From a virus: 41,207 bases of DNA. The notes beneath the pieces are model-generated. The model was given only the letters and a program-made list of their open reading frames with translations, made no database searches and was not told where the DNA came from. Position 1 is the stretch's first letter, and the number at the start of each line of letters is the position of its first letter. The translations under genes were made by a program, and so were the position numbers. Positions 1-41,207 of this stretch are shown here, piece after piece. The DNA is taken from IMG/VR virus record IMGVR_UViG_3300023179_000218, positions 1 through 41,207 of that record; one strand, written 5' to 3'.

Positions 1-16
1 GGGGGTTCTTGTTCAT
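1..16 (-). CDS. Start of a leftward gene cut by the window edge
   Basis: Only the first five codons are visible (M-N-K-N-P), reading leftward from an ATG whose complement lies at 14-16. The gene is inferred from the perfectly spaced promoter element behind it at 17-51, which is the same element that precedes the rightward genes. It forms a divergent pair with the gene at 109. Its product cannot be named. Confidence 0.6.
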
Positions 17-51
17 GGCCCTAAACTACACCCTTCGCCAAAGGCTTTTCA
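17..51 (-). promoter_or_regulatory. Leaderless-type promoter, leftward
   Basis: Read on the minus strand: -35 TGAAAA (46-51), 17-nt spacer, -10 TAGTTT (23-28), then six bases AGGGCC to the ATG at 16. The -10 keeps only the TA...T positions of the TAAGGT majority form, which supports a -10 element over a ribosome binding site. It is the only minus-strand copy found in this part of the window. Confidence 0.7.
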
Positions 52-73
52 CTCCACCCCCAGCCGTCGGCAG

Positions 74-108
74 TGAAAAGAGTCCACAGGGGAGGGTAAG
101 GTAACACC
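74..108 (+). promoter_or_regulatory. Leaderless-type promoter for the gene at 109
   Basis: -35 TGAAAA at 74-79, 17-nt spacer, -10 TAAGGT at 97-102, six bases to ATG 109. The -35 and spacer are identical to those of the next copy at 320. It is back to back with the leftward promoter at 17-51. Confidence 0.8.
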
Positions 109-345
109 ATGAAGAAGACGATCCCCCAGAGGCCGTGGCAGTCCTACTCCGGCGAGAACTTCGACCGGCTCACCGCCATGGCCCTTCAGATCGCTGACGA
201 CGCCCGGGCCAACGGTCGGGCCGAACCGGCCTACGGCTACTCCCGGGGAGACTGGGCGGAGGCCGAAGAACGTCTCATCCGCAGCGCAAAGTCCCACCGC
301 TCAGCTGCTGGCCGCCGAGTGAAAAGAGTCCACAGGGGAGGGTAA
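109..345 (+). CDS. Small hypothetical protein (78 aa), first gene of the array
   Basis: Unrecognised. The product is hydrophilic, with an acidic, tryptophan-containing middle (GDWAEAEERL near residues 45-55) and a basic tail. The start is fixed by the promoter, which leaves no room for a ribosome binding site other than the -10 itself. The reading frame runs through the whole next promoter: the last residues are encoded by its -35 and spacer, and the TAA stop (343-345) is the first half of its TAAGGT -10 box. Confidence 0.75.
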   Translation: MKKTIPQRPWQSYSGENFDRLTAMALQIADDARANGRAEPAYGYSRGDWAEAEERLIRSAKSHRSAAGRRVKRVHRGG

Positions 346-354
346 GGTAAGGAC
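320..354 (+). promoter_or_regulatory. Leaderless-type promoter for the gene at 355
   Basis: -35 TGAAAA at 320-325, 17-nt spacer, -10 TAAGGT at 343-348, six bases to ATG 355. It lies wholly inside the 3' end of the preceding gene. Confidence 0.8.
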
Positions 355-516
355 ATGAAGCCCCTCAGCAAGGAAGAGAAGGTCTCCAACCTGCGGTCCA
401 ACATCGAGTTCCTCCAGGAGCTCATCGAGGCCGGCGGCGACGAGGAGACGATCACCGTCTGGAAGCACATCAAGGCGCTGGCTGAGGTCGACCTGGCTCA
501 TCTGCTGGCCAAGTGA
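355..516 (+). CDS. Small hypothetical protein (53 aa), helical
   Basis: A short frame beginning M-K-P-L-S-K-E-E-K and ending L-L-A-K. It is almost entirely charged and leucine-rich, suggesting an alpha-helical protein; no family is recognised. Support comes from the promoter exactly upstream and from the stop: TGA 514-516 is the start of the next -35 (TGAAAA). Confidence 0.75.
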   Translation: MKPLSKEEKVSNLRSNIEFLQELIEAGGDEETITVWKHIKALAEVDLAHLLAK

Positions 517-548
517 AAAGCAACCCTTGAACAGGGTAAGGTAAGACC
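514..548 (+). promoter_or_regulatory. Leaderless-type promoter for the gene at 549
   Basis: -35 TGAAAA at 514-519 (sharing the upstream TGA stop), 17-nt spacer with inverted repeat ACCCT-TGAAC-AGGGT, -10 TAAGGT at 537-542, six bases to ATG 549. The whole element is identical to the one at 1954-1988. Confidence 0.85.
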
Positions 549-812
549 ATGAAGACCGTCAAGACCATCACCCGGACCTTCGCGGTCCTCGACAAGGCCT
601 TCCGCTACGGCTCGATCGGCGGTCGGTCGACCTACCCGAAGGGCATGGAGATGCGGATCGGCCGCGGCGGCTGGTACCTGGACGAGAACGGGGACGCGAT
701 CCTGCCGCACGGCATCTGCTACGGCGCGGCCCTGGTCGTCCCGGCGAAGTACTTCCACCTGGAGGTGGAGGAGGAGACCCACGCGGTCACCACCACCCGC
801 CGCAGGGCGTGA
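549..812 (+). CDS. Small hypothetical protein (87 aa)
   Basis: Unrecognised. It has a basic N-terminal stretch (MKTVKTITRTF) followed by a Gly/Tyr-rich segment (residues 20-60), ending in an acidic run (EVEEE) and a basic tail. There is no signal peptide or membrane segment. The stop TGA 810-812 forms the next -35. Confidence 0.75.
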   Translation: MKTVKTITRTFAVLDKAFRYGSIGGRSTYPKGMEMRIGRGGWYLDENGDAILPHGICYGAALVVPAKYFHLEVEEETHAVTTTRRRA

Positions 813-844
813 AAAGTCGATTCTGAAAGGGATAGGGTAAGACC
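810..844 (+). promoter_or_regulatory. Leaderless-type promoter for the gene at 845
   Basis: -35 TGAAAA at 810-815 (overlapping the upstream stop), 17-nt spacer, -10 TAGGGT at 833-838, six bases to ATG 845. Confidence 0.8.
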
Positions 845-1111
845 ATGAACAACACCTCCACCAAGCCCGCCAACGCCTCCCTCACCGCCTACCGCCTCGC
901 CCAGGTCCAGAAGGCCTTCGGCCACGCCGTCAAGGCGGCCGGCCACCTCGACTCCCGGACCCTGCCCCCGGACCTGGTGGCTGGCCTGACGGCCGCCCTG
1001 GGGGAGGTCAGCCGGTCCCTCCAGGCCCTGGAGGCCGCCGCCCCGGCCAAGAAGGTCCGGAGCCGGTCGGCCACGGTGGCCGCCCCGGCCGCCGCGGTCT
1101 CCTGCGACTGA
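845..1111 (+). CDS. Small hypothetical alanine-rich protein (88 aa)
   Basis: Alanine-rich and probably helical: residues 10-65 read as amphipathic helices (YRLAQVQKAFGHAVKAAGHL and later EVSRSLQALEAAAPAKK). The C-terminus is a low-complexity Ala/Val stretch. No family is recognised. It is followed by a strong hairpin (1118-1155) and is not directly joined to the next promoter by its stop codon. Confidence 0.75.
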   Translation: MNNTSTKPANASLTAYRLAQVQKAFGHAVKAAGHLDSRTLPPDLVAGLTAALGEVSRSLQALEAAAPAKKVRSRSATVAAPAAAVSCD

Positions 1112-1117
1112 GTCGGC

Positions 1118-1155
1118 CACGGCCCCTGGCGGTGAACAAGCCGCCAGGGGCCGTG
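1118..1155 (+). terminator. Strong hairpin that encloses the next promoter's -35
   Basis: A perfect 15-bp GC-rich stem (1118-1132 with 1141-1155) closes on the 8-nt loop TGAACAAG. The loop contains the next -35 (TGAACA, 1133-1138), and the -10 TACCAT starts at the base after the stem. There is no U-tract, so an intrinsic terminator is uncertain; it could equally be an operator or a cruciform. Confidence 0.55.
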
Positions 1156-1167
1156 TACCATCCGGCC
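1133..1167 (+). promoter_or_regulatory. Leaderless-type promoter for the gene at 1168
   Basis: -35 TGAACA at 1133-1138, 17-nt spacer formed entirely by loop end and stem arm, -10 TACCAT at 1156-1161, six bases CCGGCC to ATG 1168. TACCAT has no resemblance to a Shine-Dalgarno sequence, which favours the promoter reading. Confidence 0.7.
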
Positions 1168-1437
1168 ATGGCCCTCGACGCCGATCGGCTGAAGTCGTCC
1201 ATCCTCCAGGGCATCCTGGACGCTGGCATCAAGGACCCTAACGGGTCCTGGGAGTCCGTGTCGGCTGCCATCGCCCAAGCGGTGGTGGCCGAGGTGACGA
1301 CCTACGCCGAGGTCAAGGTGCCGCCGGGGTCCATCGCCCCGGGGCTGGTGTCTGTCGGGGCAGGACCAGCAGCCGCCCCGAGCCCGGCTCCCATTCCAGT
1401 CACCCAGCCCCCGGTGTCGCCGGGCGGCGTCTCCTGA
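1168..1437 (+). CDS. Small hypothetical protein (89 aa) with Pro/Ala-rich tail
   Basis: A longer frame exists from 1132, but the start is placed at ATG 1168, six bases after the TACCAT box. Residues 1-50 look helical (DADRLKSSILQGILDAGIKD, then SWESVSAAIAQAVVAEV). The last 40 residues are a Pro/Ala/Val low-complexity linker. No family is recognised. Confidence 0.7.
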   Translation: MALDADRLKSSILQGILDAGIKDPNGSWESVSAAIAQAVVAEVTTYAEVKVPPGSIAPGLVSVGAGPAAAPSPAPIPVTQPPVSPGGVS

Positions 1438-1453
1438 CCCCTGGGGCCTGAAG

Positions 1454-1488
1454 TGAAAAGCAACTCCTGAAAAGGATAAGGTAGGGAC
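1454..1488 (+). promoter_or_regulatory. Leaderless-type promoter for the gene at 1489
   Basis: -35 TGAAAA at 1454-1459, 17-nt spacer with inverted repeat TCCT-GAAA-AGGA, -10 TAAGGT at 1477-1482, six bases to ATG 1489. Confidence 0.8.
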
Positions 1489-1803
1489 ATGGACTTCAAC
1501 ACCACCCTCAACATCGCCCTCGACAACTTCGTGCAGCTCGCCCAGGCGCTCATCGACGCCCACATGACCCGGTGCTTCCCCAACCTCCCACGCGAGGTCC
1601 TGTCCCTGGACAGGGGCCGGCGGTACGTCCGGGTCGTCCGGGACAACGGCGTCCAGCGGTTCGCCTTCTGCTTCGTGGACGCCACGAACGGGGACGTCCT
1701 GAAGTCCGCGAGCTGGAAGGCTCCGGCGAAGCACGCCCGCGGGAACATCTTCGACCCCAACCCGGTGGCGGGGGTCGGCCCGTACGGCGCCAAGTACCTG
1801 TGA
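1489..1803 (+). CDS. Small hypothetical protein (104 aa)
   Basis: An N-terminal helical part (MDFNTTLNIALDNFVQLAQA) is followed by a short beta-like segment rich in Arg and Val (RRYVRVVRDNGVQRFAF, about residues 46-62) and a Gly-rich C-terminus. No catalytic motif is seen. The stop TGA 1801-1803 is part of the next -35. Confidence 0.75.
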   Translation: MDFNTTLNIALDNFVQLAQALIDAHMTRCFPNLPREVLSLDRGRRYVRVVRDNGVQRFAFCFVDATNGDVLKSASWKAPAKHARGNIFDPNPVAGVGPYGAKYL

Positions 1804-1836
1804 AAAGCGCCCCTTCGGGGGTGTAGGGTGGTCCCC
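1801..1836 (+). promoter_or_regulatory. Leaderless-type promoter for the gene at 1837
   Basis: -35 TGAAAA at 1801-1806, 17-nt spacer containing CCCC-TTC-GGGG, -10 TAGGGT at 1824-1829, seven bases to ATG 1837, the only 7-nt gap within the array. Confidence 0.75.
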
Positions 1837-1956
1837 ATGATCGACGCAATCACCGAGGTCATGGGGACCACCGCCGTGGTGGTCGGGACCTTCTTCGGGC
1901 CCATCATCGTGGCGGACATCGTGGCGGACATCGTCCGCTTCTTCCGCGGGCAGTGA
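1837..1956 (+). CDS. Small predicted membrane protein (39 aa)
   Basis: M-I-D-A-I start, then one hydrophobic segment (about residues 12-30, VVVGTFFGPIIVADIV) and a basic end (RFFRGQ), a typical single-pass miniprotein. It resembles the 36-residue product at 2271: both begin MIDAI, and both have G-P-I followed by V-A-D. Stop TGA 1954-1956 starts the next -35. Phage early miniproteins of this form often act on host membrane functions, but that is inference. Confidence 0.7.
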   Translation: MIDAITEVMGTTAVVVGTFFGPIIVADIVADIVRFFRGQ

Positions 1957-1988
1957 AAAGCAACCCTTGAACAGGGTAAGGTAAGACC
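1954..1988 (+). promoter_or_regulatory. Leaderless-type promoter for the gene at 1989
   Basis: -35 TGAAAA at 1954-1959, 17-nt spacer with ACCCT/AGGGT repeat, -10 TAAGGT at 1977-1982, six bases to ATG 1989. Base-for-base identical to the copy at 514-548. Confidence 0.85.
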
Positions 1989-2177
1989 ATGGAAACCCTC
2001 GACTACATCACGACGTGCACCTGTGACTCCTGCTCCGCCCACGGCCCGGTGGTCGTGCTCCACCACCTCGGCGCCCCGGTCCTGACGCAGTGCAAGCCGT
2101 GCATGCCGGCCGCCTTCGAGGCGGCGGCCCGGGAGGCGGTCGACCAGTGGCTGACCAGCTGGTTCGCAAGGGGGTGA
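1989..2177 (+). CDS. Small zinc-ribbon-like protein (62 aa)
   Basis: Two cysteine knuckles, C-T-C-D-S-C (about residues 10-15) and C-K-P-C (about 37-40), separated by about 21 residues of beta-type sequence, suggest one zinc-binding ribbon; a helical tail (FEAAAREAVDQWL) follows. Such minimal ribbons bind nucleic acid or protein. The assignment rests on the cysteine spacing only. Confidence 0.65.
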   Translation: METLDYITTCTCDSCSAHGPVVVLHHLGAPVLTQCKPCMPAAFEAAAREAVDQWLTSWFARG

Positions 2178-2235
2178 GCCAGTGAACGAGCGTGATCGCC
2201 TCCGGGCCGAGACCCTCGCCTGAGGCGGTCGTCAG

Positions 2236-2270
2236 TGAAAAGTCCCCCTCAAAGGAGGTACAGTAGTCCC
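2236..2270 (+). promoter_or_regulatory. Leaderless-type promoter for the gene at 2271
   Basis: -35 TGAAAA at 2236-2241, 17-nt spacer with CCT-CAA-AGG, -10 TACAGT at 2259-2264, six bases to ATG 2271. The spacer also contains AAAGGAGG, which looks like a Shine-Dalgarno sequence, but it ends 12 bases before the ATG. Confidence 0.7.
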
Positions 2271-2381
2271 ATGATCGACGCCATCATCGAAGCCGCCTCC
2301 CTCGGGGGGTTCATCTTCTCCGTCTTCGTCGGCCCCATCTACGTGGCCGACGCCGTCCGGGCCGTCCGGGGGTGGCTGTGA
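2271..2381 (+). CDS. Small predicted membrane protein (36 aa), paralogue of the gene at 1837
   Basis: Starts MIDAI and has a central hydrophobic segment (GGFIFSVFVGPIYVAD) and a short basic end. The shared start and the G-P-I-x-V-A-D core match the 39-residue protein at 1837. The end overlaps the start of the next gene in a GTGA arrangement, so the two are probably translated together. Confidence 0.65.
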   Translation: MIDAIIEAASLGGFIFSVFVGPIYVADAVRAVRGWL

Positions 2382-2632
2382 GCCGCCTCGTCCCCAGCGT
2401 CTCCTGGTCCTGCGACCGGGAGGGGCAGCTGTGGTCGGCCCAGGCCGACGGGGCGGCGGCAGGGTGGACCACCAGGAACGCCCCGGAGTCCTTCCAGGCG
2501 GCCCCGCCGCGGTCGGAGGTTCCGGTCACCTTCCACCACTCCTGCACCACGGCACGGGTCGACGGCGGCTCCACCGCCTCCTACCTGGCGGTCCAGGGCG
2601 GCCGGACCTACCTCCTCCGGGTCGCCCTGTAG
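2378..2632 (+). CDS. Hypothetical protein (84 aa), translationally coupled
   Basis: GTG 2378 overlaps the upstream TGA (GTGA), and no promoter element is present, so the gene is read with its neighbour. A slightly longer start at GTG 2372 is possible. The sequence is beta-like with several Trp and Ser residues (VSWSCDREGQLWSAQADG) and ends in TYLLRVAL. No family is recognised. Confidence 0.6.
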   Translation: MSRLVPSVSWSCDREGQLWSAQADGAAAGWTTRNAPESFQAAPPRSEVPVTFHHSCTTARVDGGSTASYLAVQGGRTYLLRVAL

Positions 2633-2654
2633 GGGAGGGGCCTACCTAGACGAG

Positions 2655-2792
2655 GTGAGCCTCACCTTCTACCTCGTCGGAATCCTCCTGGGCGCCTCCC
2701 AGGTCCTCCTGCCGGCCGCCGCCCTCTTCGCCTTCCAGTCCTGGCGGTCCGGCCGCCGCTCCTCCGTGAAAAAACCCCCACCGAAAGGGTAA
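2655..2792 (+). CDS. Small predicted membrane protein (45 aa)
   Basis: GTG 2655 lies six bases after TACCTA (2643-2648), a possible weak -10, though no TGAAAA-like -35 is at the right distance. The frame has one hydrophobic segment (TFYLVGILLGASQVLLPAAA) and a basic tail. The tail is encoded by the next promoter: the stop TAA (2790-2792) is the start of its -10 box, as for the gene at 109. Confidence 0.55.
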   Translation: MSLTFYLVGILLGASQVLLPAAALFAFQSWRSGRRSSVKKPPPKG

Positions 2793-2801
2793 GGTACAAG
2801 C
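2767..2801 (+). promoter_or_regulatory. Leaderless-type promoter for the gene at 2802
   Basis: -35 TGAAAA at 2767-2772, 17-nt spacer with CCC...GGG, -10 TAAGGT at 2790-2795, six bases to ATG 2802. Confidence 0.8.
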
Positions 2802-3047
2802 ATGCTCACCAAGCTCCCCCCCGCCACCTCCGCCTGCGCCGTCACGGCGCGCCTCCGCCAGCTCGGGTCGAAGCTGGCCGACGCCTTCACCGTCATCGAC
2901 TCCCTGGAGGCCGGAGGGGTCATGGACCCCGCCACGGTGTCCACCCTCCGGTCGGCCATGCGGGCCGCCGCCTCGGCCCAGCTGACGGCCTCTGCCTCGG
3001 CCCCGGCCATCCGCACCTACGTCAAGTCGCCGAAGGCCGAGGGCTGA
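2802..3047 (+). CDS. Small hypothetical alanine-rich protein (81 aa)
   Basis: Helical and rich in Ala, Ser and Leu (VTARLRQLGSKLADAFTVID, then TVSTLRSAMRAAASA). It has the same size and character as the product at 845, including a basic C-terminus, but no convincing alignment can be made by eye. A long hairpin follows it. Confidence 0.7.
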   Translation: MLTKLPPATSACAVTARLRQLGSKLADAFTVIDSLEAGGVMDPATVSTLRSAMRAAASAQLTASASAPAIRTYVKSPKAEG

Positions 3048-3052
3048 CCGGC

Positions 3053-3085
3053 CACCGCCGGGGGCCACACCGGCCCCCGGCGGTG
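3053..3085 (+). terminator. Strong hairpin running into the next -35
   Basis: A perfect 14-bp stem (3053-3066 with 3072-3085) with a 5-nt loop. The last two bases of the stem are the first two of the following -35 (TGAAAC, 3084-3089). There is no U-tract. Confidence 0.6.
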
Positions 3086-3118
3086 AAACCCCTCGCCCCG
3101 AAAGGGTACTATATCACC
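3084..3118 (+). promoter_or_regulatory. Leaderless-type promoter for the gene at 3119
   Basis: -35 TGAAAC at 3084-3089, 17-nt spacer, -10 TACTAT at 3107-3112, six bases to ATG 3119. This is the -10 closest to the bacterial consensus in the array. Confidence 0.8.
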
Positions 3119-3238
3119 ATGACCAACATCGAACTGTTCTGCGCCGCGGCGGAAGCCGCGTTCGGCGCCCTGGCGCTGGCCGTCTGCTCCCTCGGATTCA
3201 TCATCGGGGTCAACGAGGTGCTCCGGGGCGGGCGGTGA
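3119..3238 (+). CDS. Small predicted membrane protein (39 aa)
   Basis: One hydrophobic segment (about residues 13-31, AAFGALALAVCSLGFIIGV) between a short acidic N-terminus and a basic C-terminus (RGGR). Supported by promoter placement and by the stop TGA 3236-3238, which starts the next -35. Function unknown. Confidence 0.7.
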   Translation: MTNIELFCAAAEAAFGALALAVCSLGFIIGVNEVLRGGR

Positions 3239-3270
3239 AACCCGCCCCTCCGGGGGTGTAAGGTGATGAC
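3236..3270 (+). promoter_or_regulatory. Leaderless-type promoter for the gene at 3271
   Basis: -35 TGAAAC at 3236-3241, 17-nt spacer with CCCC-TCC-GGGG, -10 TAAGGT at 3259-3264, six bases to ATG 3271. Confidence 0.8.
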
Positions 3271-3513
3271 ATGGACAACACCGACCGAACCCTTCAGAAG
3301 ATCACCTGCGGCGTCGTCGGGTGCGGCTTCGCCGTCCTGACCGGGATGTTCATCGCGTGCATCCCAAACATGTGGGAGGACCTGAGCTGGTCCTCCCTCG
3401 GGGAGGTCTACACCTCCTCCGTGGTCGTCACCGTGATCTCGCTCGGCATCGTCTTCTTCGTCGCCGCGGCGGTGAACGGGCTGCGCACCGCCCTGTTCAA
3501 CGTCGAGCTGTGA
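3271..3513 (+). CDS. Small predicted membrane protein (80 aa), two segments
   Basis: Two hydrophobic stretches (residues about 12-31 with several Cys and Gly, and about 50-68, VVVTVISLGIVFFVAAAV) are separated by a Trp-rich loop (MWEDLSWSSLGEVY). The two-segment layout is holin-like in size, but the position among array genes and the lack of an adjacent lysin argue against a lysis role. Stop TGA 3511-3513 joins the next -35. Confidence 0.7.
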   Translation: MDNTDRTLQKITCGVVGCGFAVLTGMFIACIPNMWEDLSWSSLGEVYTSSVVVTVISLGIVFFVAAAVNGLRTALFNVEL

Positions 3514-3545
3514 AAAGCTCCCCTCCGGGGGTGTAGGATAAGACC
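3511..3545 (+). promoter_or_regulatory. Leaderless-type promoter for the gene at 3546
   Basis: -35 TGAAAA at 3511-3516, 17-nt spacer with CCCC-TCC-GGGG, -10 TAGGAT at 3534-3539, six bases to ATG 3546. Confidence 0.85.
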
Positions 3546-3818
3546 ATGAACACCGTTCGAATCGCCAACGCCGGAACCCGTCACGCTGTCCCCGTCTTCT
3601 CCGGCGAGCTCTTCGCCTGGACCCCCACCTCCGGGGTCACCGAGGCCTCCACCCTGGGCTTCGAGGTCGGCCTGTGGCCCAACGTGGTCGGGGTCGTCTC
3701 TCACCGGACCGGGGCCGAGAAGCGGTTCGTCTTCAGCCACCTGGCCAACCGCGGCACGGTGGCCATCTACCACGAGTCCCTGAAGCGGGAGCTCGTCCTC
3801 GAGGTGCTGAACACGTGA
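3546..3818 (+). CDS. Hypothetical protein (90 aa), one of a paralogous pair
   Basis: Paralogue of the 90-residue protein at 5224: residues about 17-39 (PVFSGELFAWTPTSG and the following VTEASTLG) are identical, and the DNA there is nearly identical too. The remainder keeps S-H-R-T-G and an L-E-x-L-N end but has otherwise diverged. The fold looks beta-rich. Function unknown. Confidence 0.75.
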   Translation: MNTVRIANAGTRHAVPVFSGELFAWTPTSGVTEASTLGFEVGLWPNVVGVVSHRTGAEKRFVFSHLANRGTVAIYHESLKRELVLEVLNT

Positions 3819-3849
3819 AAAGCTCCCCCTCGTGGGGTAAGGTAAGACC
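3816..3849 (+). promoter_or_regulatory. Leaderless-type promoter for the gene at 3850
   Basis: -35 TGAAAA at 3816-3821, spacer of 16 nt with CCC...GGG, -10 TAAGGT at 3838-3843, six bases to ATG 3850. Confidence 0.8.
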
Positions 3850-4269
3850 ATGGAAACCGACATCATCTTCCTCAGCCCCCGTCCCTCCCTCACCGTGGAG
3901 GGGACGGGGAGCCGCTCCCTGGGCCGGTGCTACTCCGAGGCGACGTACCGGGTCACCAGCCGCCAGCCCCTGGACCGCAAGACCCTCAAGGCCCTGTCCG
4001 AGGCGGGCGTCCTGGGCTACGGCCAGGAGTTCGGTGTCATGTACGCCACGGCGGCGGGTGGGTCCGAGCCCGTCCCCGAGACCGTGGAGTGGAACACCAG
4101 GCCGGAACCCACCGGGTGGGACGATGTCCCGGCGGTCCAGGTGGTCCGGGGCACCACCACCCCGACGGGTGCGCCGGCCATCGACACCTACACCGGCCTC
4201 CCGTACGGCCCCCAGCGGATGCCCTTCTACGTCTACAACGTGGTGCGCCGGGTGGACTCGTCCGACTGA
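3850..4269 (+). CDS. Hypothetical protein (139 aa)
   Basis: The longest product of the array. It has a beta-type N-terminus (TDIIFLSPRPSLTVEG), a short helix (RKTLKALSEAGVLGYG), and a Pro/Thr-rich second half ending YNVVRRVDSSD. No catalytic motif or family is recognised. The gap between its stop and the next -35 is eight bases. Confidence 0.75.
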   Translation: METDIIFLSPRPSLTVEGTGSRSLGRCYSEATYRVTSRQPLDRKTLKALSEAGVLGYGQEFGVMYATAAGGSEPVPETVEWNTRPEPTGWDDVPAVQVVRGTTTPTGAPAIDTYTGLPYGPQRMPFYVYNVVRRVDSSD

Positions 4270-4277
4270 GTCGGGCG

Positions 4278-4312
4278 TGAAAAACCCGGCGGCGGGGGTG
4301 TAGGATAAGACC
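4278..4312 (+). promoter_or_regulatory. Leaderless-type promoter for the gene at 4313
   Basis: -35 TGAAAA at 4278-4283, 17-nt spacer with CCC...GGG, -10 TAGGAT at 4301-4306, six bases to ATG 4313. Confidence 0.8.
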
Positions 4313-4534
4313 ATGAACAACGCCAACACCCCCGCCACCGTCGTCGTCCTCACCCGCTCCGGCGGCCGCGTCTTCCGCGTGTTCACGGTCACCTCCCTGG
4401 ACGAGGTCGTCACGGTCTGGAAGAACCACCGCGGACACGACATCGGCATCTTCGAGGACCCCACCGGGAAGACCGGGCTGCTGTGGACCTACTTCCCCGA
4501 GGAGGACGACCGCCTCCTCCGGTCCCGGTGGTGA
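4313..4534 (+). CDS. Small hypothetical protein (73 aa)
   Basis: Alternating hydrophobic residues suggest a small beta sheet (TPATVVVLTRSGGRVFRVFTV), then an acidic and Trp-containing C-terminal half (TGLLWTYFPEEDDRLL). No family recognised. The next gene starts three bases after its stop and lacks a promoter, so the pair is probably bicistronic. Confidence 0.7.
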   Translation: MNNANTPATVVVLTRSGGRVFRVFTVTSLDEVVTVWKNHRGHDIGIFEDPTGKTGLLWTYFPEEDDRLLRSRW

Positions 4535-4537
4535 CCG

Positions 4538-4891
4538 GTGCCACGACGTTCCTCTCAGAATAATCGCAACCCGGTCGGTGGGGACAACAGCGCCCCCGCC
4601 GCCTGGGAATATTCTAGATGGAACCACGACCTCAGGTGGGCCGACGTCCGGGTCGGCGACACCTTCGCATCGAGCGCGGAGCACGAGGAGGTCAACCCGG
4701 GCAGCCCCTTCGTCTACATCGTCACAGCTGTGAACCATGAGACCGTGCGCCTCGGGCCGCGCGGGTCGGAGCGCGTCGACGTCGTCATCGACGTGGCGAT
4801 GAACGAGAGCGGGCACGTGCGTCACACGCAGTGGTCCGGGCCGCCGGAAGACCTCTACTACAACGACGTGCTGGTGGCCCGGGGCCTGTGA
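4538..4891 (+). CDS. Hypothetical protein (117 aa), second gene of a pair
   Basis: Begins at GTG 4538, just after the stop of the gene at 4313. The first 30 residues are polar, Asn-rich and encoded by noticeably less GC-rich DNA than the rest (around 4550-4625). A beta-type core follows (DVRVGDTFASS, then PFVYIVTAVNHETVRLG), resembling small SH3-like barrels, but without enough to assign one. Stop TGA 4889-4891 joins the next -35. Confidence 0.7.
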   Translation: MPRRSSQNNRNPVGGDNSAPAAWEYSRWNHDLRWADVRVGDTFASSAEHEEVNPGSPFVYIVTAVNHETVRLGPRGSERVDVVIDVAMNESGHVRHTQWSGPPEDLYYNDVLVARGL

Positions 4892-4923
4892 AAAGTCCCC
4901 ACTGAAGGGGGTAAGGTAGGGAC
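4889..4923 (+). promoter_or_regulatory. Leaderless-type promoter for the gene at 4924
   Basis: -35 TGAAAA at 4889-4894, 17-nt spacer with CCCC-ACTGAA-GGGG, -10 TAAGGT at 4912-4917, six bases to ATG 4924. Confidence 0.85.
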
Positions 4924-5169
4924 ATGAACGACATCAAGCTTCTCACCAACGAGCTGGACGGCAAGCGGATCGCCTACTCTTCGCAGACGGTGTTCGTCGT
5001 GCAGGTGGGCAAGGGACCCAAGGGTTCGTACAAGACCCGGTACGTCTTCACGGGCGACCTGCCCCAAGCGGTCAAGTACTACAACTGCATCAACATCGGG
5101 TACGGGTACAAGAAGCGCCTCCTGATGCCCTCGAGCAAGAACCCGGTCCTGGCCAAGTCGGCCTCGTGA
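4924..5169 (+). CDS. Small hypothetical basic protein (81 aa)
   Basis: Lysine- and tyrosine-rich, with a beta-like middle (RIAYSSQTVFVVQVGKGPKG) and a basic C-terminus (YGYKKRLLMPSSKNPVLAKS). Unrecognised. Its stop TGA (5167-5169) overlaps a TGAAAA that no longer belongs to a complete promoter (see 5167-5189). Confidence 0.75.
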   Translation: MNDIKLLTNELDGKRIAYSSQTVFVVQVGKGPKGSYKTRYVFTGDLPQAVKYYNCINIGYGYKKRLLMPSSKNPVLAKSAS

Positions 5170-5189
5170 AAAGTCCCCCCGCGACTGAG
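5167..5189 (+). other. Vestigial promoter fused to the 3' end of a lost cassette
   Basis: TGAAAAGTCCCC begins like the copy at 4889 but continues into CCGCGACTGA with no -10. The segment CCCCGCGACTGA followed by the next -35 and spacer matches the end of the gene at 5567 and its following promoter (about 5745-5779). This looks like a deletion joining one -35 to the last codons of another cassette. Confidence 0.6.
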
Positions 5190-5223
5190 TGAAAAGCAGC
5201 CACAGGAAAGGTAAGATAAGAAC
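5190..5223 (+). promoter_or_regulatory. Leaderless-type promoter for the gene at 5224
   Basis: -35 TGAAAA at 5190-5195, 16-nt spacer, -10 TAAGAT at 5212-5217, six bases to ATG 5224. The -35 and spacer match those at 5757-5779 apart from one base of length. Confidence 0.75.
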
Positions 5224-5496
5224 ATGAACACCATCCGCACCACCGGCCGCCACTCCGAGATCCCCGTCTTCTCCGGCGAGCTGTTCGCCTGGACCCCCAC
5301 CTCCGGGGTCACCGAGGCCTCCACCCTGGGGATGAAGCCCGGCGCCCGGATGTTCCCCGCCATCATCCACGTCCAGTCCCACCGGACCGGCGTCGTCCGC
5401 AAGTTCGTCTGGGTCAACTACGGGGCGTCGGACTCGGCCCTCTACTCAGAGTACATGGGGGAGCAGGACCTGCGCCTCGAGATCCTCAACCACTGA
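5224..5496 (+). CDS. Hypothetical protein (90 aa), second of the paralogous pair
   Basis: Shares start (MNT-I/V-R), the identical PVFSGELFAWTPTSG block and length with the gene at 3546. The two differ most in residues 40-50 and 65-80. Near-identity at the DNA level in the conserved block means either recent duplication or gene conversion. Function unknown. Confidence 0.75.
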   Translation: MNTIRTTGRHSEIPVFSGELFAWTPTSGVTEASTLGMKPGARMFPAIIHVQSHRTGVVRKFVWVNYGASDSALYSEYMGEQDLRLEILNH

Positions 5497-5503
5497 GGTG
5501 ATT

Positions 5504-5533
5504 CACCCCCGGCGGGCCTTCCCGCCGGGGGTG
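5504..5533 (+). terminator. Strong hairpin running into the next -35
   Basis: A perfect 13-bp GC-rich stem (5504-5516 with 5521-5533) around the tetraloop CCTT. Its last two bases are the first two of the next TGAAAA (5532-5537). The A-run of that -35 follows the stem on the plus strand, so there is no U-tract. Confidence 0.6.
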
Positions 5534-5566
5534 AAAAGCCCCCGCTGGAGGGGGTAGGGTAAGGAC
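5532..5566 (+). promoter_or_regulatory. Leaderless-type promoter for the gene at 5567
   Basis: -35 TGAAAA at 5532-5537, 17-nt spacer with CCCC...GGGG, -10 TAGGGT at 5555-5560, six bases to ATG 5567. Confidence 0.8.
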
Positions 5567-5755
5567 ATGAAGCTCACCACCGAACAATCCGCTGCCCTCG
5601 TCCGCCTCGAGCTGTGGTGCAAGGCCACCGCGGAGGACGTGGTCAAGGTCCGCCAGCTGCCGACCGACCCCGAGTTCCAGCCCTTCATGCAGGAGCTGGT
5701 CAGGGTGGCCGACCTCATGACCCAGGTCGGCCTGATGCCGCCGCCCCGCGACTGA
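5567..5755 (+). CDS. Small hypothetical helical protein (62 aa)
   Basis: An all-helix pattern (TTEQSAALVRLELWCKATAE, then FMQELVRVADLMTQVG), ending M-P-P-P-R-D. The last codons (CCCCGCGACTGA) are duplicated, without the gene, at 5177-5188. Function unknown. Confidence 0.7.
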   Translation: MKLTTEQSAALVRLELWCKATAEDVVKVRQLPTDPEFQPFMQELVRVADLMTQVGLMPPPRD

Positions 5756-5756
5756 A

Positions 5757-5791
5757 TGAAAAGCAGCCACAGGAAAGGGTAGGGCAAGACC
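5757..5791 (+). promoter_or_regulatory. Leaderless-type promoter for the gene at 5792
   Basis: -35 TGAAAA at 5757-5762, 17-nt spacer, -10 TAGGGC at 5780-5785, six bases to ATG 5792. This is the only copy in the array whose final -10 base is not T. Confidence 0.7.
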
Positions 5792-6022
5792 ATGAACAGC
5801 GCCTCCCGCCAAGAGTACACCCAGGCCATCAACGCCCTGGCCGATACCATCAACCAGGAGACCGGCAAGATCGCGGACCCGGTCCGGTTCAAGCCCGCCC
5901 TCCGGGTCCTGGACATGTTCGTGGGGGGCTACCCCAAGGACGTGGCCATGGGCCTGGTCGAGGCTGGGATGGACGGGGACCTGGCGGCCGATATCGCGTT
6001 CGACCTCCAGGGCTGGCTGTGA
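5792..6022 (+). CDS. Small hypothetical protein (76 aa)
   Basis: Helical throughout: RQEYTQAINALADTINQETG, a Pro/Arg turn, then ALRVLDMFVGGYPKDVAMG and an acidic end (EAGMDGDLAADIAFDL). Unrecognised. Stop TGA 6020-6022 starts the next -35. Confidence 0.75.
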   Translation: MNSASRQEYTQAINALADTINQETGKIADPVRFKPALRVLDMFVGGYPKDVAMGLVEAGMDGDLAADIAFDLQGWL

Positions 6023-6054
6023 AAAGCTCCTCCCCGAAAGGGTAAGGTAGGGAC
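6020..6054 (+). promoter_or_regulatory. Leaderless-type promoter for the gene at 6055
   Basis: -35 TGAAAA at 6020-6025, 17-nt spacer with CCC-CGAAA-GGG, -10 TAAGGT at 6043-6048, six bases to ATG 6055. Confidence 0.85.
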
Positions 6055-6321
6055 ATGAACAACGTCGCCATCCTCGACCAGCCGCAGTCCTACGACAACA
6101 ACGGCCGCGAGTGCCGCATCCTGGCGGCCCTTCAGGAGCTGCCCCTGACCCGGACGGTCTCCTTCAGCCGCGGCATGAACCGCATGCAGACCTGGCGGAT
6201 CAGCGGCATCGCCCCCCAGGACATGGAGGCCGTCAAGGCCCTGCTGGCGGCCCCGGCCTACTGGGTCTTCTACCTGGAGGTCCACGGGGAAGAGGTCGAG
6301 TGGCGCAACCTGGGCTGCTGA
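6055..6321 (+). CDS. Small hypothetical protein (88 aa)
   Basis: A mixed alpha/beta pattern: CRILAALQELPLTRTVSF, a Met/Trp-rich middle (RGMNRMQTWRISG), then a helix (PQDMEAVKALLAAPAYW) and an acidic strand. No family recognised. Its stop is six bases before the next -35. Confidence 0.75.
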   Translation: MNNVAILDQPQSYDNNGRECRILAALQELPLTRTVSFSRGMNRMQTWRISGIAPQDMEAVKALLAAPAYWVFYLEVHGEEVEWRNLGC

Positions 6322-6326
6322 GCCCA

Positions 6327-6361
6327 TGAAAAGCTCCTCGCGGAAAGGGTAAGGTAGGGAC
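6327..6361 (+). promoter_or_regulatory. Leaderless-type promoter for the gene at 6362
   Basis: -35 TGAAAA at 6327-6332, 17-nt spacer, -10 TAAGGT at 6350-6355, six bases to ATG 6362. Confidence 0.8.
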
Positions 6362-6571
6362 ATGGCAAACATGAGCTACTGCAGGTTCGAGAACACCTCC
6401 AACGACCTGCTGGCCTGCGTCCGGGCCCTGGAGGAGGTCATCAACGACCCGGAGGCGGAGCCCCTCTCCCCCTCCGAGAACGGGTGCTCGTACGTGATGG
6501 TGGACCTGTGCCACCGGTACCTGGCGCTGCACGCGGAGCTGCAGCGCCTGCAGGCCGCCCCCGGGGAGTGA
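6362..6571 (+). CDS. Conserved phage/bacterial hypothetical protein (69 aa), MSYCRFENT type
   Basis: The N-terminus M-A-N-M-S-Y-C-R-F-E-N-T followed by N-D-L-x-x-C and a helix (VRALEEVIND) is a pattern I recognise from small conserved proteins of unknown function in phages and bacteria. The middle has N-G-C-S-Y, and the end is a leucine-rich helix. Three Cys (in SYCRF, LLACV and GCSY) might bind metal. Stop TGA 6569-6571 joins the next -35. The family has no assigned function that I can name. Confidence 0.75.
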   Translation: MANMSYCRFENTSNDLLACVRALEEVINDPEAEPLSPSENGCSYVMVDLCHRYLALHAELQRLQAAPGE

Positions 6572-6603
6572 AAAGATCCCCCTGGCGGGGGTAAGGTAAG
6601 GCC
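6569..6603 (+). promoter_or_regulatory. Leaderless-type promoter for the gene at 6604
   Basis: -35 TGAAAA at 6569-6574, 17-nt spacer with the strong repeat CCCCC-TGGC-GGGGG, -10 TAAGGT at 6592-6597, six bases to ATG 6604. Confidence 0.85.
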
Positions 6604-6837
6604 ATGAAGACCACCTACATCATCGAGACCCCGGCGCAGCGCAACCGCGAGACCGGGGGCGACTCCACCTACTACGCAGTCTACGCCTGCTGGCGCTCCG
6701 AGGAGCTGGGCTGGCCGCAGTCCGAGCTCTACAGCTTCTACGACACCCTGGCGGAGGCCGAGGCTGGGGTCCGCGAGGCGGAGGCCTACGACGCATGGCA
6801 CCCGCGTGAAAAGGACGGCGACAAGGGGGTAGGGTGA
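6604..6837 (+). CDS. Small hypothetical protein (77 aa) overlapping the next promoter
   Basis: Begins MKTTYIIET, continues with aromatic-rich sequence (STYYAVYACWRSEELGW) and an acidic helix (TLAEAEAGVREAEAYDAW). The last 12 codons read through the next -35 and spacer, and TGA 6835-6837 starts at the last base of its -10 box. Unrecognised. Confidence 0.7.
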   Translation: MKTTYIIETPAQRNRETGGDSTYYAVYACWRSEELGWPQSELYSFYDTLAEAEAGVREAEAYDAWHPREKDGDKGVG

Positions 6838-6841
6838 GGGC
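6807..6841 (+). promoter_or_regulatory. Leaderless-type promoter for the gene at 6842
   Basis: -35 TGAAAA at 6807-6812, 17-nt spacer without an evident inverted repeat, -10 TAGGGT at 6830-6835, six bases to ATG 6842. Confidence 0.75.
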
Positions 6842-7030
6842 ATGAAGAACGCCAAGAGCAGCAGGGTCCCGGGGCGCTCCTCCCTGGCGGAGGGCGAGGC
6901 GGTGGAGTGGATGGGCGACACGTGGCGCGTGCAGGCGCTCGACGGTGAGAGCATCACGCTCGAGGACCGCGACGGCCTGGGCATCACGGTGAGCGCGTGG
7001 GCGCGCGAGGTGGCGCCTCTTCGCCTGTGA
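6842..7030 (+). CDS. Small hypothetical protein (62 aa), SH3-like pattern
   Basis: After a basic N-terminus, residues 18-60 alternate short strands and turns (EAVEWMGDTWRVQALDGESI, then LEDRDGLGITVSAWAREVAP). This resembles a small SH3-type barrel; the match is only by pattern. Stop TGA 7028-7030 starts the last promoter of the array. Confidence 0.7.
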   Translation: MKNAKSSRVPGRSSLAEGEAVEWMGDTWRVQALDGESITLEDRDGLGITVSAWAREVAPLRL

Positions 7031-7062
7031 AAAGGCGGGACCGGAGGGGGTAAGGTAAGACC
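7028..7062 (+). promoter_or_regulatory. Leaderless-type promoter for the gene at 7063
   Basis: -35 TGAAAA at 7028-7033, 17-nt spacer, -10 TAAGGT at 7051-7056, six bases to ATG 7063. Last copy of the array. Confidence 0.8.
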
Positions 7063-7206
7063 ATGAAGAGCGACGGCAAGAAGGCGGCGCCCCGGAACGC
7101 GGTGGTCCTGGGCATGATCCTCACGAAGAAGCACGCGAAGTTCCGCCACCGCGCCGACCGGCGGCCGAAGGACGCCCGGAGGGACGAGCGGCGGGCGGGC
7201 TGGTGA
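7063..7206 (+). CDS. Small very basic protein (47 aa), last gene of the array
   Basis: Starts MKSDGKKAAPRNAVVLGM and ends with an Arg/Lys-rich tail (about 17 Arg+Lys in total). Such a charge suggests nucleic-acid or polyanion binding, which is inference. The reading frame stops just before the long non-coding region. Confidence 0.65.
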   Translation: MKSDGKKAAPRNAVVLGMILTKKHAKFRHRADRRPKDARRDERRAGW

Positions 7207-7263
7207 GGGGGGTCGGTGGGGGCTGCGACGGGGCCCCCTTCGGGACGGCTGCCAGGGGGTGGC

Positions 7264-7303
7264 AGGGGGCCCCCTAAAAAGGTCCCAAAATAGGGGGCCC
7301 CCT
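7264..7303. repeat. Two copies of the palindrome AGGGGGCCCCCT
   Basis: Perfect 12-bp palindromes at 7264-7275 and 7292-7303, starts 28 bp apart, separated by an A-rich stretch. They could be hairpins at the end of the array transcript or a protein-binding pair. Confidence 0.7.
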
Positions 7304-7367
7304 GGGCCCGGGGCCCTGCCAACCTGTGTGGGGCTTTTCACCGGGGCGGCCGCCCATGCCCGCCCAC

Positions 7368-7574
7368 AAAATTCCCGGGACTTTTCCCGAACAGCACTGC
7401 CCCGCTGCCCTCCAGAATTTCCCGGGCACCTACCCAGGTCCCCCAGCCCCTCTGCCCTCCAGAATCTCCCGGACGCTGACCCCCTCCGGGGCCGCCGCCC
7501 CTCCCGAAAATTTCCCGGGAATTTTTTTGGTCCGGGGCCGCCGCCGTGTCCCGGAAATTTCCCGGGAAAATTTT
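7368..7574. repeat. Five TTTCCCGGGA-type palindromes with a 46-47 bp period
   Basis: The CCC/GGG centres fall at about 7376, 7423, 7470, 7516 and 7563, giving spacings of 47, 47, 46 and 47. Copies 4 and 5 are flanked by A and T runs (AAAATTTCCCGGGAATTTT type). Intervening DNA is also partly repeated: TGCCCTCCAGAAT before copies 2 and 3, and CCGGGGCCGCCGCC before copies 4 and 5. Copy 3 is degenerate (TCTCCCGGAC). Confidence 0.75.
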
Positions 7575-7601
7575 GCCCCGGTGGCCGATAGGTAGGGCCC
7601 T
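7565..7601 (+). promoter_or_regulatory. Possible leaderless promoter for the gene at 7602
   Basis: A GGAAAA -35-like box (7565-7570) lies inside the fifth palindrome, 18 nt before TAGGTA (7589-7594), and seven bases then lead to ATG 7602. It deviates from the array type at the final -10 base. Confidence 0.45.
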
Positions 7602-7808
7602 ATGAAGCTGACAGCTGAGTCCGCAGTCCGCCGCCTCGTCAGGGAGGTTGCCCGCCAGGAGCTGGCCCTGCAGGTCCTTCAGGGGGCCGGCCTGACCCCC
7701 CAGGAGCTACAGGCCCTCTTGGCTGCCGCCCTGCCGGACGGTGGTCCCGTAGAGGAGGGGACGGGACACCTGGCCGCCGCAGTGGCCAAGGTCCTTGACG
7801 GTCCTTGA
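7602..7808 (+). CDS. Small hypothetical helical protein (68 aa)
   Basis: Helix-forming throughout (SAVRRLVREVARQELALQVL, then TPQELQALLAAALPDGG and HLAAAVAKVLDGP). No family recognised. It directly follows the palindrome region, so it might be a regulator that binds there, but there is no clear helix-turn-helix. The next frame overlaps its last 14 bases. Confidence 0.6.
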   Translation: MKLTAESAVRRLVREVARQELALQVLQGAGLTPQELQALLAAALPDGGPVEEGTGHLAAAVAKVLDGP

Positions 7809-8043
7809 CTACCTGGCCGACAACCCGTCCCTGGCCGCCGCCCTGGGGCTCGGGGCTGCTGCCCTGGCCGGTCACTCTAGGGGCGACGTCCCCCCAGGCC
7901 TCCAGGACCTGGTGGCCGCTGCCGCAGCCGGCCTGGCCGGTGGCCACCTCCACAGGGTCCTCAACCCCCGGCCTGGGGCCACCCCTCCCAGGGGTCCCAC
8001 CCCCTGGAAGGGCTCTGTCTTCGGACCGGGCCCCCGCCGGTGA
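7795..8043 (+). CDS. Small hydrophobic alanine/glycine-rich protein (82 aa)
   Basis: Starts at TTG 7795 inside the end of the previous gene (overlap suggests coupling). Residues 10-55 are Ala/Leu/Gly-rich (LAAALGLGAAALAGHSRG, then LVAAAAAGLAGGHL), possibly one or two weak membrane helices; the tail is Pro-rich. Could be a membrane protein; the rare start codon lowers confidence. Confidence 0.5.
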   Translation: MTVLDYLADNPSLAAALGLGAAALAGHSRGDVPPGLQDLVAAAAAGLAGGHLHRVLNPRPGATPPRGPTPWKGSVFGPGPRR

Positions 8044-8080
8044 CCGGGGAGCTTGCTGCCCGGCCCTGATACATAGTGGC

Positions 8081-8749
8081 ATGTCACACATAGGGTCGCT
8101 GGGTCAGGACAGGGTGGTCGTCACGGGGCAGGACGGCAGGGTCGTCGGCGTCGACTACGCCACTTTCGTCGGCCCCGACGTGGGACACGAGACCTTCAAG
8201 GGTCCTGCCCCGGCGGACGGCACCTCTATCTTGGCCCCCGTCACGCTGCCGCTTGGCGCCTCTCAGTCCGTTCCGGCCACCCCGGGGGGCGACGTGGACT
8301 TCCCGCGGACTGCCAGGGTCACCCTCAGCACCATCAGTGTGACCTTCGTGTCTGGGTTCTTGTCTGTCAACGGCCTGGACGCCGCCGGGGCCCCCGCCTC
8401 CGTCACCATCAACTTCAAGGCGTCTGACATAGGGATGGGAGAGACCTCTGTGTCCTACGACACCGGCCCGGCCTTCTCCCACGTCTCGTCTGTCACCATC
8501 AGCTCTGTCGCCGACGCCCAGGGCGACGAGACAGTGTCGGTCGGCCTGGGGCAGTCCGTGGGACTGGCAGCCGCCCGGGCCGGCACCTTCAGCGTCTTCA
8601 GGGTGACAAAGGACGGCGTGGCGTTCGGCGCTTACACCGTCGACACGGGCAACAGGACATTCAAGAATTTCGGTGACTCCGTGCTGCTCGACGGGACGGC
8701 CACTGTGGACGTCTGGTGGCGGGTGGTGCCTCCCGCCTCCCCTGTCTGA
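8081..8749 (+). CDS. Probable virion protein, beta-rich (222 aa)
   Basis: The start is placed at ATG 8081 because upstream codons in the frame read as shadow sequence of the previous gene. A TACATA box five bases before the ATG may be its -10. The product is rich in Ser, Val, Gly and Thr with alternating strands (ARVTLSTISVTFVSGFLS, then FSHVSSVTISSVADAQG), few Lys, and a Trp-Trp near the end, typical of phage fibre or capsid-decoration beta-sandwich proteins. It converges with the gene at 8757, only seven bases away. Confidence 0.65.
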   Translation: MSHIGSLGQDRVVVTGQDGRVVGVDYATFVGPDVGHETFKGPAPADGTSILAPVTLPLGASQSVPATPGGDVDFPRTARVTLSTISVTFVSGFLSVNGLDAAGAPASVTINFKASDIGMGETSVSYDTGPAFSHVSSVTISSVADAQGDETVSVGLGQSVGLAAARAGTFSVFRVTKDGVAFGAYTVDTGNRTFKNFGDSVLLDGTATVDVWWRVVPPASPV

Positions 8750-8756
8750 CACCGCC

Positions 8757-9800
8757 TCACAGCAGCTGCGTCGGTCCGAAGAGCAGGATGGCCGTGATGG
8801 GCGCCACGTCGCCGCCGGACCCGTCGTTCTTGGTTATGACCACCAGGCCGGCCACGGGGCTGGTCCCACCAAGACCGCCCCACGGCGGGGAGCTGTTGGG
8901 GGCGTCGTTGAGGGACGCCGCGGTGACGTACCTCGTGATGCTGTGGGCCACCGAGCTGTTGGGGTAGCTATTGGAGACGTCCTGCGTCCAGCCGGAGACG
9001 AGGCCGCCGTCGCCGAGGCCCAGCAGGGCCATCCCGGCGTAGTGGGTGCCGGCTGCGTATGGCGACACGTCGAAGCCCGTCAGCTGCCACTGCTTCCCTG
9101 CGTCGAAAGCGTTCGACAGGGCGGCGTCCCAGATGGTGTAGACGTAGGTGCCGAGGGCCTGTGAGTACTGGGAGCTGAACTGGGCCACGCTTGGGTCAGT
9201 CAGGTCGTAGGACGGCCCGCCCACCACCGACAGGGCGAAGGCACCGGACGACCCCTCGCCGAAGTAGTCGAGCGGGCCGACGTCTGGCAGGGCCGCAGCC
9301 AGCTCGGCAGCGGTGACGAGCAGGAGGCCGCTGAGGTCGGACCCACTGCCGCCGCCGGGCAGGGCCACCGCGGTGACGATAAAGACGCCCTTGGCCCCCG
9401 ACCAGTCTGGTGTCAGAGAGATCGTGACCGGGTCTGCGAGGTTGACGTTGCCCCCCAGGCCGTCCTTCCCGAATCCTGTCAAGTGGGCCCCACCCACCAC
9501 GCCTGCCCCTGCGTTGGTGGCCCAGGGCTCAGTCGTCCAGCTGGTCATGGTGATGGTGGTGTCACCGCCGATGTTGGCTGGGTCGAAGGCGGGGTCGACG
9601 ATGGTGTAGATCGGCGCCCCGGACAGGCTCGATAGCACTGAACTGTAGCTGACGTCCCCCGCCCCGAAGGTCTTGGACCCGGCCAGGGATGTCCATGTGA
9701 GGTGGAAGTTGGACACGTAGACCGGCGTGAAGACCCTGGTGACCCCGCCGCCGCCCTTGAACTTGACAGCCCCACCAGGCCCAGTTATTCTAATCGTCAT
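8757..9800 (-). CDS. Probable virion protein with Gly-rich start (347 aa)
   Basis: Starts MTIRITGPGGAVKFKGGGG, then Ser/Thr/Gly-rich sequence with many aromatic residues and almost no Lys. It has the look of a secreted or surface beta protein. The short start motif (I-x-G-x-G-G-A-x-x-x-x-G-G) is shared with the product at 9845, its upstream neighbour. AGGGGAC lies before the ATG as a possible ribosome binding site. No enzyme motif is seen; role in the tail or capsid surface is inferred. Confidence 0.6.
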   Translation of the reverse strand: MTIRITGPGGAVKFKGGGGVTRVFTPVYVSNFHLTWTSLAGSKTFGAGDVSYSSVLSSLSGAPIYTIVDPAFDPANIGGDTTITMTSWTTEPWATNAGAGVVGGAHLTGFGKDGLGGNVNLADPVTISLTPDWSGAKGVFIVTAVALPGGGSGSDLSGLLLVTAAELAAALPDVGPLDYFGEGSSGAFALSVVGGPSYDLTDPSVAQFSSQYSQALGTYVYTIWDAALSNAFDAGKQWQLTGFDVSPYAAGTHYAGMALLGLGDGGLVSGWTQDVSNSYPNSSVAHSITRYVTAASLNDAPNSSPPWGGLGGTSPVAGLVVITKNDGSGGDVAPITAILLFGPTQLL

Positions 9801-9844
9801 GTGGTCGTCCCCTCGCCCCTACCTAATATAGGCGTCGTCGACTC

Positions 9845-10369
9845 TCAAATGCCCAGGACGTAGGACCTGGTGGACGAGTTTATGAAGATGAAAGCCCCGT
9901 TTACCAGCTCCACCAGGGGGTCCCGCGTCAGTACGGCGAAGCCGCGGCGGGTCGGGTCCTCCGGCAGGGAGAACGTGTGGGCGTCCGTGTACCAGCCGAG
10001 GGCCGACCCCAGGGACCCGTCTGACACTATGGGGGCCACGCTGTAGTCTTGGTTGAGGGAGGTGGCCCAGTACGTGCTGGCCCACCCTGTCACGGCCACG
10101 GTGCTGCTGCTCTGCGACGCGGCCGCTGGGCTCCATATGTCACCCTTGGATGGGTCAGAGAACCAGTAGGCCGTCACCCCGTAAAATGAGGAAAGAGGGG
10201 TGTCTACCGTCTGCGGTAGGTCGGTGCCGGACGCAGACGAGTTGGCCGGCTGCAGCTCCACCTGCCAGGCCCCACCAGCGACCTTGCGACACACGAACCG
10301 ACCCGCGCCGGGGGTGCCTCCGACGCGCAGCCGCCCAGCCCCACCTGACCCAATGACCTTCGTCGCCAT
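9845..10369 (-). CDS. Probable virion protein, related start to its neighbour (174 aa)
   Basis: Begins MATKVIGSGGAGRLRVGG, matching the Gly-rich start of the 347-residue neighbour. The rest is Ser/Thr/Ala-rich with Trp and Tyr residues and reads as beta strands (STVAVTGWASTYWATSLNQD). A TAGGTA box six bases before the ATG may make this gene leaderless too. It is divergent from the gene at 10426. Unrecognised. Confidence 0.6.
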   Translation of the reverse strand: MATKVIGSGGAGRLRVGGTPGAGRFVCRKVAGGAWQVELQPANSSASGTDLPQTVDTPLSSFYGVTAYWFSDPSKGDIWSPAAASQSSSTVAVTGWASTYWATSLNQDYSVAPIVSDGSLGSALGWYTDAHTFSLPEDPTRRGFAVLTRDPLVELVNGAFIFINSSTRSYVLGI

Positions 10370-10389
10370 GGCCTATACCTATTGAGGCC

Positions 10390-10425
10390 TGTAAACAGGT
10401 CCGCCCCACCGGGTAGTGTAAGACT
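10390..10425 (+). promoter_or_regulatory. Leaderless-type promoter for the gene at 10426
   Basis: -35-like TGTAAA at 10390-10395, 18-nt spacer, -10 TAGTGT at 10414-10419, six bases to ATG 10426. Confidence 0.6.
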
Positions 10426-10629
10426 ATGTTGCCATTCAAGAACGCCACCTATATCGCCCATGGATTCGTCGCCCGGCGTCCCCACCTGGCCTCTGGCCAC
10501 CTGACTGACATCGACAGGGCGGCAGTCAGGTCCCTGGCGCGGCGGCACAGCATCCCGGACGACCTGCTGCTCCGCGAGGTGGAGGCAGAAGTCGACTGGC
10601 TGGACCACCGCGTCCCCCTGGAGACGTGA
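10426..10629 (+). CDS. Small hypothetical protein (67 aa)
   Basis: Helical, with a mildly hydrophobic start (MLPFKNATYIAHGFVARR) and a charged C-terminal half (DDLLLREVEAEVDWLDHR). No family recognised. TGA 10627-10629 forms the next -35, the same arrangement as in the left array. Confidence 0.65.
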   Translation: MLPFKNATYIAHGFVARRPHLASGHLTDIDRAAVRSLARRHSIPDDLLLREVEAEVDWLDHRVPLET

Positions 10630-10661
10630 AATAGCACCGCGGGGTGGTGTAGGGTGGACAC
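10627..10661 (+). promoter_or_regulatory. Leaderless-type promoter for the gene at 10662
   Basis: -35 TGAAAT at 10627-10632, 17-nt spacer, -10 TAGGGT at 10650-10655, six bases to ATG 10662. Confidence 0.75.
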
Positions 10662-11051
10662 ATGAGAGTCCTGGTCCTCGACGACATCAAGCACCGCCAC
10701 GACACCTTCGATCGAACCTACGACGGTCCTGACGACGAGGTGGTCCACTGCTACAGGTACTTCCACTTCCTGGACATGCTCCTCACCTGCAGGTGGGACC
10801 TGATCCACCTGGACCACGACCTGGGCGACTTCGTGGACAACGCCGACACCTACGTGGATGGCTGGGGCAACTCCCAGGAGTACAATGGGGGGCACGCCGC
10901 CATGAGGGTCTGCGAGCTGGATGACGACTGCCTGCCCGACCGCGTCATCGTCCACTCGGTCAACCCTGTCGGGGCCAGGGCCATGGTGTCGCTCCTGCAG
11001 CGGAGGGGCGTACCTGTCACGTGGGAGCCCTTTGGAGACCTGCCACCCTGA
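10662..11051 (+). CDS. cREC-type receiver-domain protein (129 aa)
   Basis: Seen: M-R-V-L-V-L-D-D at the start (acid pocket of a receiver fold), then W-D-L-I-H-L-D-H-D-L-G at about residues 45-55, N-G-G-H-A-A-M, and V-I-V-H-S-V-N-P-V-G-A followed by M-x-x-L-L-x-x-x-G. This combination, with paired His residues, matches the cyclic-phosphate processing receiver (cREC) family, which was predicted from comparative genomics to act on cyclic phosphate ends of nucleotides or RNA. It fills the entire protein. Its own promoter is of the array type. A phage role in RNA end repair is inference. Confidence 0.75.
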   Translation: MRVLVLDDIKHRHDTFDRTYDGPDDEVVHCYRYFHFLDMLLTCRWDLIHLDHDLGDFVDNADTYVDGWGNSQEYNGGHAAMRVCELDDDCLPDRVIVHSVNPVGARAMVSLLQRRGVPVTWEPFGDLPP

Positions 11052-11084
11052 ACACATCGCTGTAGGACGCGGTACAGTGGCAGC
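11049..11084 (+). promoter_or_regulatory. Leaderless-type promoter for the gene at 11085
   Basis: -35 TGAACA at 11049-11054 (starting with the upstream TGA stop), 18-nt spacer, -10 TACAGT at 11073-11078, six bases to ATG 11085. Confidence 0.65.
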
Positions 11085-11339
11085 ATGCAAGACGGAGACA
11101 AGCTAACAGCCCGACACGTCCTCGACCGGCTCGCAGCCGCTGTCGTCATCCTCGAAGAGCTAGCGGCCGGGGACGTGTCGGGCCTCCACGTTGACGCGCA
11201 GTGGTCTAGCATACCGTACCCTGACGACCACCTGGTTTTTCTCCGCGACCAAGTGTCAGGCCTGGCGGCCTCCCTTAGGGAGGGACCACCCCCCAACCAG
11301 CCTAGAGTCGCCGTCGTCGACACTGAAGGTGCCATGTGA
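11085..11339 (+). CDS. Small hypothetical protein (84 aa)
   Basis: A helical first half (ARHVLDRLAAAVVILEELAAG) and a second part with P-Y-P-D-D-H-L-V-F-L-R-D. Unrecognised. Its ATG-TGA end overlaps the GTG start of the next gene. Confidence 0.65.
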   Translation: MQDGDKLTARHVLDRLAAAVVILEELAAGDVSGLHVDAQWSSIPYPDDHLVFLRDQVSGLAASLREGPPPNQPRVAVVDTEGAM

Positions 11340-11527
11340 CCGAGGAGGACAGGCAGCCGACATCCTTAGAGGATTTCATCCTTGACCAGGCGGCCTCTGC
11401 CGGCTACCGGTCTGGGTGGTTTGACGCTGCCTGCCTGGCCGCCGAGGAGCTAGAGCTGCGAGGCTTCTGGGTGGCTGCCTCTATCGTTAGAGCTGTGGCG
11501 GACATGAGCGAGCTGCCGGAGTCTTAG
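11336..11527 (+). CDS. Small hypothetical protein (63 aa), coupled
   Basis: GTG 11336 overlaps the preceding stop (GTGA). Acidic helices are predicted: SLEDFILDQAASAGYRSG, then FDAACLAAEELELRG and ASIVRAVADM. No family recognised. It ends three bases before, and converges with, the minus-strand gene at 11524. Confidence 0.6.
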   Translation: MTEEDRQPTSLEDFILDQAASAGYRSGWFDAACLAAEELELRGFWVAASIVRAVADMSELPES

Positions 11528-12327
11528 GCGCTGGACGCATCCCGCATCAGTATCCTGTCAAAAGCCCCAGCTCGAGCTGTCATTAGGCGGTCAATGAGGC
11601 CGGCCCGCCTCAGGGCCTTGTATGACAGGTTCTCGACTGACCCCTCCCCATCGCGCTGCAGCCCAGCGCTCCGCATGTCCCGAAGCTTCTTGAGCAGGCC
11701 GTCGGCGCCGGATAGGTCCCATACGGTCTCAGCCCTTCGCATGTTCCTGACGGCTTGGCGTATCTCTTGGGCCAGGGCCCGAGCCTTCTTGGACACGTCT
11801 GGGTACGGCGCCCACTCTCCGGGGTCCTGCCTCTGCACCCACTCGTCCCCGGCGAGGGAGTAGACTCCGGCGGCGTAGTGTGGCTCTGACTCGTCCTGGA
11901 CGTAGACCTCTACCGGGTGCCCCGCTATCTTGATGTCATGTTGCGTGTTCCAGGCCCGTCCCCGCGCCTTGAAGTAGTCGGCCGCCATCGACTCGTCGCT
12001 GTCGTACCTGACCACTAGGTGGACGTCGAGGTCGCCCAGCGGCGACCACCTCTCACCCGTCGTGGACCCCGTCAGGACGACGTCGACTAGCTGGGCTGCC
12101 CCCTCGTCGTCCCCTAGCCCTTCCCACACGTCTTTAGCGACAGCCAGCAGAGCCTCTCTCACCTCAGCGTGCATCTTCTCCTCGTCGTCCCAGACGCGGC
12201 TGTCTAGGCCGTGTGGTGGCCTTGTCACGTCCTTGACGGCGGCTGCCACCGAGACTGCCTTACCCTTCGACTCCTGTAGCGTCATGAGCGCACCATAAAT
12301 AGATGACAGCCTATACTTAGGCTCCAT
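11524..12327 (-). CDS. Predicted nucleotidyltransferase of the pol-beta fold (about 267 aa)
   Basis: The diagnostic motif is V-L-T-G-S-T-T-G-E-R-W-S-P-L-G-D-L-D-V-H-L-V (about residues 85-106), the GS...DhD signature, followed by a plausible third acidic strand in H-P-V-E-V-Y-V. Such enzymes transfer a nucleotide to RNA, protein or drug. The substrate is unknown. The C-terminal third is helical with many Arg. ATG 12327 is chosen; TTG 12333 and ATG 12285 (after TATGGT plus six bases, the array spacing) are alternatives. It is divergent from the gene at 12345 with under 20 bp between starts. Confidence 0.7.
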   Translation of the reverse strand: MEPKYRLSSIYGALMTLQESKGKAVSVAAAVKDVTRPPHGLDSRVWDDEEKMHAEVREALLAVAKDVWEGLGDDEGAAQLVDVVLTGSTTGERWSPLGDLDVHLVVRYDSDESMAADYFKARGRAWNTQHDIKIAGHPVEVYVQDESEPHYAAGVYSLAGDEWVQRQDPGEWAPYPDVSKKARALAQEIRQAVRNMRRAETVWDLSGADGLLKKLRDMRSAGLQRDGEGSVENLSYKALRRAGLIDRLMTARAGAFDRILMRDASSA

Positions 12328-12344
12328 AAGCAAGGGATTACAGC

Positions 12345-13859
12345 ATGAAGAAAAACAGTGTTAGCAAGCTGCTGCAGAGTGAGGCCGCCACATCAAACTA
12401 CGTCGACTCGCTGGTAGAGGAGTCCGAGGCGGCAGAGAGGGCGGCAGCCATCCGCCGCGTCAGGCTGGTGTCAGAGGCCCGACTCGCTTCGATGGTGTCT
12501 GCGTACAAGAAGAGGACCCTGGCTGAGGGCCGCTCGCTTGCGAGCGACGAGCTGGCCCGTAAGATCGTTAGTGAGTCTGCCCGCCTAGAGCGCCTTGTCA
12601 TCATGGAGGCCCTGGCAGGGTCGTCTGGGAAGGAGATCAAGGCGGCCTACAAGGGCATCTTCGACGCGATGCAGCACATCGCGAAGGTGAGCCCAGAGGT
12701 TAAAAATCTCTTCGACAAAGACCACGAGAATTTCCAGCTGGCCATGAACGCCTCTGCACCGGCTGACTCCTCGTCCTCGGACCTCGACAAGTTCCGCAAA
12801 AAGCTAGAGTCCATGCTGCCCAACATGTTGCAGCTGACTGCGGCGATGCGCAATGTGGCGATCAGCCTGGACGGCGGCGCCCTCGGCAACATAGTGTCGC
12901 AGTTGGGCCCTGACAAGACCCTCAGTAAGGGCTTCGCTGAACTCCTCGCTTCCACTAAGGAGGTGGCAGCCGACGCGGAGTTAGACAGGGTACCCATGAA
13001 GAAGTCTTTCCTGTCGCGTGCTGCGGGCAAAATTTCAAAACTCTTCGGCAAGTCAGAGGGTGTCGTCGACATGGAGAAGAAGTTCACAGACACGTTGGAG
13101 GCGATCGTCACGCGGGCTGCCCCAGGGGTGATGAAGAAGGACGTGGCCCACAAGTTCTCGCTCGACATACTCCTTAACACCACCCCCACGACTCTCTCAG
13201 ACGCCTTCAATACGTTTGATACGGAGGTAACCCAGCACGTCGACAACAAGTTCCTGCAGGCGTCTGCCATGGCCGCTTCGAAGGTGTCTTTCGGCAAGGG
13301 CCTGTCTGATATCATCAGCGGTGGTAGCAGCGTGACAAGAGGGGACGGCGGTAGCCGCAGCGTCGTAGGAGCTGCCGGAGCTACCGGAGGCACCCAGGAA
13401 CCTTCAAAACCAGAGGCGTCAGCGTCGGATGACGCCGCAGCCAAGGTGGCTTCCTCTGTCTCGACGGCCCTGTCCGACATAAAGAATGCGTTCATTAAAA
13501 AGTCTGCCGCCTCGAAGCGGAACCCAAAGTTCTTTGATCCAGTCGTCAAGGCGCTTGACAGCGTCGGCCTGCTACGTGGAGTTAACCTCACTGAGGCTGG
13601 CGGCCGCTTCAAGTCAAACGTTAACGTCGACGCTGTCCTCGACGCCATCAAGAACGAGCCTGTCATCTCTGTCGCCTACTCGAAGGCCCATGGGTGGAAG
13701 GGCGTTTCAGCTGATGAGATCAAGTCCGACAGGGACGTCCGCAGCGTCGTCAGCTTCCTCATCAGCATGGGGGTCGTCAAGACGCCGCCGCAGCAGGCCA
13801 ACGAGTCTGCAGACGCCGGCCAGCTGAAGAGGTGGATGAAGATCGCTGGGCTGTCCTGA
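12345..13859 (+). CDS. Unknown 504-residue protein
   Basis: Not recognised. Residues 1-110 are charged helices (SESARLERLVIMEALAGS), 110-330 continue helical with Lys-rich parts, and about 340-375 are a low-complexity Gly/Ala/Ser/Thr linker. A C-terminal domain (about 390-504) follows, with VVKALDSVGLLRG and VSVAYSKAHGWKG-like sequence ending KRWMKIAGLS. The linker and two-domain plan suit an internal virion or scaffold-type protein, or a phage-specific DNA-binding factor. Codon use is like its neighbours. No array-type promoter precedes it. Confidence 0.65.
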   Translation: MKKNSVSKLLQSEAATSNYVDSLVEESEAAERAAAIRRVRLVSEARLASMVSAYKKRTLAEGRSLASDELARKIVSESARLERLVIMEALAGSSGKEIKAAYKGIFDAMQHIAKVSPEVKNLFDKDHENFQLAMNASAPADSSSSDLDKFRKKLESMLPNMLQLTAAMRNVAISLDGGALGNIVSQLGPDKTLSKGFAELLASTKEVAADAELDRVPMKKSFLSRAAGKISKLFGKSEGVVDMEKKFTDTLEAIVTRAAPGVMKKDVAHKFSLDILLNTTPTTLSDAFNTFDTEVTQHVDNKFLQASAMAASKVSFGKGLSDIISGGSSVTRGDGGSRSVVGAAGATGGTQEPSKPEASASDDAAAKVASSVSTALSDIKNAFIKKSAASKRNPKFFDPVVKALDSVGLLRGVNLTEAGGRFKSNVNVDAVLDAIKNEPVISVAYSKAHGWKGVSADEIKSDRDVRSVVSFLISMGVVKTPPQQANESADAGQLKRWMKIAGLS

Positions 13860-13903
13860 CATCGACAGCCCAGGAATATTGGAAGCGAGGCGGGAGGTGG
13901 AAC

Positions 13904-14128
13904 ATGGGCCCTGAAGCTCCTGATTATTCAGGCGATCCACTGGCCTACCTGCGGGCCTACGTCGAGTGCCTCCTCAGGGAAGGAAAGGCCAACCGGCCGC
14001 GGAAGGGCATGAAGTCTCGGTGGAGCCTCAAGTACAAGAGGTCCATCGACTGCTCCCACCCTCGGGGGTTCTCCCAGACAAACTACTGCAAGAGGCGGGC
14101 CCGGGGAGGCCACTACTCAGACGGGTGA
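13904..14128 (+). CDS. Small phage protein with C-S-H-P-R-G-F-S-Q motif (74 aa)
   Basis: ATG 13904 is preferred over an upstream in-frame start that would overlap the previous gene, because GGGAGGTGG lies just before it. Residues about 50-70 contain S-I-D-C-S-H-P-R-G-F-S-Q then Y-C-K-R-R-A-R-G-G, a Cys/basic motif that I recognise from small proteins and protein tails in other large phages, though I cannot name its function. Its stop TGA 14126-14128 forms the -35 of the ligase promoter. Confidence 0.6.
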   Translation: MGPEAPDYSGDPLAYLRAYVECLLREGKANRPRKGMKSRWSLKYKRSIDCSHPRGFSQTNYCKRRARGGHYSDG

Positions 14129-14161
14129 AAAGCTGGCCCAGCCTGGTGTATGGTAGCTACC
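14126..14161 (+). promoter_or_regulatory. Leaderless-type promoter for the DNA ligase gene
   Basis: -35 TGAAAA at 14126-14131, 17-nt spacer, -10 TATGGT at 14149-14154, seven bases to ATG 14162. It is the same element as in the left array and sets the ligase start. Confidence 0.75.
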
Positions 14162-15511
14162 ATGGACAGCGTCTACACCATCCTAGAGGCACTGGAGTCC
14201 GACAACTCCCGCCTCTTCAAGGAAGATCTACTGCACAAGAACCGGTCCAACGACCTCCTGCGTCAGGTCTTCGTTGCGACCAGCGATCCCTACACGAACT
14301 ATTACGTCTCCAAGTTCAAGATGCCAGCGGCTGTCCCAAGTCAGCTCGTGGACAATGACATGCAGCTCAAGGCATTCCTGGAAGTCCTGCTTCCCGACCT
14401 AGCTTCACGTAAGATTGTTGGCAACGAGGCCAAGTCTGTCGTCTCGGCAGCCTTCCAGCTGATGACACCCCTACAGCAGAAGTGGTGCCTCAGAATCCTT
14501 CTCCGCAACCTTCGGGTCGGCGTGATGGAGACGACCATCAACAAGGTGTGGCCGGGCTCCATCTCCAAGTTCTCGGTGCAACTGGCCGAGACCCTCCGGT
14601 CCCACTTCGAGGAGGATAAGGGTATCATCCTCGACGAGGAGGTTCAGTTCCCGGTTCGAGTGGAACCGAAGTTGGATGGTCTCCGATGCGTTGCCGTGAA
14701 GCACAACGGCGAGGTGACCATGTTCACGCGTAGTGGAACTGTGCTCGACACTCTTCCCACGATCAAGGCAATCCTTGAGGCAGCTCCGTGGGACAACTTC
14801 GTTCTCGACGGGGAAACAATGGGCGAGACGTGGAACGACTCGGCTTCCGTCGTAATGTCGCGAAAGAACGGCAAGGACGACTCCGGCATAAAGTACCACG
14901 TCTTCGATGCCATCGAGCTCGAGGATTGGCGCGTCCAAAAGAGCGCAACCGAGCTTGAGAGTCGAATCCAGCTCGTCATTGACCTTCTCTCGCAGCTCCC
15001 AGCTGGTTCCCCCGTCGTCCCAGTTCCAGGCGCCACAGTCAACTGTCTCAACGGCCTGATGAAGTTCTACTCGTCTGCGATGGAGCAGGGTCACGAAGGA
15101 GTCATGGTGAAGGACCTGAACGCCACCTACGCCTTCAAACGGTCTGGCTCTGTCCTCAAGCTGAAGCCTGTCACCACGTACGAAGGGGTGATCGTGGGCA
15201 ACTACGAGGGCAAGCGTGGTTCCAAACGTGAGGGATTGTGGGGCGGGTTTGAGGTCGTGCTGCCTAACGGGGTCGTGACCCGCGTTGCAGGCGGTTTCAC
15301 CGACAAGCTCAAGGCTGAAATCAACTTGGATCCTGGCTCTTGGGTCGGAAAGATCGTCGAGATGGAAGGCCAGCCCGACCCGCTCACCCAGGACGGTCTG
15401 ACCCGTGATGGCAGAGTGAGATTCCCTGTGTTCATTCGTGAACGGGATGAACGTGACGTGGATCGTAGGCTTCTTGAAGCCTATAAGGCTTATTCAAAAT
15501 CTAATTCATGA
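14162..15511 (+). CDS. ATP-dependent DNA ligase (449 aa)
   Basis: Seals nicks in DNA through a ligase-adenylate intermediate. The adenylation motif is P-K-L-D-G-L-R (about residues 165-172, catalytic Lys in K-L-D-G). Downstream are D-G-E-T-M-G-E (motif III type), E-G-V-M-V-K-D (motif IV) and L-K-L-K-P (motif V). The N-terminal 150 residues form the helical DNA-binding part (MTPLQQKWCLRILLRNLRVG), as in T4-type and other phage ligases. Start is ATG 14162; a frame from 14150 would put the -10 in the coding region. Probable role in replication and repair of the phage genome. Confidence 0.92.
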   Translation: MDSVYTILEALESDNSRLFKEDLLHKNRSNDLLRQVFVATSDPYTNYYVSKFKMPAAVPSQLVDNDMQLKAFLEVLLPDLASRKIVGNEAKSVVSAAFQLMTPLQQKWCLRILLRNLRVGVMETTINKVWPGSISKFSVQLAETLRSHFEEDKGIILDEEVQFPVRVEPKLDGLRCVAVKHNGEVTMFTRSGTVLDTLPTIKAILEAAPWDNFVLDGETMGETWNDSASVVMSRKNGKDDSGIKYHVFDAIELEDWRVQKSATELESRIQLVIDLLSQLPAGSPVVPVPGATVNCLNGLMKFYSSAMEQGHEGVMVKDLNATYAFKRSGSVLKLKPVTTYEGVIVGNYEGKRGSKREGLWGGFEVVLPNGVVTRVAGGFTDKLKAEINLDPGSWVGKIVEMEGQPDPLTQDGLTRDGRVRFPVFIRERDERDVDRRLLEAYKAYSKSNS

Positions 15512-15526
15512 TGTATAAACATGCTT

Positions 15527-16351
15527 ATGAAAGATCTAGTAGCATTGCTGCTAGCTAGCGTAGCGTCAATTCGTGCACAAGCTGTTATCGCTTCAAACAA
15601 CTACGGTGTTCCCTACAACGGAATTGGCGCGATACCAGCAATATTAGCTCGCGAAGCACATTTTCCAATGCGTCGTAGAGTATTGATGGCTTTGCTGGTC
15701 AGATATTTTCCAGACAAATACAGAGAATCGATCTATGAAGCAATGACAGTTGTCGGGCTGTTCTTGGCTCTTCTTACGATGAATTCGTGTTACGGCATGA
15801 ACGCTGCTTTGCTTCTTGCCGCATTTTTACCTTTAACCTACAGGTTTGATTATTGGGACTGGATTCCGGAGGTTGGAGCTGCTATCGCGGCGACGTCTGG
15901 CAGAATTGACCTAGTTTATCCATGGACTATTGCTGCTGCTCTGTCTAGGGAAACTGCGCCAATAATTCCCATAATTTGGCTGTGCTATGTTGGCGACATT
16001 AAGACATGTGTCTATTTGTCTGCCGTCATTGCAGTTGTCACGTTGGGAGTCATACAGTGGCAGGGCACACGGCCGTTTCTTGGTGGAAGAATTCAAGCAG
16101 CAGGAAACGGCCACCAGCTAGCATGGTGGCTAGAAAATGTTGGTCGAACGATTTTGATGAGATCAGATCAGACGTCGACTAACATCATAACAGCCGCTTG
16201 CGTAATTGTTTGTGTTAATTTAGGATTTCCTCGGGCTCTACCTTGGCTCTGTATGCTGACAGCAGGTTGGCTTTGGGCGGTAGCTGTAGAAACTCGAGTT
16301 TTTACGATTTGTTTGATACCAGTAGTGCTTTGGCTGTGTGGGTTTACCTAA
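15527..16351 (+). CDS. Polytopic membrane protein, possibly a GT-C-type glycosyltransferase (274 aa)
   Basis: About seven to eight hydrophobic segments (for example VVGLFLALLTMNSCYG, CVYLSAVIAVVTLG and IITAACVIVCVNLGF). The pattern Y-W-D-W-I-P-E, then R-I-D-L-V, and L-S-R-E-T-A-P resembles the conserved loops of membrane mannosyl/glycosyltransferase-like proteins, but the likeness is weak. TATAAA lies seven bases before ATG 15527; ATG 15521 is the alternative. The DNA is clearly AT-richer than the ligase before it, so it was probably acquired. It adjoins a soluble glycosyltransferase, suggesting joint action on a surface glycan. Confidence 0.6.
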   Translation: MKDLVALLLASVASIRAQAVIASNNYGVPYNGIGAIPAILAREAHFPMRRRVLMALLVRYFPDKYRESIYEAMTVVGLFLALLTMNSCYGMNAALLLAAFLPLTYRFDYWDWIPEVGAAIAATSGRIDLVYPWTIAAALSRETAPIIPIIWLCYVGDIKTCVYLSAVIAVVTLGVIQWQGTRPFLGGRIQAAGNGHQLAWWLENVGRTILMRSDQTSTNIITAACVIVCVNLGFPRALPWLCMLTAGWLWAVAVETRVFTICLIPVVLWLCGFT

Positions 16352-16367
16352 AGGTAAAATTTAGAGA

Positions 16368-18023
16368 ATGAAAGTAACTGTTTTACTTCCACACCTCTCA
16401 TCAGTTGATGGCATTCATCTTCCTTGCAGAGAAGAGGGCTTAAAAAGATGCCTCTCATCTCTTCGAGAGCAATCATACGATCAGGAAGATTTGGATATCA
16501 TTATCCTTGGCGGCCCTGAAACTGTTCCCCAGAAGGTTGCGAGAGGAGTTGAAACGTCAACCGGAGAGTACATTGTTTTTGCCGCAAATGACATGGAGTT
16601 CGAGCCCAGCGCCATAGAGCTTGCTATCAAAGACTCCCAAGAGAACTGCGCGGCTCTCGTAGCGTTTGCTGGAAACCCTATCCTGCCCGACGAAGGTAAC
16701 ATCTGCGAGCATTTTATAATTCGTCGTGATTTCATTCCGCGGCTAGACAACGAGCAGATCTTTAGCACCGATTTCCACCACACCTGCTGCGATAACTGGC
16801 TGTGGGAGCAAGCGAAGCGTTTGGGCCAAGCGTACAAATCAAATCGCGCTAAGATTCGCCACAACCACTTCAGCGTAACGGGAAAAATGGATAGTGTCTA
16901 TGAGCGTGGATGGTCAAATAGAGAACTCGATAAAGAAATTTTGAGAAAAAAGATGAGAAGCCGACCGAAGATCGCTGTCTACACCATCACAAAGAACGAG
17001 GAGAAGTTCATCAAGCGCTACTGCGAGTCAGCCGCAGACGCTGACTACATCGTGGTCGTCGATACGGGCAGCACCGACGACACCCTTGGGGTCGCGAGGG
17101 ACTGCGGCGCGATCGTCCACGAGGTCAACGTCATTCCCTGGCGGTTCGATGTGGCACGGAACGCGTCGTTGGCCCTGCTCCCAGCCGACGCCGACGTCTG
17201 CGTCGCCGCTGACGCCGACGAAGTTCTGACACCCGGGTGGCGCGATGAGATCGAACGTGTCTGGACGAAAGACGCGACCCGACTCCGGTACCTGTACGAC
17301 TGGGGCAGCAATATCAGCTTCATGTGTGACAAGATACACTCTCGCCGGGGCTACAGCTGGCGACACCCGTGCCACGAACGCCTCGTCGCAGACCCACGTA
17401 TCGTTGAGAAGTACGTCGAGACAGACAAGCTCATCATTGTTCACAGGCCTGACGAGACGAAGAGCCGCGGGCAGTACCTCGACCTCCTATCAGTCGGCGT
17501 CAAAGAGGACCCACACGACCCACGCAACAGCTTCTACTACGCCCGTGAGCTGACGTTCTACGGCAAGCATGCAGAGGCCACCGTCGAGCTGCAGAGGTAC
17601 CTGTCTCTGCCTGGCTCCACCTGGGCAGAGGAGAGGGCTTTTGCCATGCGACTCCTCGGAGACTCAGCGGAGGCGCTCGGGCGCCGCGACGAGGCGCTGT
17701 CCTGGTACAGGAAGGGGACACACGAGGCCTCACATAGGAAGGAGCCATGGCTGGCCCTCTCTGAGGCGTGCTATAGACGCTCCCTGTGGGAGGAGTGTCG
17801 CTACGCAGCCAGACAGTGCCTCTCTGCCCAGCCTAGCACTAGCTGGCCGACAGACGCCAAGGCAGAGAGCTACCACCCACACGACATGCTGGCTATTTCG
17901 TCTTTTTGGTTGGGTGACTTGGCTGCCGCCAGGGCCAGCGGCCAGAGGGCCTGTGACATAGCACCCAGCGACGAGCGTCTCCGCTCCAACATGAGGTGGT
18001 ACCAGGAAACGCCAGGTGCGTAA
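16368..18023 (+). CDS. Double GT2-type glycosyltransferase with TPR-like tail (551 aa)
   Basis: Two family-2 glycosyltransferase domains in one chain. The first (about residues 1-200) starts MKVTVLLPHLSSVDG and has G-E-Y-I-V-F-A-A-N-D in place of the usual DxD. The second (about 205-380) starts PKIAVYTITKNEEKFI, with V-V-V-D-T-G-S-T-D-D-T and V-A-A-D-A-D-E-V-L containing DAD, so it is probably the active one. The last 170 residues read as TPR helices. It would transfer sugars to a host or virion acceptor. The first domain's DNA is AT-rich and the second's GC-rich (change near 16960), so it may be a fusion. A TAAAAT box seven bases before the ATG may be its -10. Confidence 0.8.
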   Translation: MKVTVLLPHLSSVDGIHLPCREEGLKRCLSSLREQSYDQEDLDIIILGGPETVPQKVARGVETSTGEYIVFAANDMEFEPSAIELAIKDSQENCAALVAFAGNPILPDEGNICEHFIIRRDFIPRLDNEQIFSTDFHHTCCDNWLWEQAKRLGQAYKSNRAKIRHNHFSVTGKMDSVYERGWSNRELDKEILRKKMRSRPKIAVYTITKNEEKFIKRYCESAADADYIVVVDTGSTDDTLGVARDCGAIVHEVNVIPWRFDVARNASLALLPADADVCVAADADEVLTPGWRDEIERVWTKDATRLRYLYDWGSNISFMCDKIHSRRGYSWRHPCHERLVADPRIVEKYVETDKLIIVHRPDETKSRGQYLDLLSVGVKEDPHDPRNSFYYARELTFYGKHAEATVELQRYLSLPGSTWAEERAFAMRLLGDSAEALGRRDEALSWYRKGTHEASHRKEPWLALSEACYRRSLWEECRYAARQCLSAQPSTSWPTDAKAESYHPHDMLAISSFWLGDLAAARASGQRACDIAPSDERLRSNMRWYQETPGA

Positions 18024-18166
18024 GCCTTGGTTACATCCGGCGTAGGCGCAATAAATATAGGTCACCATGCAGCGTGCTGTCGAATTCGCGACACCTGGGG
18101 TGTAAGTTTGGCCTACAGGGCTCAATACTTTGTGGGACGCAAGTCGTCCCAAGGGGCAGGTCTTCC
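18024..18166 (+). promoter_or_regulatory. Leader region with possible late promoter and hairpin
   Basis: Holds AATAAATATAGG (about 18049-18060), resembling the TATAAATA core of T4-type late promoters, and a hairpin GGGACG-CAAGT-CGTCCC near 18134-18150. A 12-codon frame from ATG 18067 ends at a TAA and is not called. Otherwise nothing recognisable is seen. Confidence 0.35.
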
Positions 18167-18427
18167 GTGAGGGTCGGCGTCGGCGACACAGCAGTGCTGT
18201 CACCGGGCTTTACCCACGCCGAGGTCCGTAGCGCCCCAGGCATGGTCCACTCGTCTGTGGTGGGACAAATGACCACAGGATCGGTGGCCATAGTGCTAGA
18301 GGTCTTAGATTCGTCTGCGCTTGAAGCGCGTGTACTGCTCGGGTCCAACGTTGTTGGATGGGTGGTCGGGTCTTGCCTCCAGCCTGTTGTCGGAGGAAGG
18401 GGCACGAAACAGGAGATAGTGAAATGA
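18167..18427 (+). CDS. Small SH3-like protein (86 aa), coupled to the lytic enzyme
   Basis: GTG 18167 is preferred: AAGGGG lies about ten bases upstream, and codons before it are uncharacteristic. The sequence VGVGDTAVLSPGFTHAE, then TGSVAIVLEVLDSS and VLLGSNVVGWVVGSCL, reads as the strands of a bacterial SH3-type barrel. Such domains often bind cell walls. Its stop overlaps the ATG of the lytic enzyme gene (ATGA), so the two are translated together and may form a cell-wall-targeted pair. Confidence 0.6.
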   Translation: MRVGVGDTAVLSPGFTHAEVRSAPGMVHSSVVGQMTTGSVAIVLEVLDSSALEARVLLGSNVVGWVVGSCLQPVVGGRGTKQEIVK

Positions 18428-19023
18428 TTGAAACAAAAGTGCTAGTTGGGTGGATGCTGTCGGTGGTGCTTACCCTAGCGCCGACCCGCCTGGCTTCCAT
18501 TACAAAAGAAGACCCGCAGGAGAGGGCCGACAGGCTGGCTTCGATATCCAACGACATCGTTGACATAGTCTTCGATGGCGAGGAGCAGCCGCTCTTCTCC
18601 GGCCCACGTGGCAGGGAAAAGTCAGCAGTGCTTGTCGCTACTTTCGCCTCGCATGAGAGCGGATTCTTCAGCAGGGGCGTCGACCTAGGAACTTCCAGGG
18701 GAGACGGCGGCTCATCGTGGTGCATCATGCAGCTTCACATTGGCAAGGGCCGCACAGCGGAGGGGTGGACAGGACCTGACTTGATAGCAGATCGCAAGAA
18801 GTGCGTCAGGTCAGGCTATCACATCATGAGGTCAGCTATAAAAATGTGCGGCGGTCCTGAGGAGGACAGGATGGCCGCGTATATCTCAGGCAGGTGCGAC
18901 GTGGCTGTCGCACAGTCTCAAGACAGGTATAGACACGCCATGAAGCTACTGCGCGGTCACGGCCTGGCTTCTTACCAGAAGGCTGCATACAACAGCCTGG
19001 GCCTCACCACCATGGTAGACTGA
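18424..19023 (+). CDS. Lytic-transglycosylase-like endolysin or virion enzyme (199 aa)
   Basis: An N-terminal hydrophobic segment (KVLVGWMLSVVLTLAPT) could be a signal or anchor. The lysozyme-like domain follows: V-A-T-F-A-S-H-E-S-G-F-F (about residues 70-82, catalytic Glu in HESG), G-G-S-S-W-C-I-M-Q-L-H-I-G (equivalent to the GxxQ motif), and A-Y-I-S-G-R-C-D near 160. It cleaves peptidoglycan glycan strands. AGGAGA lies eight bases upstream. Next comes a lipoprotein gene, so a lysis cassette is likely; a virion-associated role is possible. Confidence 0.75.
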   Translation: MIETKVLVGWMLSVVLTLAPTRLASITKEDPQERADRLASISNDIVDIVFDGEEQPLFSGPRGREKSAVLVATFASHESGFFSRGVDLGTSRGDGGSSWCIMQLHIGKGRTAEGWTGPDLIADRKKCVRSGYHIMRSAIKMCGGPEEDRMAAYISGRCDVAVAQSQDRYRHAMKLLRGHGLASYQKAAYNSLGLTTMVD

Positions 19024-19068
19024 CGAAGTCCTCAACAGCAACAGAGAGAAAGACAAGGAGAGTTCGAA

Positions 19069-19386
19069 ATGAAGAATGTTATGTTACTGCTGGCCGCGGT
19101 GCTTATCGCTGGCTGCGCGTCAAATGAGCCGATACCGACCCCTAATGTGGTTGCAGACGCAGCGACAGAGGTGGGTGACTCCACGACCGGTGACGCTTCA
19201 AGCGACGCGATGGGCTGTGTGACCAGCACCGACTGTGTCGCCCTTACAGGACCGTGTCAGGTGTATGACGGCGGCACTGTCTGCCCCGTGGCGAGCTGTG
19301 TAGAGGGACAGTGTCAGGTCACATCGTCCAGCTACCCTGTCTCGTCAGACGCCGCCGCAGCGTCCAAAGCCACAACAAAGAAGTAA
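19069..19386 (+). CDS. Predicted lipoprotein, Cys-rich (105 aa)
   Basis: A signal peptide MKNVMLLLAAVLIAGC ends in a lipobox (L-I-A-G-C), giving a mature protein anchored by lipidated Cys 16. An Asp/Ala/Thr-rich linker follows, then about six Cys in the pattern C-x5-C-x7-C, C-x4-C and C, probably disulfide bonded. AAGGAGAGTTCGAA precedes the ATG. In diderm phages the outer-membrane spanin is a lipoprotein beside the lysin, and this could be one; a superinfection-exclusion lipoprotein is the alternative. The composition resembles Myxococcota lipoproteins. Confidence 0.7.
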   Translation: MKNVMLLLAAVLIAGCASNEPIPTPNVVADAATEVGDSTTGDASSDAMGCVTSTDCVALTGPCQVYDGGTVCPVASCVEGQCQVTSSSYPVSSDAAAASKATTKK

Positions 19387-19398
19387 GCGGCGTGCCAG

Positions 19399-19467
19399 TC
19401 AGCTGTCACATAGTGGAATTGTACCGACAGTCAGTCGGGTCCGTGGGTTCGAATCCCACCAGCTGAC
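19399..19467 (+). tRNA. tRNA-like sequence, shortened; anticodon possibly GTC
   Basis: The 3' half is convincing: a perfect five-pair T arm (19443-19447 with 19455-19459, loop TTCGAAT) and a seven-pair acceptor stem TCAGCTG/CAGCTGA (19399-19405 with 19460-19466). The D arm has only three pairs (ACA/TGT) with a G-G loop. The anticodon arm is CCGA-CAGTCAG-TCGG, which puts GTC in the middle but A, not T, at position 33. No CCA is encoded. It is either a divergent tRNA-Asp or a decayed one. Confidence 0.5.
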
Positions 19468-19472
19468 CTAAG

Positions 19473-19706
19473 ATGAACAACAAGAAGATAGCGTCAATAA
19501 TCCCGACCATCGTCTCCAAGCTTTCAGCTTGTGCTAGCACTGTAGCTATACTGGCCGGGACCGTGGCTGACATCATCTGCGTCATGCAAGAAGCATTACA
19601 AAAATGTTCTGCCGGCTGCAGCCATGCTGCTGTCGGTTACACAGAGGGAAAATTCCTGTGCTACAGGTGCTGTCTCCAGGCCTGCGCTGCTGGACAGGCT
19701 GTGTGA
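19473..19706 (+). CDS. Small Cys-rich protein with hydrophobic start (77 aa)
   Basis: The N-terminal half is hydrophobic (ACASTVAILAGTVADIICVM), a single possible membrane segment. The C-terminal half contains seven Cys, including C-S-A-G-C-S-H and C-Y-R-C-C, which could bind metal or form disulfides. It starts five bases after the tRNA-like sequence. Unrecognised. The stop overlaps the start of the next tiny gene in GTGA form. Confidence 0.6.
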   Translation: MNNKKIASIIPTIVSKLSACASTVAILAGTVADIICVMQEALQKCSAGCSHAAVGYTEGKFLCYRCCLQACAAGQAV

Positions 19707-19801
19707 CGTGGTCACCTAGCAGGGACGCCATACTCAGGCTGGAAGAGGGCGCCAAGAACCTACGTGAGCTAGGCCATCTAGGACACGAGGGGATGAATTG
19801 A
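19703..19801 (+). CDS. Very small coupled protein (32 aa)
   Basis: GTG 19703 overlaps the upstream stop (GTGA). The product, MTWSPSRDAILRLEEGAKNL and so on, ending GHEGMN, is an amphipathic helix. Too short to assign, and supported mainly by the coupling. Confidence 0.4.
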   Translation: MTWSPSRDAILRLEEGAKNLRELGHLGHEGMN

Positions 19802-19906
19802 GGTCACCTCTTGCGCATCCAGTTGGTGCTGTCGACAGCCCAGCTCTACCTACTAACCGCCTTTGAGGTGCTGCCTGCTCCCAGCGGGCTTGTAAAAGTG
19901 CTGTTG
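19802..19906. other. Short convergent gap, palindrome GCTGTCGACAGC
   Basis: The gap separates the rightward genes from the leftward late operon. It contains the perfect 12-bp palindrome GCTGTCGACAGC (19828-19839). No clear terminator with a U-tract is seen. Confidence 0.4.
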
Positions 19907-20155
19907 TTAGCCGACCCTGTCAATTATGATATTATCTTGAATTAGCCATGTATTCAGGGCTAAGTAAGCTTGGCTAGGGCCAAAGACCATTGCAGTCGTT
20001 CCATTTTGTCGCTGTGACTCTCCACTTCCATCCTCATTTATGATAATTTTGTCTAAAAATGATTTCTCATTAGAGACTAAATAAACGCCAGAGACCCAAT
20101 CGGTTAAGGGTATAGAAATTTTATCGTCTAATGCTGACTTAATTACGATTGCCAT
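19907..20155 (-). CDS. Small protein at the end of the fibre operon (82 aa)
   Basis: Beta-type sequence, MAIVIKSALDDKISIPLTD then GVYLVSNEKSFLDKIIINED, and a C-terminal half with QAYLALNTWLIQDN. It is the last gene of the leftward late unit, just after the fibres, the usual place of a fibre chaperone or fibre tip protein, but no family is recognised. AGGGTG lies upstream. The DNA is markedly AT-rich. Confidence 0.6.
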   Translation of the reverse strand: MAIVIKSALDDKISIPLTDWVSGVYLVSNEKSFLDKIIINEDGSGESQRQNGTTAMVFGPSQAYLALNTWLIQDNIIIDRVG

Positions 20156-20163
20156 ATTTCACC

Positions 20164-21072
20164 CTATAGTGCTCCTGCAGCTGTAGCCGCGTTAAGCATA
20201 TAATTTTGTGTCAAAGCTGTCGTTGAGAATCTTACATCGGCTAAACATCCGCGGTACGCTTGGTTAGCCCCTACTGCGGTGCTGTTTCCAATAGCAAATT
20301 TTGTGAATCCTGACCACGTATTAGTTGTGTTGCTTGTAGCCACTTGTACTCCATTGATATAAAGATAGTTATTCGTTCCCGTGTAGGTTACGCCGACATG
20401 AATTCTACTAAAAACCCTAGGCATAGTCGCTGTCAGTGTGAAATAGCCTGTATTGATAAAAGTCACTACTAACGCAACATCAGTTGTGGCTATCTGTATG
20501 CCTTGAGACCTGTTTGCATTACCAATTTCAACAGCCGACAATCCCGTAGACAGGCCGTAGTCAGATGACATGACGCATTCCAACGTCCAACTGGTAAGAG
20601 AGCCTACGTAGATAGAACTATTAAACGCCCCATCAGTTGTTGTAGCACCTGTGAAACGAATAGCGCCTGTGCCTTTAGAATAGAGGCCTCTGTCACCCAA
20701 ACGTCCTGATGTGCTTCCATTTGTATACCCGCCTGTCAATGTTAACGGATATAGGTTGCCTGGAGCACTGTTAGCTAGAGTTGTTCCGCTAATTTCATTG
20801 CAGTAATAAGCTAGCACAGTTGAAGCGTCTAATCCTGTTCGTGGCCCTGCGCTTGATAGCGTACCTGCGCTGAGATACAGAGAAGATCCAACAGTGACAT
20901 TCGTGCCGTTGCCTGCTAAAAGCTGTGAAACTAAGCCAGGCCAAGATACTCCTAACGATCCTGCACCAAGAGATAGGTTATTACCGACAGCGACTGTTGT
21001 ACCTGCCGCGCTGGCTAACGATCCTGATGTACCAGGCCATGGAAGCGCTTTTGAAGCTGACGATGTTGACAT
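20164..21072 (-). CDS. Tail-fibre-like protein with LamG-type domain (302 aa)
   Basis: Residues 1-75 contain two copies of a short beta motif (WPGTSGSLASAAGTTVAVGN, then WPGLVSQLLAGNG and NVTVGSSLYL). Residues about 85-300 form a concanavalin/LamG-like sandwich: YYCNEISGTTLANSA, SWTLECVMSS, HVGVTYTGTNNYLYINGV, FAIGNST and CLADVRFST. Such domains bind glycans. It is paralogous to the protein at 21122. A TATAAATT box a few bases before its ATG may be a late promoter core. Confidence 0.75.
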   Translation of the reverse strand: MSTSSASKALPWPGTSGSLASAAGTTVAVGNNLSLGAGSLGVSWPGLVSQLLAGNGTNVTVGSSLYLSAGTLSSAGPRTGLDASTVLAYYCNEISGTTLANSAPGNLYPLTLTGGYTNGSTSGRLGDRGLYSKGTGAIRFTGATTTDGAFNSSIYVGSLTSWTLECVMSSDYGLSTGLSAVEIGNANRSQGIQIATTDVALVVTFINTGYFTLTATMPRVFSRIHVGVTYTGTNNYLYINGVQVATSNTTNTWSGFTKFAIGNSTAVGANQAYRGCLADVRFSTTALTQNYMLNAATAAGAL

Positions 21073-21121
21073 TTAATTTATATGTATCAGCATACTATTA
21101 CTAAGATATTTCGTCTGACTG

Positions 21122-22018
21122 TCATAGTATGCCCATCGCCTGTGTGGCTGCAATACAGTAAGCCTGCGACCGAGCCACATTGCTAACCCTAACGTCTGAA
21201 ATAAGACCTCGAAATGCTGTGTTTGTTATTAAAGCGTTAAAAGTTGTCCTTGAAATGTTGCCAATTGCGAACTGCGTGAATGGGTTGTTGCCTGCGTAAG
21301 ACATCGCTGCTGTCTGCGACCCAACGTTTACTCCGTTAGCATATAGTGTAACTGTCGATGACGTCTTAACAAACGCAAGATGAGTCCTCGTGCCTACGCC
21401 GATTGATGAAGCAACGGTAAGCTGATTGTTCGTTGAGTTGCTATAGTACTGACAGACGATGCTTGTAGTATTTACGTTTTGCAATGAAATAATGCTATTG
21501 AGCGCGCCAGTCCTTGTTGCCGATGCCATCTCCAAGATATAACCAGTGCCAGCAGTAGGCGTCGTAATCATGACTATGACTTCGATAGTCCAAGCGTTGG
21601 TGATACCTGACGCATTTGTGGGGATAGAGAATTGAGAAGAAGAGGAAGTATAAAACCCATCGTCTGTGTTTATCGCGCCGTAAAGACGAAAAGCAGAAGT
21701 GCCCCGTGCGTAAAGCCCACCATCGCCAATGCTATAGGACCCGGTGGCCGTGAGATTTGCGTTGGCTATATTTCCACTATTTGTTATCGTTGTACCGCTT
21801 GTTTCATTGCAGTAGTAAGCAAGAAGTGTATTGCTGTCAAGAGGAGTGTTAGCCCTTGCCCCCTGCGTCGACGAGAGTGTTGTTAGCGTTGATCCGCTGA
21901 GAGACAGCCAGGGGCCAACTGACGCCGCCGTGCGATGGTGGCGCTCCCAGAGGATGCGGACGGCGTCGTCCAGCTCGGGGGGCTGGCTCGGCGGGGTGTA
22001 GTGGGCGCCGTTCTGCAT
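21122..22018 (-). CDS. Tail-fibre-like protein with LamG-type domain (298 aa), paralogue
   Basis: The N-terminus (residues 1-30, PPSQPPELDDAVRILWERHH) differs from its neighbour, but the rest matches it: L-A-Y-Y-C-N-E-T-S-G-T-T-I-T-N-S, W-T-I-E-V-I-V-M-I, T-L-Y-A-N-G-V-N-V-G-S, F-A-I-G-N and G-L-I-S-D-V-R-V-S-N. The first 30 codons are GC-rich and the remainder AT-rich, so a module switch near codon 30-40 is likely. Start overlaps the end of the upstream gene region (TGACATG). Confidence 0.75.
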   Translation of the reverse strand: MQNGAHYTPPSQPPELDDAVRILWERHHRTAASVGPWLSLSGSTLTTLSSTQGARANTPLDSNTLLAYYCNETSGTTITNSGNIANANLTATGSYSIGDGGLYARGTSAFRLYGAINTDDGFYTSSSSQFSIPTNASGITNAWTIEVIVMITTPTAGTGYILEMASATRTGALNSIISLQNVNTTSIVCQYYSNSTNNQLTVASSIGVGTRTHLAFVKTSSTVTLYANGVNVGSQTAAMSYAGNNPFTQFAIGNISRTTFNALITNTAFRGLISDVRVSNVARSQAYCIAATQAMGIL

Positions 22019-22019
22019 G

Positions 22020-23360
22020 TCAGGCCCAGCAGGCTCCGCTCATGCCGCTCAGGATGTAGTACGGCGAAGGTAATGCCGCGTTGCCAAACCACGTGGTCGT
22101 ACCGCCTGTCTCGCTATATTCCAGCCAGTATAGCGCGTGGTACCCAAGCCCTGGGCACCCGACGTATCTGCTGTTAGATTGCGAGTACGAATAGACCGCT
22201 GCGGGTGTCCCGGAGCTTCCCGCGCGCGGCATCACTGTCGGCGTCGTCGTAGAGTCCACGCCGATGCCGACAGCGGCTGTTTTCGGCGTGTTATTCGCGT
22301 TCCAAGTGGCAGTCACAGACAGATCCATGCTGTCCTGGTCTAGCCCACGGACCACTTCGACCGCGTTTGCTGTCGATCCGTTAGCCTGTCGCCACGTCGG
22401 GGTCGTGTACATCCAGCTCGACGTCGATTCCACTCGCAACAGCGTGCGCGCGACGCGATTGGCGGCGTTGAAAATGAAACGCTTTGCCGCGGAGTCTTCC
22501 GTCGTCGTAGAGCTTGTGGTGCGGAATGTGCCCAAATAGCGGCGAGTCGCGTCGCCGCTCTTCGTGAGCAGCCCATTTGCCCACGCTATTCCGACGGAGC
22601 GAGCCGTGTCGCTCGTCCACGCAGGTCCGACTTCGAGCGCAAGCGCGCCGCTGTTCAGAAAGCCAAAGACGTCGTAGTTTTTCCCGCTCGTCAGCGTCCC
22701 AATAGCGAGCGACACATCAGACGAAACTAATGTCCGAAGCGCAGATCCATCCCACAGCGTGATCGTCCCGCTGTGATATGGCGACCAGTAGATCGTGGTC
22801 GCTGCTGTCACATCAGAGGTGGTGACTGGCGTGCCGTTCGCGAGCGTAAGGCGGCCGCCGTTGACCGTGGATTGCGAGGTCAGCGTCGCGCCAGCAAGGG
22901 TCAGTCCATCGCCCACCGTCACCGCCGACCCATCCCCCCGGACGAGCTGCGACGACGTGCCGGGCCAGACAGCGGCCGGCCCGTTGGCGGCGGGCCGGAA
23001 TGGCAATATAATTCCCGTCGTCGTTGACGTGGCGAACAGGATTGGGTTGGAGTAGGATGCCGCTGACGTAGGTTCGGTGGCAGTCAGGGAGCCAGCCACA
23101 GAATCGCTGACGTAATAGTATTCTCCAGATGTTAGACCTGATAATCCACCTATCACTCCAGATAGCTGAACTACGAAGTCGTTGCCTGCAACTCCCGCCA
23201 CTATTCCAATACCAAGTGTAGAAGATGCGTTTGATTTGGCTAAAGCCCATGCTGTTCCAGCATAATAGATGGCTTGACCTACTGAAAATCCGTGTGATGC
23301 TTGGGTCACTCTAATTGAGGGACCTGATGAATTTATTTTACCAGATGCTCCTGTAGCCAT
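22020..23360 (-). CDS. Tail fibre protein (446 aa) with shared N-terminal module
   Basis: Residues about 18-122 ([19 protein letters not shown], ending [20 protein letters not shown]) match a segment of the collagen-like fibre. A W-P-G-T-S-S-Q-L-V-R-G-D-G repeat of the type seen in the LamG fibres follows, then a GC-richer receptor-type region. The C-terminus ends in Tyr/Gly-rich sequence. The mixed composition points to exchange of the distal domain. Function: host surface recognition, by analogy. Confidence 0.8.
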   Translation of the reverse strand: MATGASGKINSSGPSIRVTQASHGFSVGQAIYYAGTAWALAKSNASSTLGIGIVAGVAGNDFVVQLSGVIGGLSGLTSGEYYYVSDSVAGSLTATEPTSAASYSNPILFATSTTTGIILPFRPAANGPAAVWPGTSSQLVRGDGSAVTVGDGLTLAGATLTSQSTVNGGRLTLANGTPVTTSDVTAATTIYWSPYHSGTITLWDGSALRTLVSSDVSLAIGTLTSGKNYDVFGFLNSGALALEVGPAWTSDTARSVGIAWANGLLTKSGDATRRYLGTFRTTSSTTTEDSAAKRFIFNAANRVARTLLRVESTSSWMYTTPTWRQANGSTANAVEVVRGLDQDSMDLSVTATWNANNTPKTAAVGIGVDSTTTPTVMPRAGSSGTPAAVYSYSQSNSRYVGCPGLGYHALYWLEYSETGGTTTWFGNAALPSPYYILSGMSGACWA

Positions 23361-23361
23361 T

Positions 23362-26412
<3,051 letters not shown>

Positions 26413-26428
26413 GCCTACATGCTATGTA

Positions 26429-29400
26429 TTACGGGGACACAACTATGTAAGATAGATCCAACAGCGGGTAGACAGAGTAGTCCCTGTCACGCGTCTGGTC
26501 CTCTATGAAGGGGGCGTAAGACCTGTAGAACTCATCCAAGTTGCCCGAGGCTGTCTGCTCTGGCTTGGCCGGCAGGTACTTACCGTCTGTATCCCTAATG
26601 TAGAACTTAACGCCGACAGCCTGCGGCGAGATGTCATTTTGTGACATCGTGTTGTTTGGATTGTTATAAATGCTAGGCTTGTCACCCCACGGGGCGGCGT
26701 AGTTAAGATCATCTTTGGACAGCCCGCCAGCGACGGGGACGCCTGTCACATCGATCGTGGCAGTGACGGGCCTCTGCTCCAACATGTCGCGTAAGTGACC
26801 GTAGTGACGCGCGTAGAAGACACACGACGGGTTTGACATTCCAAGGTTCATGCCGTAACGCCAGCCGCTGATCTGCGGTCCAATTTTTATTGGCACAGAG
26901 CCTGAATTATCTCCAGTCAGGGACCATGTGCCTGAGTCATTGCCCATGCTGATAGCCCTGTCGTTGTTGAAGCCAAACAGCGTCCTCGCCACGTCTCCCT
27001 TAGAAGCATGTGTGGCCGCATAAGAGAGCGCAGAAGCGTCCATCATCCACGCTGTCACCTTCAGTATGAAGTCCGCGCTGCTGTTTGTCAGCACCCTGTT
27101 GACGCCATTGTTGATGGCATATTCTACAGGAAAAGATGAGATGTACTCTATGCCGCCCGCTGTGCCGAGGTCGACGAGGTCGTATTGAAGAGTCGATGCG
27201 GTTCCGACTGTCCCGCCGCCTGGCGAAGGGATAGCTGGTGTGAAAGTAGAAACTTGAGAAGGAAGGTACCCTATCAAGGCTCGCAGCCCAGCTCGACTAG
27301 TGTCCAGCTGCAGGGAGTCTTCTATGACATCACTAGAAAACATCCTGAGCAGCGGCCGGGCCACACCCATACCGGCGCTTAACGGACGATAGACGTTTGA
27401 CCAGCTCGTGATGTATGGAAAGATATCCTGGGTCACTGCTGCGAACAAGGCAGCGCTGTACCCAATGCCACCGTTCCTGGCGAAGTAGTAGTTGCCGATG
27501 CTGCCTGACTTGGCGGCGGCGGCCAGCACCTGTGCTGCGACATCCCCTACGCTGACGCCAGGCACCAGGTAGCTGCCCCTATTGTCGGTATTGTAATATG
27601 GGTTAGCTCCAAACGCCCCTCCGCTTATCCTTTTCCTGTTGAGCAGCTGAGCTGCAGCTGGGATGTCGCTAGGCGGCGTGACGTACTTGGCCGCCATGAA
27701 ATTGTCGTAGTAAGTCCCGAGCCTGTCCTGCGGGCTGGTTAGGTCGAACTGGTCCAGGACAGGCTCGTCGCCTATTACAGTAGACAGCGCCGCTGTCTTG
27801 GACGGGGGTGGCGACGGGTGCCTCTCCCTTGCTTCGCCTACGTAAGATCCATATAGCGTCACCTTGAGCTTGCCTGAGGAGACCTTAATGTCGTGGCTTG
27901 ACCAGAAAGAAACATAGGTATCGTGCATCCTGTGGTCCACGTTATCCAGCGGATATGTGGGAGTCACATTGAACCGCCTCGGCTGTGCCAGGTACTCTCC
28001 TGGCACCTTAGCGCTTCTAAACTTTGACAAAAAGACTGTCAGCCTGTCTCCGGGGCACAGCAGGTACGGGTTGTCTATAAAATTTCCAACGAAGCCGGAC
28101 TGGGCGTAGTACGTCGCTAGCGTATTCGAGTTGAGAGAGCTGGACAGGGCGTCCGCGAAGCTATAAGCTACGTTCCTGGCGTACAGGCTTTCTTTGCTGT
28201 CTACTACGCGCCTCCCTGGTGGCTCTAGCTGCCTCGACGGAGTGAGCCAGAAGTTATCGGCGAGTCCAGCCATAGAAGAGCCGTGCGGTTTACTTCCATG
28301 AATCCTTGCCCTGCCGACGAACATGTCCAAGTACTCGCTGCCATAGCCGTAGGCGTCTACTGGGTTCGTCTGTGTAGAGTCGCCGCCGCCGTATGGGCCG
28401 TACCCAAATCCACCTAAGCTCTTTGGAAGGTCATTGACGCCGTACGAGTAGTACAGGACGCTGGAGAAGCCTGTCTTCATCTCGAACTTTACAGAGCTGG
28501 TGGCCTGGTGCAGCACGGCAGTCGGAGCCCCTACATGGGCCCTATAACCCTGGTTGGCGACCCACATCACCTGGTCCTCGGACACCATGCTGCCATTTGG
28601 TGTGATATTGTAGAGAACATCCTGCGGCGTCGCGTAGTACGACGCTCCTACGTCCTCTGGGGGGATGAGAGTACCGCTGCATATGACGTCTCGCCTCAAT
28701 GGGCTATAATTCGTATCAAACAGTGGGCTGCTGAAGCTGCCGCTGCCAAGCTTGTTATTTCTGGTCTCTTTTAGCAGGCCGACAGTCACACACGGGCCGC
28801 CCACATCGATGCACTCTATCTCTTTAGAGTAGTCTGTCACAGGCCCCGGCCCATTAATGCTGTGGTCACTCCAAAACATGTAGAGGTTGGATGTCGTCTT
28901 GTCGTTTAGCCAGCCAGGGCCCGCCTCGAACGGCATCTCAATGACGACCTTTTCGACTAGAAAGTTCCTGTCCCCCGGGACGGCGAAAGAGATGGGTGAG
29001 ACTTCGTTCTCGTTGAAAGAGTACTTCTTTCCTATCGTGGGACTCTCTATCAGGGTGTGCTGGAAGCTCTTGTTGATCCTGTCGTCTGAGAAGTAGCCAT
29101 ACGACCACGGGTCTGGCATCGTGAACGGAGCAGTGCTGATAGAAGACGTGACAGGCGAAGCAGTGAGGTCAAAGTAGTGGTCATAGTATGTCGAGTAGTC
29201 CTGGCCAGGGTACCCGTAGCCGCCGCTCATTACCATAGTGCCAAACGCTGTGAAGAGCTTGGCGTCCCCGTGGACTGTGAAGTAGTCCCGGGGGTTGCTG
29301 ACCTCCCCTACTTCTTTGAAGGTCCTAGACCTAGTGTCGTAGTACAGCAGGCTTGAGGCTGTCGCCTGAAGCTGCGTCGGAAACTCTATGTCATACTCCA

Positions 29401-30562
29401 GGACTATCCTGTCCTTTTGTCCGAGGTTTCCACTGAATCCACCGGTGCCGACGTCAGACGGAGAGCTACCGGAGTAGTAAGCGTCGTACTTGTGGTCCTG
29501 GTCGTAGAGTCCTACCTCGCTGAAGCCGGCCTCTACAGCCTCCTGCCTCGGCTGCCAGTCGCCGAATGACGACGGGTTGATGTTGGCCGTCAGATCCATG
29601 TCAGTGTAGAGGTCTACGGCCGGCTGCCCCTTGGTGGAGTTCTTACCAAACAACCTCGGGAGCGTGGTCGGGAAGTTGACAGGCTGCTCCACGAAGGCAG
29701 CCGACGTCGTGTCGTCGAAGAGGCCTACGTCCTCTAGCGTGCTGTTCGAATCGTCTGTCCTGACCTGCAGCCTCGGCAGCACCTTCCTCGTCTCTTTAGG
29801 CGCCAAGAAAGTGTAAGTGGCGCCCATGTCCCTCGTGGCGGGCCAGTCTTCTCTGTTGGTAAAGACAGGTGTGACGGTCCACAGCTGGCCTCCGCGTAAT
29901 CGATCTCTTTCAGTCAGGGGTGCAGCCGAGTTCTGCGCCGCTATGTTCTTGGCGGGCCCCAGGGCGCCGATCGATATAATTTCATACAAGTCTGCAGAGG
30001 GTGAGCTGTTGTTGCCCAGCAGGTCTTTGAGGGGAGCGTACCCGAACTCTACCCTGCCGTCGTGGTGGACCCTGACATCGTACTCGTACTGAAGGTTGAA
30101 AGCGGTCTCTGAGAAGTGCCTGACCCTGACATAAGCAAAGTCTCTTACCTTGCCGTACCATATTCCTGTCTTCCTGTTCCAGGTGCCGTTCGCCAAGTTG
30201 TTAGACTGTACGTTGTCGTCTGAAAAAAATCTACCTCCCCTGTAGGGCGCCCCGACTGATGTGACAAACCACGGGAGGAGGAAGATTTTGTTGGACGGCG
30301 CTCCTACTTTTTCTAGGATTACGCTGATAGAGTACCTGTCGCTAGAGGACGGGGGAGATGGGTTGCCAGCATACGAGACCTTCACAATTCTTTTTTCGCC
30401 TAAGAAGTCTACGACAACGTCGCCGGCTGTCCTCTCTGTCGTGACAGAAGAAACAGCGGTGGGGTTGTCGCGGGACAGCTTTGATAAGTCTGCTGGGTAG
30501 AGGCCCGCGTCGGCGGCCACCCGCTTCTGCAAGAATAGTTCTTCAAACTGTGGGGTCGTCAT
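26429..30562 (-). CDS. Very large structural protein, baseplate- or tail-associated (1377 aa)
   Basis: Not recognised by family. It is rich in Tyr, Ser, Asp and Pro with long beta-type stretches (GRVEFGYAPLKDLLG, QLWTVTPVFTNRED), lacks membrane segments, and has few Cys. It overlaps the upstream gene (ATGA), so it is cotranslated with the 318-residue protein. Its place between the wedge genes and the fibres suggests an outer baseplate or fibre-attachment role. Several long phage structural proteins share this composition. Confidence 0.7.
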   Translation of the reverse strand: MTTPQFEELFLQKRVAADAGLYPADLSKLSRDNPTAVSSVTTERTAGDVVVDFLGEKRIVKVSYAGNPSPPSSSDRYSISVILEKVGAPSNKIFLLPWFVTSVGAPYRGGRFFSDDNVQSNNLANGTWNRKTGIWYGKVRDFAYVRVRHFSETAFNLQYEYDVRVHHDGRVEFGYAPLKDLLGNNSSPSADLYEIISIGALGPAKNIAAQNSAAPLTERDRLRGGQLWTVTPVFTNREDWPATRDMGATYTFLAPKETRKVLPRLQVRTDDSNSTLEDVGLFDDTTSAAFVEQPVNFPTTLPRLFGKNSTKGQPAVDLYTDMDLTANINPSSFGDWQPRQEAVEAGFSEVGLYDQDHKYDAYYSGSSPSDVGTGGFSGNLGQKDRIVLEYDIEFPTQLQATASSLLYYDTRSRTFKEVGEVSNPRDYFTVHGDAKLFTAFGTMVMSGGYGYPGQDYSTYYDHYFDLTASPVTSSISTAPFTMPDPWSYGYFSDDRINKSFQHTLIESPTIGKKYSFNENEVSPISFAVPGDRNFLVEKVVIEMPFEAGPGWLNDKTTSNLYMFWSDHSINGPGPVTDYSKEIECIDVGGPCVTVGLLKETRNNKLGSGSFSSPLFDTNYSPLRRDVICSGTLIPPEDVGASYYATPQDVLYNITPNGSMVSEDQVMWVANQGYRAHVGAPTAVLHQATSSVKFEMKTGFSSVLYYSYGVNDLPKSLGGFGYGPYGGGDSTQTNPVDAYGYGSEYLDMFVGRARIHGSKPHGSSMAGLADNFWLTPSRQLEPPGRRVVDSKESLYARNVAYSFADALSSSLNSNTLATYYAQSGFVGNFIDNPYLLCPGDRLTVFLSKFRSAKVPGEYLAQPRRFNVTPTYPLDNVDHRMHDTYVSFWSSHDIKVSSGKLKVTLYGSYVGEARERHPSPPPSKTAALSTVIGDEPVLDQFDLTSPQDRLGTYYDNFMAAKYVTPPSDIPAAAQLLNRKRISGGAFGANPYYNTDNRGSYLVPGVSVGDVAAQVLAAAAKSGSIGNYYFARNGGIGYSAALFAAVTQDIFPYITSWSNVYRPLSAGMGVARPLLRMFSSDVIEDSLQLDTSRAGLRALIGYLPSQVSTFTPAIPSPGGGTVGTASTLQYDLVDLGTAGGIEYISSFPVEYAINNGVNRVLTNSSADFILKVTAWMMDASALSYAATHASKGDVARTLFGFNNDRAISMGNDSGTWSLTGDNSGSVPIKIGPQISGWRYGMNLGMSNPSCVFYARHYGHLRDMLEQRPVTATIDVTGVPVAGGLSKDDLNYAAPWGDKPSIYNNPNNTMSQNDISPQAVGVKFYIRDTDGKYLPAKPEQTASGNLDEFYRSYAPFIEDQTRDRDYSVYPLLDLSYIVVSP

Positions 30563-31515
30563 GTGTGTGTCATTCCGCCGAAGGCCAGCGAGTCGGCCCC
30601 TCGTATGCTTCCGTCGTAAGTGAAGCCGCAGCCGTATGACAAGTGATCGTCTGGCACGTATCCACCTCCTACGTCATCGTAACTGGCCCGCAGGGCTCGT
30701 AATACATCGAGGAGGCCACCCGTCAGCGTCTCCTCCAGCCTCTTAGAAAAATCACGGTCCTCGAACGGCTGTGTCATGGCCGGGTCGAAGATAAAAAATC
30801 CTGGTGTCGGCAGGGTTAGCCCGTCCATGTCCTCGCCCATATCGAAGAAGGGCTCAGGGCTGTCTGTCCGCCACACGTCAGACGACAGAGTCCTGTCAGC
30901 GTCGTGATAGCGTATGACATTGCCGCCCTCGACGTCGCCCCATATCCTGTGTGGGTCAAATGGGAAGTACGGTGAGTCTAGCGAGGCCACACTCCGTATG
31001 GCCAGGGGCTCTAAGACGTCCTGGTAGAGTGACCACCCAGATATTGACTGTGAATCATTGTCTACTAGGATGGGGTAGGGCTGGCTGCCTGCTAGGAAAG
31101 CCAGCGGGTCAAACTTCTGGTTGTCCCTGAACGCCCGGGACCTACCGTACAGGAAGTTAGACCCAACGTCTGTGTCGTCTTCGCCAAAGACGTACTGCTG
31201 TGCCCTGTGGCCCGGGTCGCCTGACAGTATCTTGAAAATGCCGAGGGCGTAGGCCCTCGGCGTCCTGATCTCGACGCCCTGTCGATACTCTAGAGAGCCG
31301 TCGATGCTCTGGCTCAGGGCCGTCTTCGTCCCTAGGAGGTACACACCCGACTCGTCAAAGTCAGGGTTGTAGTCTAGGACGCCGAGGACTGCGTGGACGC
31401 CCGTGTGGCGCGACCGGGAGTCGTTGAACTCTGTCGTGTCGTCCGCGTTGCGGAGGTCCAGGCCTATCGTGTTGCCTGTGCGCTGCGTCATGACGTTGGT
31501 GGCGTACCTGAGCAT
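30559..31515 (-). CDS. Structural protein of the baseplate region (318 aa)
   Basis: Begins MLRYATNVMTQRTGNTIG. It is Asp/Arg/Tyr-rich, with sequence such as EYRQGVEIRTPRAYALG and TLPTPGFFIFDP; no motif is recognised. It sits between two very large structural genes, adjoining one and overlapping the other (ATGA), so it belongs to the same late operon. Assembly role inferred only from context. Confidence 0.65.
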   Translation of the reverse strand: MLRYATNVMTQRTGNTIGLDLRNADDTTEFNDSRSRHTGVHAVLGVLDYNPDFDESGVYLLGTKTALSQSIDGSLEYRQGVEIRTPRAYALGIFKILSGDPGHRAQQYVFGEDDTDVGSNFLYGRSRAFRDNQKFDPLAFLAGSQPYPILVDNDSQSISGWSLYQDVLEPLAIRSVASLDSPYFPFDPHRIWGDVEGGNVIRYHDADRTLSSDVWRTDSPEPFFDMGEDMDGLTLPTPGFFIFDPAMTQPFEDRDFSKRLEETLTGGLLDVLRALRASYDDVGGGYVPDDHLSYGCGFTYDGSIRGADSLAFGGMTHT

Positions 31516-31516
31516 C

Positions 31517-34500
31517 TTAGAACTTCCTGACTGTGGCTGAGATTGAGTCTGCCTGCGCCGGCCTCGGGGGAGGTGGGTACCTGTGCTTCGAACGCTCTAG
31601 CATGTGGGGCTCTATCACGAAGTTCACGCCTTTGAATGCGGCCTTGCGCGGCACTATCTGGTCTATGAAGACTCCGACAGAGTCGTCGAACCACTTGTAG
31701 TACTCAAAGAATGAGGCGAAGTCGACCTTGCCGAGCAGCTTGCTGAAGTACGTCTCACGCAGCGTCGACATACCCGGGTAGTCTTCGCTGTAGAGTAGGT
31801 TAGGGGACCCCATGGCCCTGTTGATGTCGTCGTAGTTGGCGAACATGTTGACTATGTCGCAGTTGAGCGCGTCGACTAGGGAGAAGTCGACGGACAGCTT
31901 TGGGCTGTCAGTCGGCATCAGCTCTCTCTGTATGCTGTGGACAGGCGCGGCCTGGGCCCACGGCGCCTCCACTAGGTTTTCAGCCGACTGGAAGCCTCGG
32001 GCTCGCACCTTCTCATTTGTGACAGACTCGTCGTAGTAGGGCGAGAGGTACCCCCTGTCGAAGAACTCTATCTGAAAGTTTGTGTCTACGGTGGAGAAGC
32101 CGTAGCCGGTGAGCCCCATGCCGTCGCCTGTCTCGTCGACCAGGTCGATGTGGCCGTCAAGACCGGCCGCCAGGACCTGCGCCTGCTTCTGTATGGCGTT
32201 TATCCTAGGCCGCTCGAAGCTGCCTGACACCCTGAAGGGGGTAGAGAAGTTAACGCTGGGCGTTACTACCCCGATTGAAGTCTGATTCCTGACGTGCTCC
32301 TTCCACTCGTCCTGTGTCACTCCCTTGCTATAGAACCTGACGCTGGACAGCAGGCCTAGGTAGGAAGAAGCCTGGGCCTGCAGGTACGTAGAGTCATTCA
32401 AGAACCTAGCCCCGACGGAGGCGGCGGGATAGTAGTTGCCTAACAGGATGTACGAGCCGCTAGCGTTATAAGTTCCTACCTGGCTGAAGCTGTTGGACCC
32501 AGGCCAGGCTGTCTCGTCGAACAGCATCGTCGACTCGTAGTTCTCTACTATGTTGCCGGCGGCCTCTGAGGCTGCCCTGATGAAATATGACGATGTCACT
32601 GCCTGGCCGACGTCGGCTGGCCTAAACTTGCCGAACGACACAGCCCACCTGCGGCCGTCGAATATCCCCTGGCCAGGCACTGCTAGGCTCATGGACACGG
32701 CTGACGCCGCGAGAGAGTCGGTCGGTCGCAGGTACAGCGTGATGTTTGAGTCGCTCTTGACGTCAGCCTGGGGAGTCGCCACCAGGTTGGCCAGGACCCA
32801 TGGGCCTCCTGACCCTGTCGCCATCATCCTAGCGAGGCTGGAGACCTGCGTGGCAGTCGGCCTGTAGACGCACTCGAGCGTCCACGACCCAGAAGTCAGC
32901 AGCCCATCGTTAGGGTTGTCTGACACCACCTGCCCGCCGACAGGCGTCCATGACCCTGCGATGGGCGGGGATCCGGGCTCGCTACGAGACGACGACAAGA
33001 AAGGGCTGACGACGTAGCTGTTATCGACGATGTTGAGCATGGTGCCGAGCTTAGAGTCAGACTCCCGGGTGTATGACAAGTTCTTGTAAGTCGGCCCACC
33101 GTACTCCCTTATCTTGATGGTGTTGTCTGGGTCAACTCCGATGGCTCGTAGGAAGTACTTGATAGAGTTTGGAGTCCCCTTAGATGACATGATCTTCGGC
33201 AGGCTGACCATCACCCTCTTCATCAGCTCGCTCCTGACGTACTTTAGAGAGTTCTCTGAGGTACTGACCTCCCGTAGTATGTTCTCGCCCGACAGGTACT
33301 GCTCCACGGAAGAGTGAGTGAAGAGGTTAGGCAGGTTGAGGCCGCGCCTCTTCGTAAAGTCAAGTAGGAAGTTGTCAGGTGTCGTCTCGTGGCCGCTGTA
33401 CTCTACGTGCTCTAGGTTGGCGAACTGGTCGACGTATACCTTTATGTCATCGAAGAAACGAGCCCACATGTAGAGGAAGCTTAGCAGTATCTGCTGTGAC
33501 CCTAGGTCGCCGCTGCCCGGTATGCTGCTGCCGCCGTACTGCCCCGTCGCGTTTCCATCTACGTTCTTTCCAAAGCCGTCCTTGTAGGCCCCCTCTAGGA
33601 GGTAGTGGGGTGGAATGAGGCGGGTGATGATGTTCGGATTGACCTTGTCGTACTCTGACGCAGTGCTCAGTATGCCCACGTTGAGGCTCACCACGTCTGG
33701 GTAGGCAGGAAACAGGACGGGGCACAGTCGTATTTTTTCGTTGACCATCGGGCTTAGCGGGTCTGTCGAGGCGTCAACCCGCATGCTGTCATTTGGGTTG
33801 ACGACTACCCCGTGGAGGGAGTTGCCTGAGCTGTCCAGGACAATGTTGGAAGCACCGCCGATGCCTGCCGGCTCATTGAACTTGAAGTACAGCTTCAGGT
33901 CGTCTGTCGAGAATATGCCCTTGGAGGCGTAGAGCGACTGCAGCTGCGGCGTCCTGACGCTGTGAAATATCCTAAACTCGTCTAGCGTCGCTGACAGCGT
34001 GTTAGCCGGGGTGAAAGTAGTTCCCATGGCGTCGGTCTGTATCGTCGACCCGTGCCCTATGTAGAAGACGCTCTCGTCGATGTCTAGCCTGTCGAAGTGG
34101 TACGTGGGAGGAGTCTCAGCCACCAGCTTCTCAGCAACGTATATCTTCAGGCTATTGACGCCCGCCCCCCGGTCCAGGACAACACAGACGTGGTTGTACT
34201 CTCCTTTTTTTAGGGTCGCCTGCACGCTGCTGGAGAAGGTGACAGACGAGACTGCGAACTCACACGTGACGGTAGACGTAGACAGCGAGGCCAGCAGGTG
34301 CAGAGAGAATCCCTTTGTAGCCCCGTTGGTCTTCTGGCATATGACCTGGTCCGTGTTGGCCGCCGCGGGCAAGAATATCTGCAGCTCTATGCTGAGCGAC
34401 TTGTCTGTTGGTGGGTTGATGACGACAGCGCCGTCCCTGCGTTTGGCCAGCCCAGGGAACAGGTAGCCAGCTGTGTCCTGGACAGCTATGTACCTGCCTG

Positions 34501-34873
34501 CCGTAGAGACAAGCTCGATGGCGCCCCTGTACCTAGGGAATGACTCGAAGACGTACCTCTCGAAGCCGCCTAGGCCGTCCAAGAAGTTCTCTACCTCTCG
34601 CTGTGTGCCATCAAACGGGTAGCTGTTTATGACCTGGTCGAAGGCCAGGTTCGTCTTGACCTCGGCAGACATAAAGAAAGTGTGGTTCTCAAACTTCGAC
34701 CAGTCGACGTTGAGCTGCTGCGTCGACTTCAGCGGCGCGTCGTCTGCATCATAGAACCACGACACGGTCTTGTCGTTGGAGCCTAGGGCCACCTCTGCAG
34801 TCGTAGCTATAGCATAGGGGTTGCCCTCTATGGCCTGCCGCATCGAAGAGGGTAAGAACTGGTTGAGGCCCAT
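31517..34873 (-). CDS. Large baseplate-region protein with two LamG-like domains (1118 aa)
   Basis: Two concanavalin-type sandwiches are visible. The first (about residues 145-350) has SLSIELQIFLPAAANT, EYNHVCVVLDRGAG, LKIYVAEKLV and LDEFRIFHSVRTPQLQ. The second (about 640-850) has GSWTLECVYRPTATQ, then WAVSFGKF and LLSSVRFYSKGV. Between them is a helical segment (ELMKRVMVSLPKIMSSKGTP) reminiscent of tail-protein cores. Expected to bind other virion proteins or cell-surface glycans. It is the second largest protein of the operon. Confidence 0.75.
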   Translation of the reverse strand: MGLNQFLPSSMRQAIEGNPYAIATTAEVALGSNDKTVSWFYDADDAPLKSTQQLNVDWSKFENHTFFMSAEVKTNLAFDQVINSYPFDGTQREVENFLDGLGGFERYVFESFPRYRGAIELVSTAGRYIAVQDTAGYLFPGLAKRRDGAVVINPPTDKSLSIELQIFLPAAANTDQVICQKTNGATKGFSLHLLASLSTSTVTCEFAVSSVTFSSSVQATLKKGEYNHVCVVLDRGAGVNSLKIYVAEKLVAETPPTYHFDRLDIDESVFYIGHGSTIQTDAMGTTFTPANTLSATLDEFRIFHSVRTPQLQSLYASKGIFSTDDLKLYFKFNEPAGIGGASNIVLDSSGNSLHGVVVNPNDSMRVDASTDPLSPMVNEKIRLCPVLFPAYPDVVSLNVGILSTASEYDKVNPNIITRLIPPHYLLEGAYKDGFGKNVDGNATGQYGGSSIPGSGDLGSQQILLSFLYMWARFFDDIKVYVDQFANLEHVEYSGHETTPDNFLLDFTKRRGLNLPNLFTHSSVEQYLSGENILREVSTSENSLKYVRSELMKRVMVSLPKIMSSKGTPNSIKYFLRAIGVDPDNTIKIREYGGPTYKNLSYTRESDSKLGTMLNIVDNSYVVSPFLSSSRSEPGSPPIAGSWTPVGGQVVSDNPNDGLLTSGSWTLECVYRPTATQVSSLARMMATGSGGPWVLANLVATPQADVKSDSNITLYLRPTDSLAASAVSMSLAVPGQGIFDGRRWAVSFGKFRPADVGQAVTSSYFIRAASEAAGNIVENYESTMLFDETAWPGSNSFSQVGTYNASGSYILLGNYYPAASVGARFLNDSTYLQAQASSYLGLLSSVRFYSKGVTQDEWKEHVRNQTSIGVVTPSVNFSTPFRVSGSFERPRINAIQKQAQVLAAGLDGHIDLVDETGDGMGLTGYGFSTVDTNFQIEFFDRGYLSPYYDESVTNEKVRARGFQSAENLVEAPWAQAAPVHSIQRELMPTDSPKLSVDFSLVDALNCDIVNMFANYDDINRAMGSPNLLYSEDYPGMSTLRETYFSKLLGKVDFASFFEYYKWFDDSVGVFIDQIVPRKAAFKGVNFVIEPHMLERSKHRYPPPPRPAQADSISATVRKF

Positions 34874-34899
34874 TTAGGGCATACCTATTGCAACCTTCA

Positions 34900-36345
34900 T
34901 CAAGAGCTGACTCTGAATTGGTCGCTGGCGTCCACGTACAGCACCTCGTCCCCCGACGGGTATATTACTTTAATGTCTAAGACGTATGTCCTGTCGGGCA
35001 CAACAGAGTCACCCCTCAGAGTGAAGTAAGAACCGTCAGCGTCTGTCGACAGGCGCGTCGCCTCTGAAAAGTCGACGACCATCTCTCCGGTTAGGACGTC
35101 CCTGACGCCGTACTGGGCCCTGGCTACGAACGATGACCTATCGTCTACGCTGTATCGAGTCGTCCTGACGACGCTGCTTGGGTCGAAGAAGTTTACCCTG
35201 ACCTGCGAGGCGGCGCTGTGGCGTAATATGTTAGGAATTCCAAAAGAGCTGACAGAGTAGTTCCTGTGCTGGGTCGGCAGAGATGCCTGCCGTGGCTTCA
35301 CTTCTAAGCTAGAGCCCGTCAGGTAGGCCACAGACATGTCGAGAGACTTCCAGTACGGAGTGAACTTAGCGTAGCCCTTCGAGGAGACCTGCGCCAGCGT
35401 GGCCGCGTCGCTAAAGACGACGCTGGCTGAGTAGAATCCCGTCTTTGAGCCGTACTGCGAGCCAGTGAAGAGTAGGCTGCTACCGCTGAACTGTGGGTCA
35501 AGCTGTAGCACGATACAAGCGCTGCCTGTCACATTTAAAGCGCCACTCACTAAGTCTGTCGGACCGCTGTCGTCAAAGCTGTACAGGAATATATCGCACT
35601 GCTTGTTGGTGAAGAGGCCGTTGGCATAGTCTGTGACGTGGTCTTCAAATTCTACGTAGAGGCGAGGACGCCGCATCACGTCGTAGGCGTGCCGAGTCGA
35701 TAGCCTCTTGACGAAGTAGCTGTAGCTGTCGGACTCTTCAGCGTCTGTCATCGACACCCTAAAGCCTTGGTCGGGTATGACGCCAGCCAACGTGGCAGAC
35801 ACGGCCTGTGTCACGTCAAAGACGACGTCCTCGGGGCCAGACACGTCGACGATTGTGCCTATGTCGCTGAAGAAGTCACAGGGTCCCGACGCCGTCGGTA
35901 GGCCTAGGCCACAGCCGTCCTGTAGCCACGCTCCGCCCACGACCGAAGAAGACAGGAAGTTGGCTACGTCCTGGTCCGCGTAGCCGACGACGTCCTTGCC
36001 ATACCCCTCGTCGAAAGAGCTCGACAACGGGTGAGCTACCATCTGGAAGTTGATGGGGGTAGGCTGTCCCCCGTAGACGTCTCGTAGGACCATCTTGCAC
36101 TTGAAGCTGGGATGCTCTATGGGAAGGGCCCCAGCTGAGTACATCTGCTTCAGGGTTGACAGGTCAAAGTGTAACAGGCCACGTGTCAGCTCCACCTGCG
36201 GGACACCTGACACCTCTGTCGTCCCATACAGCTTGTAGATGTCCATCGTGCTAGCGTACCCAAGGGAGCTGCTGACCGCTCGCTGGCCACCGATGAACTT
36301 GTTGGTCAGGTACGTGTCCCTGTCGCAGGAGAGTAAAAGCTTCAT
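34900..36345 (-). CDS. Structural protein with DNRLRE-like N-terminal domain (481 aa)
   Basis: The first 230 residues resemble the beta-sandwich found in DNRLRE-type secreted proteins: RGLLHFDLSTLKQMYSAG, CKMVLRDVYGG, and VVFDVTQAVSATLAG with a repeated R-P-R-L-Y-V-E-F-E-D ending. The C-terminal half is further beta-rich sequence. Its start overlaps the stop of the gp6-like gene (TAATG), placing it in the wedge operon. It may be a baseplate wedge partner comparable in place to T4 gp7, but no sequence evidence for that is seen. Confidence 0.65.
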   Translation of the reverse strand: MKLLLSCDRDTYLTNKFIGGQRAVSSSLGYASTMDIYKLYGTTEVSGVPQVELTRGLLHFDLSTLKQMYSAGALPIEHPSFKCKMVLRDVYGGQPTPINFQMVAHPLSSSFDEGYGKDVVGYADQDVANFLSSSVVGGAWLQDGCGLGLPTASGPCDFFSDIGTIVDVSGPEDVVFDVTQAVSATLAGVIPDQGFRVSMTDAEESDSYSYFVKRLSTRHAYDVMRRPRLYVEFEDHVTDYANGLFTNKQCDIFLYSFDDSGPTDLVSGALNVTGSACIVLQLDPQFSGSSLLFTGSQYGSKTGFYSASVVFSDAATLAQVSSKGYAKFTPYWKSLDMSVAYLTGSSLEVKPRQASLPTQHRNYSVSSFGIPNILRHSAASQVRVNFFDPSSVVRTTRYSVDDRSSFVARAQYGVRDVLTGEMVVDFSEATRLSTDADGSYFTLRGDSVVPDRTYVLDIKVIYPSGDEVLYVDASDQFRVSS

Positions 36346-38201
36346 TAGACCGCCCTGCCCACGATGTCAAATGCTGGGTACCTGACCTCGAATATTCCAC
36401 CTTCGGGAGGGAAGAGAAGGCCCCTGTTGGCGACTGTCCCTAGCTTGACATTGAAGTAGTAGTCACTGTACCGCCTGTCGTCTACGACGCCTGTCATGTT
36501 GCTGAACCTCACCGGCGTGTTCTGCGGCATCGACGTTACGCCGGCGACGCTATAAATGACGTTGGCCACCTCAGTCATGTTGATAGGCTTGTCTATCTGG
36601 CAATTTTTAGTGCTAAAGTACAGCTGCAGCTCGTCTATGCACTCTTGCAGGACCAAGTTCTGCTGATACGAAGGGTCGACGGTGACCATGAAGTCTATCT
36701 TTATGTTGATGACAGGTGAGTCCAGTATGTCTATCGCGTCAGTCGCTAGCCTGTAGGCGTTGAGGTGCTTGATTAGGTTCTTCTTAAGGGTGTCTGTGGA
36801 CGTCGTCAGGTTGCCTGCGACGTCTCTAGAGACAACATAGAGTCGAGTGGCCAGCGGGTTGTCTGGGTTAGACCTGACGCCTGCCCTAAAGACCCTTCCG
36901 AAGTTAGTTGGTAGCGTGTAGACGCGAGCCATGAGGTCCTCCTTGGTCACGATCCTCTCTTGAGAGTTTCTCATTGAGGATATGAGGCTTCGTAGCTCAG
37001 TTGTCGACGGCTGGTCCTCTCCCCCTACGGCAGCGTTTTGGTTAGTTACTCTAACGCTGTTAGTGACGCCCTGCCCCACGCTGACAGTCGGGTTAGCAGG
37101 GAAAAAGATGTTAAGGCCCGTGACCCTTGTTATTGTGTTTGAAGGCGCGTTGTGTGACAGGCCGCCGCCAGACCTGTATCGTATTGTTATGACTGTGTTG
37201 GACGCGGCGACGCCAAGTGTCCTAGTCGTCAGTAATTTTTGCGGATTTAGAGGCGTCTTTGAGAATGTCTTGTAGTTGGGAAGCGGGATAGCGAACTCAG
37301 TTGGGTCAGGAATTATATCGTCCTGCATCGTTAGGGCATCGCCGCCGCCGAATGTGAGGGTCGTCAGGGCCGACGTGATGTCTGTCGCCCTTGTGAACCT
37401 ATAAGGGGCAGGCTGGAGCTGTAGCACGCTGTCTACAATGGCTGCATCGTCAGCGTAATTTTTTATGTTCTTGTAGATAACATCGTCGGCCAGGTCGTTG
37501 ACCTCATAGTAAGAATTTCCAAACGCGTCAGTAACGCTTATTATTTCTGTCACCTCCCTGTCTGGTAGTGTCACCTGCCTAAAAGGCACAAAGTCGGCGA
37601 CAGGTACGCTGTAGCTGCTTTCAACTCCGGAAATACAAAGAGAAGACCTTGAAAGTACGACTGTGCTGACTCCGAGTGGCGTGACTCTACCCGTCGTCTG
37701 GTAAAACTTGTAGCTTCCGTCAGGGTATTTTTCTGAAAAATCTATGTCATCAGCAAGGGTGTAGGTGATGCCACCTTGGGATGACACAGTCGTTCCAGCC
37801 TTGACGATTGGAAGGCTTTTTTCAGATGGAATTATATTGCCGCTCGCGTCCTTTGTGGCTGGGCATTCAATACTAAAAGTACAGTCAGCTATGGCCGGTG
37901 ACACGCCTGCCACCTTCATGCCTGCATTACGCAAGTGCCGCTGCAGGTTATTTACCTCAATTGCTGACGATGGGTCTAGCTCGTTGAACTGGTGGTCTAG
38001 GTAGAACGACAGGTTGTCGCCGACGTACGCGGCCATGTCTAGCAGCAGCCCACCAAGACTGTTGTCTGAAAAGTCTGTCATCCTGTCAGGGTAGTATGCC
38101 CTGGCATAGTCCAAGATAACCTTCTTCAGCCCATCGAAGTCTTTCGCCAGGTAGTTTCTAACTCTGACCTGCTGCGTCGAAACGTTTGGATTAGTGGGCA
38201 T
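36345..38201 (-). CDS. Baseplate wedge protein, T4 gp6 / P2 J family (618 aa)
   Basis: Forms the inner ring of the contractile-tail baseplate. The diagnostic N-terminus is Y-L-A-K-D-F-D-G-L-K (about residues 17-26), then D-Y-A-R-A-Y-Y-P-D, D-N-S-L-G-G-L-L-L-D-M-A-A-Y-V-G-D-N and L-S-F-Y-L-D. The middle has the expected beta domain, and the C-terminus contains F-R-A-G-V-R and L-Y-V-V-S-R-D typical of the family. Length is close to that of T4 gp6. It follows the gp25-like gene, the common order in myoviruses. Confidence 0.93.
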   Translation of the reverse strand: MPTNPNVSTQQVRVRNYLAKDFDGLKKVILDYARAYYPDRMTDFSDNSLGGLLLDMAAYVGDNLSFYLDHQFNELDPSSAIEVNNLQRHLRNAGMKVAGVSPAIADCTFSIECPATKDASGNIIPSEKSLPIVKAGTTVSSQGGITYTLADDIDFSEKYPDGSYKFYQTTGRVTPLGVSTVVLSRSSLCISGVESSYSVPVADFVPFRQVTLPDREVTEIISVTDAFGNSYYEVNDLADDVIYKNIKNYADDAAIVDSVLQLQPAPYRFTRATDITSALTTLTFGGGDALTMQDDIIPDPTEFAIPLPNYKTFSKTPLNPQKLLTTRTLGVAASNTVITIRYRSGGGLSHNAPSNTITRVTGLNIFFPANPTVSVGQGVTNSVRVTNQNAAVGGEDQPSTTELRSLISSMRNSQERIVTKEDLMARVYTLPTNFGRVFRAGVRSNPDNPLATRLYVVSRDVAGNLTTSTDTLKKNLIKHLNAYRLATDAIDILDSPVINIKIDFMVTVDPSYQQNLVLQECIDELQLYFSTKNCQIDKPINMTEVANVIYSVAGVTSMPQNTPVRFSNMTGVVDDRRYSDYYFNVKLGTVANRGLLFPPEGGIFEVRYPAFDIVGRAV

Positions 38202-38220
38202 AGCTCAGACCTTAACTATG

Positions 38221-38694
38221 TTACATTGCATACAAGACTATCTCGAGGCCCTTGTTTTGTATGTTGATAGCCGGAATGTCGTAGTTAATTGTGACGATCC
38301 TGACTGACAGGCCCCCCTTGTTGTCAGCGTATGCGACATTAGACTTAAAAGTATTGAGCCTTATGTAGGGCATGTAAGTCTCAACAGCGCTGCTGATGCT
38401 CTGCATCGCCTTTGTGTCGAAGTCCTCTTGCGACACCAACTCAGACATCAGCGGCCCAAGGTTGGCTCCATAGTTGTAGTTGCACAGCCTCTCACCCCAG
38501 TTAGTCTGTATCAGGTTCCTGATATCATCAGCCACTTGGTCGCCGACGTCATAGTTTACTTCTAGTATTTCTTTGCTGCCTATCGCTAGCGGCGTCTTTA
38601 CTCCTACGATAGGTTTTGCGCTAGGCGTTGTTGGGACAGCAGGCGACTGGACAGCCTGCAGCTTTCTACCTGTGTGCTTAAAAGTAAAAGCCAT
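38221..38694 (-). CDS. Baseplate wedge protein, T4 gp25 family (157 aa)
   Basis: A lysozyme-like-fold wedge component that helps nucleate the baseplate and contacts the sheath. The family core is V-A-D-D-I-R-N-L-I-Q-T then W-G-E-R-L-C-N-Y-N-Y-G-A-N-L (about residues 50-78), matching the R-G-E-x-x-x-x-P/Y-x-Y-G motif. The C-terminus (V-R-I-V-T-I-N-Y-D-I-P) gives the last strands. The first 35 residues are an extended, Pro-rich N-terminal extension. Neighbours are gp6-like and gp5-like genes. Confidence 0.93.
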   Translation of the reverse strand: MAFTFKHTGRKLQAVQSPAVPTTPSAKPIVGVKTPLAIGSKEILEVNYDVGDQVADDIRNLIQTNWGERLCNYNYGANLGPLMSELVSQEDFDTKAMQSISSAVETYMPYIRLNTFKSNVAYADNKGGLSVRIVTINYDIPAINIQNKGLEIVLYAM

Positions 38695-38710
38695 GCACGT
38701 AAGTAGCCGA

Positions 38711-40168
38711 CTAGCCGTCTACCAGGACCTTTTTAGCAAAGGTTCCCGCAGCGGCGGTCCCTGTCCCAACCTGGACTGTTACTGTGGCCGTGTCTGGGTT
38801 GACTGTGGCGAGTGGCTGCACTATAGGTTGCGATGTTACAGTCCCACCGCTCTGCGCAGCGGGTACTGAGGTGCACAGTAGAGCCTTGTCAGCTTTGTCG
38901 CTGCCTAGCTTTATGTAGCCGCTTTTTGATGGCCTAAAGATGATGTCACCTGACGCCTTGACAACTATAGCAGCCCTGTCGTCAGGCGCAGCGTCATCAC
39001 TAGACACCAGTATCTCTAGGTCCTTCCGCGCCAAGATCCTGACCTTGTCTGTCTTTATTATGACGCCTGGGTCTCCATCGGCGCCGTCTGATATGCTAAA
39101 AGAAGCGTTGTTGAGGTCGACTATCTTAAGAGACTCGTCTATCTTTATGGCCTGGCTCAGCCTGATCCTTGTGTCATCTGCAATGAGGTCAGGGTCTCCT
39201 TCGCTTGGGTTCTTGAGAGAAGTCTTGACTGACTTGTCGAGCTCTTTCCTCCCTATAGAGTTAAGCAGCGAGACACCTGAAGTCGTAGGCGTCTTGCCCC
39301 TGCCAACGACCATGTCTATCATGCCACCGTGTGGGGAGTCTTGCTGCGGAAGTTTGGAGACAGTGAGGCTCACTTCAGATGGTTCGTTGCCCACTATTAC
39401 GTCTTTTTTTAATTCACTTTTGTCGGCTGCGGGCCCACGTCGCTCTGTTCCTAGCACCAACAGCGAGTTATTCTTCCCCTCCAAGACAAGGTCCCCTGGC
39501 CTCTTCTTAAACCGTGGCACAGCTGCGTCTTTTATGAGGTCCATGCTGTTGACGACAGCTTCTCCTTCACCGGTTCGAGTTATTAGGTCAAGGTAAGCAG
39601 TAGGTCCTCCTGGGATAAAACCTGTCCCAACCATGGGTTCTCTGTCGTCGCCTTCACCTTGTATCAAACCATTTACAAATTCTAACTTAGGCTCCCCAGC
39701 AGACTGTCCTGTTAGAGTCCTCTCAAATTGGCGGGGTGGATGCGTGTGGTTTAAGTCATCTACGTGCCACATCTCTGATATGCGGCACAGCCAGTAGCCT
39801 ATCTCTGAAGTATAGTGCTCAAACATCGCCCACACGTGCTCTCCTGGCGAGACTGGTAGCGATAAATGCGCAGGAAACATAGGAAACAGGAAGACAGGTG
39901 GTCGGAGGTTCCCATCTGTGTTAAGGTTCGTAAACTTTGCCAGCACCGTGTTTCTTGGCAGCAGCTTTCCATATGCAGTTCTTAAACCGGTAGGCGCAAG
40001 AGTCGAATAGTAGTCGAGAACATCCTCAGTTACTAGCGTTGGGTCGTAGATAACGTCTACTACGACCATCCTAGCGAATGCGTTGTTGATGAGGTAAGGG
40101 TCTGCGTCGGCCCTTTCTATCTGGCCAAACGCAGAGTTGGCTGACGCTTTTGCGGGATCTAGTATCAC
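38711..40168 (-). CDS. Baseplate spike/hub protein, T4 gp5-like with OB segment (485 aa)
   Basis: Starts at GTG 40168, after AGGCAGG. The gp5-like OB signature is R-P-P-V-F-L-F-P-M-F-P-A-H-L-S-L-P-V-S-P-G-E-H-V-W (about residues 88-112). The middle is polar, and the C-terminus has repeated short strands (GYIKLGSDKADKALL) as in needle-like spikes. The lysozyme domain that interrupts T4 gp5 is absent. It should sit at the tip of the tail tube and pierce the cell envelope. Confidence 0.85.
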   Translation of the reverse strand: MILDPAKASANSAFGQIERADADPYLINNAFARMVVVDVIYDPTLVTEDVLDYYSTLAPTGLRTAYGKLLPRNTVLAKFTNLNTDGNLRPPVFLFPMFPAHLSLPVSPGEHVWAMFEHYTSEIGYWLCRISEMWHVDDLNHTHPPRQFERTLTGQSAGEPKLEFVNGLIQGEGDDREPMVGTGFIPGGPTAYLDLITRTGEGEAVVNSMDLIKDAAVPRFKKRPGDLVLEGKNNSLLVLGTERRGPAADKSELKKDVIVGNEPSEVSLTVSKLPQQDSPHGGMIDMVVGRGKTPTTSGVSLLNSIGRKELDKSVKTSLKNPSEGDPDLIADDTRIRLSQAIKIDESLKIVDLNNASFSISDGADGDPGVIIKTDKVRILARKDLEILVSSDDAAPDDRAAIVVKASGDIIFRPSKSGYIKLGSDKADKALLCTSVPAAQSGGTVTSQPIVQPLATVNPDTATVTVQVGTGTAAAGTFAKKVLVDG

Positions 40169-40173
40169 AGTTT

Positions 40174-40530
40174 TTACCTGCCTATCATGTCAAACATTTC
40201 GTCAGGCGTGACCTCGGCCGGCCTGTCAGCCTTGGCTATCAGCTCTGCCAGCTTGATGAGCTGGTCGTTGGCCTTGCTCATCCTCTCGATGTATGTGGCG
40301 ATTGTCCTGCCGTGGACAGCGTGCTCAGTGCTCTTGCCGCGGACGATAGAGCTGAGCTCCAGGAACATTGCGTAGGAGTGCTGCCTGTCTGTGATGGCGT
40401 TCTCGTATATCTCTTTCCACAGCTTCCTCTTCTTGTCGTTAAGTGACTCTATCTGGTCTAGGAGGTCAGAGAAGTCCTTTACCTTGTCACGTACCTCGCC
40501 CCATGACTCAGCCGAAATATCTTCAGTCAT
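40174..40530 (-). CDS. Small helical protein coupled to the late sigma gene (118 aa)
   Basis: All helix: SWGEVRDKVKDFSDLLDQIE, then IESLNDKKRKLWKEIYENAI and ERMSKANDQLIKLAELIAKA. It ends P-D-E-M-F-D-M-I-G-R. It starts eight bases inside the end of the sigma gene, so the two proteins are made together. T4 gp33, the late-transcription coactivator, is a similar-sized acidic helical protein that ends in a sliding-clamp-binding tail. The E-M-F-D-M-I end and gene position are suggestive only. A virion assembly role cannot be excluded. Confidence 0.6.
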   Translation of the reverse strand: MTEDISAESWGEVRDKVKDFSDLLDQIESLNDKKRKLWKEIYENAITDRQHSYAMFLELSSIVRGKSTEHAVHGRTIATYIERMSKANDQLIKLAELIAKADRPAEVTPDEMFDMIGR

Positions 40531-41207
40531 CCTCGTCCTCCATGGCCTCTTGCCGTATCATCCTGTAGTGAGACCTTATCGACTGCATGGCTGTCGTCAG
40601 CTGCTTCGGGCTTAGCCCCGATAACTCTCTCATGTAGAGAAGTATTGCGCTCTTGTTGAGCAGGTCTATGTCGTCTATGTTGTCAAATATGGTGATGATA
40701 GAGTTGACGCACTGCAGCTCGTTCTCTGACTTGAGCATGCCCCTGATCTTGTAGAGCATCTCCATGATGTCGTCGGCCCGCGTCAGCGACTCTAGCAGGA
40801 AGTCCTGGGCCGGCACCACGTTGTGGTTTTCTATCGCCCTCATCTCGTTACTTGACAGGGAGGCCGTGTCTGACATGCTAACACACCTCTTGGTCATCTG
40901 GTTCTTCTGCTTCGTCTTGATGATGAGCCAGTTCTTGGCCACGACATTGAAGTATGAGAAAGCGTTGGTGCCCCTCGACGGGTCGAACTTTCGCAGCGAC
41001 TCAAAGAGGAAGTTGACGCAGTCGTGCTTCAGGTCCTCGGCGGTGGTGTGCAGCCCGACGAAGCTGTGTATGTTGATCAGGTTCTCCACCAGCTTCTCGA
41101 AGGCGGGCATGATTCCCTTGACGTACAGGTCGTCTTTTGCCCTCTTGTCAGGCGCCTGCTGGTAGGCCACTATGAATTCCTGAGTCTCGCTGGTGAAGTA
41201 GAAGTTG
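40523..41207 (-). CDS. Late-transcription sigma factor, T4 gp55-like, truncated at the window edge
   Basis: The frame continues to the window edge upstream of the internal GTG at 41170; the visible start N-F-Y-F-T-S-E-T-Q-E-F-I-V-A-Y is typical of gp55-type proteins. The sigma region 2 core is visible: D-L-K-H-D-C-V-N-F-L-F-E-S-L-R-K-F-D-P-S-R, then G-T-N-A-F-S-Y-F-N-V-V-A-K-N-W (about residues 60-95 from the edge). In T4 this protein directs RNA polymerase to TATAAATA late promoters with gp33 and the sliding clamp. It heads the late operon and overlaps the next gene by eight bases. Confidence 0.88.
   Translation of the reverse strand, partial: NFYFTSETQEFIVAYQQAPDKRAKDDLYVKGIMPAFEKLVENLINIHSFVGLHTTAEDLKHDCVNFLFESLRKFDPSRGTNAFSYFNVVAKNWLIIKTKQKNQMTKRCVSMSDTASLSSNEMRAIENHNVVPAQDFLLESLTRADDIMEMLYKIRGMLKSENELQCVNSIITIFDNIDDIDLLNKSAILLYMRELSGLSPKQLTTAMQSIRSHYRMIRQEAMEDEDD

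Follow-up and report, generated by a model that had tools for sequence, protein, structure and literature searches.

Near-identical promoter-like boxes in fixed register with the start codons of small genes in a jumbo-myophage lineage, and their predicted leaderless mRNAs

Introduction

In the first 7 kb of a viral DNA stretch of 41,207 nt (IMG/VR record IMGVR_UViG_3300023179_000218, here called the window), almost the same short sequence stands immediately before the ATG of one small gene after another, and the question is whether this box is a promoter, a ribosome-binding site or something else. If confirmed, the answer proposed here would mean that dozens of small genes in a giant-phage lineage are each expressed from their own promoter as a leaderless mRNA, which would make a compact system for viral gene expression; it would also allow the start codons of orphan small genes to be called correctly and provide a natural test of when infection favours leaderless translation.

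Results

Box array at the left end of the window

The 24 promoter-like boxes described in the initial annotation are all present between 73 and 7065 on the plus strand, and in each the -35-like and -10-like words, the spacer length and the distance to the ATG agree with that description. A relaxed pattern run on the plus strand of 1-7300 gave exactly 24 matches, compared with a mean of 0.004 and a maximum of 1 in 500 dinucleotide shuffles of the same region. The spacer between TGAAAA and TAnnnT is 17 nt, except at genes 3850 and 5224 (16 nt), the gap between the -10 word and the ATG is N6 with a sole N7 at gene 1837, and the first T, the A and the sixth-position T of the -10 word are fixed, as had been claimed, apart from TAGGGC at gene 5792. 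The 24 small open reading frames are truly coding (GC by codon position 0.63/0.48/0.95). The genes behind the boxes are densely packed, many being 31-32 nt apart, and in 11 of the 24 boxes the -35 word shares bases with the stop codon of the gene before it. The idea of one promoter per tiny gene holds for nearly every gene but not for all, as some genes of the same 7 kb lack a box, e.g., 2372-2632 and 4538-4891, which both start with GTG. Beyond the array, there are extra copies at genes 10426 (weak), 10662, 11085 and 14162, and one divergent copy on the minus strand (52-14). The features are as follows:

14..52, minus strand, divergent box copy; its gene runs off the left edge of the window
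73..111, plus strand, box 1 (GTGAAA-N18-TAAGGT-N6-ATG), gene 109-345
319..357, plus strand, box 2, gene 355-516
513..551, plus strand, box 3, gene 549-812; the TGA of the box is the previous gene's stop codon
809..847, plus strand, box 4 (TAGGGT), gene 845-1111
1132..1170, plus strand, box 5 (GTGAAC, TACCAT), gene 1168-1437
1453..1491, plus strand, box 6, gene 1489-1803 (DUF7717)
1800..1839, plus strand, box 7 (TAGGGT, N7), gene 1837-1956
1953..1991, plus strand, box 8, gene 1989-2177
2235..2273, plus strand, box 9 (TACAGT), gene 2271-2381
2766..2804, plus strand, box 10, gene 2802-3047
3083..3121, plus strand, box 11 (TACTAT), gene 3119-3238
3235..3273, plus strand, box 12, gene 3271-3513
3510..3548, plus strand, box 13 (TAGGAT), gene 3546-3818
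3815..3852, plus strand, box 14 (spacer one base shorter), gene 3850-4269, orthologue of 104207-104656 in relative G002
4277..4315, plus strand, box 15 (TAGGAT), gene 4313-4534
4888..4926, plus strand, box 16, gene 4924-5169
5189..5226, plus strand, box 17 (TAAGAT, shorter spacer), gene 5224-5496, paralogue of 3546-3818 and homologue of G002 105327-105614
5531..5569, plus strand, box 18 (TAGGGT), gene 5567-5755
5756..5794, plus strand, box 19 (ATGAAA, TAGGGC: sole exception), gene 5792-6022
6019..6057, plus strand, box 20, gene 6055-6321
6326..6364, plus strand, box 21 (ATGAAA), gene 6362-6571
6568..6606, plus strand, box 22, gene 6604-6837
6806..6844, plus strand, box 23 (TAGGGT), gene 6842-7030
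7027..7065, plus strand, box 24, gene 7063-7206
10390..10428, plus strand, weak copy (TGTAAA, TAGTGT), gene 10426-10629
10626..10664, plus strand, copy (GTGAAA, TAGGGT), gene 10662-11051 (cREC_REC domain)
11049..11087, plus strand, copy (TGAACA, TACAGT), gene 11085-11339
14125..14164, plus strand, copy (GTGAAA, TATGGT, N7), ATP-dependent DNA ligase gene 14162-15511
40523..41170, minus strand, T4 gp55-like late sigma factor; the small genes are on the other strand

Relatives and the lineage motif

INPHARED contained no DNA-level relatives that matter and none by search with the tail protein, the small-gene proteins found no relatives, GTDB genomes searched with the tail protein for a host gave none, and Rfam gave no match. 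In IMG/VR, the strict pattern taken from the window had no match, and the first relatives came from a looser pattern. As judged from its sequence, the window is part of a genome from a jumbo-myophage lineage that is uncultured and has contigs up to 369 kb (relatives G023, G018 and G002); tail and baseplate proteins, the ligase and the gp55-like sigma are shared between them.

The search of related phages that had been suggested at the outset located the box in 17 of 23 related records, while the reversed-pattern control gave one match in total. The exact box with an adjacent ATG occurs in 171 copies in six relatives, compared with 0 in shuffles, 4 next to GTG and 0 next to TTG. The layout, initially called unusual, is a property of the lineage and not unique to this phage. 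The motif first proposed, TGAAAA-N16-17-TAnnnT-N6, is present in the window; in the alignment of relatives the conserved left element is GTGnAA (-36 to -31), shifted one base to the left, with N18 after it, and position -1 is almost always C, which corrects the motif to GTGnAA-N18-TAnnnT-N5-C-ATG. In G002, GTGnAA at -36 emerged although it was not a selection criterion. Within the lineage the box sits upstream of small genes and of the DNA ligase, whose orthologues have protein starts that align with the ATG of the box, and TAnnnT lies exactly at -12 to -7 in 16 of 23 ligase loci, with differing cores.

Promoter or ribosome-binding site

More than half of the window boxes read TAAGGT, which places AAGG 7 nt before the ATG, and together with the tight gene packing and the similar interpretation given to the start-associated sequences of cluster K mycobacteriophages (PMC3203893), this could suggest that the box is no promoter but a repeated start-associated sequence containing an AAGG-type ribosome-binding site, within a polycistronic mRNA. 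We regard this as very improbable. If the box were a ribosome-binding site, AAGG should be what relatives retain, and the opposite was found: their cores vary (TAGACT, TACACT, TAGGAT, TAGATT) with T, A and T retained, and position -8 in G002 has no base preference (IC 0.06). Because the -10 core varies among relatives, the TAnnnT box is not a Shine-Dalgarno site, and against such a site also speak GTGnAA at its fixed spacing, 18 nt upstream, and the near absence of GTG and TTG starts. The TAnnnT peak lies exactly 12 nt before ATG, on one strand only, in the window (23 vs. about 1), in G002 (47 vs. about 2-3) and in G023 (103 vs. about 14), and it is almost never seen before GTG or TTG. Furthermore, when a position weight matrix was scored on -38 to -7 only, 12 of 17 matches without an adjacent ATG had a short leader with a separate real Shine-Dalgarno sequence (AGGAG/GGAGG) downstream, compared with 0 of 195 ATG-adjacent sites, a contrast that is partly forced, since at the latter the -10 box occupies the Shine-Dalgarno window. 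More generally, related sites inside one genome are not independent. These exceptions, with the same putative promoter but a leader, are a ready-made comparison set.

The sigma-70-type arrangement of a -10 TAnnnT with a -35 element 16-18 nt upstream is present as GTGnAA-N18-TAnnnT; GTGnAA matches TTGACA only partly, and a scan with the strict sigma-70 consensus found no promoter. At -1, C is present in 173 of 185 motif genes (94%) vs. 116 of 284 Shine-Dalgarno-type starts (41%). Mapped starts of M. tuberculosis favour a purine with C before it (-1) and T after it (+2) (PMC3898074), and leaderless genes in bacteria are marked by TANNNT near -12 (PMC3160421). The proposed start point at the A of ATG is supported in silico by the TAnnnT register. 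From the boxes, their fixed ATG register, their conservation at orthologues with a changing core and the exceptions with leader and Shine-Dalgarno sequence, we suggest that each box would be a sigma-70-type promoter (-35 GTGnAA, about 18 nt, -10 TAnnnT), with transcription predicted to start at the A of ATG and to give one leaderless mRNA per gene, which would be translated without a Shine-Dalgarno sequence. The in-silico evidence for the boxes as promoters of leaderless mRNAs is strong, and we consider this explanation as a whole very probable. In this lineage the box would serve one class of genes as its standard promoter, and this class is probably early, judging by position and content.

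Read-through, double use and other roles of the repeats

No intrinsic terminators were found between the small genes on the plus strand and, because of this, read-through from box to box is expected, so that each promoter would read on into the following genes. The strong, uniform and independently timed expression claimed initially could not be upheld, as nothing in the sequence shows timing and read-through is expected. Likewise, the view of the box as a -10 element and not a ribosome-binding site stands for the lineage as a whole, but this phage may call for a less absolute statement, since here the core is mostly AGG or GGG, with AAGG at normal Shine-Dalgarno spacing, which is compatible with a double role; the AAGG of the TAAGGT boxes could help to translate read-through mRNA. 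That a leaderless promoter whose core drifted to AGG also serves as a weak Shine-Dalgarno sequence on read-through transcripts is a possible but doubtful extension, compatible with the best explanation: the AGG-rich core is found in this phage and not in relatives, and the missing terminators and the -35 words overlapping stop codons are in its favour, although the AGG excess could reflect recent box copying within the array (the box at 513 has an identical copy at 1953).

One box per small gene, cassettes made of unrelated small genes and the occurrence of identical boxes in the array could also mean that the repeats are kept mainly as recombination sites for cassette swapping, with a secondary promoter role, and mobile regulatory cassettes have been proposed for T4-type phages (PMC4177764). 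This is compatible with promoter function, but we find it unlikely as the main role, since a fixed -35, -10 and C at -1 with a free spacer is a promoter pattern rather than that of a tract of homology, single core genes such as the DNA ligase also have the box, and a stem-loop like that of T4 cassettes finds no support in this array. Least credible is a hairpin (terminator or regulatory stem) as the conserved feature, formed by a C-rich/G-rich spacer: many spacers resemble CCC...GGG, but there is no T-run downstream on the plus strand, and pairing within sites is not above between-site shuffles (P 0.25 in the window, 0.07 in G002).

Comparison with known systems

Leaderless genes are known and phage promoter arrays are known; their systematic combination, gene by gene, is new. 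The closest bacterial counterparts are the leaderless (TA-led) genes of Actinobacteria and Deinococcus-Thermus (PMC3160421, PMC3898074, PMC4633059, PMC12340547), with which the present boxes share TANNNT about 12 nt upstream in a sharp register, a start point predicted to coincide with the start codon's first base, and a lack of AGGAG/GGAGG, with the caveat of AAGG inside the -10 word of the window phage. Unlike TA-led genes, the phage boxes have a clear conserved -35-like GTGnAA, their genes start almost only with ATG (in mycobacteria GTG is used too), and viral arrays repeat the arrangement with one copy per gene.

As in the SAS/ESAS of cluster K mycobacteriophages, a near-identical element is repeated at many small non-structural gene starts, and ESAS holds SigA-like -35/-10 hexamers spaced 17-18 bp (PMC3203893; PMC11373665). 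However, SAS (GGGATAGGAGCCC) is Shine-Dalgarno-like, and because the promoter in ESAS is located upstream of it, the transcripts have a leader. The sequence logos showed neither the 13-bp SAS at 3-9 bp from the start codon nor, flanking the box, the 15-17 bp imperfect inverted repeat of ESAS.

T4-type phages are also myophages with a gp55-type late sigma, and in them repeated strong promoters of the sigma-70 type precede many small early genes (PMC2988021; PMC4177764). A T4-type stem-loop beside each early promoter was not found at the boxes. T4 promoters yield leaders with a Shine-Dalgarno sequence, and neither the leaderless register nor GTGnAA is known from T4. The late TATG promoters of phiKZ are likewise minimal-length jumbo phage promoters with the start point at the TATG word, but a multisubunit RNA polymerase of the phage reads them, and they have no -35 and no TAnnnT-N6 register (PMC5312081).

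Candidate sigma factors

The T4 late word TATAAATA is absent, and a search for the box before tRNA genes gave one unconvincing candidate in G002 (48945). Either the primary sigma factor of the host or the split sigma of the phage itself may read the box; reading by the split sigma combined with a dedicated leaderless translation programme for the whole gene class appears improbable. The lineage splits sigma-70 into two genes, with regions 2-3-4.1 predicted in one protein and region 4.2, its recognition helix altered, in a second protein that is zinc-finger-like and about 90 aa long.

Predicted Promoter Boxes in the Window and in Related Phages

All 24 boxes that the initial annotation had described as near-identical single-gene promoters were confirmed at their positions, and a relaxed form of its pattern gives exactly 24 matches on the + strand of 1–7300 and one on the − strand, with 0.004 matches per shuffle in dinucleotide shuffles. 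The ORFs downstream of the boxes are coding (GC3 0.95 vs GC2 0.48). In 11/24 boxes the TGA within the −35 word doubles as the stop codon of the preceding gene, so the intergenic gap is scarcely longer than the promoter itself. The boxes at 513 and 1953 are identical, which suggests recent copying. Further copies in the window are:

10626 (+), additional box copy
11049 (+), additional box copy
14125 (+), additional box copy, upstream of the DNA ligase gene
52–14 (−), divergent box copy

The search in related phages that the initial annotation proposed found the box lineage-wide: GTGnAA-N18-TAnnnT-N6-ATG is present in 17/23 related records, with nearly all copies on one strand in the richest of them, while a reversed-pattern control over the related records gave a single match. 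Six relatives hold 171 copies next to ATG (shuffles: none), and the same box precedes GTG 4 times, TTG 0 times and CTG twice. When no −35 element is required, TAnnnT forms a narrow peak 12 nt upstream of ATG, with a smaller shoulder at 13, on the small-gene strand of the window and relatives, and this peak is absent before GTG or TTG. Since the peak is weaker in the related record G032 (72 vs about 28), which has hardly any GTGnAA copies, the −35 element is not universal.

The window is one entire virus contig (41,207 bases), and on its − strand lie tail and baseplate genes together with a gene for a T4 gp55-like late sigma factor. For the large tail protein (31517–34873), IMG/VR contains at least 315 relatives, the longest of their contigs reaching 369 kb, and 50,697 phage records contain none; therefore, we take the window to be a piece of an uncultured jumbo-myophage lineage. 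The related record G002 (114 kb, more than 50 tRNA genes) has in common with it tail proteins, DNA ligase (52% identity) and two small array genes. No host link was found among phage records and GTDB genomes. The gene at 19069–19386 (+) encodes a small protein whose start (LLLAAVLIAGC) resembles a lipobox; it may be a spanin or another lipoprotein and, if so, would point to an outer membrane in the host.

G+C makes up 95% of codon third positions in the small genes (109–7206) and 34–76% in the late-strand genes (20164–41170), suggesting a different origin, age or codon selection. Immediately past the last array gene, 7240–7600 is non-coding and G+C-rich with repeated AATTTCCCGGGA-like words, possibly a replication or regulatory region. 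Pfam matches in relatives' proteins (G001, G002 and G003; L089–L100) include major vault protein shoulder and repeat domains, SPFH/Band 7, OmpA, GroEL, RF-1 release factor, TANGO2 and NADAR.

A Probable −10 Box Rather Than a Ribosome-Binding Site

A ribosome-binding site at the core would be expected to conserve AAGG. The opposite was found, in agreement with the initial annotation's reading of a −10 box: AAGG is not conserved in the relatives, and the G002 cores (TAGACT, TAGGAT, TACACT, TAGATT and others) leave position −8 with 0.06 bits. At the ligase loci, TAnnnT lies exactly at −12 to −7 in 16/23, with cores varying by locus, and is displaced by one or two bases in three more; aligning the window and G002 ligases puts both gene starts at the ATG of the box. 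GTGnAA appears as the −35 element even in logos chosen only on TAnnnT-N6-ATG, and TGA stop codons do not account for it, because many G002 copies read GTGCAA or GTGTAA.

Evidence for Leaderless Starts

The distance from the end of the hexamer to the A of ATG is six bases, as is normal between a −10 hexamer and the start point of sigma-70 promoters. Position −1 is C in 173/185 motif genes vs 116/284 SD-type starts, a comparison set that was picked mechanically and includes spurious ORFs. In M. tuberculosis, mapped starts tend to be purines preceded by C (−1) and followed by T (+2) (PMC3898074), and the published signature of bacterial leaderless genes is TANNNT about 12 bp upstream (PMC3160421).

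A matrix trained on −38 to −7, and thus blind to the start codon, also detects boxes without an adjoining ATG. In 12/17 of these, a leader of about 10–43 nt follows that has AGGAG/GGAGG ahead of the ATG (e.g., G016, ACAAACCAAGGAGGTCACCATG), vs 0/195 at ATG-adjacent boxes. This contrast, internal to the data, is the best single test of leaderlessness, although it is partly built in because the −10 box fills the SD position at ATG-adjacent sites, and its informative half is the genuine SDs of the exceptions. Hexamer register, C at −1 and these exceptions all agree with the start point predicted earlier, at the A of ATG.

The "strong, uniform, independently timed expression" of the initial annotation is not readable from sequence. 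No terminator-like sites were found between array genes on the + strand of the window, which makes nested read-through likely, with expression possibly increasing along the array. The box core is unusually AGG-rich in the window phage, and the box may thereby also serve to translate read-through mRNA. Small gene size, orphan content and structural genes on the opposite strand suggest early timing.

Leaderless genes as such are already known, as are repeated promoters at small phage genes (cluster K ESAS, PMC3203893, PMC11373665; T4 early promoters, PMC2988021) and unusual jumbo-phage promoters (PMC5312081). Because the components are known and a literature search on leaderless promoters in jumbo phages returned the AR9 paper alone, we judge that what appears new is the systematic use of a single leaderless promoter per gene, conserved throughout a jumbo lineage.

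Candidate Sigma Factors

The simplest assumption is that the host primary sigma reads the box. Additionally, 7/8 large relatives searched, plus G002, have a gene for a sigma-70-like protein of their own, which includes regions 2 and 3 and ends short of region 4.2 in every copy read; the C-termini are alike (e.g., ...YPITEDEARRVMEGKGLT). Five genomes carry region 4.2 on a separate small ORF (Pfam PF04545, E about 1e-8), which spans 86–95 aa in the four copies read to the end. Its recognition helix is RMRICQIE instead of RERIRQIE, and it has a C/H-rich zinc-like motif. Sigma-70 is in this way divided between two genes.

Long sigma-70-like and small region-4.2 genes in related records
G002 62301–63173 (−), long
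G023 33359–34174 (−), long; 304287–304574 (+), small
G018 113498–114400 (−), long; 19395–19676 (+), small
G016 104797–105642 (−), long; 1231–1515 (+), small
G032 263648–264532 (+), long; 12232–12492 (−), small
G033 (L216), small-protein homologue

The long and small proteins could act together, B. subtilis SigO/RsoA being a known two-subunit sigma, or the small one could instead partner the gp55-like protein at late promoters. G016 also encodes, inside its small-gene array, a second, complete small sigma factor (132909–133598, −; 229 aa; regions 2, 3 and 4) with its own box upstream (GTGTAA...TACAGT-N6-ATG).

A second repeated word, ATAC(T/C/G)TA, occurs in G018 and G023 (− strand) and at 12313 (+) of the window, often about 12 nt upstream of ATG or ahead of a leader with an SD. 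Its total counts are below shuffle expectation, yet it is strongly biased to gene starts, and it is possibly a late-type promoter for the gp55-like sigma.

Follow-up and report, generated by a model that had tools for sequence, protein, structure and literature searches.

The DNA analysed here, referred to as the window, is the whole of a 41,207-base IMG/VR record, which is classed as linear and is probably a fragment of a larger genome. By PHROGs, the right part of the window carries genes for distant relatives of T4-type baseplate proteins and, at 40523–41170, for a late-sigma-like protein. Relatives of the baseplate wedge protein are found at 42–49% identity in metagenomic contigs, and at about 31% identity in six named records, among them phages of Flavobacterium and Microcystis. 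At the DNA level, searches against named phages with the whole window or with local stretches gave no match, and no relative was found for the window protein encoded at 12345–13859. The window also carries genes for a cREC_REC domain protein (10662–11051), an ATP-dependent DNA ligase (14150–15511) and a beta-1,4-glycosyltransferase (16368–18023), a tRNA-Asp (19399–19468), and a 1016-aa gene on the minus strand (23362–26412) with long collagen-like tandem repeats (24512–25920).

The left part is occupied by a run of tiny genes on the plus strand (73–7065, and also at 10626), most of which have their own near-identical promoter, GTGAAAAG-N14-GGTAAGGT, placed about 6 nt before the ATG. This pattern occurs 20 times in the window and 0–1 times in each of 10 shuffles, and the TGA within GTGAAAAG often doubles as the stop codon of the preceding gene. 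We take a TANNNT box this near the start codon to suggest leaderless genes and an actinobacterial host. A scan of viral contigs with the early-promoter pattern gave no match; a looser form was later found in a 114-kb record (G001), which has 36 promoters of this type at 94,388–111,610 on the minus strand and elsewhere.

A gap of 395 bp (7207–7601), the second largest among the gaps between listed genes of the window, is flanked by co-directional genes and contains no likely gene, in agreement with the earlier note, which had described a non-coding block at this place. It holds a GC-rich palindrome block, a linker and an array of five repeat copies (Table 1).

Table 1. Features in and directly after the gap at 7207–7601 (window coordinates; cores are CCCGGG or CCCGGA)
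Feature	Position	Strand	Core	Core centre	Remarks
GC block, GGGGCCCC-type palindromes	7230..7316	.			two perfect inverted arms of 14 nt, 7263–7276 and 7291–7304
Linker, counterpart of the relatives' CATACTCWGTGGG...CTWAG linker	7314..7366	+			alignment A2; beats 296/300 shuffles; R1-negative
Copy 1, AAAATTCCCGGGACTTTT	7368..7385	.	7374–7379	7376.5	57 nt past element start
Copy 2, palindrome limited to core	7414..7432	.	7421–7426	7423.5	
Copy 3, core degenerate, CCCGGA	7461..7479	.	7468–7473	7470.5	
Copy 4, AAAATTTCCCGGGAATTTT	7507..7525	.	7514–7519	7516.5	half-site 12 bp upstream
Copy 5, GAAATTTCCCGGGAAAATTT	7554..7573	.	7561–7566	7563.5	half-site 12 bp upstream
Late-promoter-like octamer GATAGGTA	7587..7594	+			ahead of gene at 7602
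Downstream gene, N-terminus MKLTAESAVRRLVRE	7602..7808	+			frame broken by 10-bp duplication at 7790–7809

The five cores are 47, 47, 46 and 47 bp apart, and the even phasing claimed for them earlier is borne out by direct-repeat identity. At a lag of 47 the stretch 7354–7588 is identical to itself at a fraction of 0.553, above the best lag of 30–79 in every one of 1000 dinucleotide shuffles (mean 0.365, maximum 0.430), and a repeat unit of 46/47 bp was also detected by TRF. The flanks are partly repeated, as had been noted, with 84% identity over 37 nt between copies 2 and 3 and 77% over 39 nt between copies 4 and 5. The description of the sites as five palindromes holds in part. Over the 14 central bases, 6, 4, 4, 6 and 6 of the 7 possible pairs match in copies 1–5, so that copies 1, 4 and 5 form clean dyads and copies 2 and 3 are degenerate and palindromic at the core alone. 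The phasing of palindromicity is by itself unremarkable: the block scores at best 26 for five sites, with a period of 36, a value equalled or exceeded in 7 of 200 shuffles. Since the lag-47 signal is strong and palindromicity alone is not, the array is best regarded as direct repeats in tandem, each with a dyad at its core. The arrangement expected of iterons, evenly spaced direct repeats outside coding sequence, is present here in five copies at 46–47 bp. The G+C content of the array is 0.66 vs 0.58 for the record, with AT-richness confined to the arms of the dyads.

All six occurrences of TTCCCGGR in the window fall inside the array. A CRISPR reading was dropped in view of the short cores, the repeated flanks and the lack of a recognised cas gene in the set of window proteins searched. 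Relatives sought in viral contigs by the exact array pattern (TTCCCGGGAA twice, gap 32–42) gave four matches, none related by layout: L089 appears to be coding and L090 and L091 contain a different repeat, ACGGTTCCC. In the unrelated viral record L092, the palindrome TTCCCGGGAA occurs three times at steps of exactly 21 bp (204–255).

In the GC block, GGGGCC/GGCCCC occurs seven times in 7230–7310, the sole such cluster of the window. At a threshold of at least four occurrences in 200 bp, one cluster each is found in the window, G001, G008, G012, G013 and G033, and none in the remaining 20 of the 26 records compared. In G008, G012, G013 and G033 the block comes after a metallopeptidase-vWA gene (DUF2201, by a Pfam match of the G012 protein), which is part of a MoxR-vWA pair; pairs of this sort are described in jumbo phages in the available part of a published account (PMC7824862). 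An alignment of the metallopeptidase-vWA protein was used to fetch further loci. Among the best 80 of 381 relatives, a GC block by a slightly looser motif is present in 15 loci, downstream of the vWA gene in 14 and upstream in L226, and is absent from the loci below 40% G+C. Some of the 15 are records seen twice (L215 is G033, L216 is G013, L247 is G008 and L291 is G012). Repeated TGTAAC/GTTACA-type palindromes lie upstream of the GC block in L112 (about 9690–9800; G008), L216 (about 7908–7995) and L212 (about 2755–2830).

When a position weight matrix (PWM) of the five copies was run over the window and 25 other records, the best cluster outside the window was in G008 (129399–129577, score 42.0), followed by G012 (143336–143369, 29.1), and no further record among the 26 exceeded 26.9; both clusters directly follow a block of GGGGCCCC palindromes. 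Alignment of 13 relatives gave a common order of GC-block end, CATACTCWGTGGG, a G-rich stretch, CTWAG and then a dyad of the CTCGAG, CCCGAG, CCCGGG or CTCGGAG type, with a T-tract in most. A profile of these 13 sequences, with the window left out, recovered 13 of 13 from 4.2 Mb and independently found L226 (E 1.4e-15). A model built from 14 relatives on sequence only, R1, was run on 57 records and matched 20 of them exactly once each (E <= 6e-5) and the other 37 not at all; five of the positive records lie outside the training set (G043, G052, G059, G056 and G058). G040 has one further, partial match (E 0.84), which corresponds to a second copy in its array, 45 bp further on. The 20 records represent 18 distinct cases, because G033 repeats G013 and G058 repeats G056, the latter two being identical over the stretch read. 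Seven R1-positive records are 242–289 kb long; two other records above 200 kb, G064 and G067, have no element by R1.

The layout of the element is a GC block, a linker that hardly varies in length and at least one dyad with AT arms, in 18 distinct records of uncultured, far-T4-like phages. In all 18 the GC block is richer, and the array poorer, in G+C than the surrounding DNA. The position of the element shifts relative to neighbouring genes among the phages, and nine of the 20 elements lie within 10% of a contig end (G008, G013, G033, G039, G041, G042, G052, G053 and G059; binomial P 0.01, KS P 0.13), which could reflect genome ends or assembly. A scan of viral contigs for the element pattern gave seven matches, four of them known elements by R1 and three (L309, L312 and L313) attributed to chance; five matches in genome_contigs (L315–L319) are R1-negative and were likewise taken as chance. 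No cultured phage carrying the element was found in the searches made. Blastn of named phages with two elements gave one weak match each, one to a Vibrio phage and the other to LR756508; the latter proved to be chance on inspection and is R1-negative. Flavobacterium phage immuto and Microcystis phage Mel-JY01 are R1-negative as well. No description of such an element was met in the literature by title and abstract, a coverage that leaves out most subscription journals and preprints.

A phased array in relatives had been named as a check on the original observation, and was sought by scanning 20–150 bp past copy 1 in the 18 distinct relatives (duplicate G058 dropped). The best second site lies at 45–47 bp in six (L213, L214, L216, L217, L220 and G008), at 76–82 bp in five (L219, L222, L228, G012 and G056) and elsewhere in seven; in G043, G059 and L226 it is no better than in shuffled sequence. 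With a chance of about 4% per relative, the enrichment at 44–48 bp has P = 4e-5, for a matrix and range picked after seeing the sequences. L212 and G012 have an additional site at 47, and the steps in G008 are 46, 45 and 64. Among elements with several sites, 45–47 bp is the commonest spacing. A half-site 12 bp before the core, as in copies 4 and 5 of the window, is also present in G012, L214, L216 and L217. The repeat layout is in this sense kept in the relatives, and the spacing seen in the R1-negative window recurs among them.

As for the window itself, both R1 and the 13-sequence profile fail to detect its copy of the element, and R1 gives no match in G001 at E <= 1. The profile run on the window alone has its best places within the array (7578–7550, E 0.88, and 7517–7528, E 4.8), and on G001 its best place adjoins the single GC block of that record (E 0.21). 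The linker and copy 1 of the window resemble those of 18 relatives more than 296 of 300 shuffles do. In a sliding comparison on the plus strand the five best places all fall within 7276–7526; stretches on the minus strand of the next gene score as high or higher. The distance from element start to copy 1, 57 nt, falls within the 55–64 nt of the relatives. Because the window linker is too diverged for R1, membership rests on architecture, and based on order, distance, uniqueness, dyad type and spacing combined, the window very probably belongs to the element family.

The gene that follows the element varies. Its N-terminus in the window resembles the MRITES-type starts of proteins encoded after the element in G008, L237 and G056; a winged-helix-like protein is encoded there in L213, L214, L217, L225 and G052, and nearby in G059, and other genes are found elsewhere. 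The 10-bp duplication in the window gene (GGTCCTTGAC twice in tandem) shifts the frame between 7602–7808 and 7795–8043; it could have arisen by mutation or misassembly, or the shift could be a programmed one. The predicted winged-helix gene closely follows the element in six of 18 relatives (loci L213, L214, L217, L225, L293 in G052 and L294 in G059, the G059 gene having been found independently at E 1.7e-16) and is absent elsewhere in the DNA searched, including the window, where no initiator candidate adjoins the array. The predicted structure has a pLDDT of 80 and a pTM of 0.69. It has no Foldseek match at E <= 0.001 and the protein has no convincing Pfam or PHROGs family; almost every VIA-align neighbour of the model is a DNA-binding protein of the winged-helix kind (Z reaching 8.4, with an rmsd of 2.6 over 72 residues), a likeness that may reflect merely a common fold.

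The octamer ahead of the window gene belongs to a motif, RATASRTA, with six occurrences in the window (7587, 8068, and on the minus strand 10383, 21088, 26430 and 34889). All six closely precede a start codon in their own orientation, the motif having been derived from these very places, and shuffles contain 3.25 on average. It resembles the T4 late promoter TATAAATA. T4-type late promoters need no -35 box. The proposal that copy 5 overlaps the -35 of the gene at 7602 is consequently doubtful, since the octamer, which starts 13 bp past the end of copy 5, looks like a promoter of this type.

Taken together, the varying downstream gene, the lack of a conserved RNA fold and the mobile position point to a genome-level cis-acting DNA site rather than the operator of one gene. 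Among sites of this kind, an element that occurs once per genome, is non-coding and independent of any gene, carries phased dyads and, in the relatives, has an AT-rich stretch is most like an iteron origin, and our best explanation, put forward tentatively from sequence comparison, is that proteins dock at the array, as part of a conserved element present in one copy per genome that acts as an iteron-type origin of replication.

The nearest parallels are the phage and satellite origins described in the available parts of the published accounts. T4 oriE likewise has a cluster of direct repeats at even spacing in a T4-type phage, and relatives keep them in syntenic regions (PMC3016281). The oriE repeats are 12 nt long, unlike the units of about 47 bp with dyad core, GC block and linker found here, and the two are likened by layout, not by sequence homology. 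Short cis elements with an AT-rich unwinding stretch, to which the AT-rich array of the relatives may correspond, also characterise T4 oriF and oriG (PMC3016281); those work through a middle promoter and an R-loop, whereas here the repeats define the element and no such promoter was identified. The satellite PLE origin, of RepA_N type, likewise consists of non-coding direct repeats that are semi-palindromic, their inverted arms enclosing an A/T tract (PMC7145576, PMC8263062). There, three poly-A iterons of about 30 bp are shown to bind RepA, in contrast to the up to five sites at 46–47 bp in the present family, where the core is G+C and the arms are A/T, and a RepA_N protein was not recognised among the window proteins searched. 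Several points weigh against an origin. The copy in the window is missed by both the relatives' profile and R1, its array is not AT-rich overall, it has no initiator candidate beside it, and some relatives (G043, G059 and L226) have no significant second site. In the T4 account, as far as the available text goes, the several origins share no common motif, and the iterons, conserved as they are in syntenic regions, have an ill-defined and unproven role and were never tied to origin activity (PMC3016281). Cumulative GC skew, which had been suggested as a check, is uninformative: in the long records G012 and G013 the skew is monotonic throughout, with no change at the element, which lends the proposal no support and does not decide the matter either way.

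The most serious competitor, which we consider rather unlikely, is a regulatory region where cooperative binding of a repressor or an activator to the phased dyads controls the downstream late gene or an early/late switch, with autoregulation by the winged-helix protein in some relatives. The array does divide the early-type gene run of the window from genes with late-type octamers, with one octamer close to copy 5, and the winged-helix gene, the product of which has a predicted DNA-binding fold, begins at the last site in L213 and L214. An operator would need neither a GC block nor a linker, however, and would be expected at several promoters and ahead of a conserved gene, whereas the element occurs once per record and its downstream gene is not conserved. 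Lower still we place a centromere-like partition site or a DNA-packaging site, where phased dyads would load a complex that positions or cuts the genome; this is improbable but would agree with a single copy per genome, with the phasing, with the excess near contig ends and with the winged-helix protein having the centromere-binding TubR as one of its neighbours in fold. The tubC-type centromeres are arrays of sites bound by TubR, a small winged-helix protein, as the present arrays may be bound by one. A TubZ-like gene was not recognised, nor any other motor gene, among the window proteins searched, and the link consists of a fold match alone, for a protein that the window lacks. T4-type phages use headful packaging, with no strict site, which together with the weakness of the end bias argues against packaging. 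The earlier note had proposed an initiator, partition or cooperative-repressor site; the spacing kept in a good part of the relatives, the single copy and the non-coding location give partial support to a site of this general kind, and the data separate none of the three.

Two further explanations have little probability. Dyads acting as hairpins, in a terminator or another RNA-level element between transcription units, would account for GC-rich inverted repeats where the early gene run ends and for the T-tracts after the linker in relatives, but the RNA-level results make this a long shot: RNAalifold, applied to 14 relatives over the core region as far as copy 1, gave 0 consensus pairs, Rfam gave no match at gathering score for the window and five relatives, the folding energy of the whole gap is ordinary (z -0.77), and the plus strand has no terminator-like site. 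The shared flanks of copies 2 and 3 and of copies 4 and 5 are what a recent, functionless tandem duplication of a short stretch would leave behind; a neutral origin of the array is nevertheless highly improbable given that dyad, layout and often spacing recur in distant relatives.

If the element is an iteron-type origin, dimers of a phage DNA-binding protein would occupy the dyads, which are of the AAATTT-CCCGGG/CTCGAG-AAATTT type, one to five per element and often 45–47 bp apart. Their even phasing would allow the bound dimers to assemble into a single complex, upon which the AT-rich arms, or in relatives the whole array, would melt and the replisome would load. The GC block may fold or serve as a barrier. 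In the phage studied here, the array would have grown to five sites through tandem duplication.

On a yet more tentative footing, we suggest that these elements may represent a new family of single-copy origins, defined by a GC block and phased dyads, in many uncultured jumbo and near-jumbo far-T4-like phages. One subgroup would use the winged-helix protein as initiator, and the phage with the five-site version probably has an actinobacterial host. If this is true, a recognisable layout present once per genome across diverged giant phages would mark the place from which replication is organised, or else partition or packaging, and the element would make the organisation of replication in uncultured viruses testable on cloned DNA.
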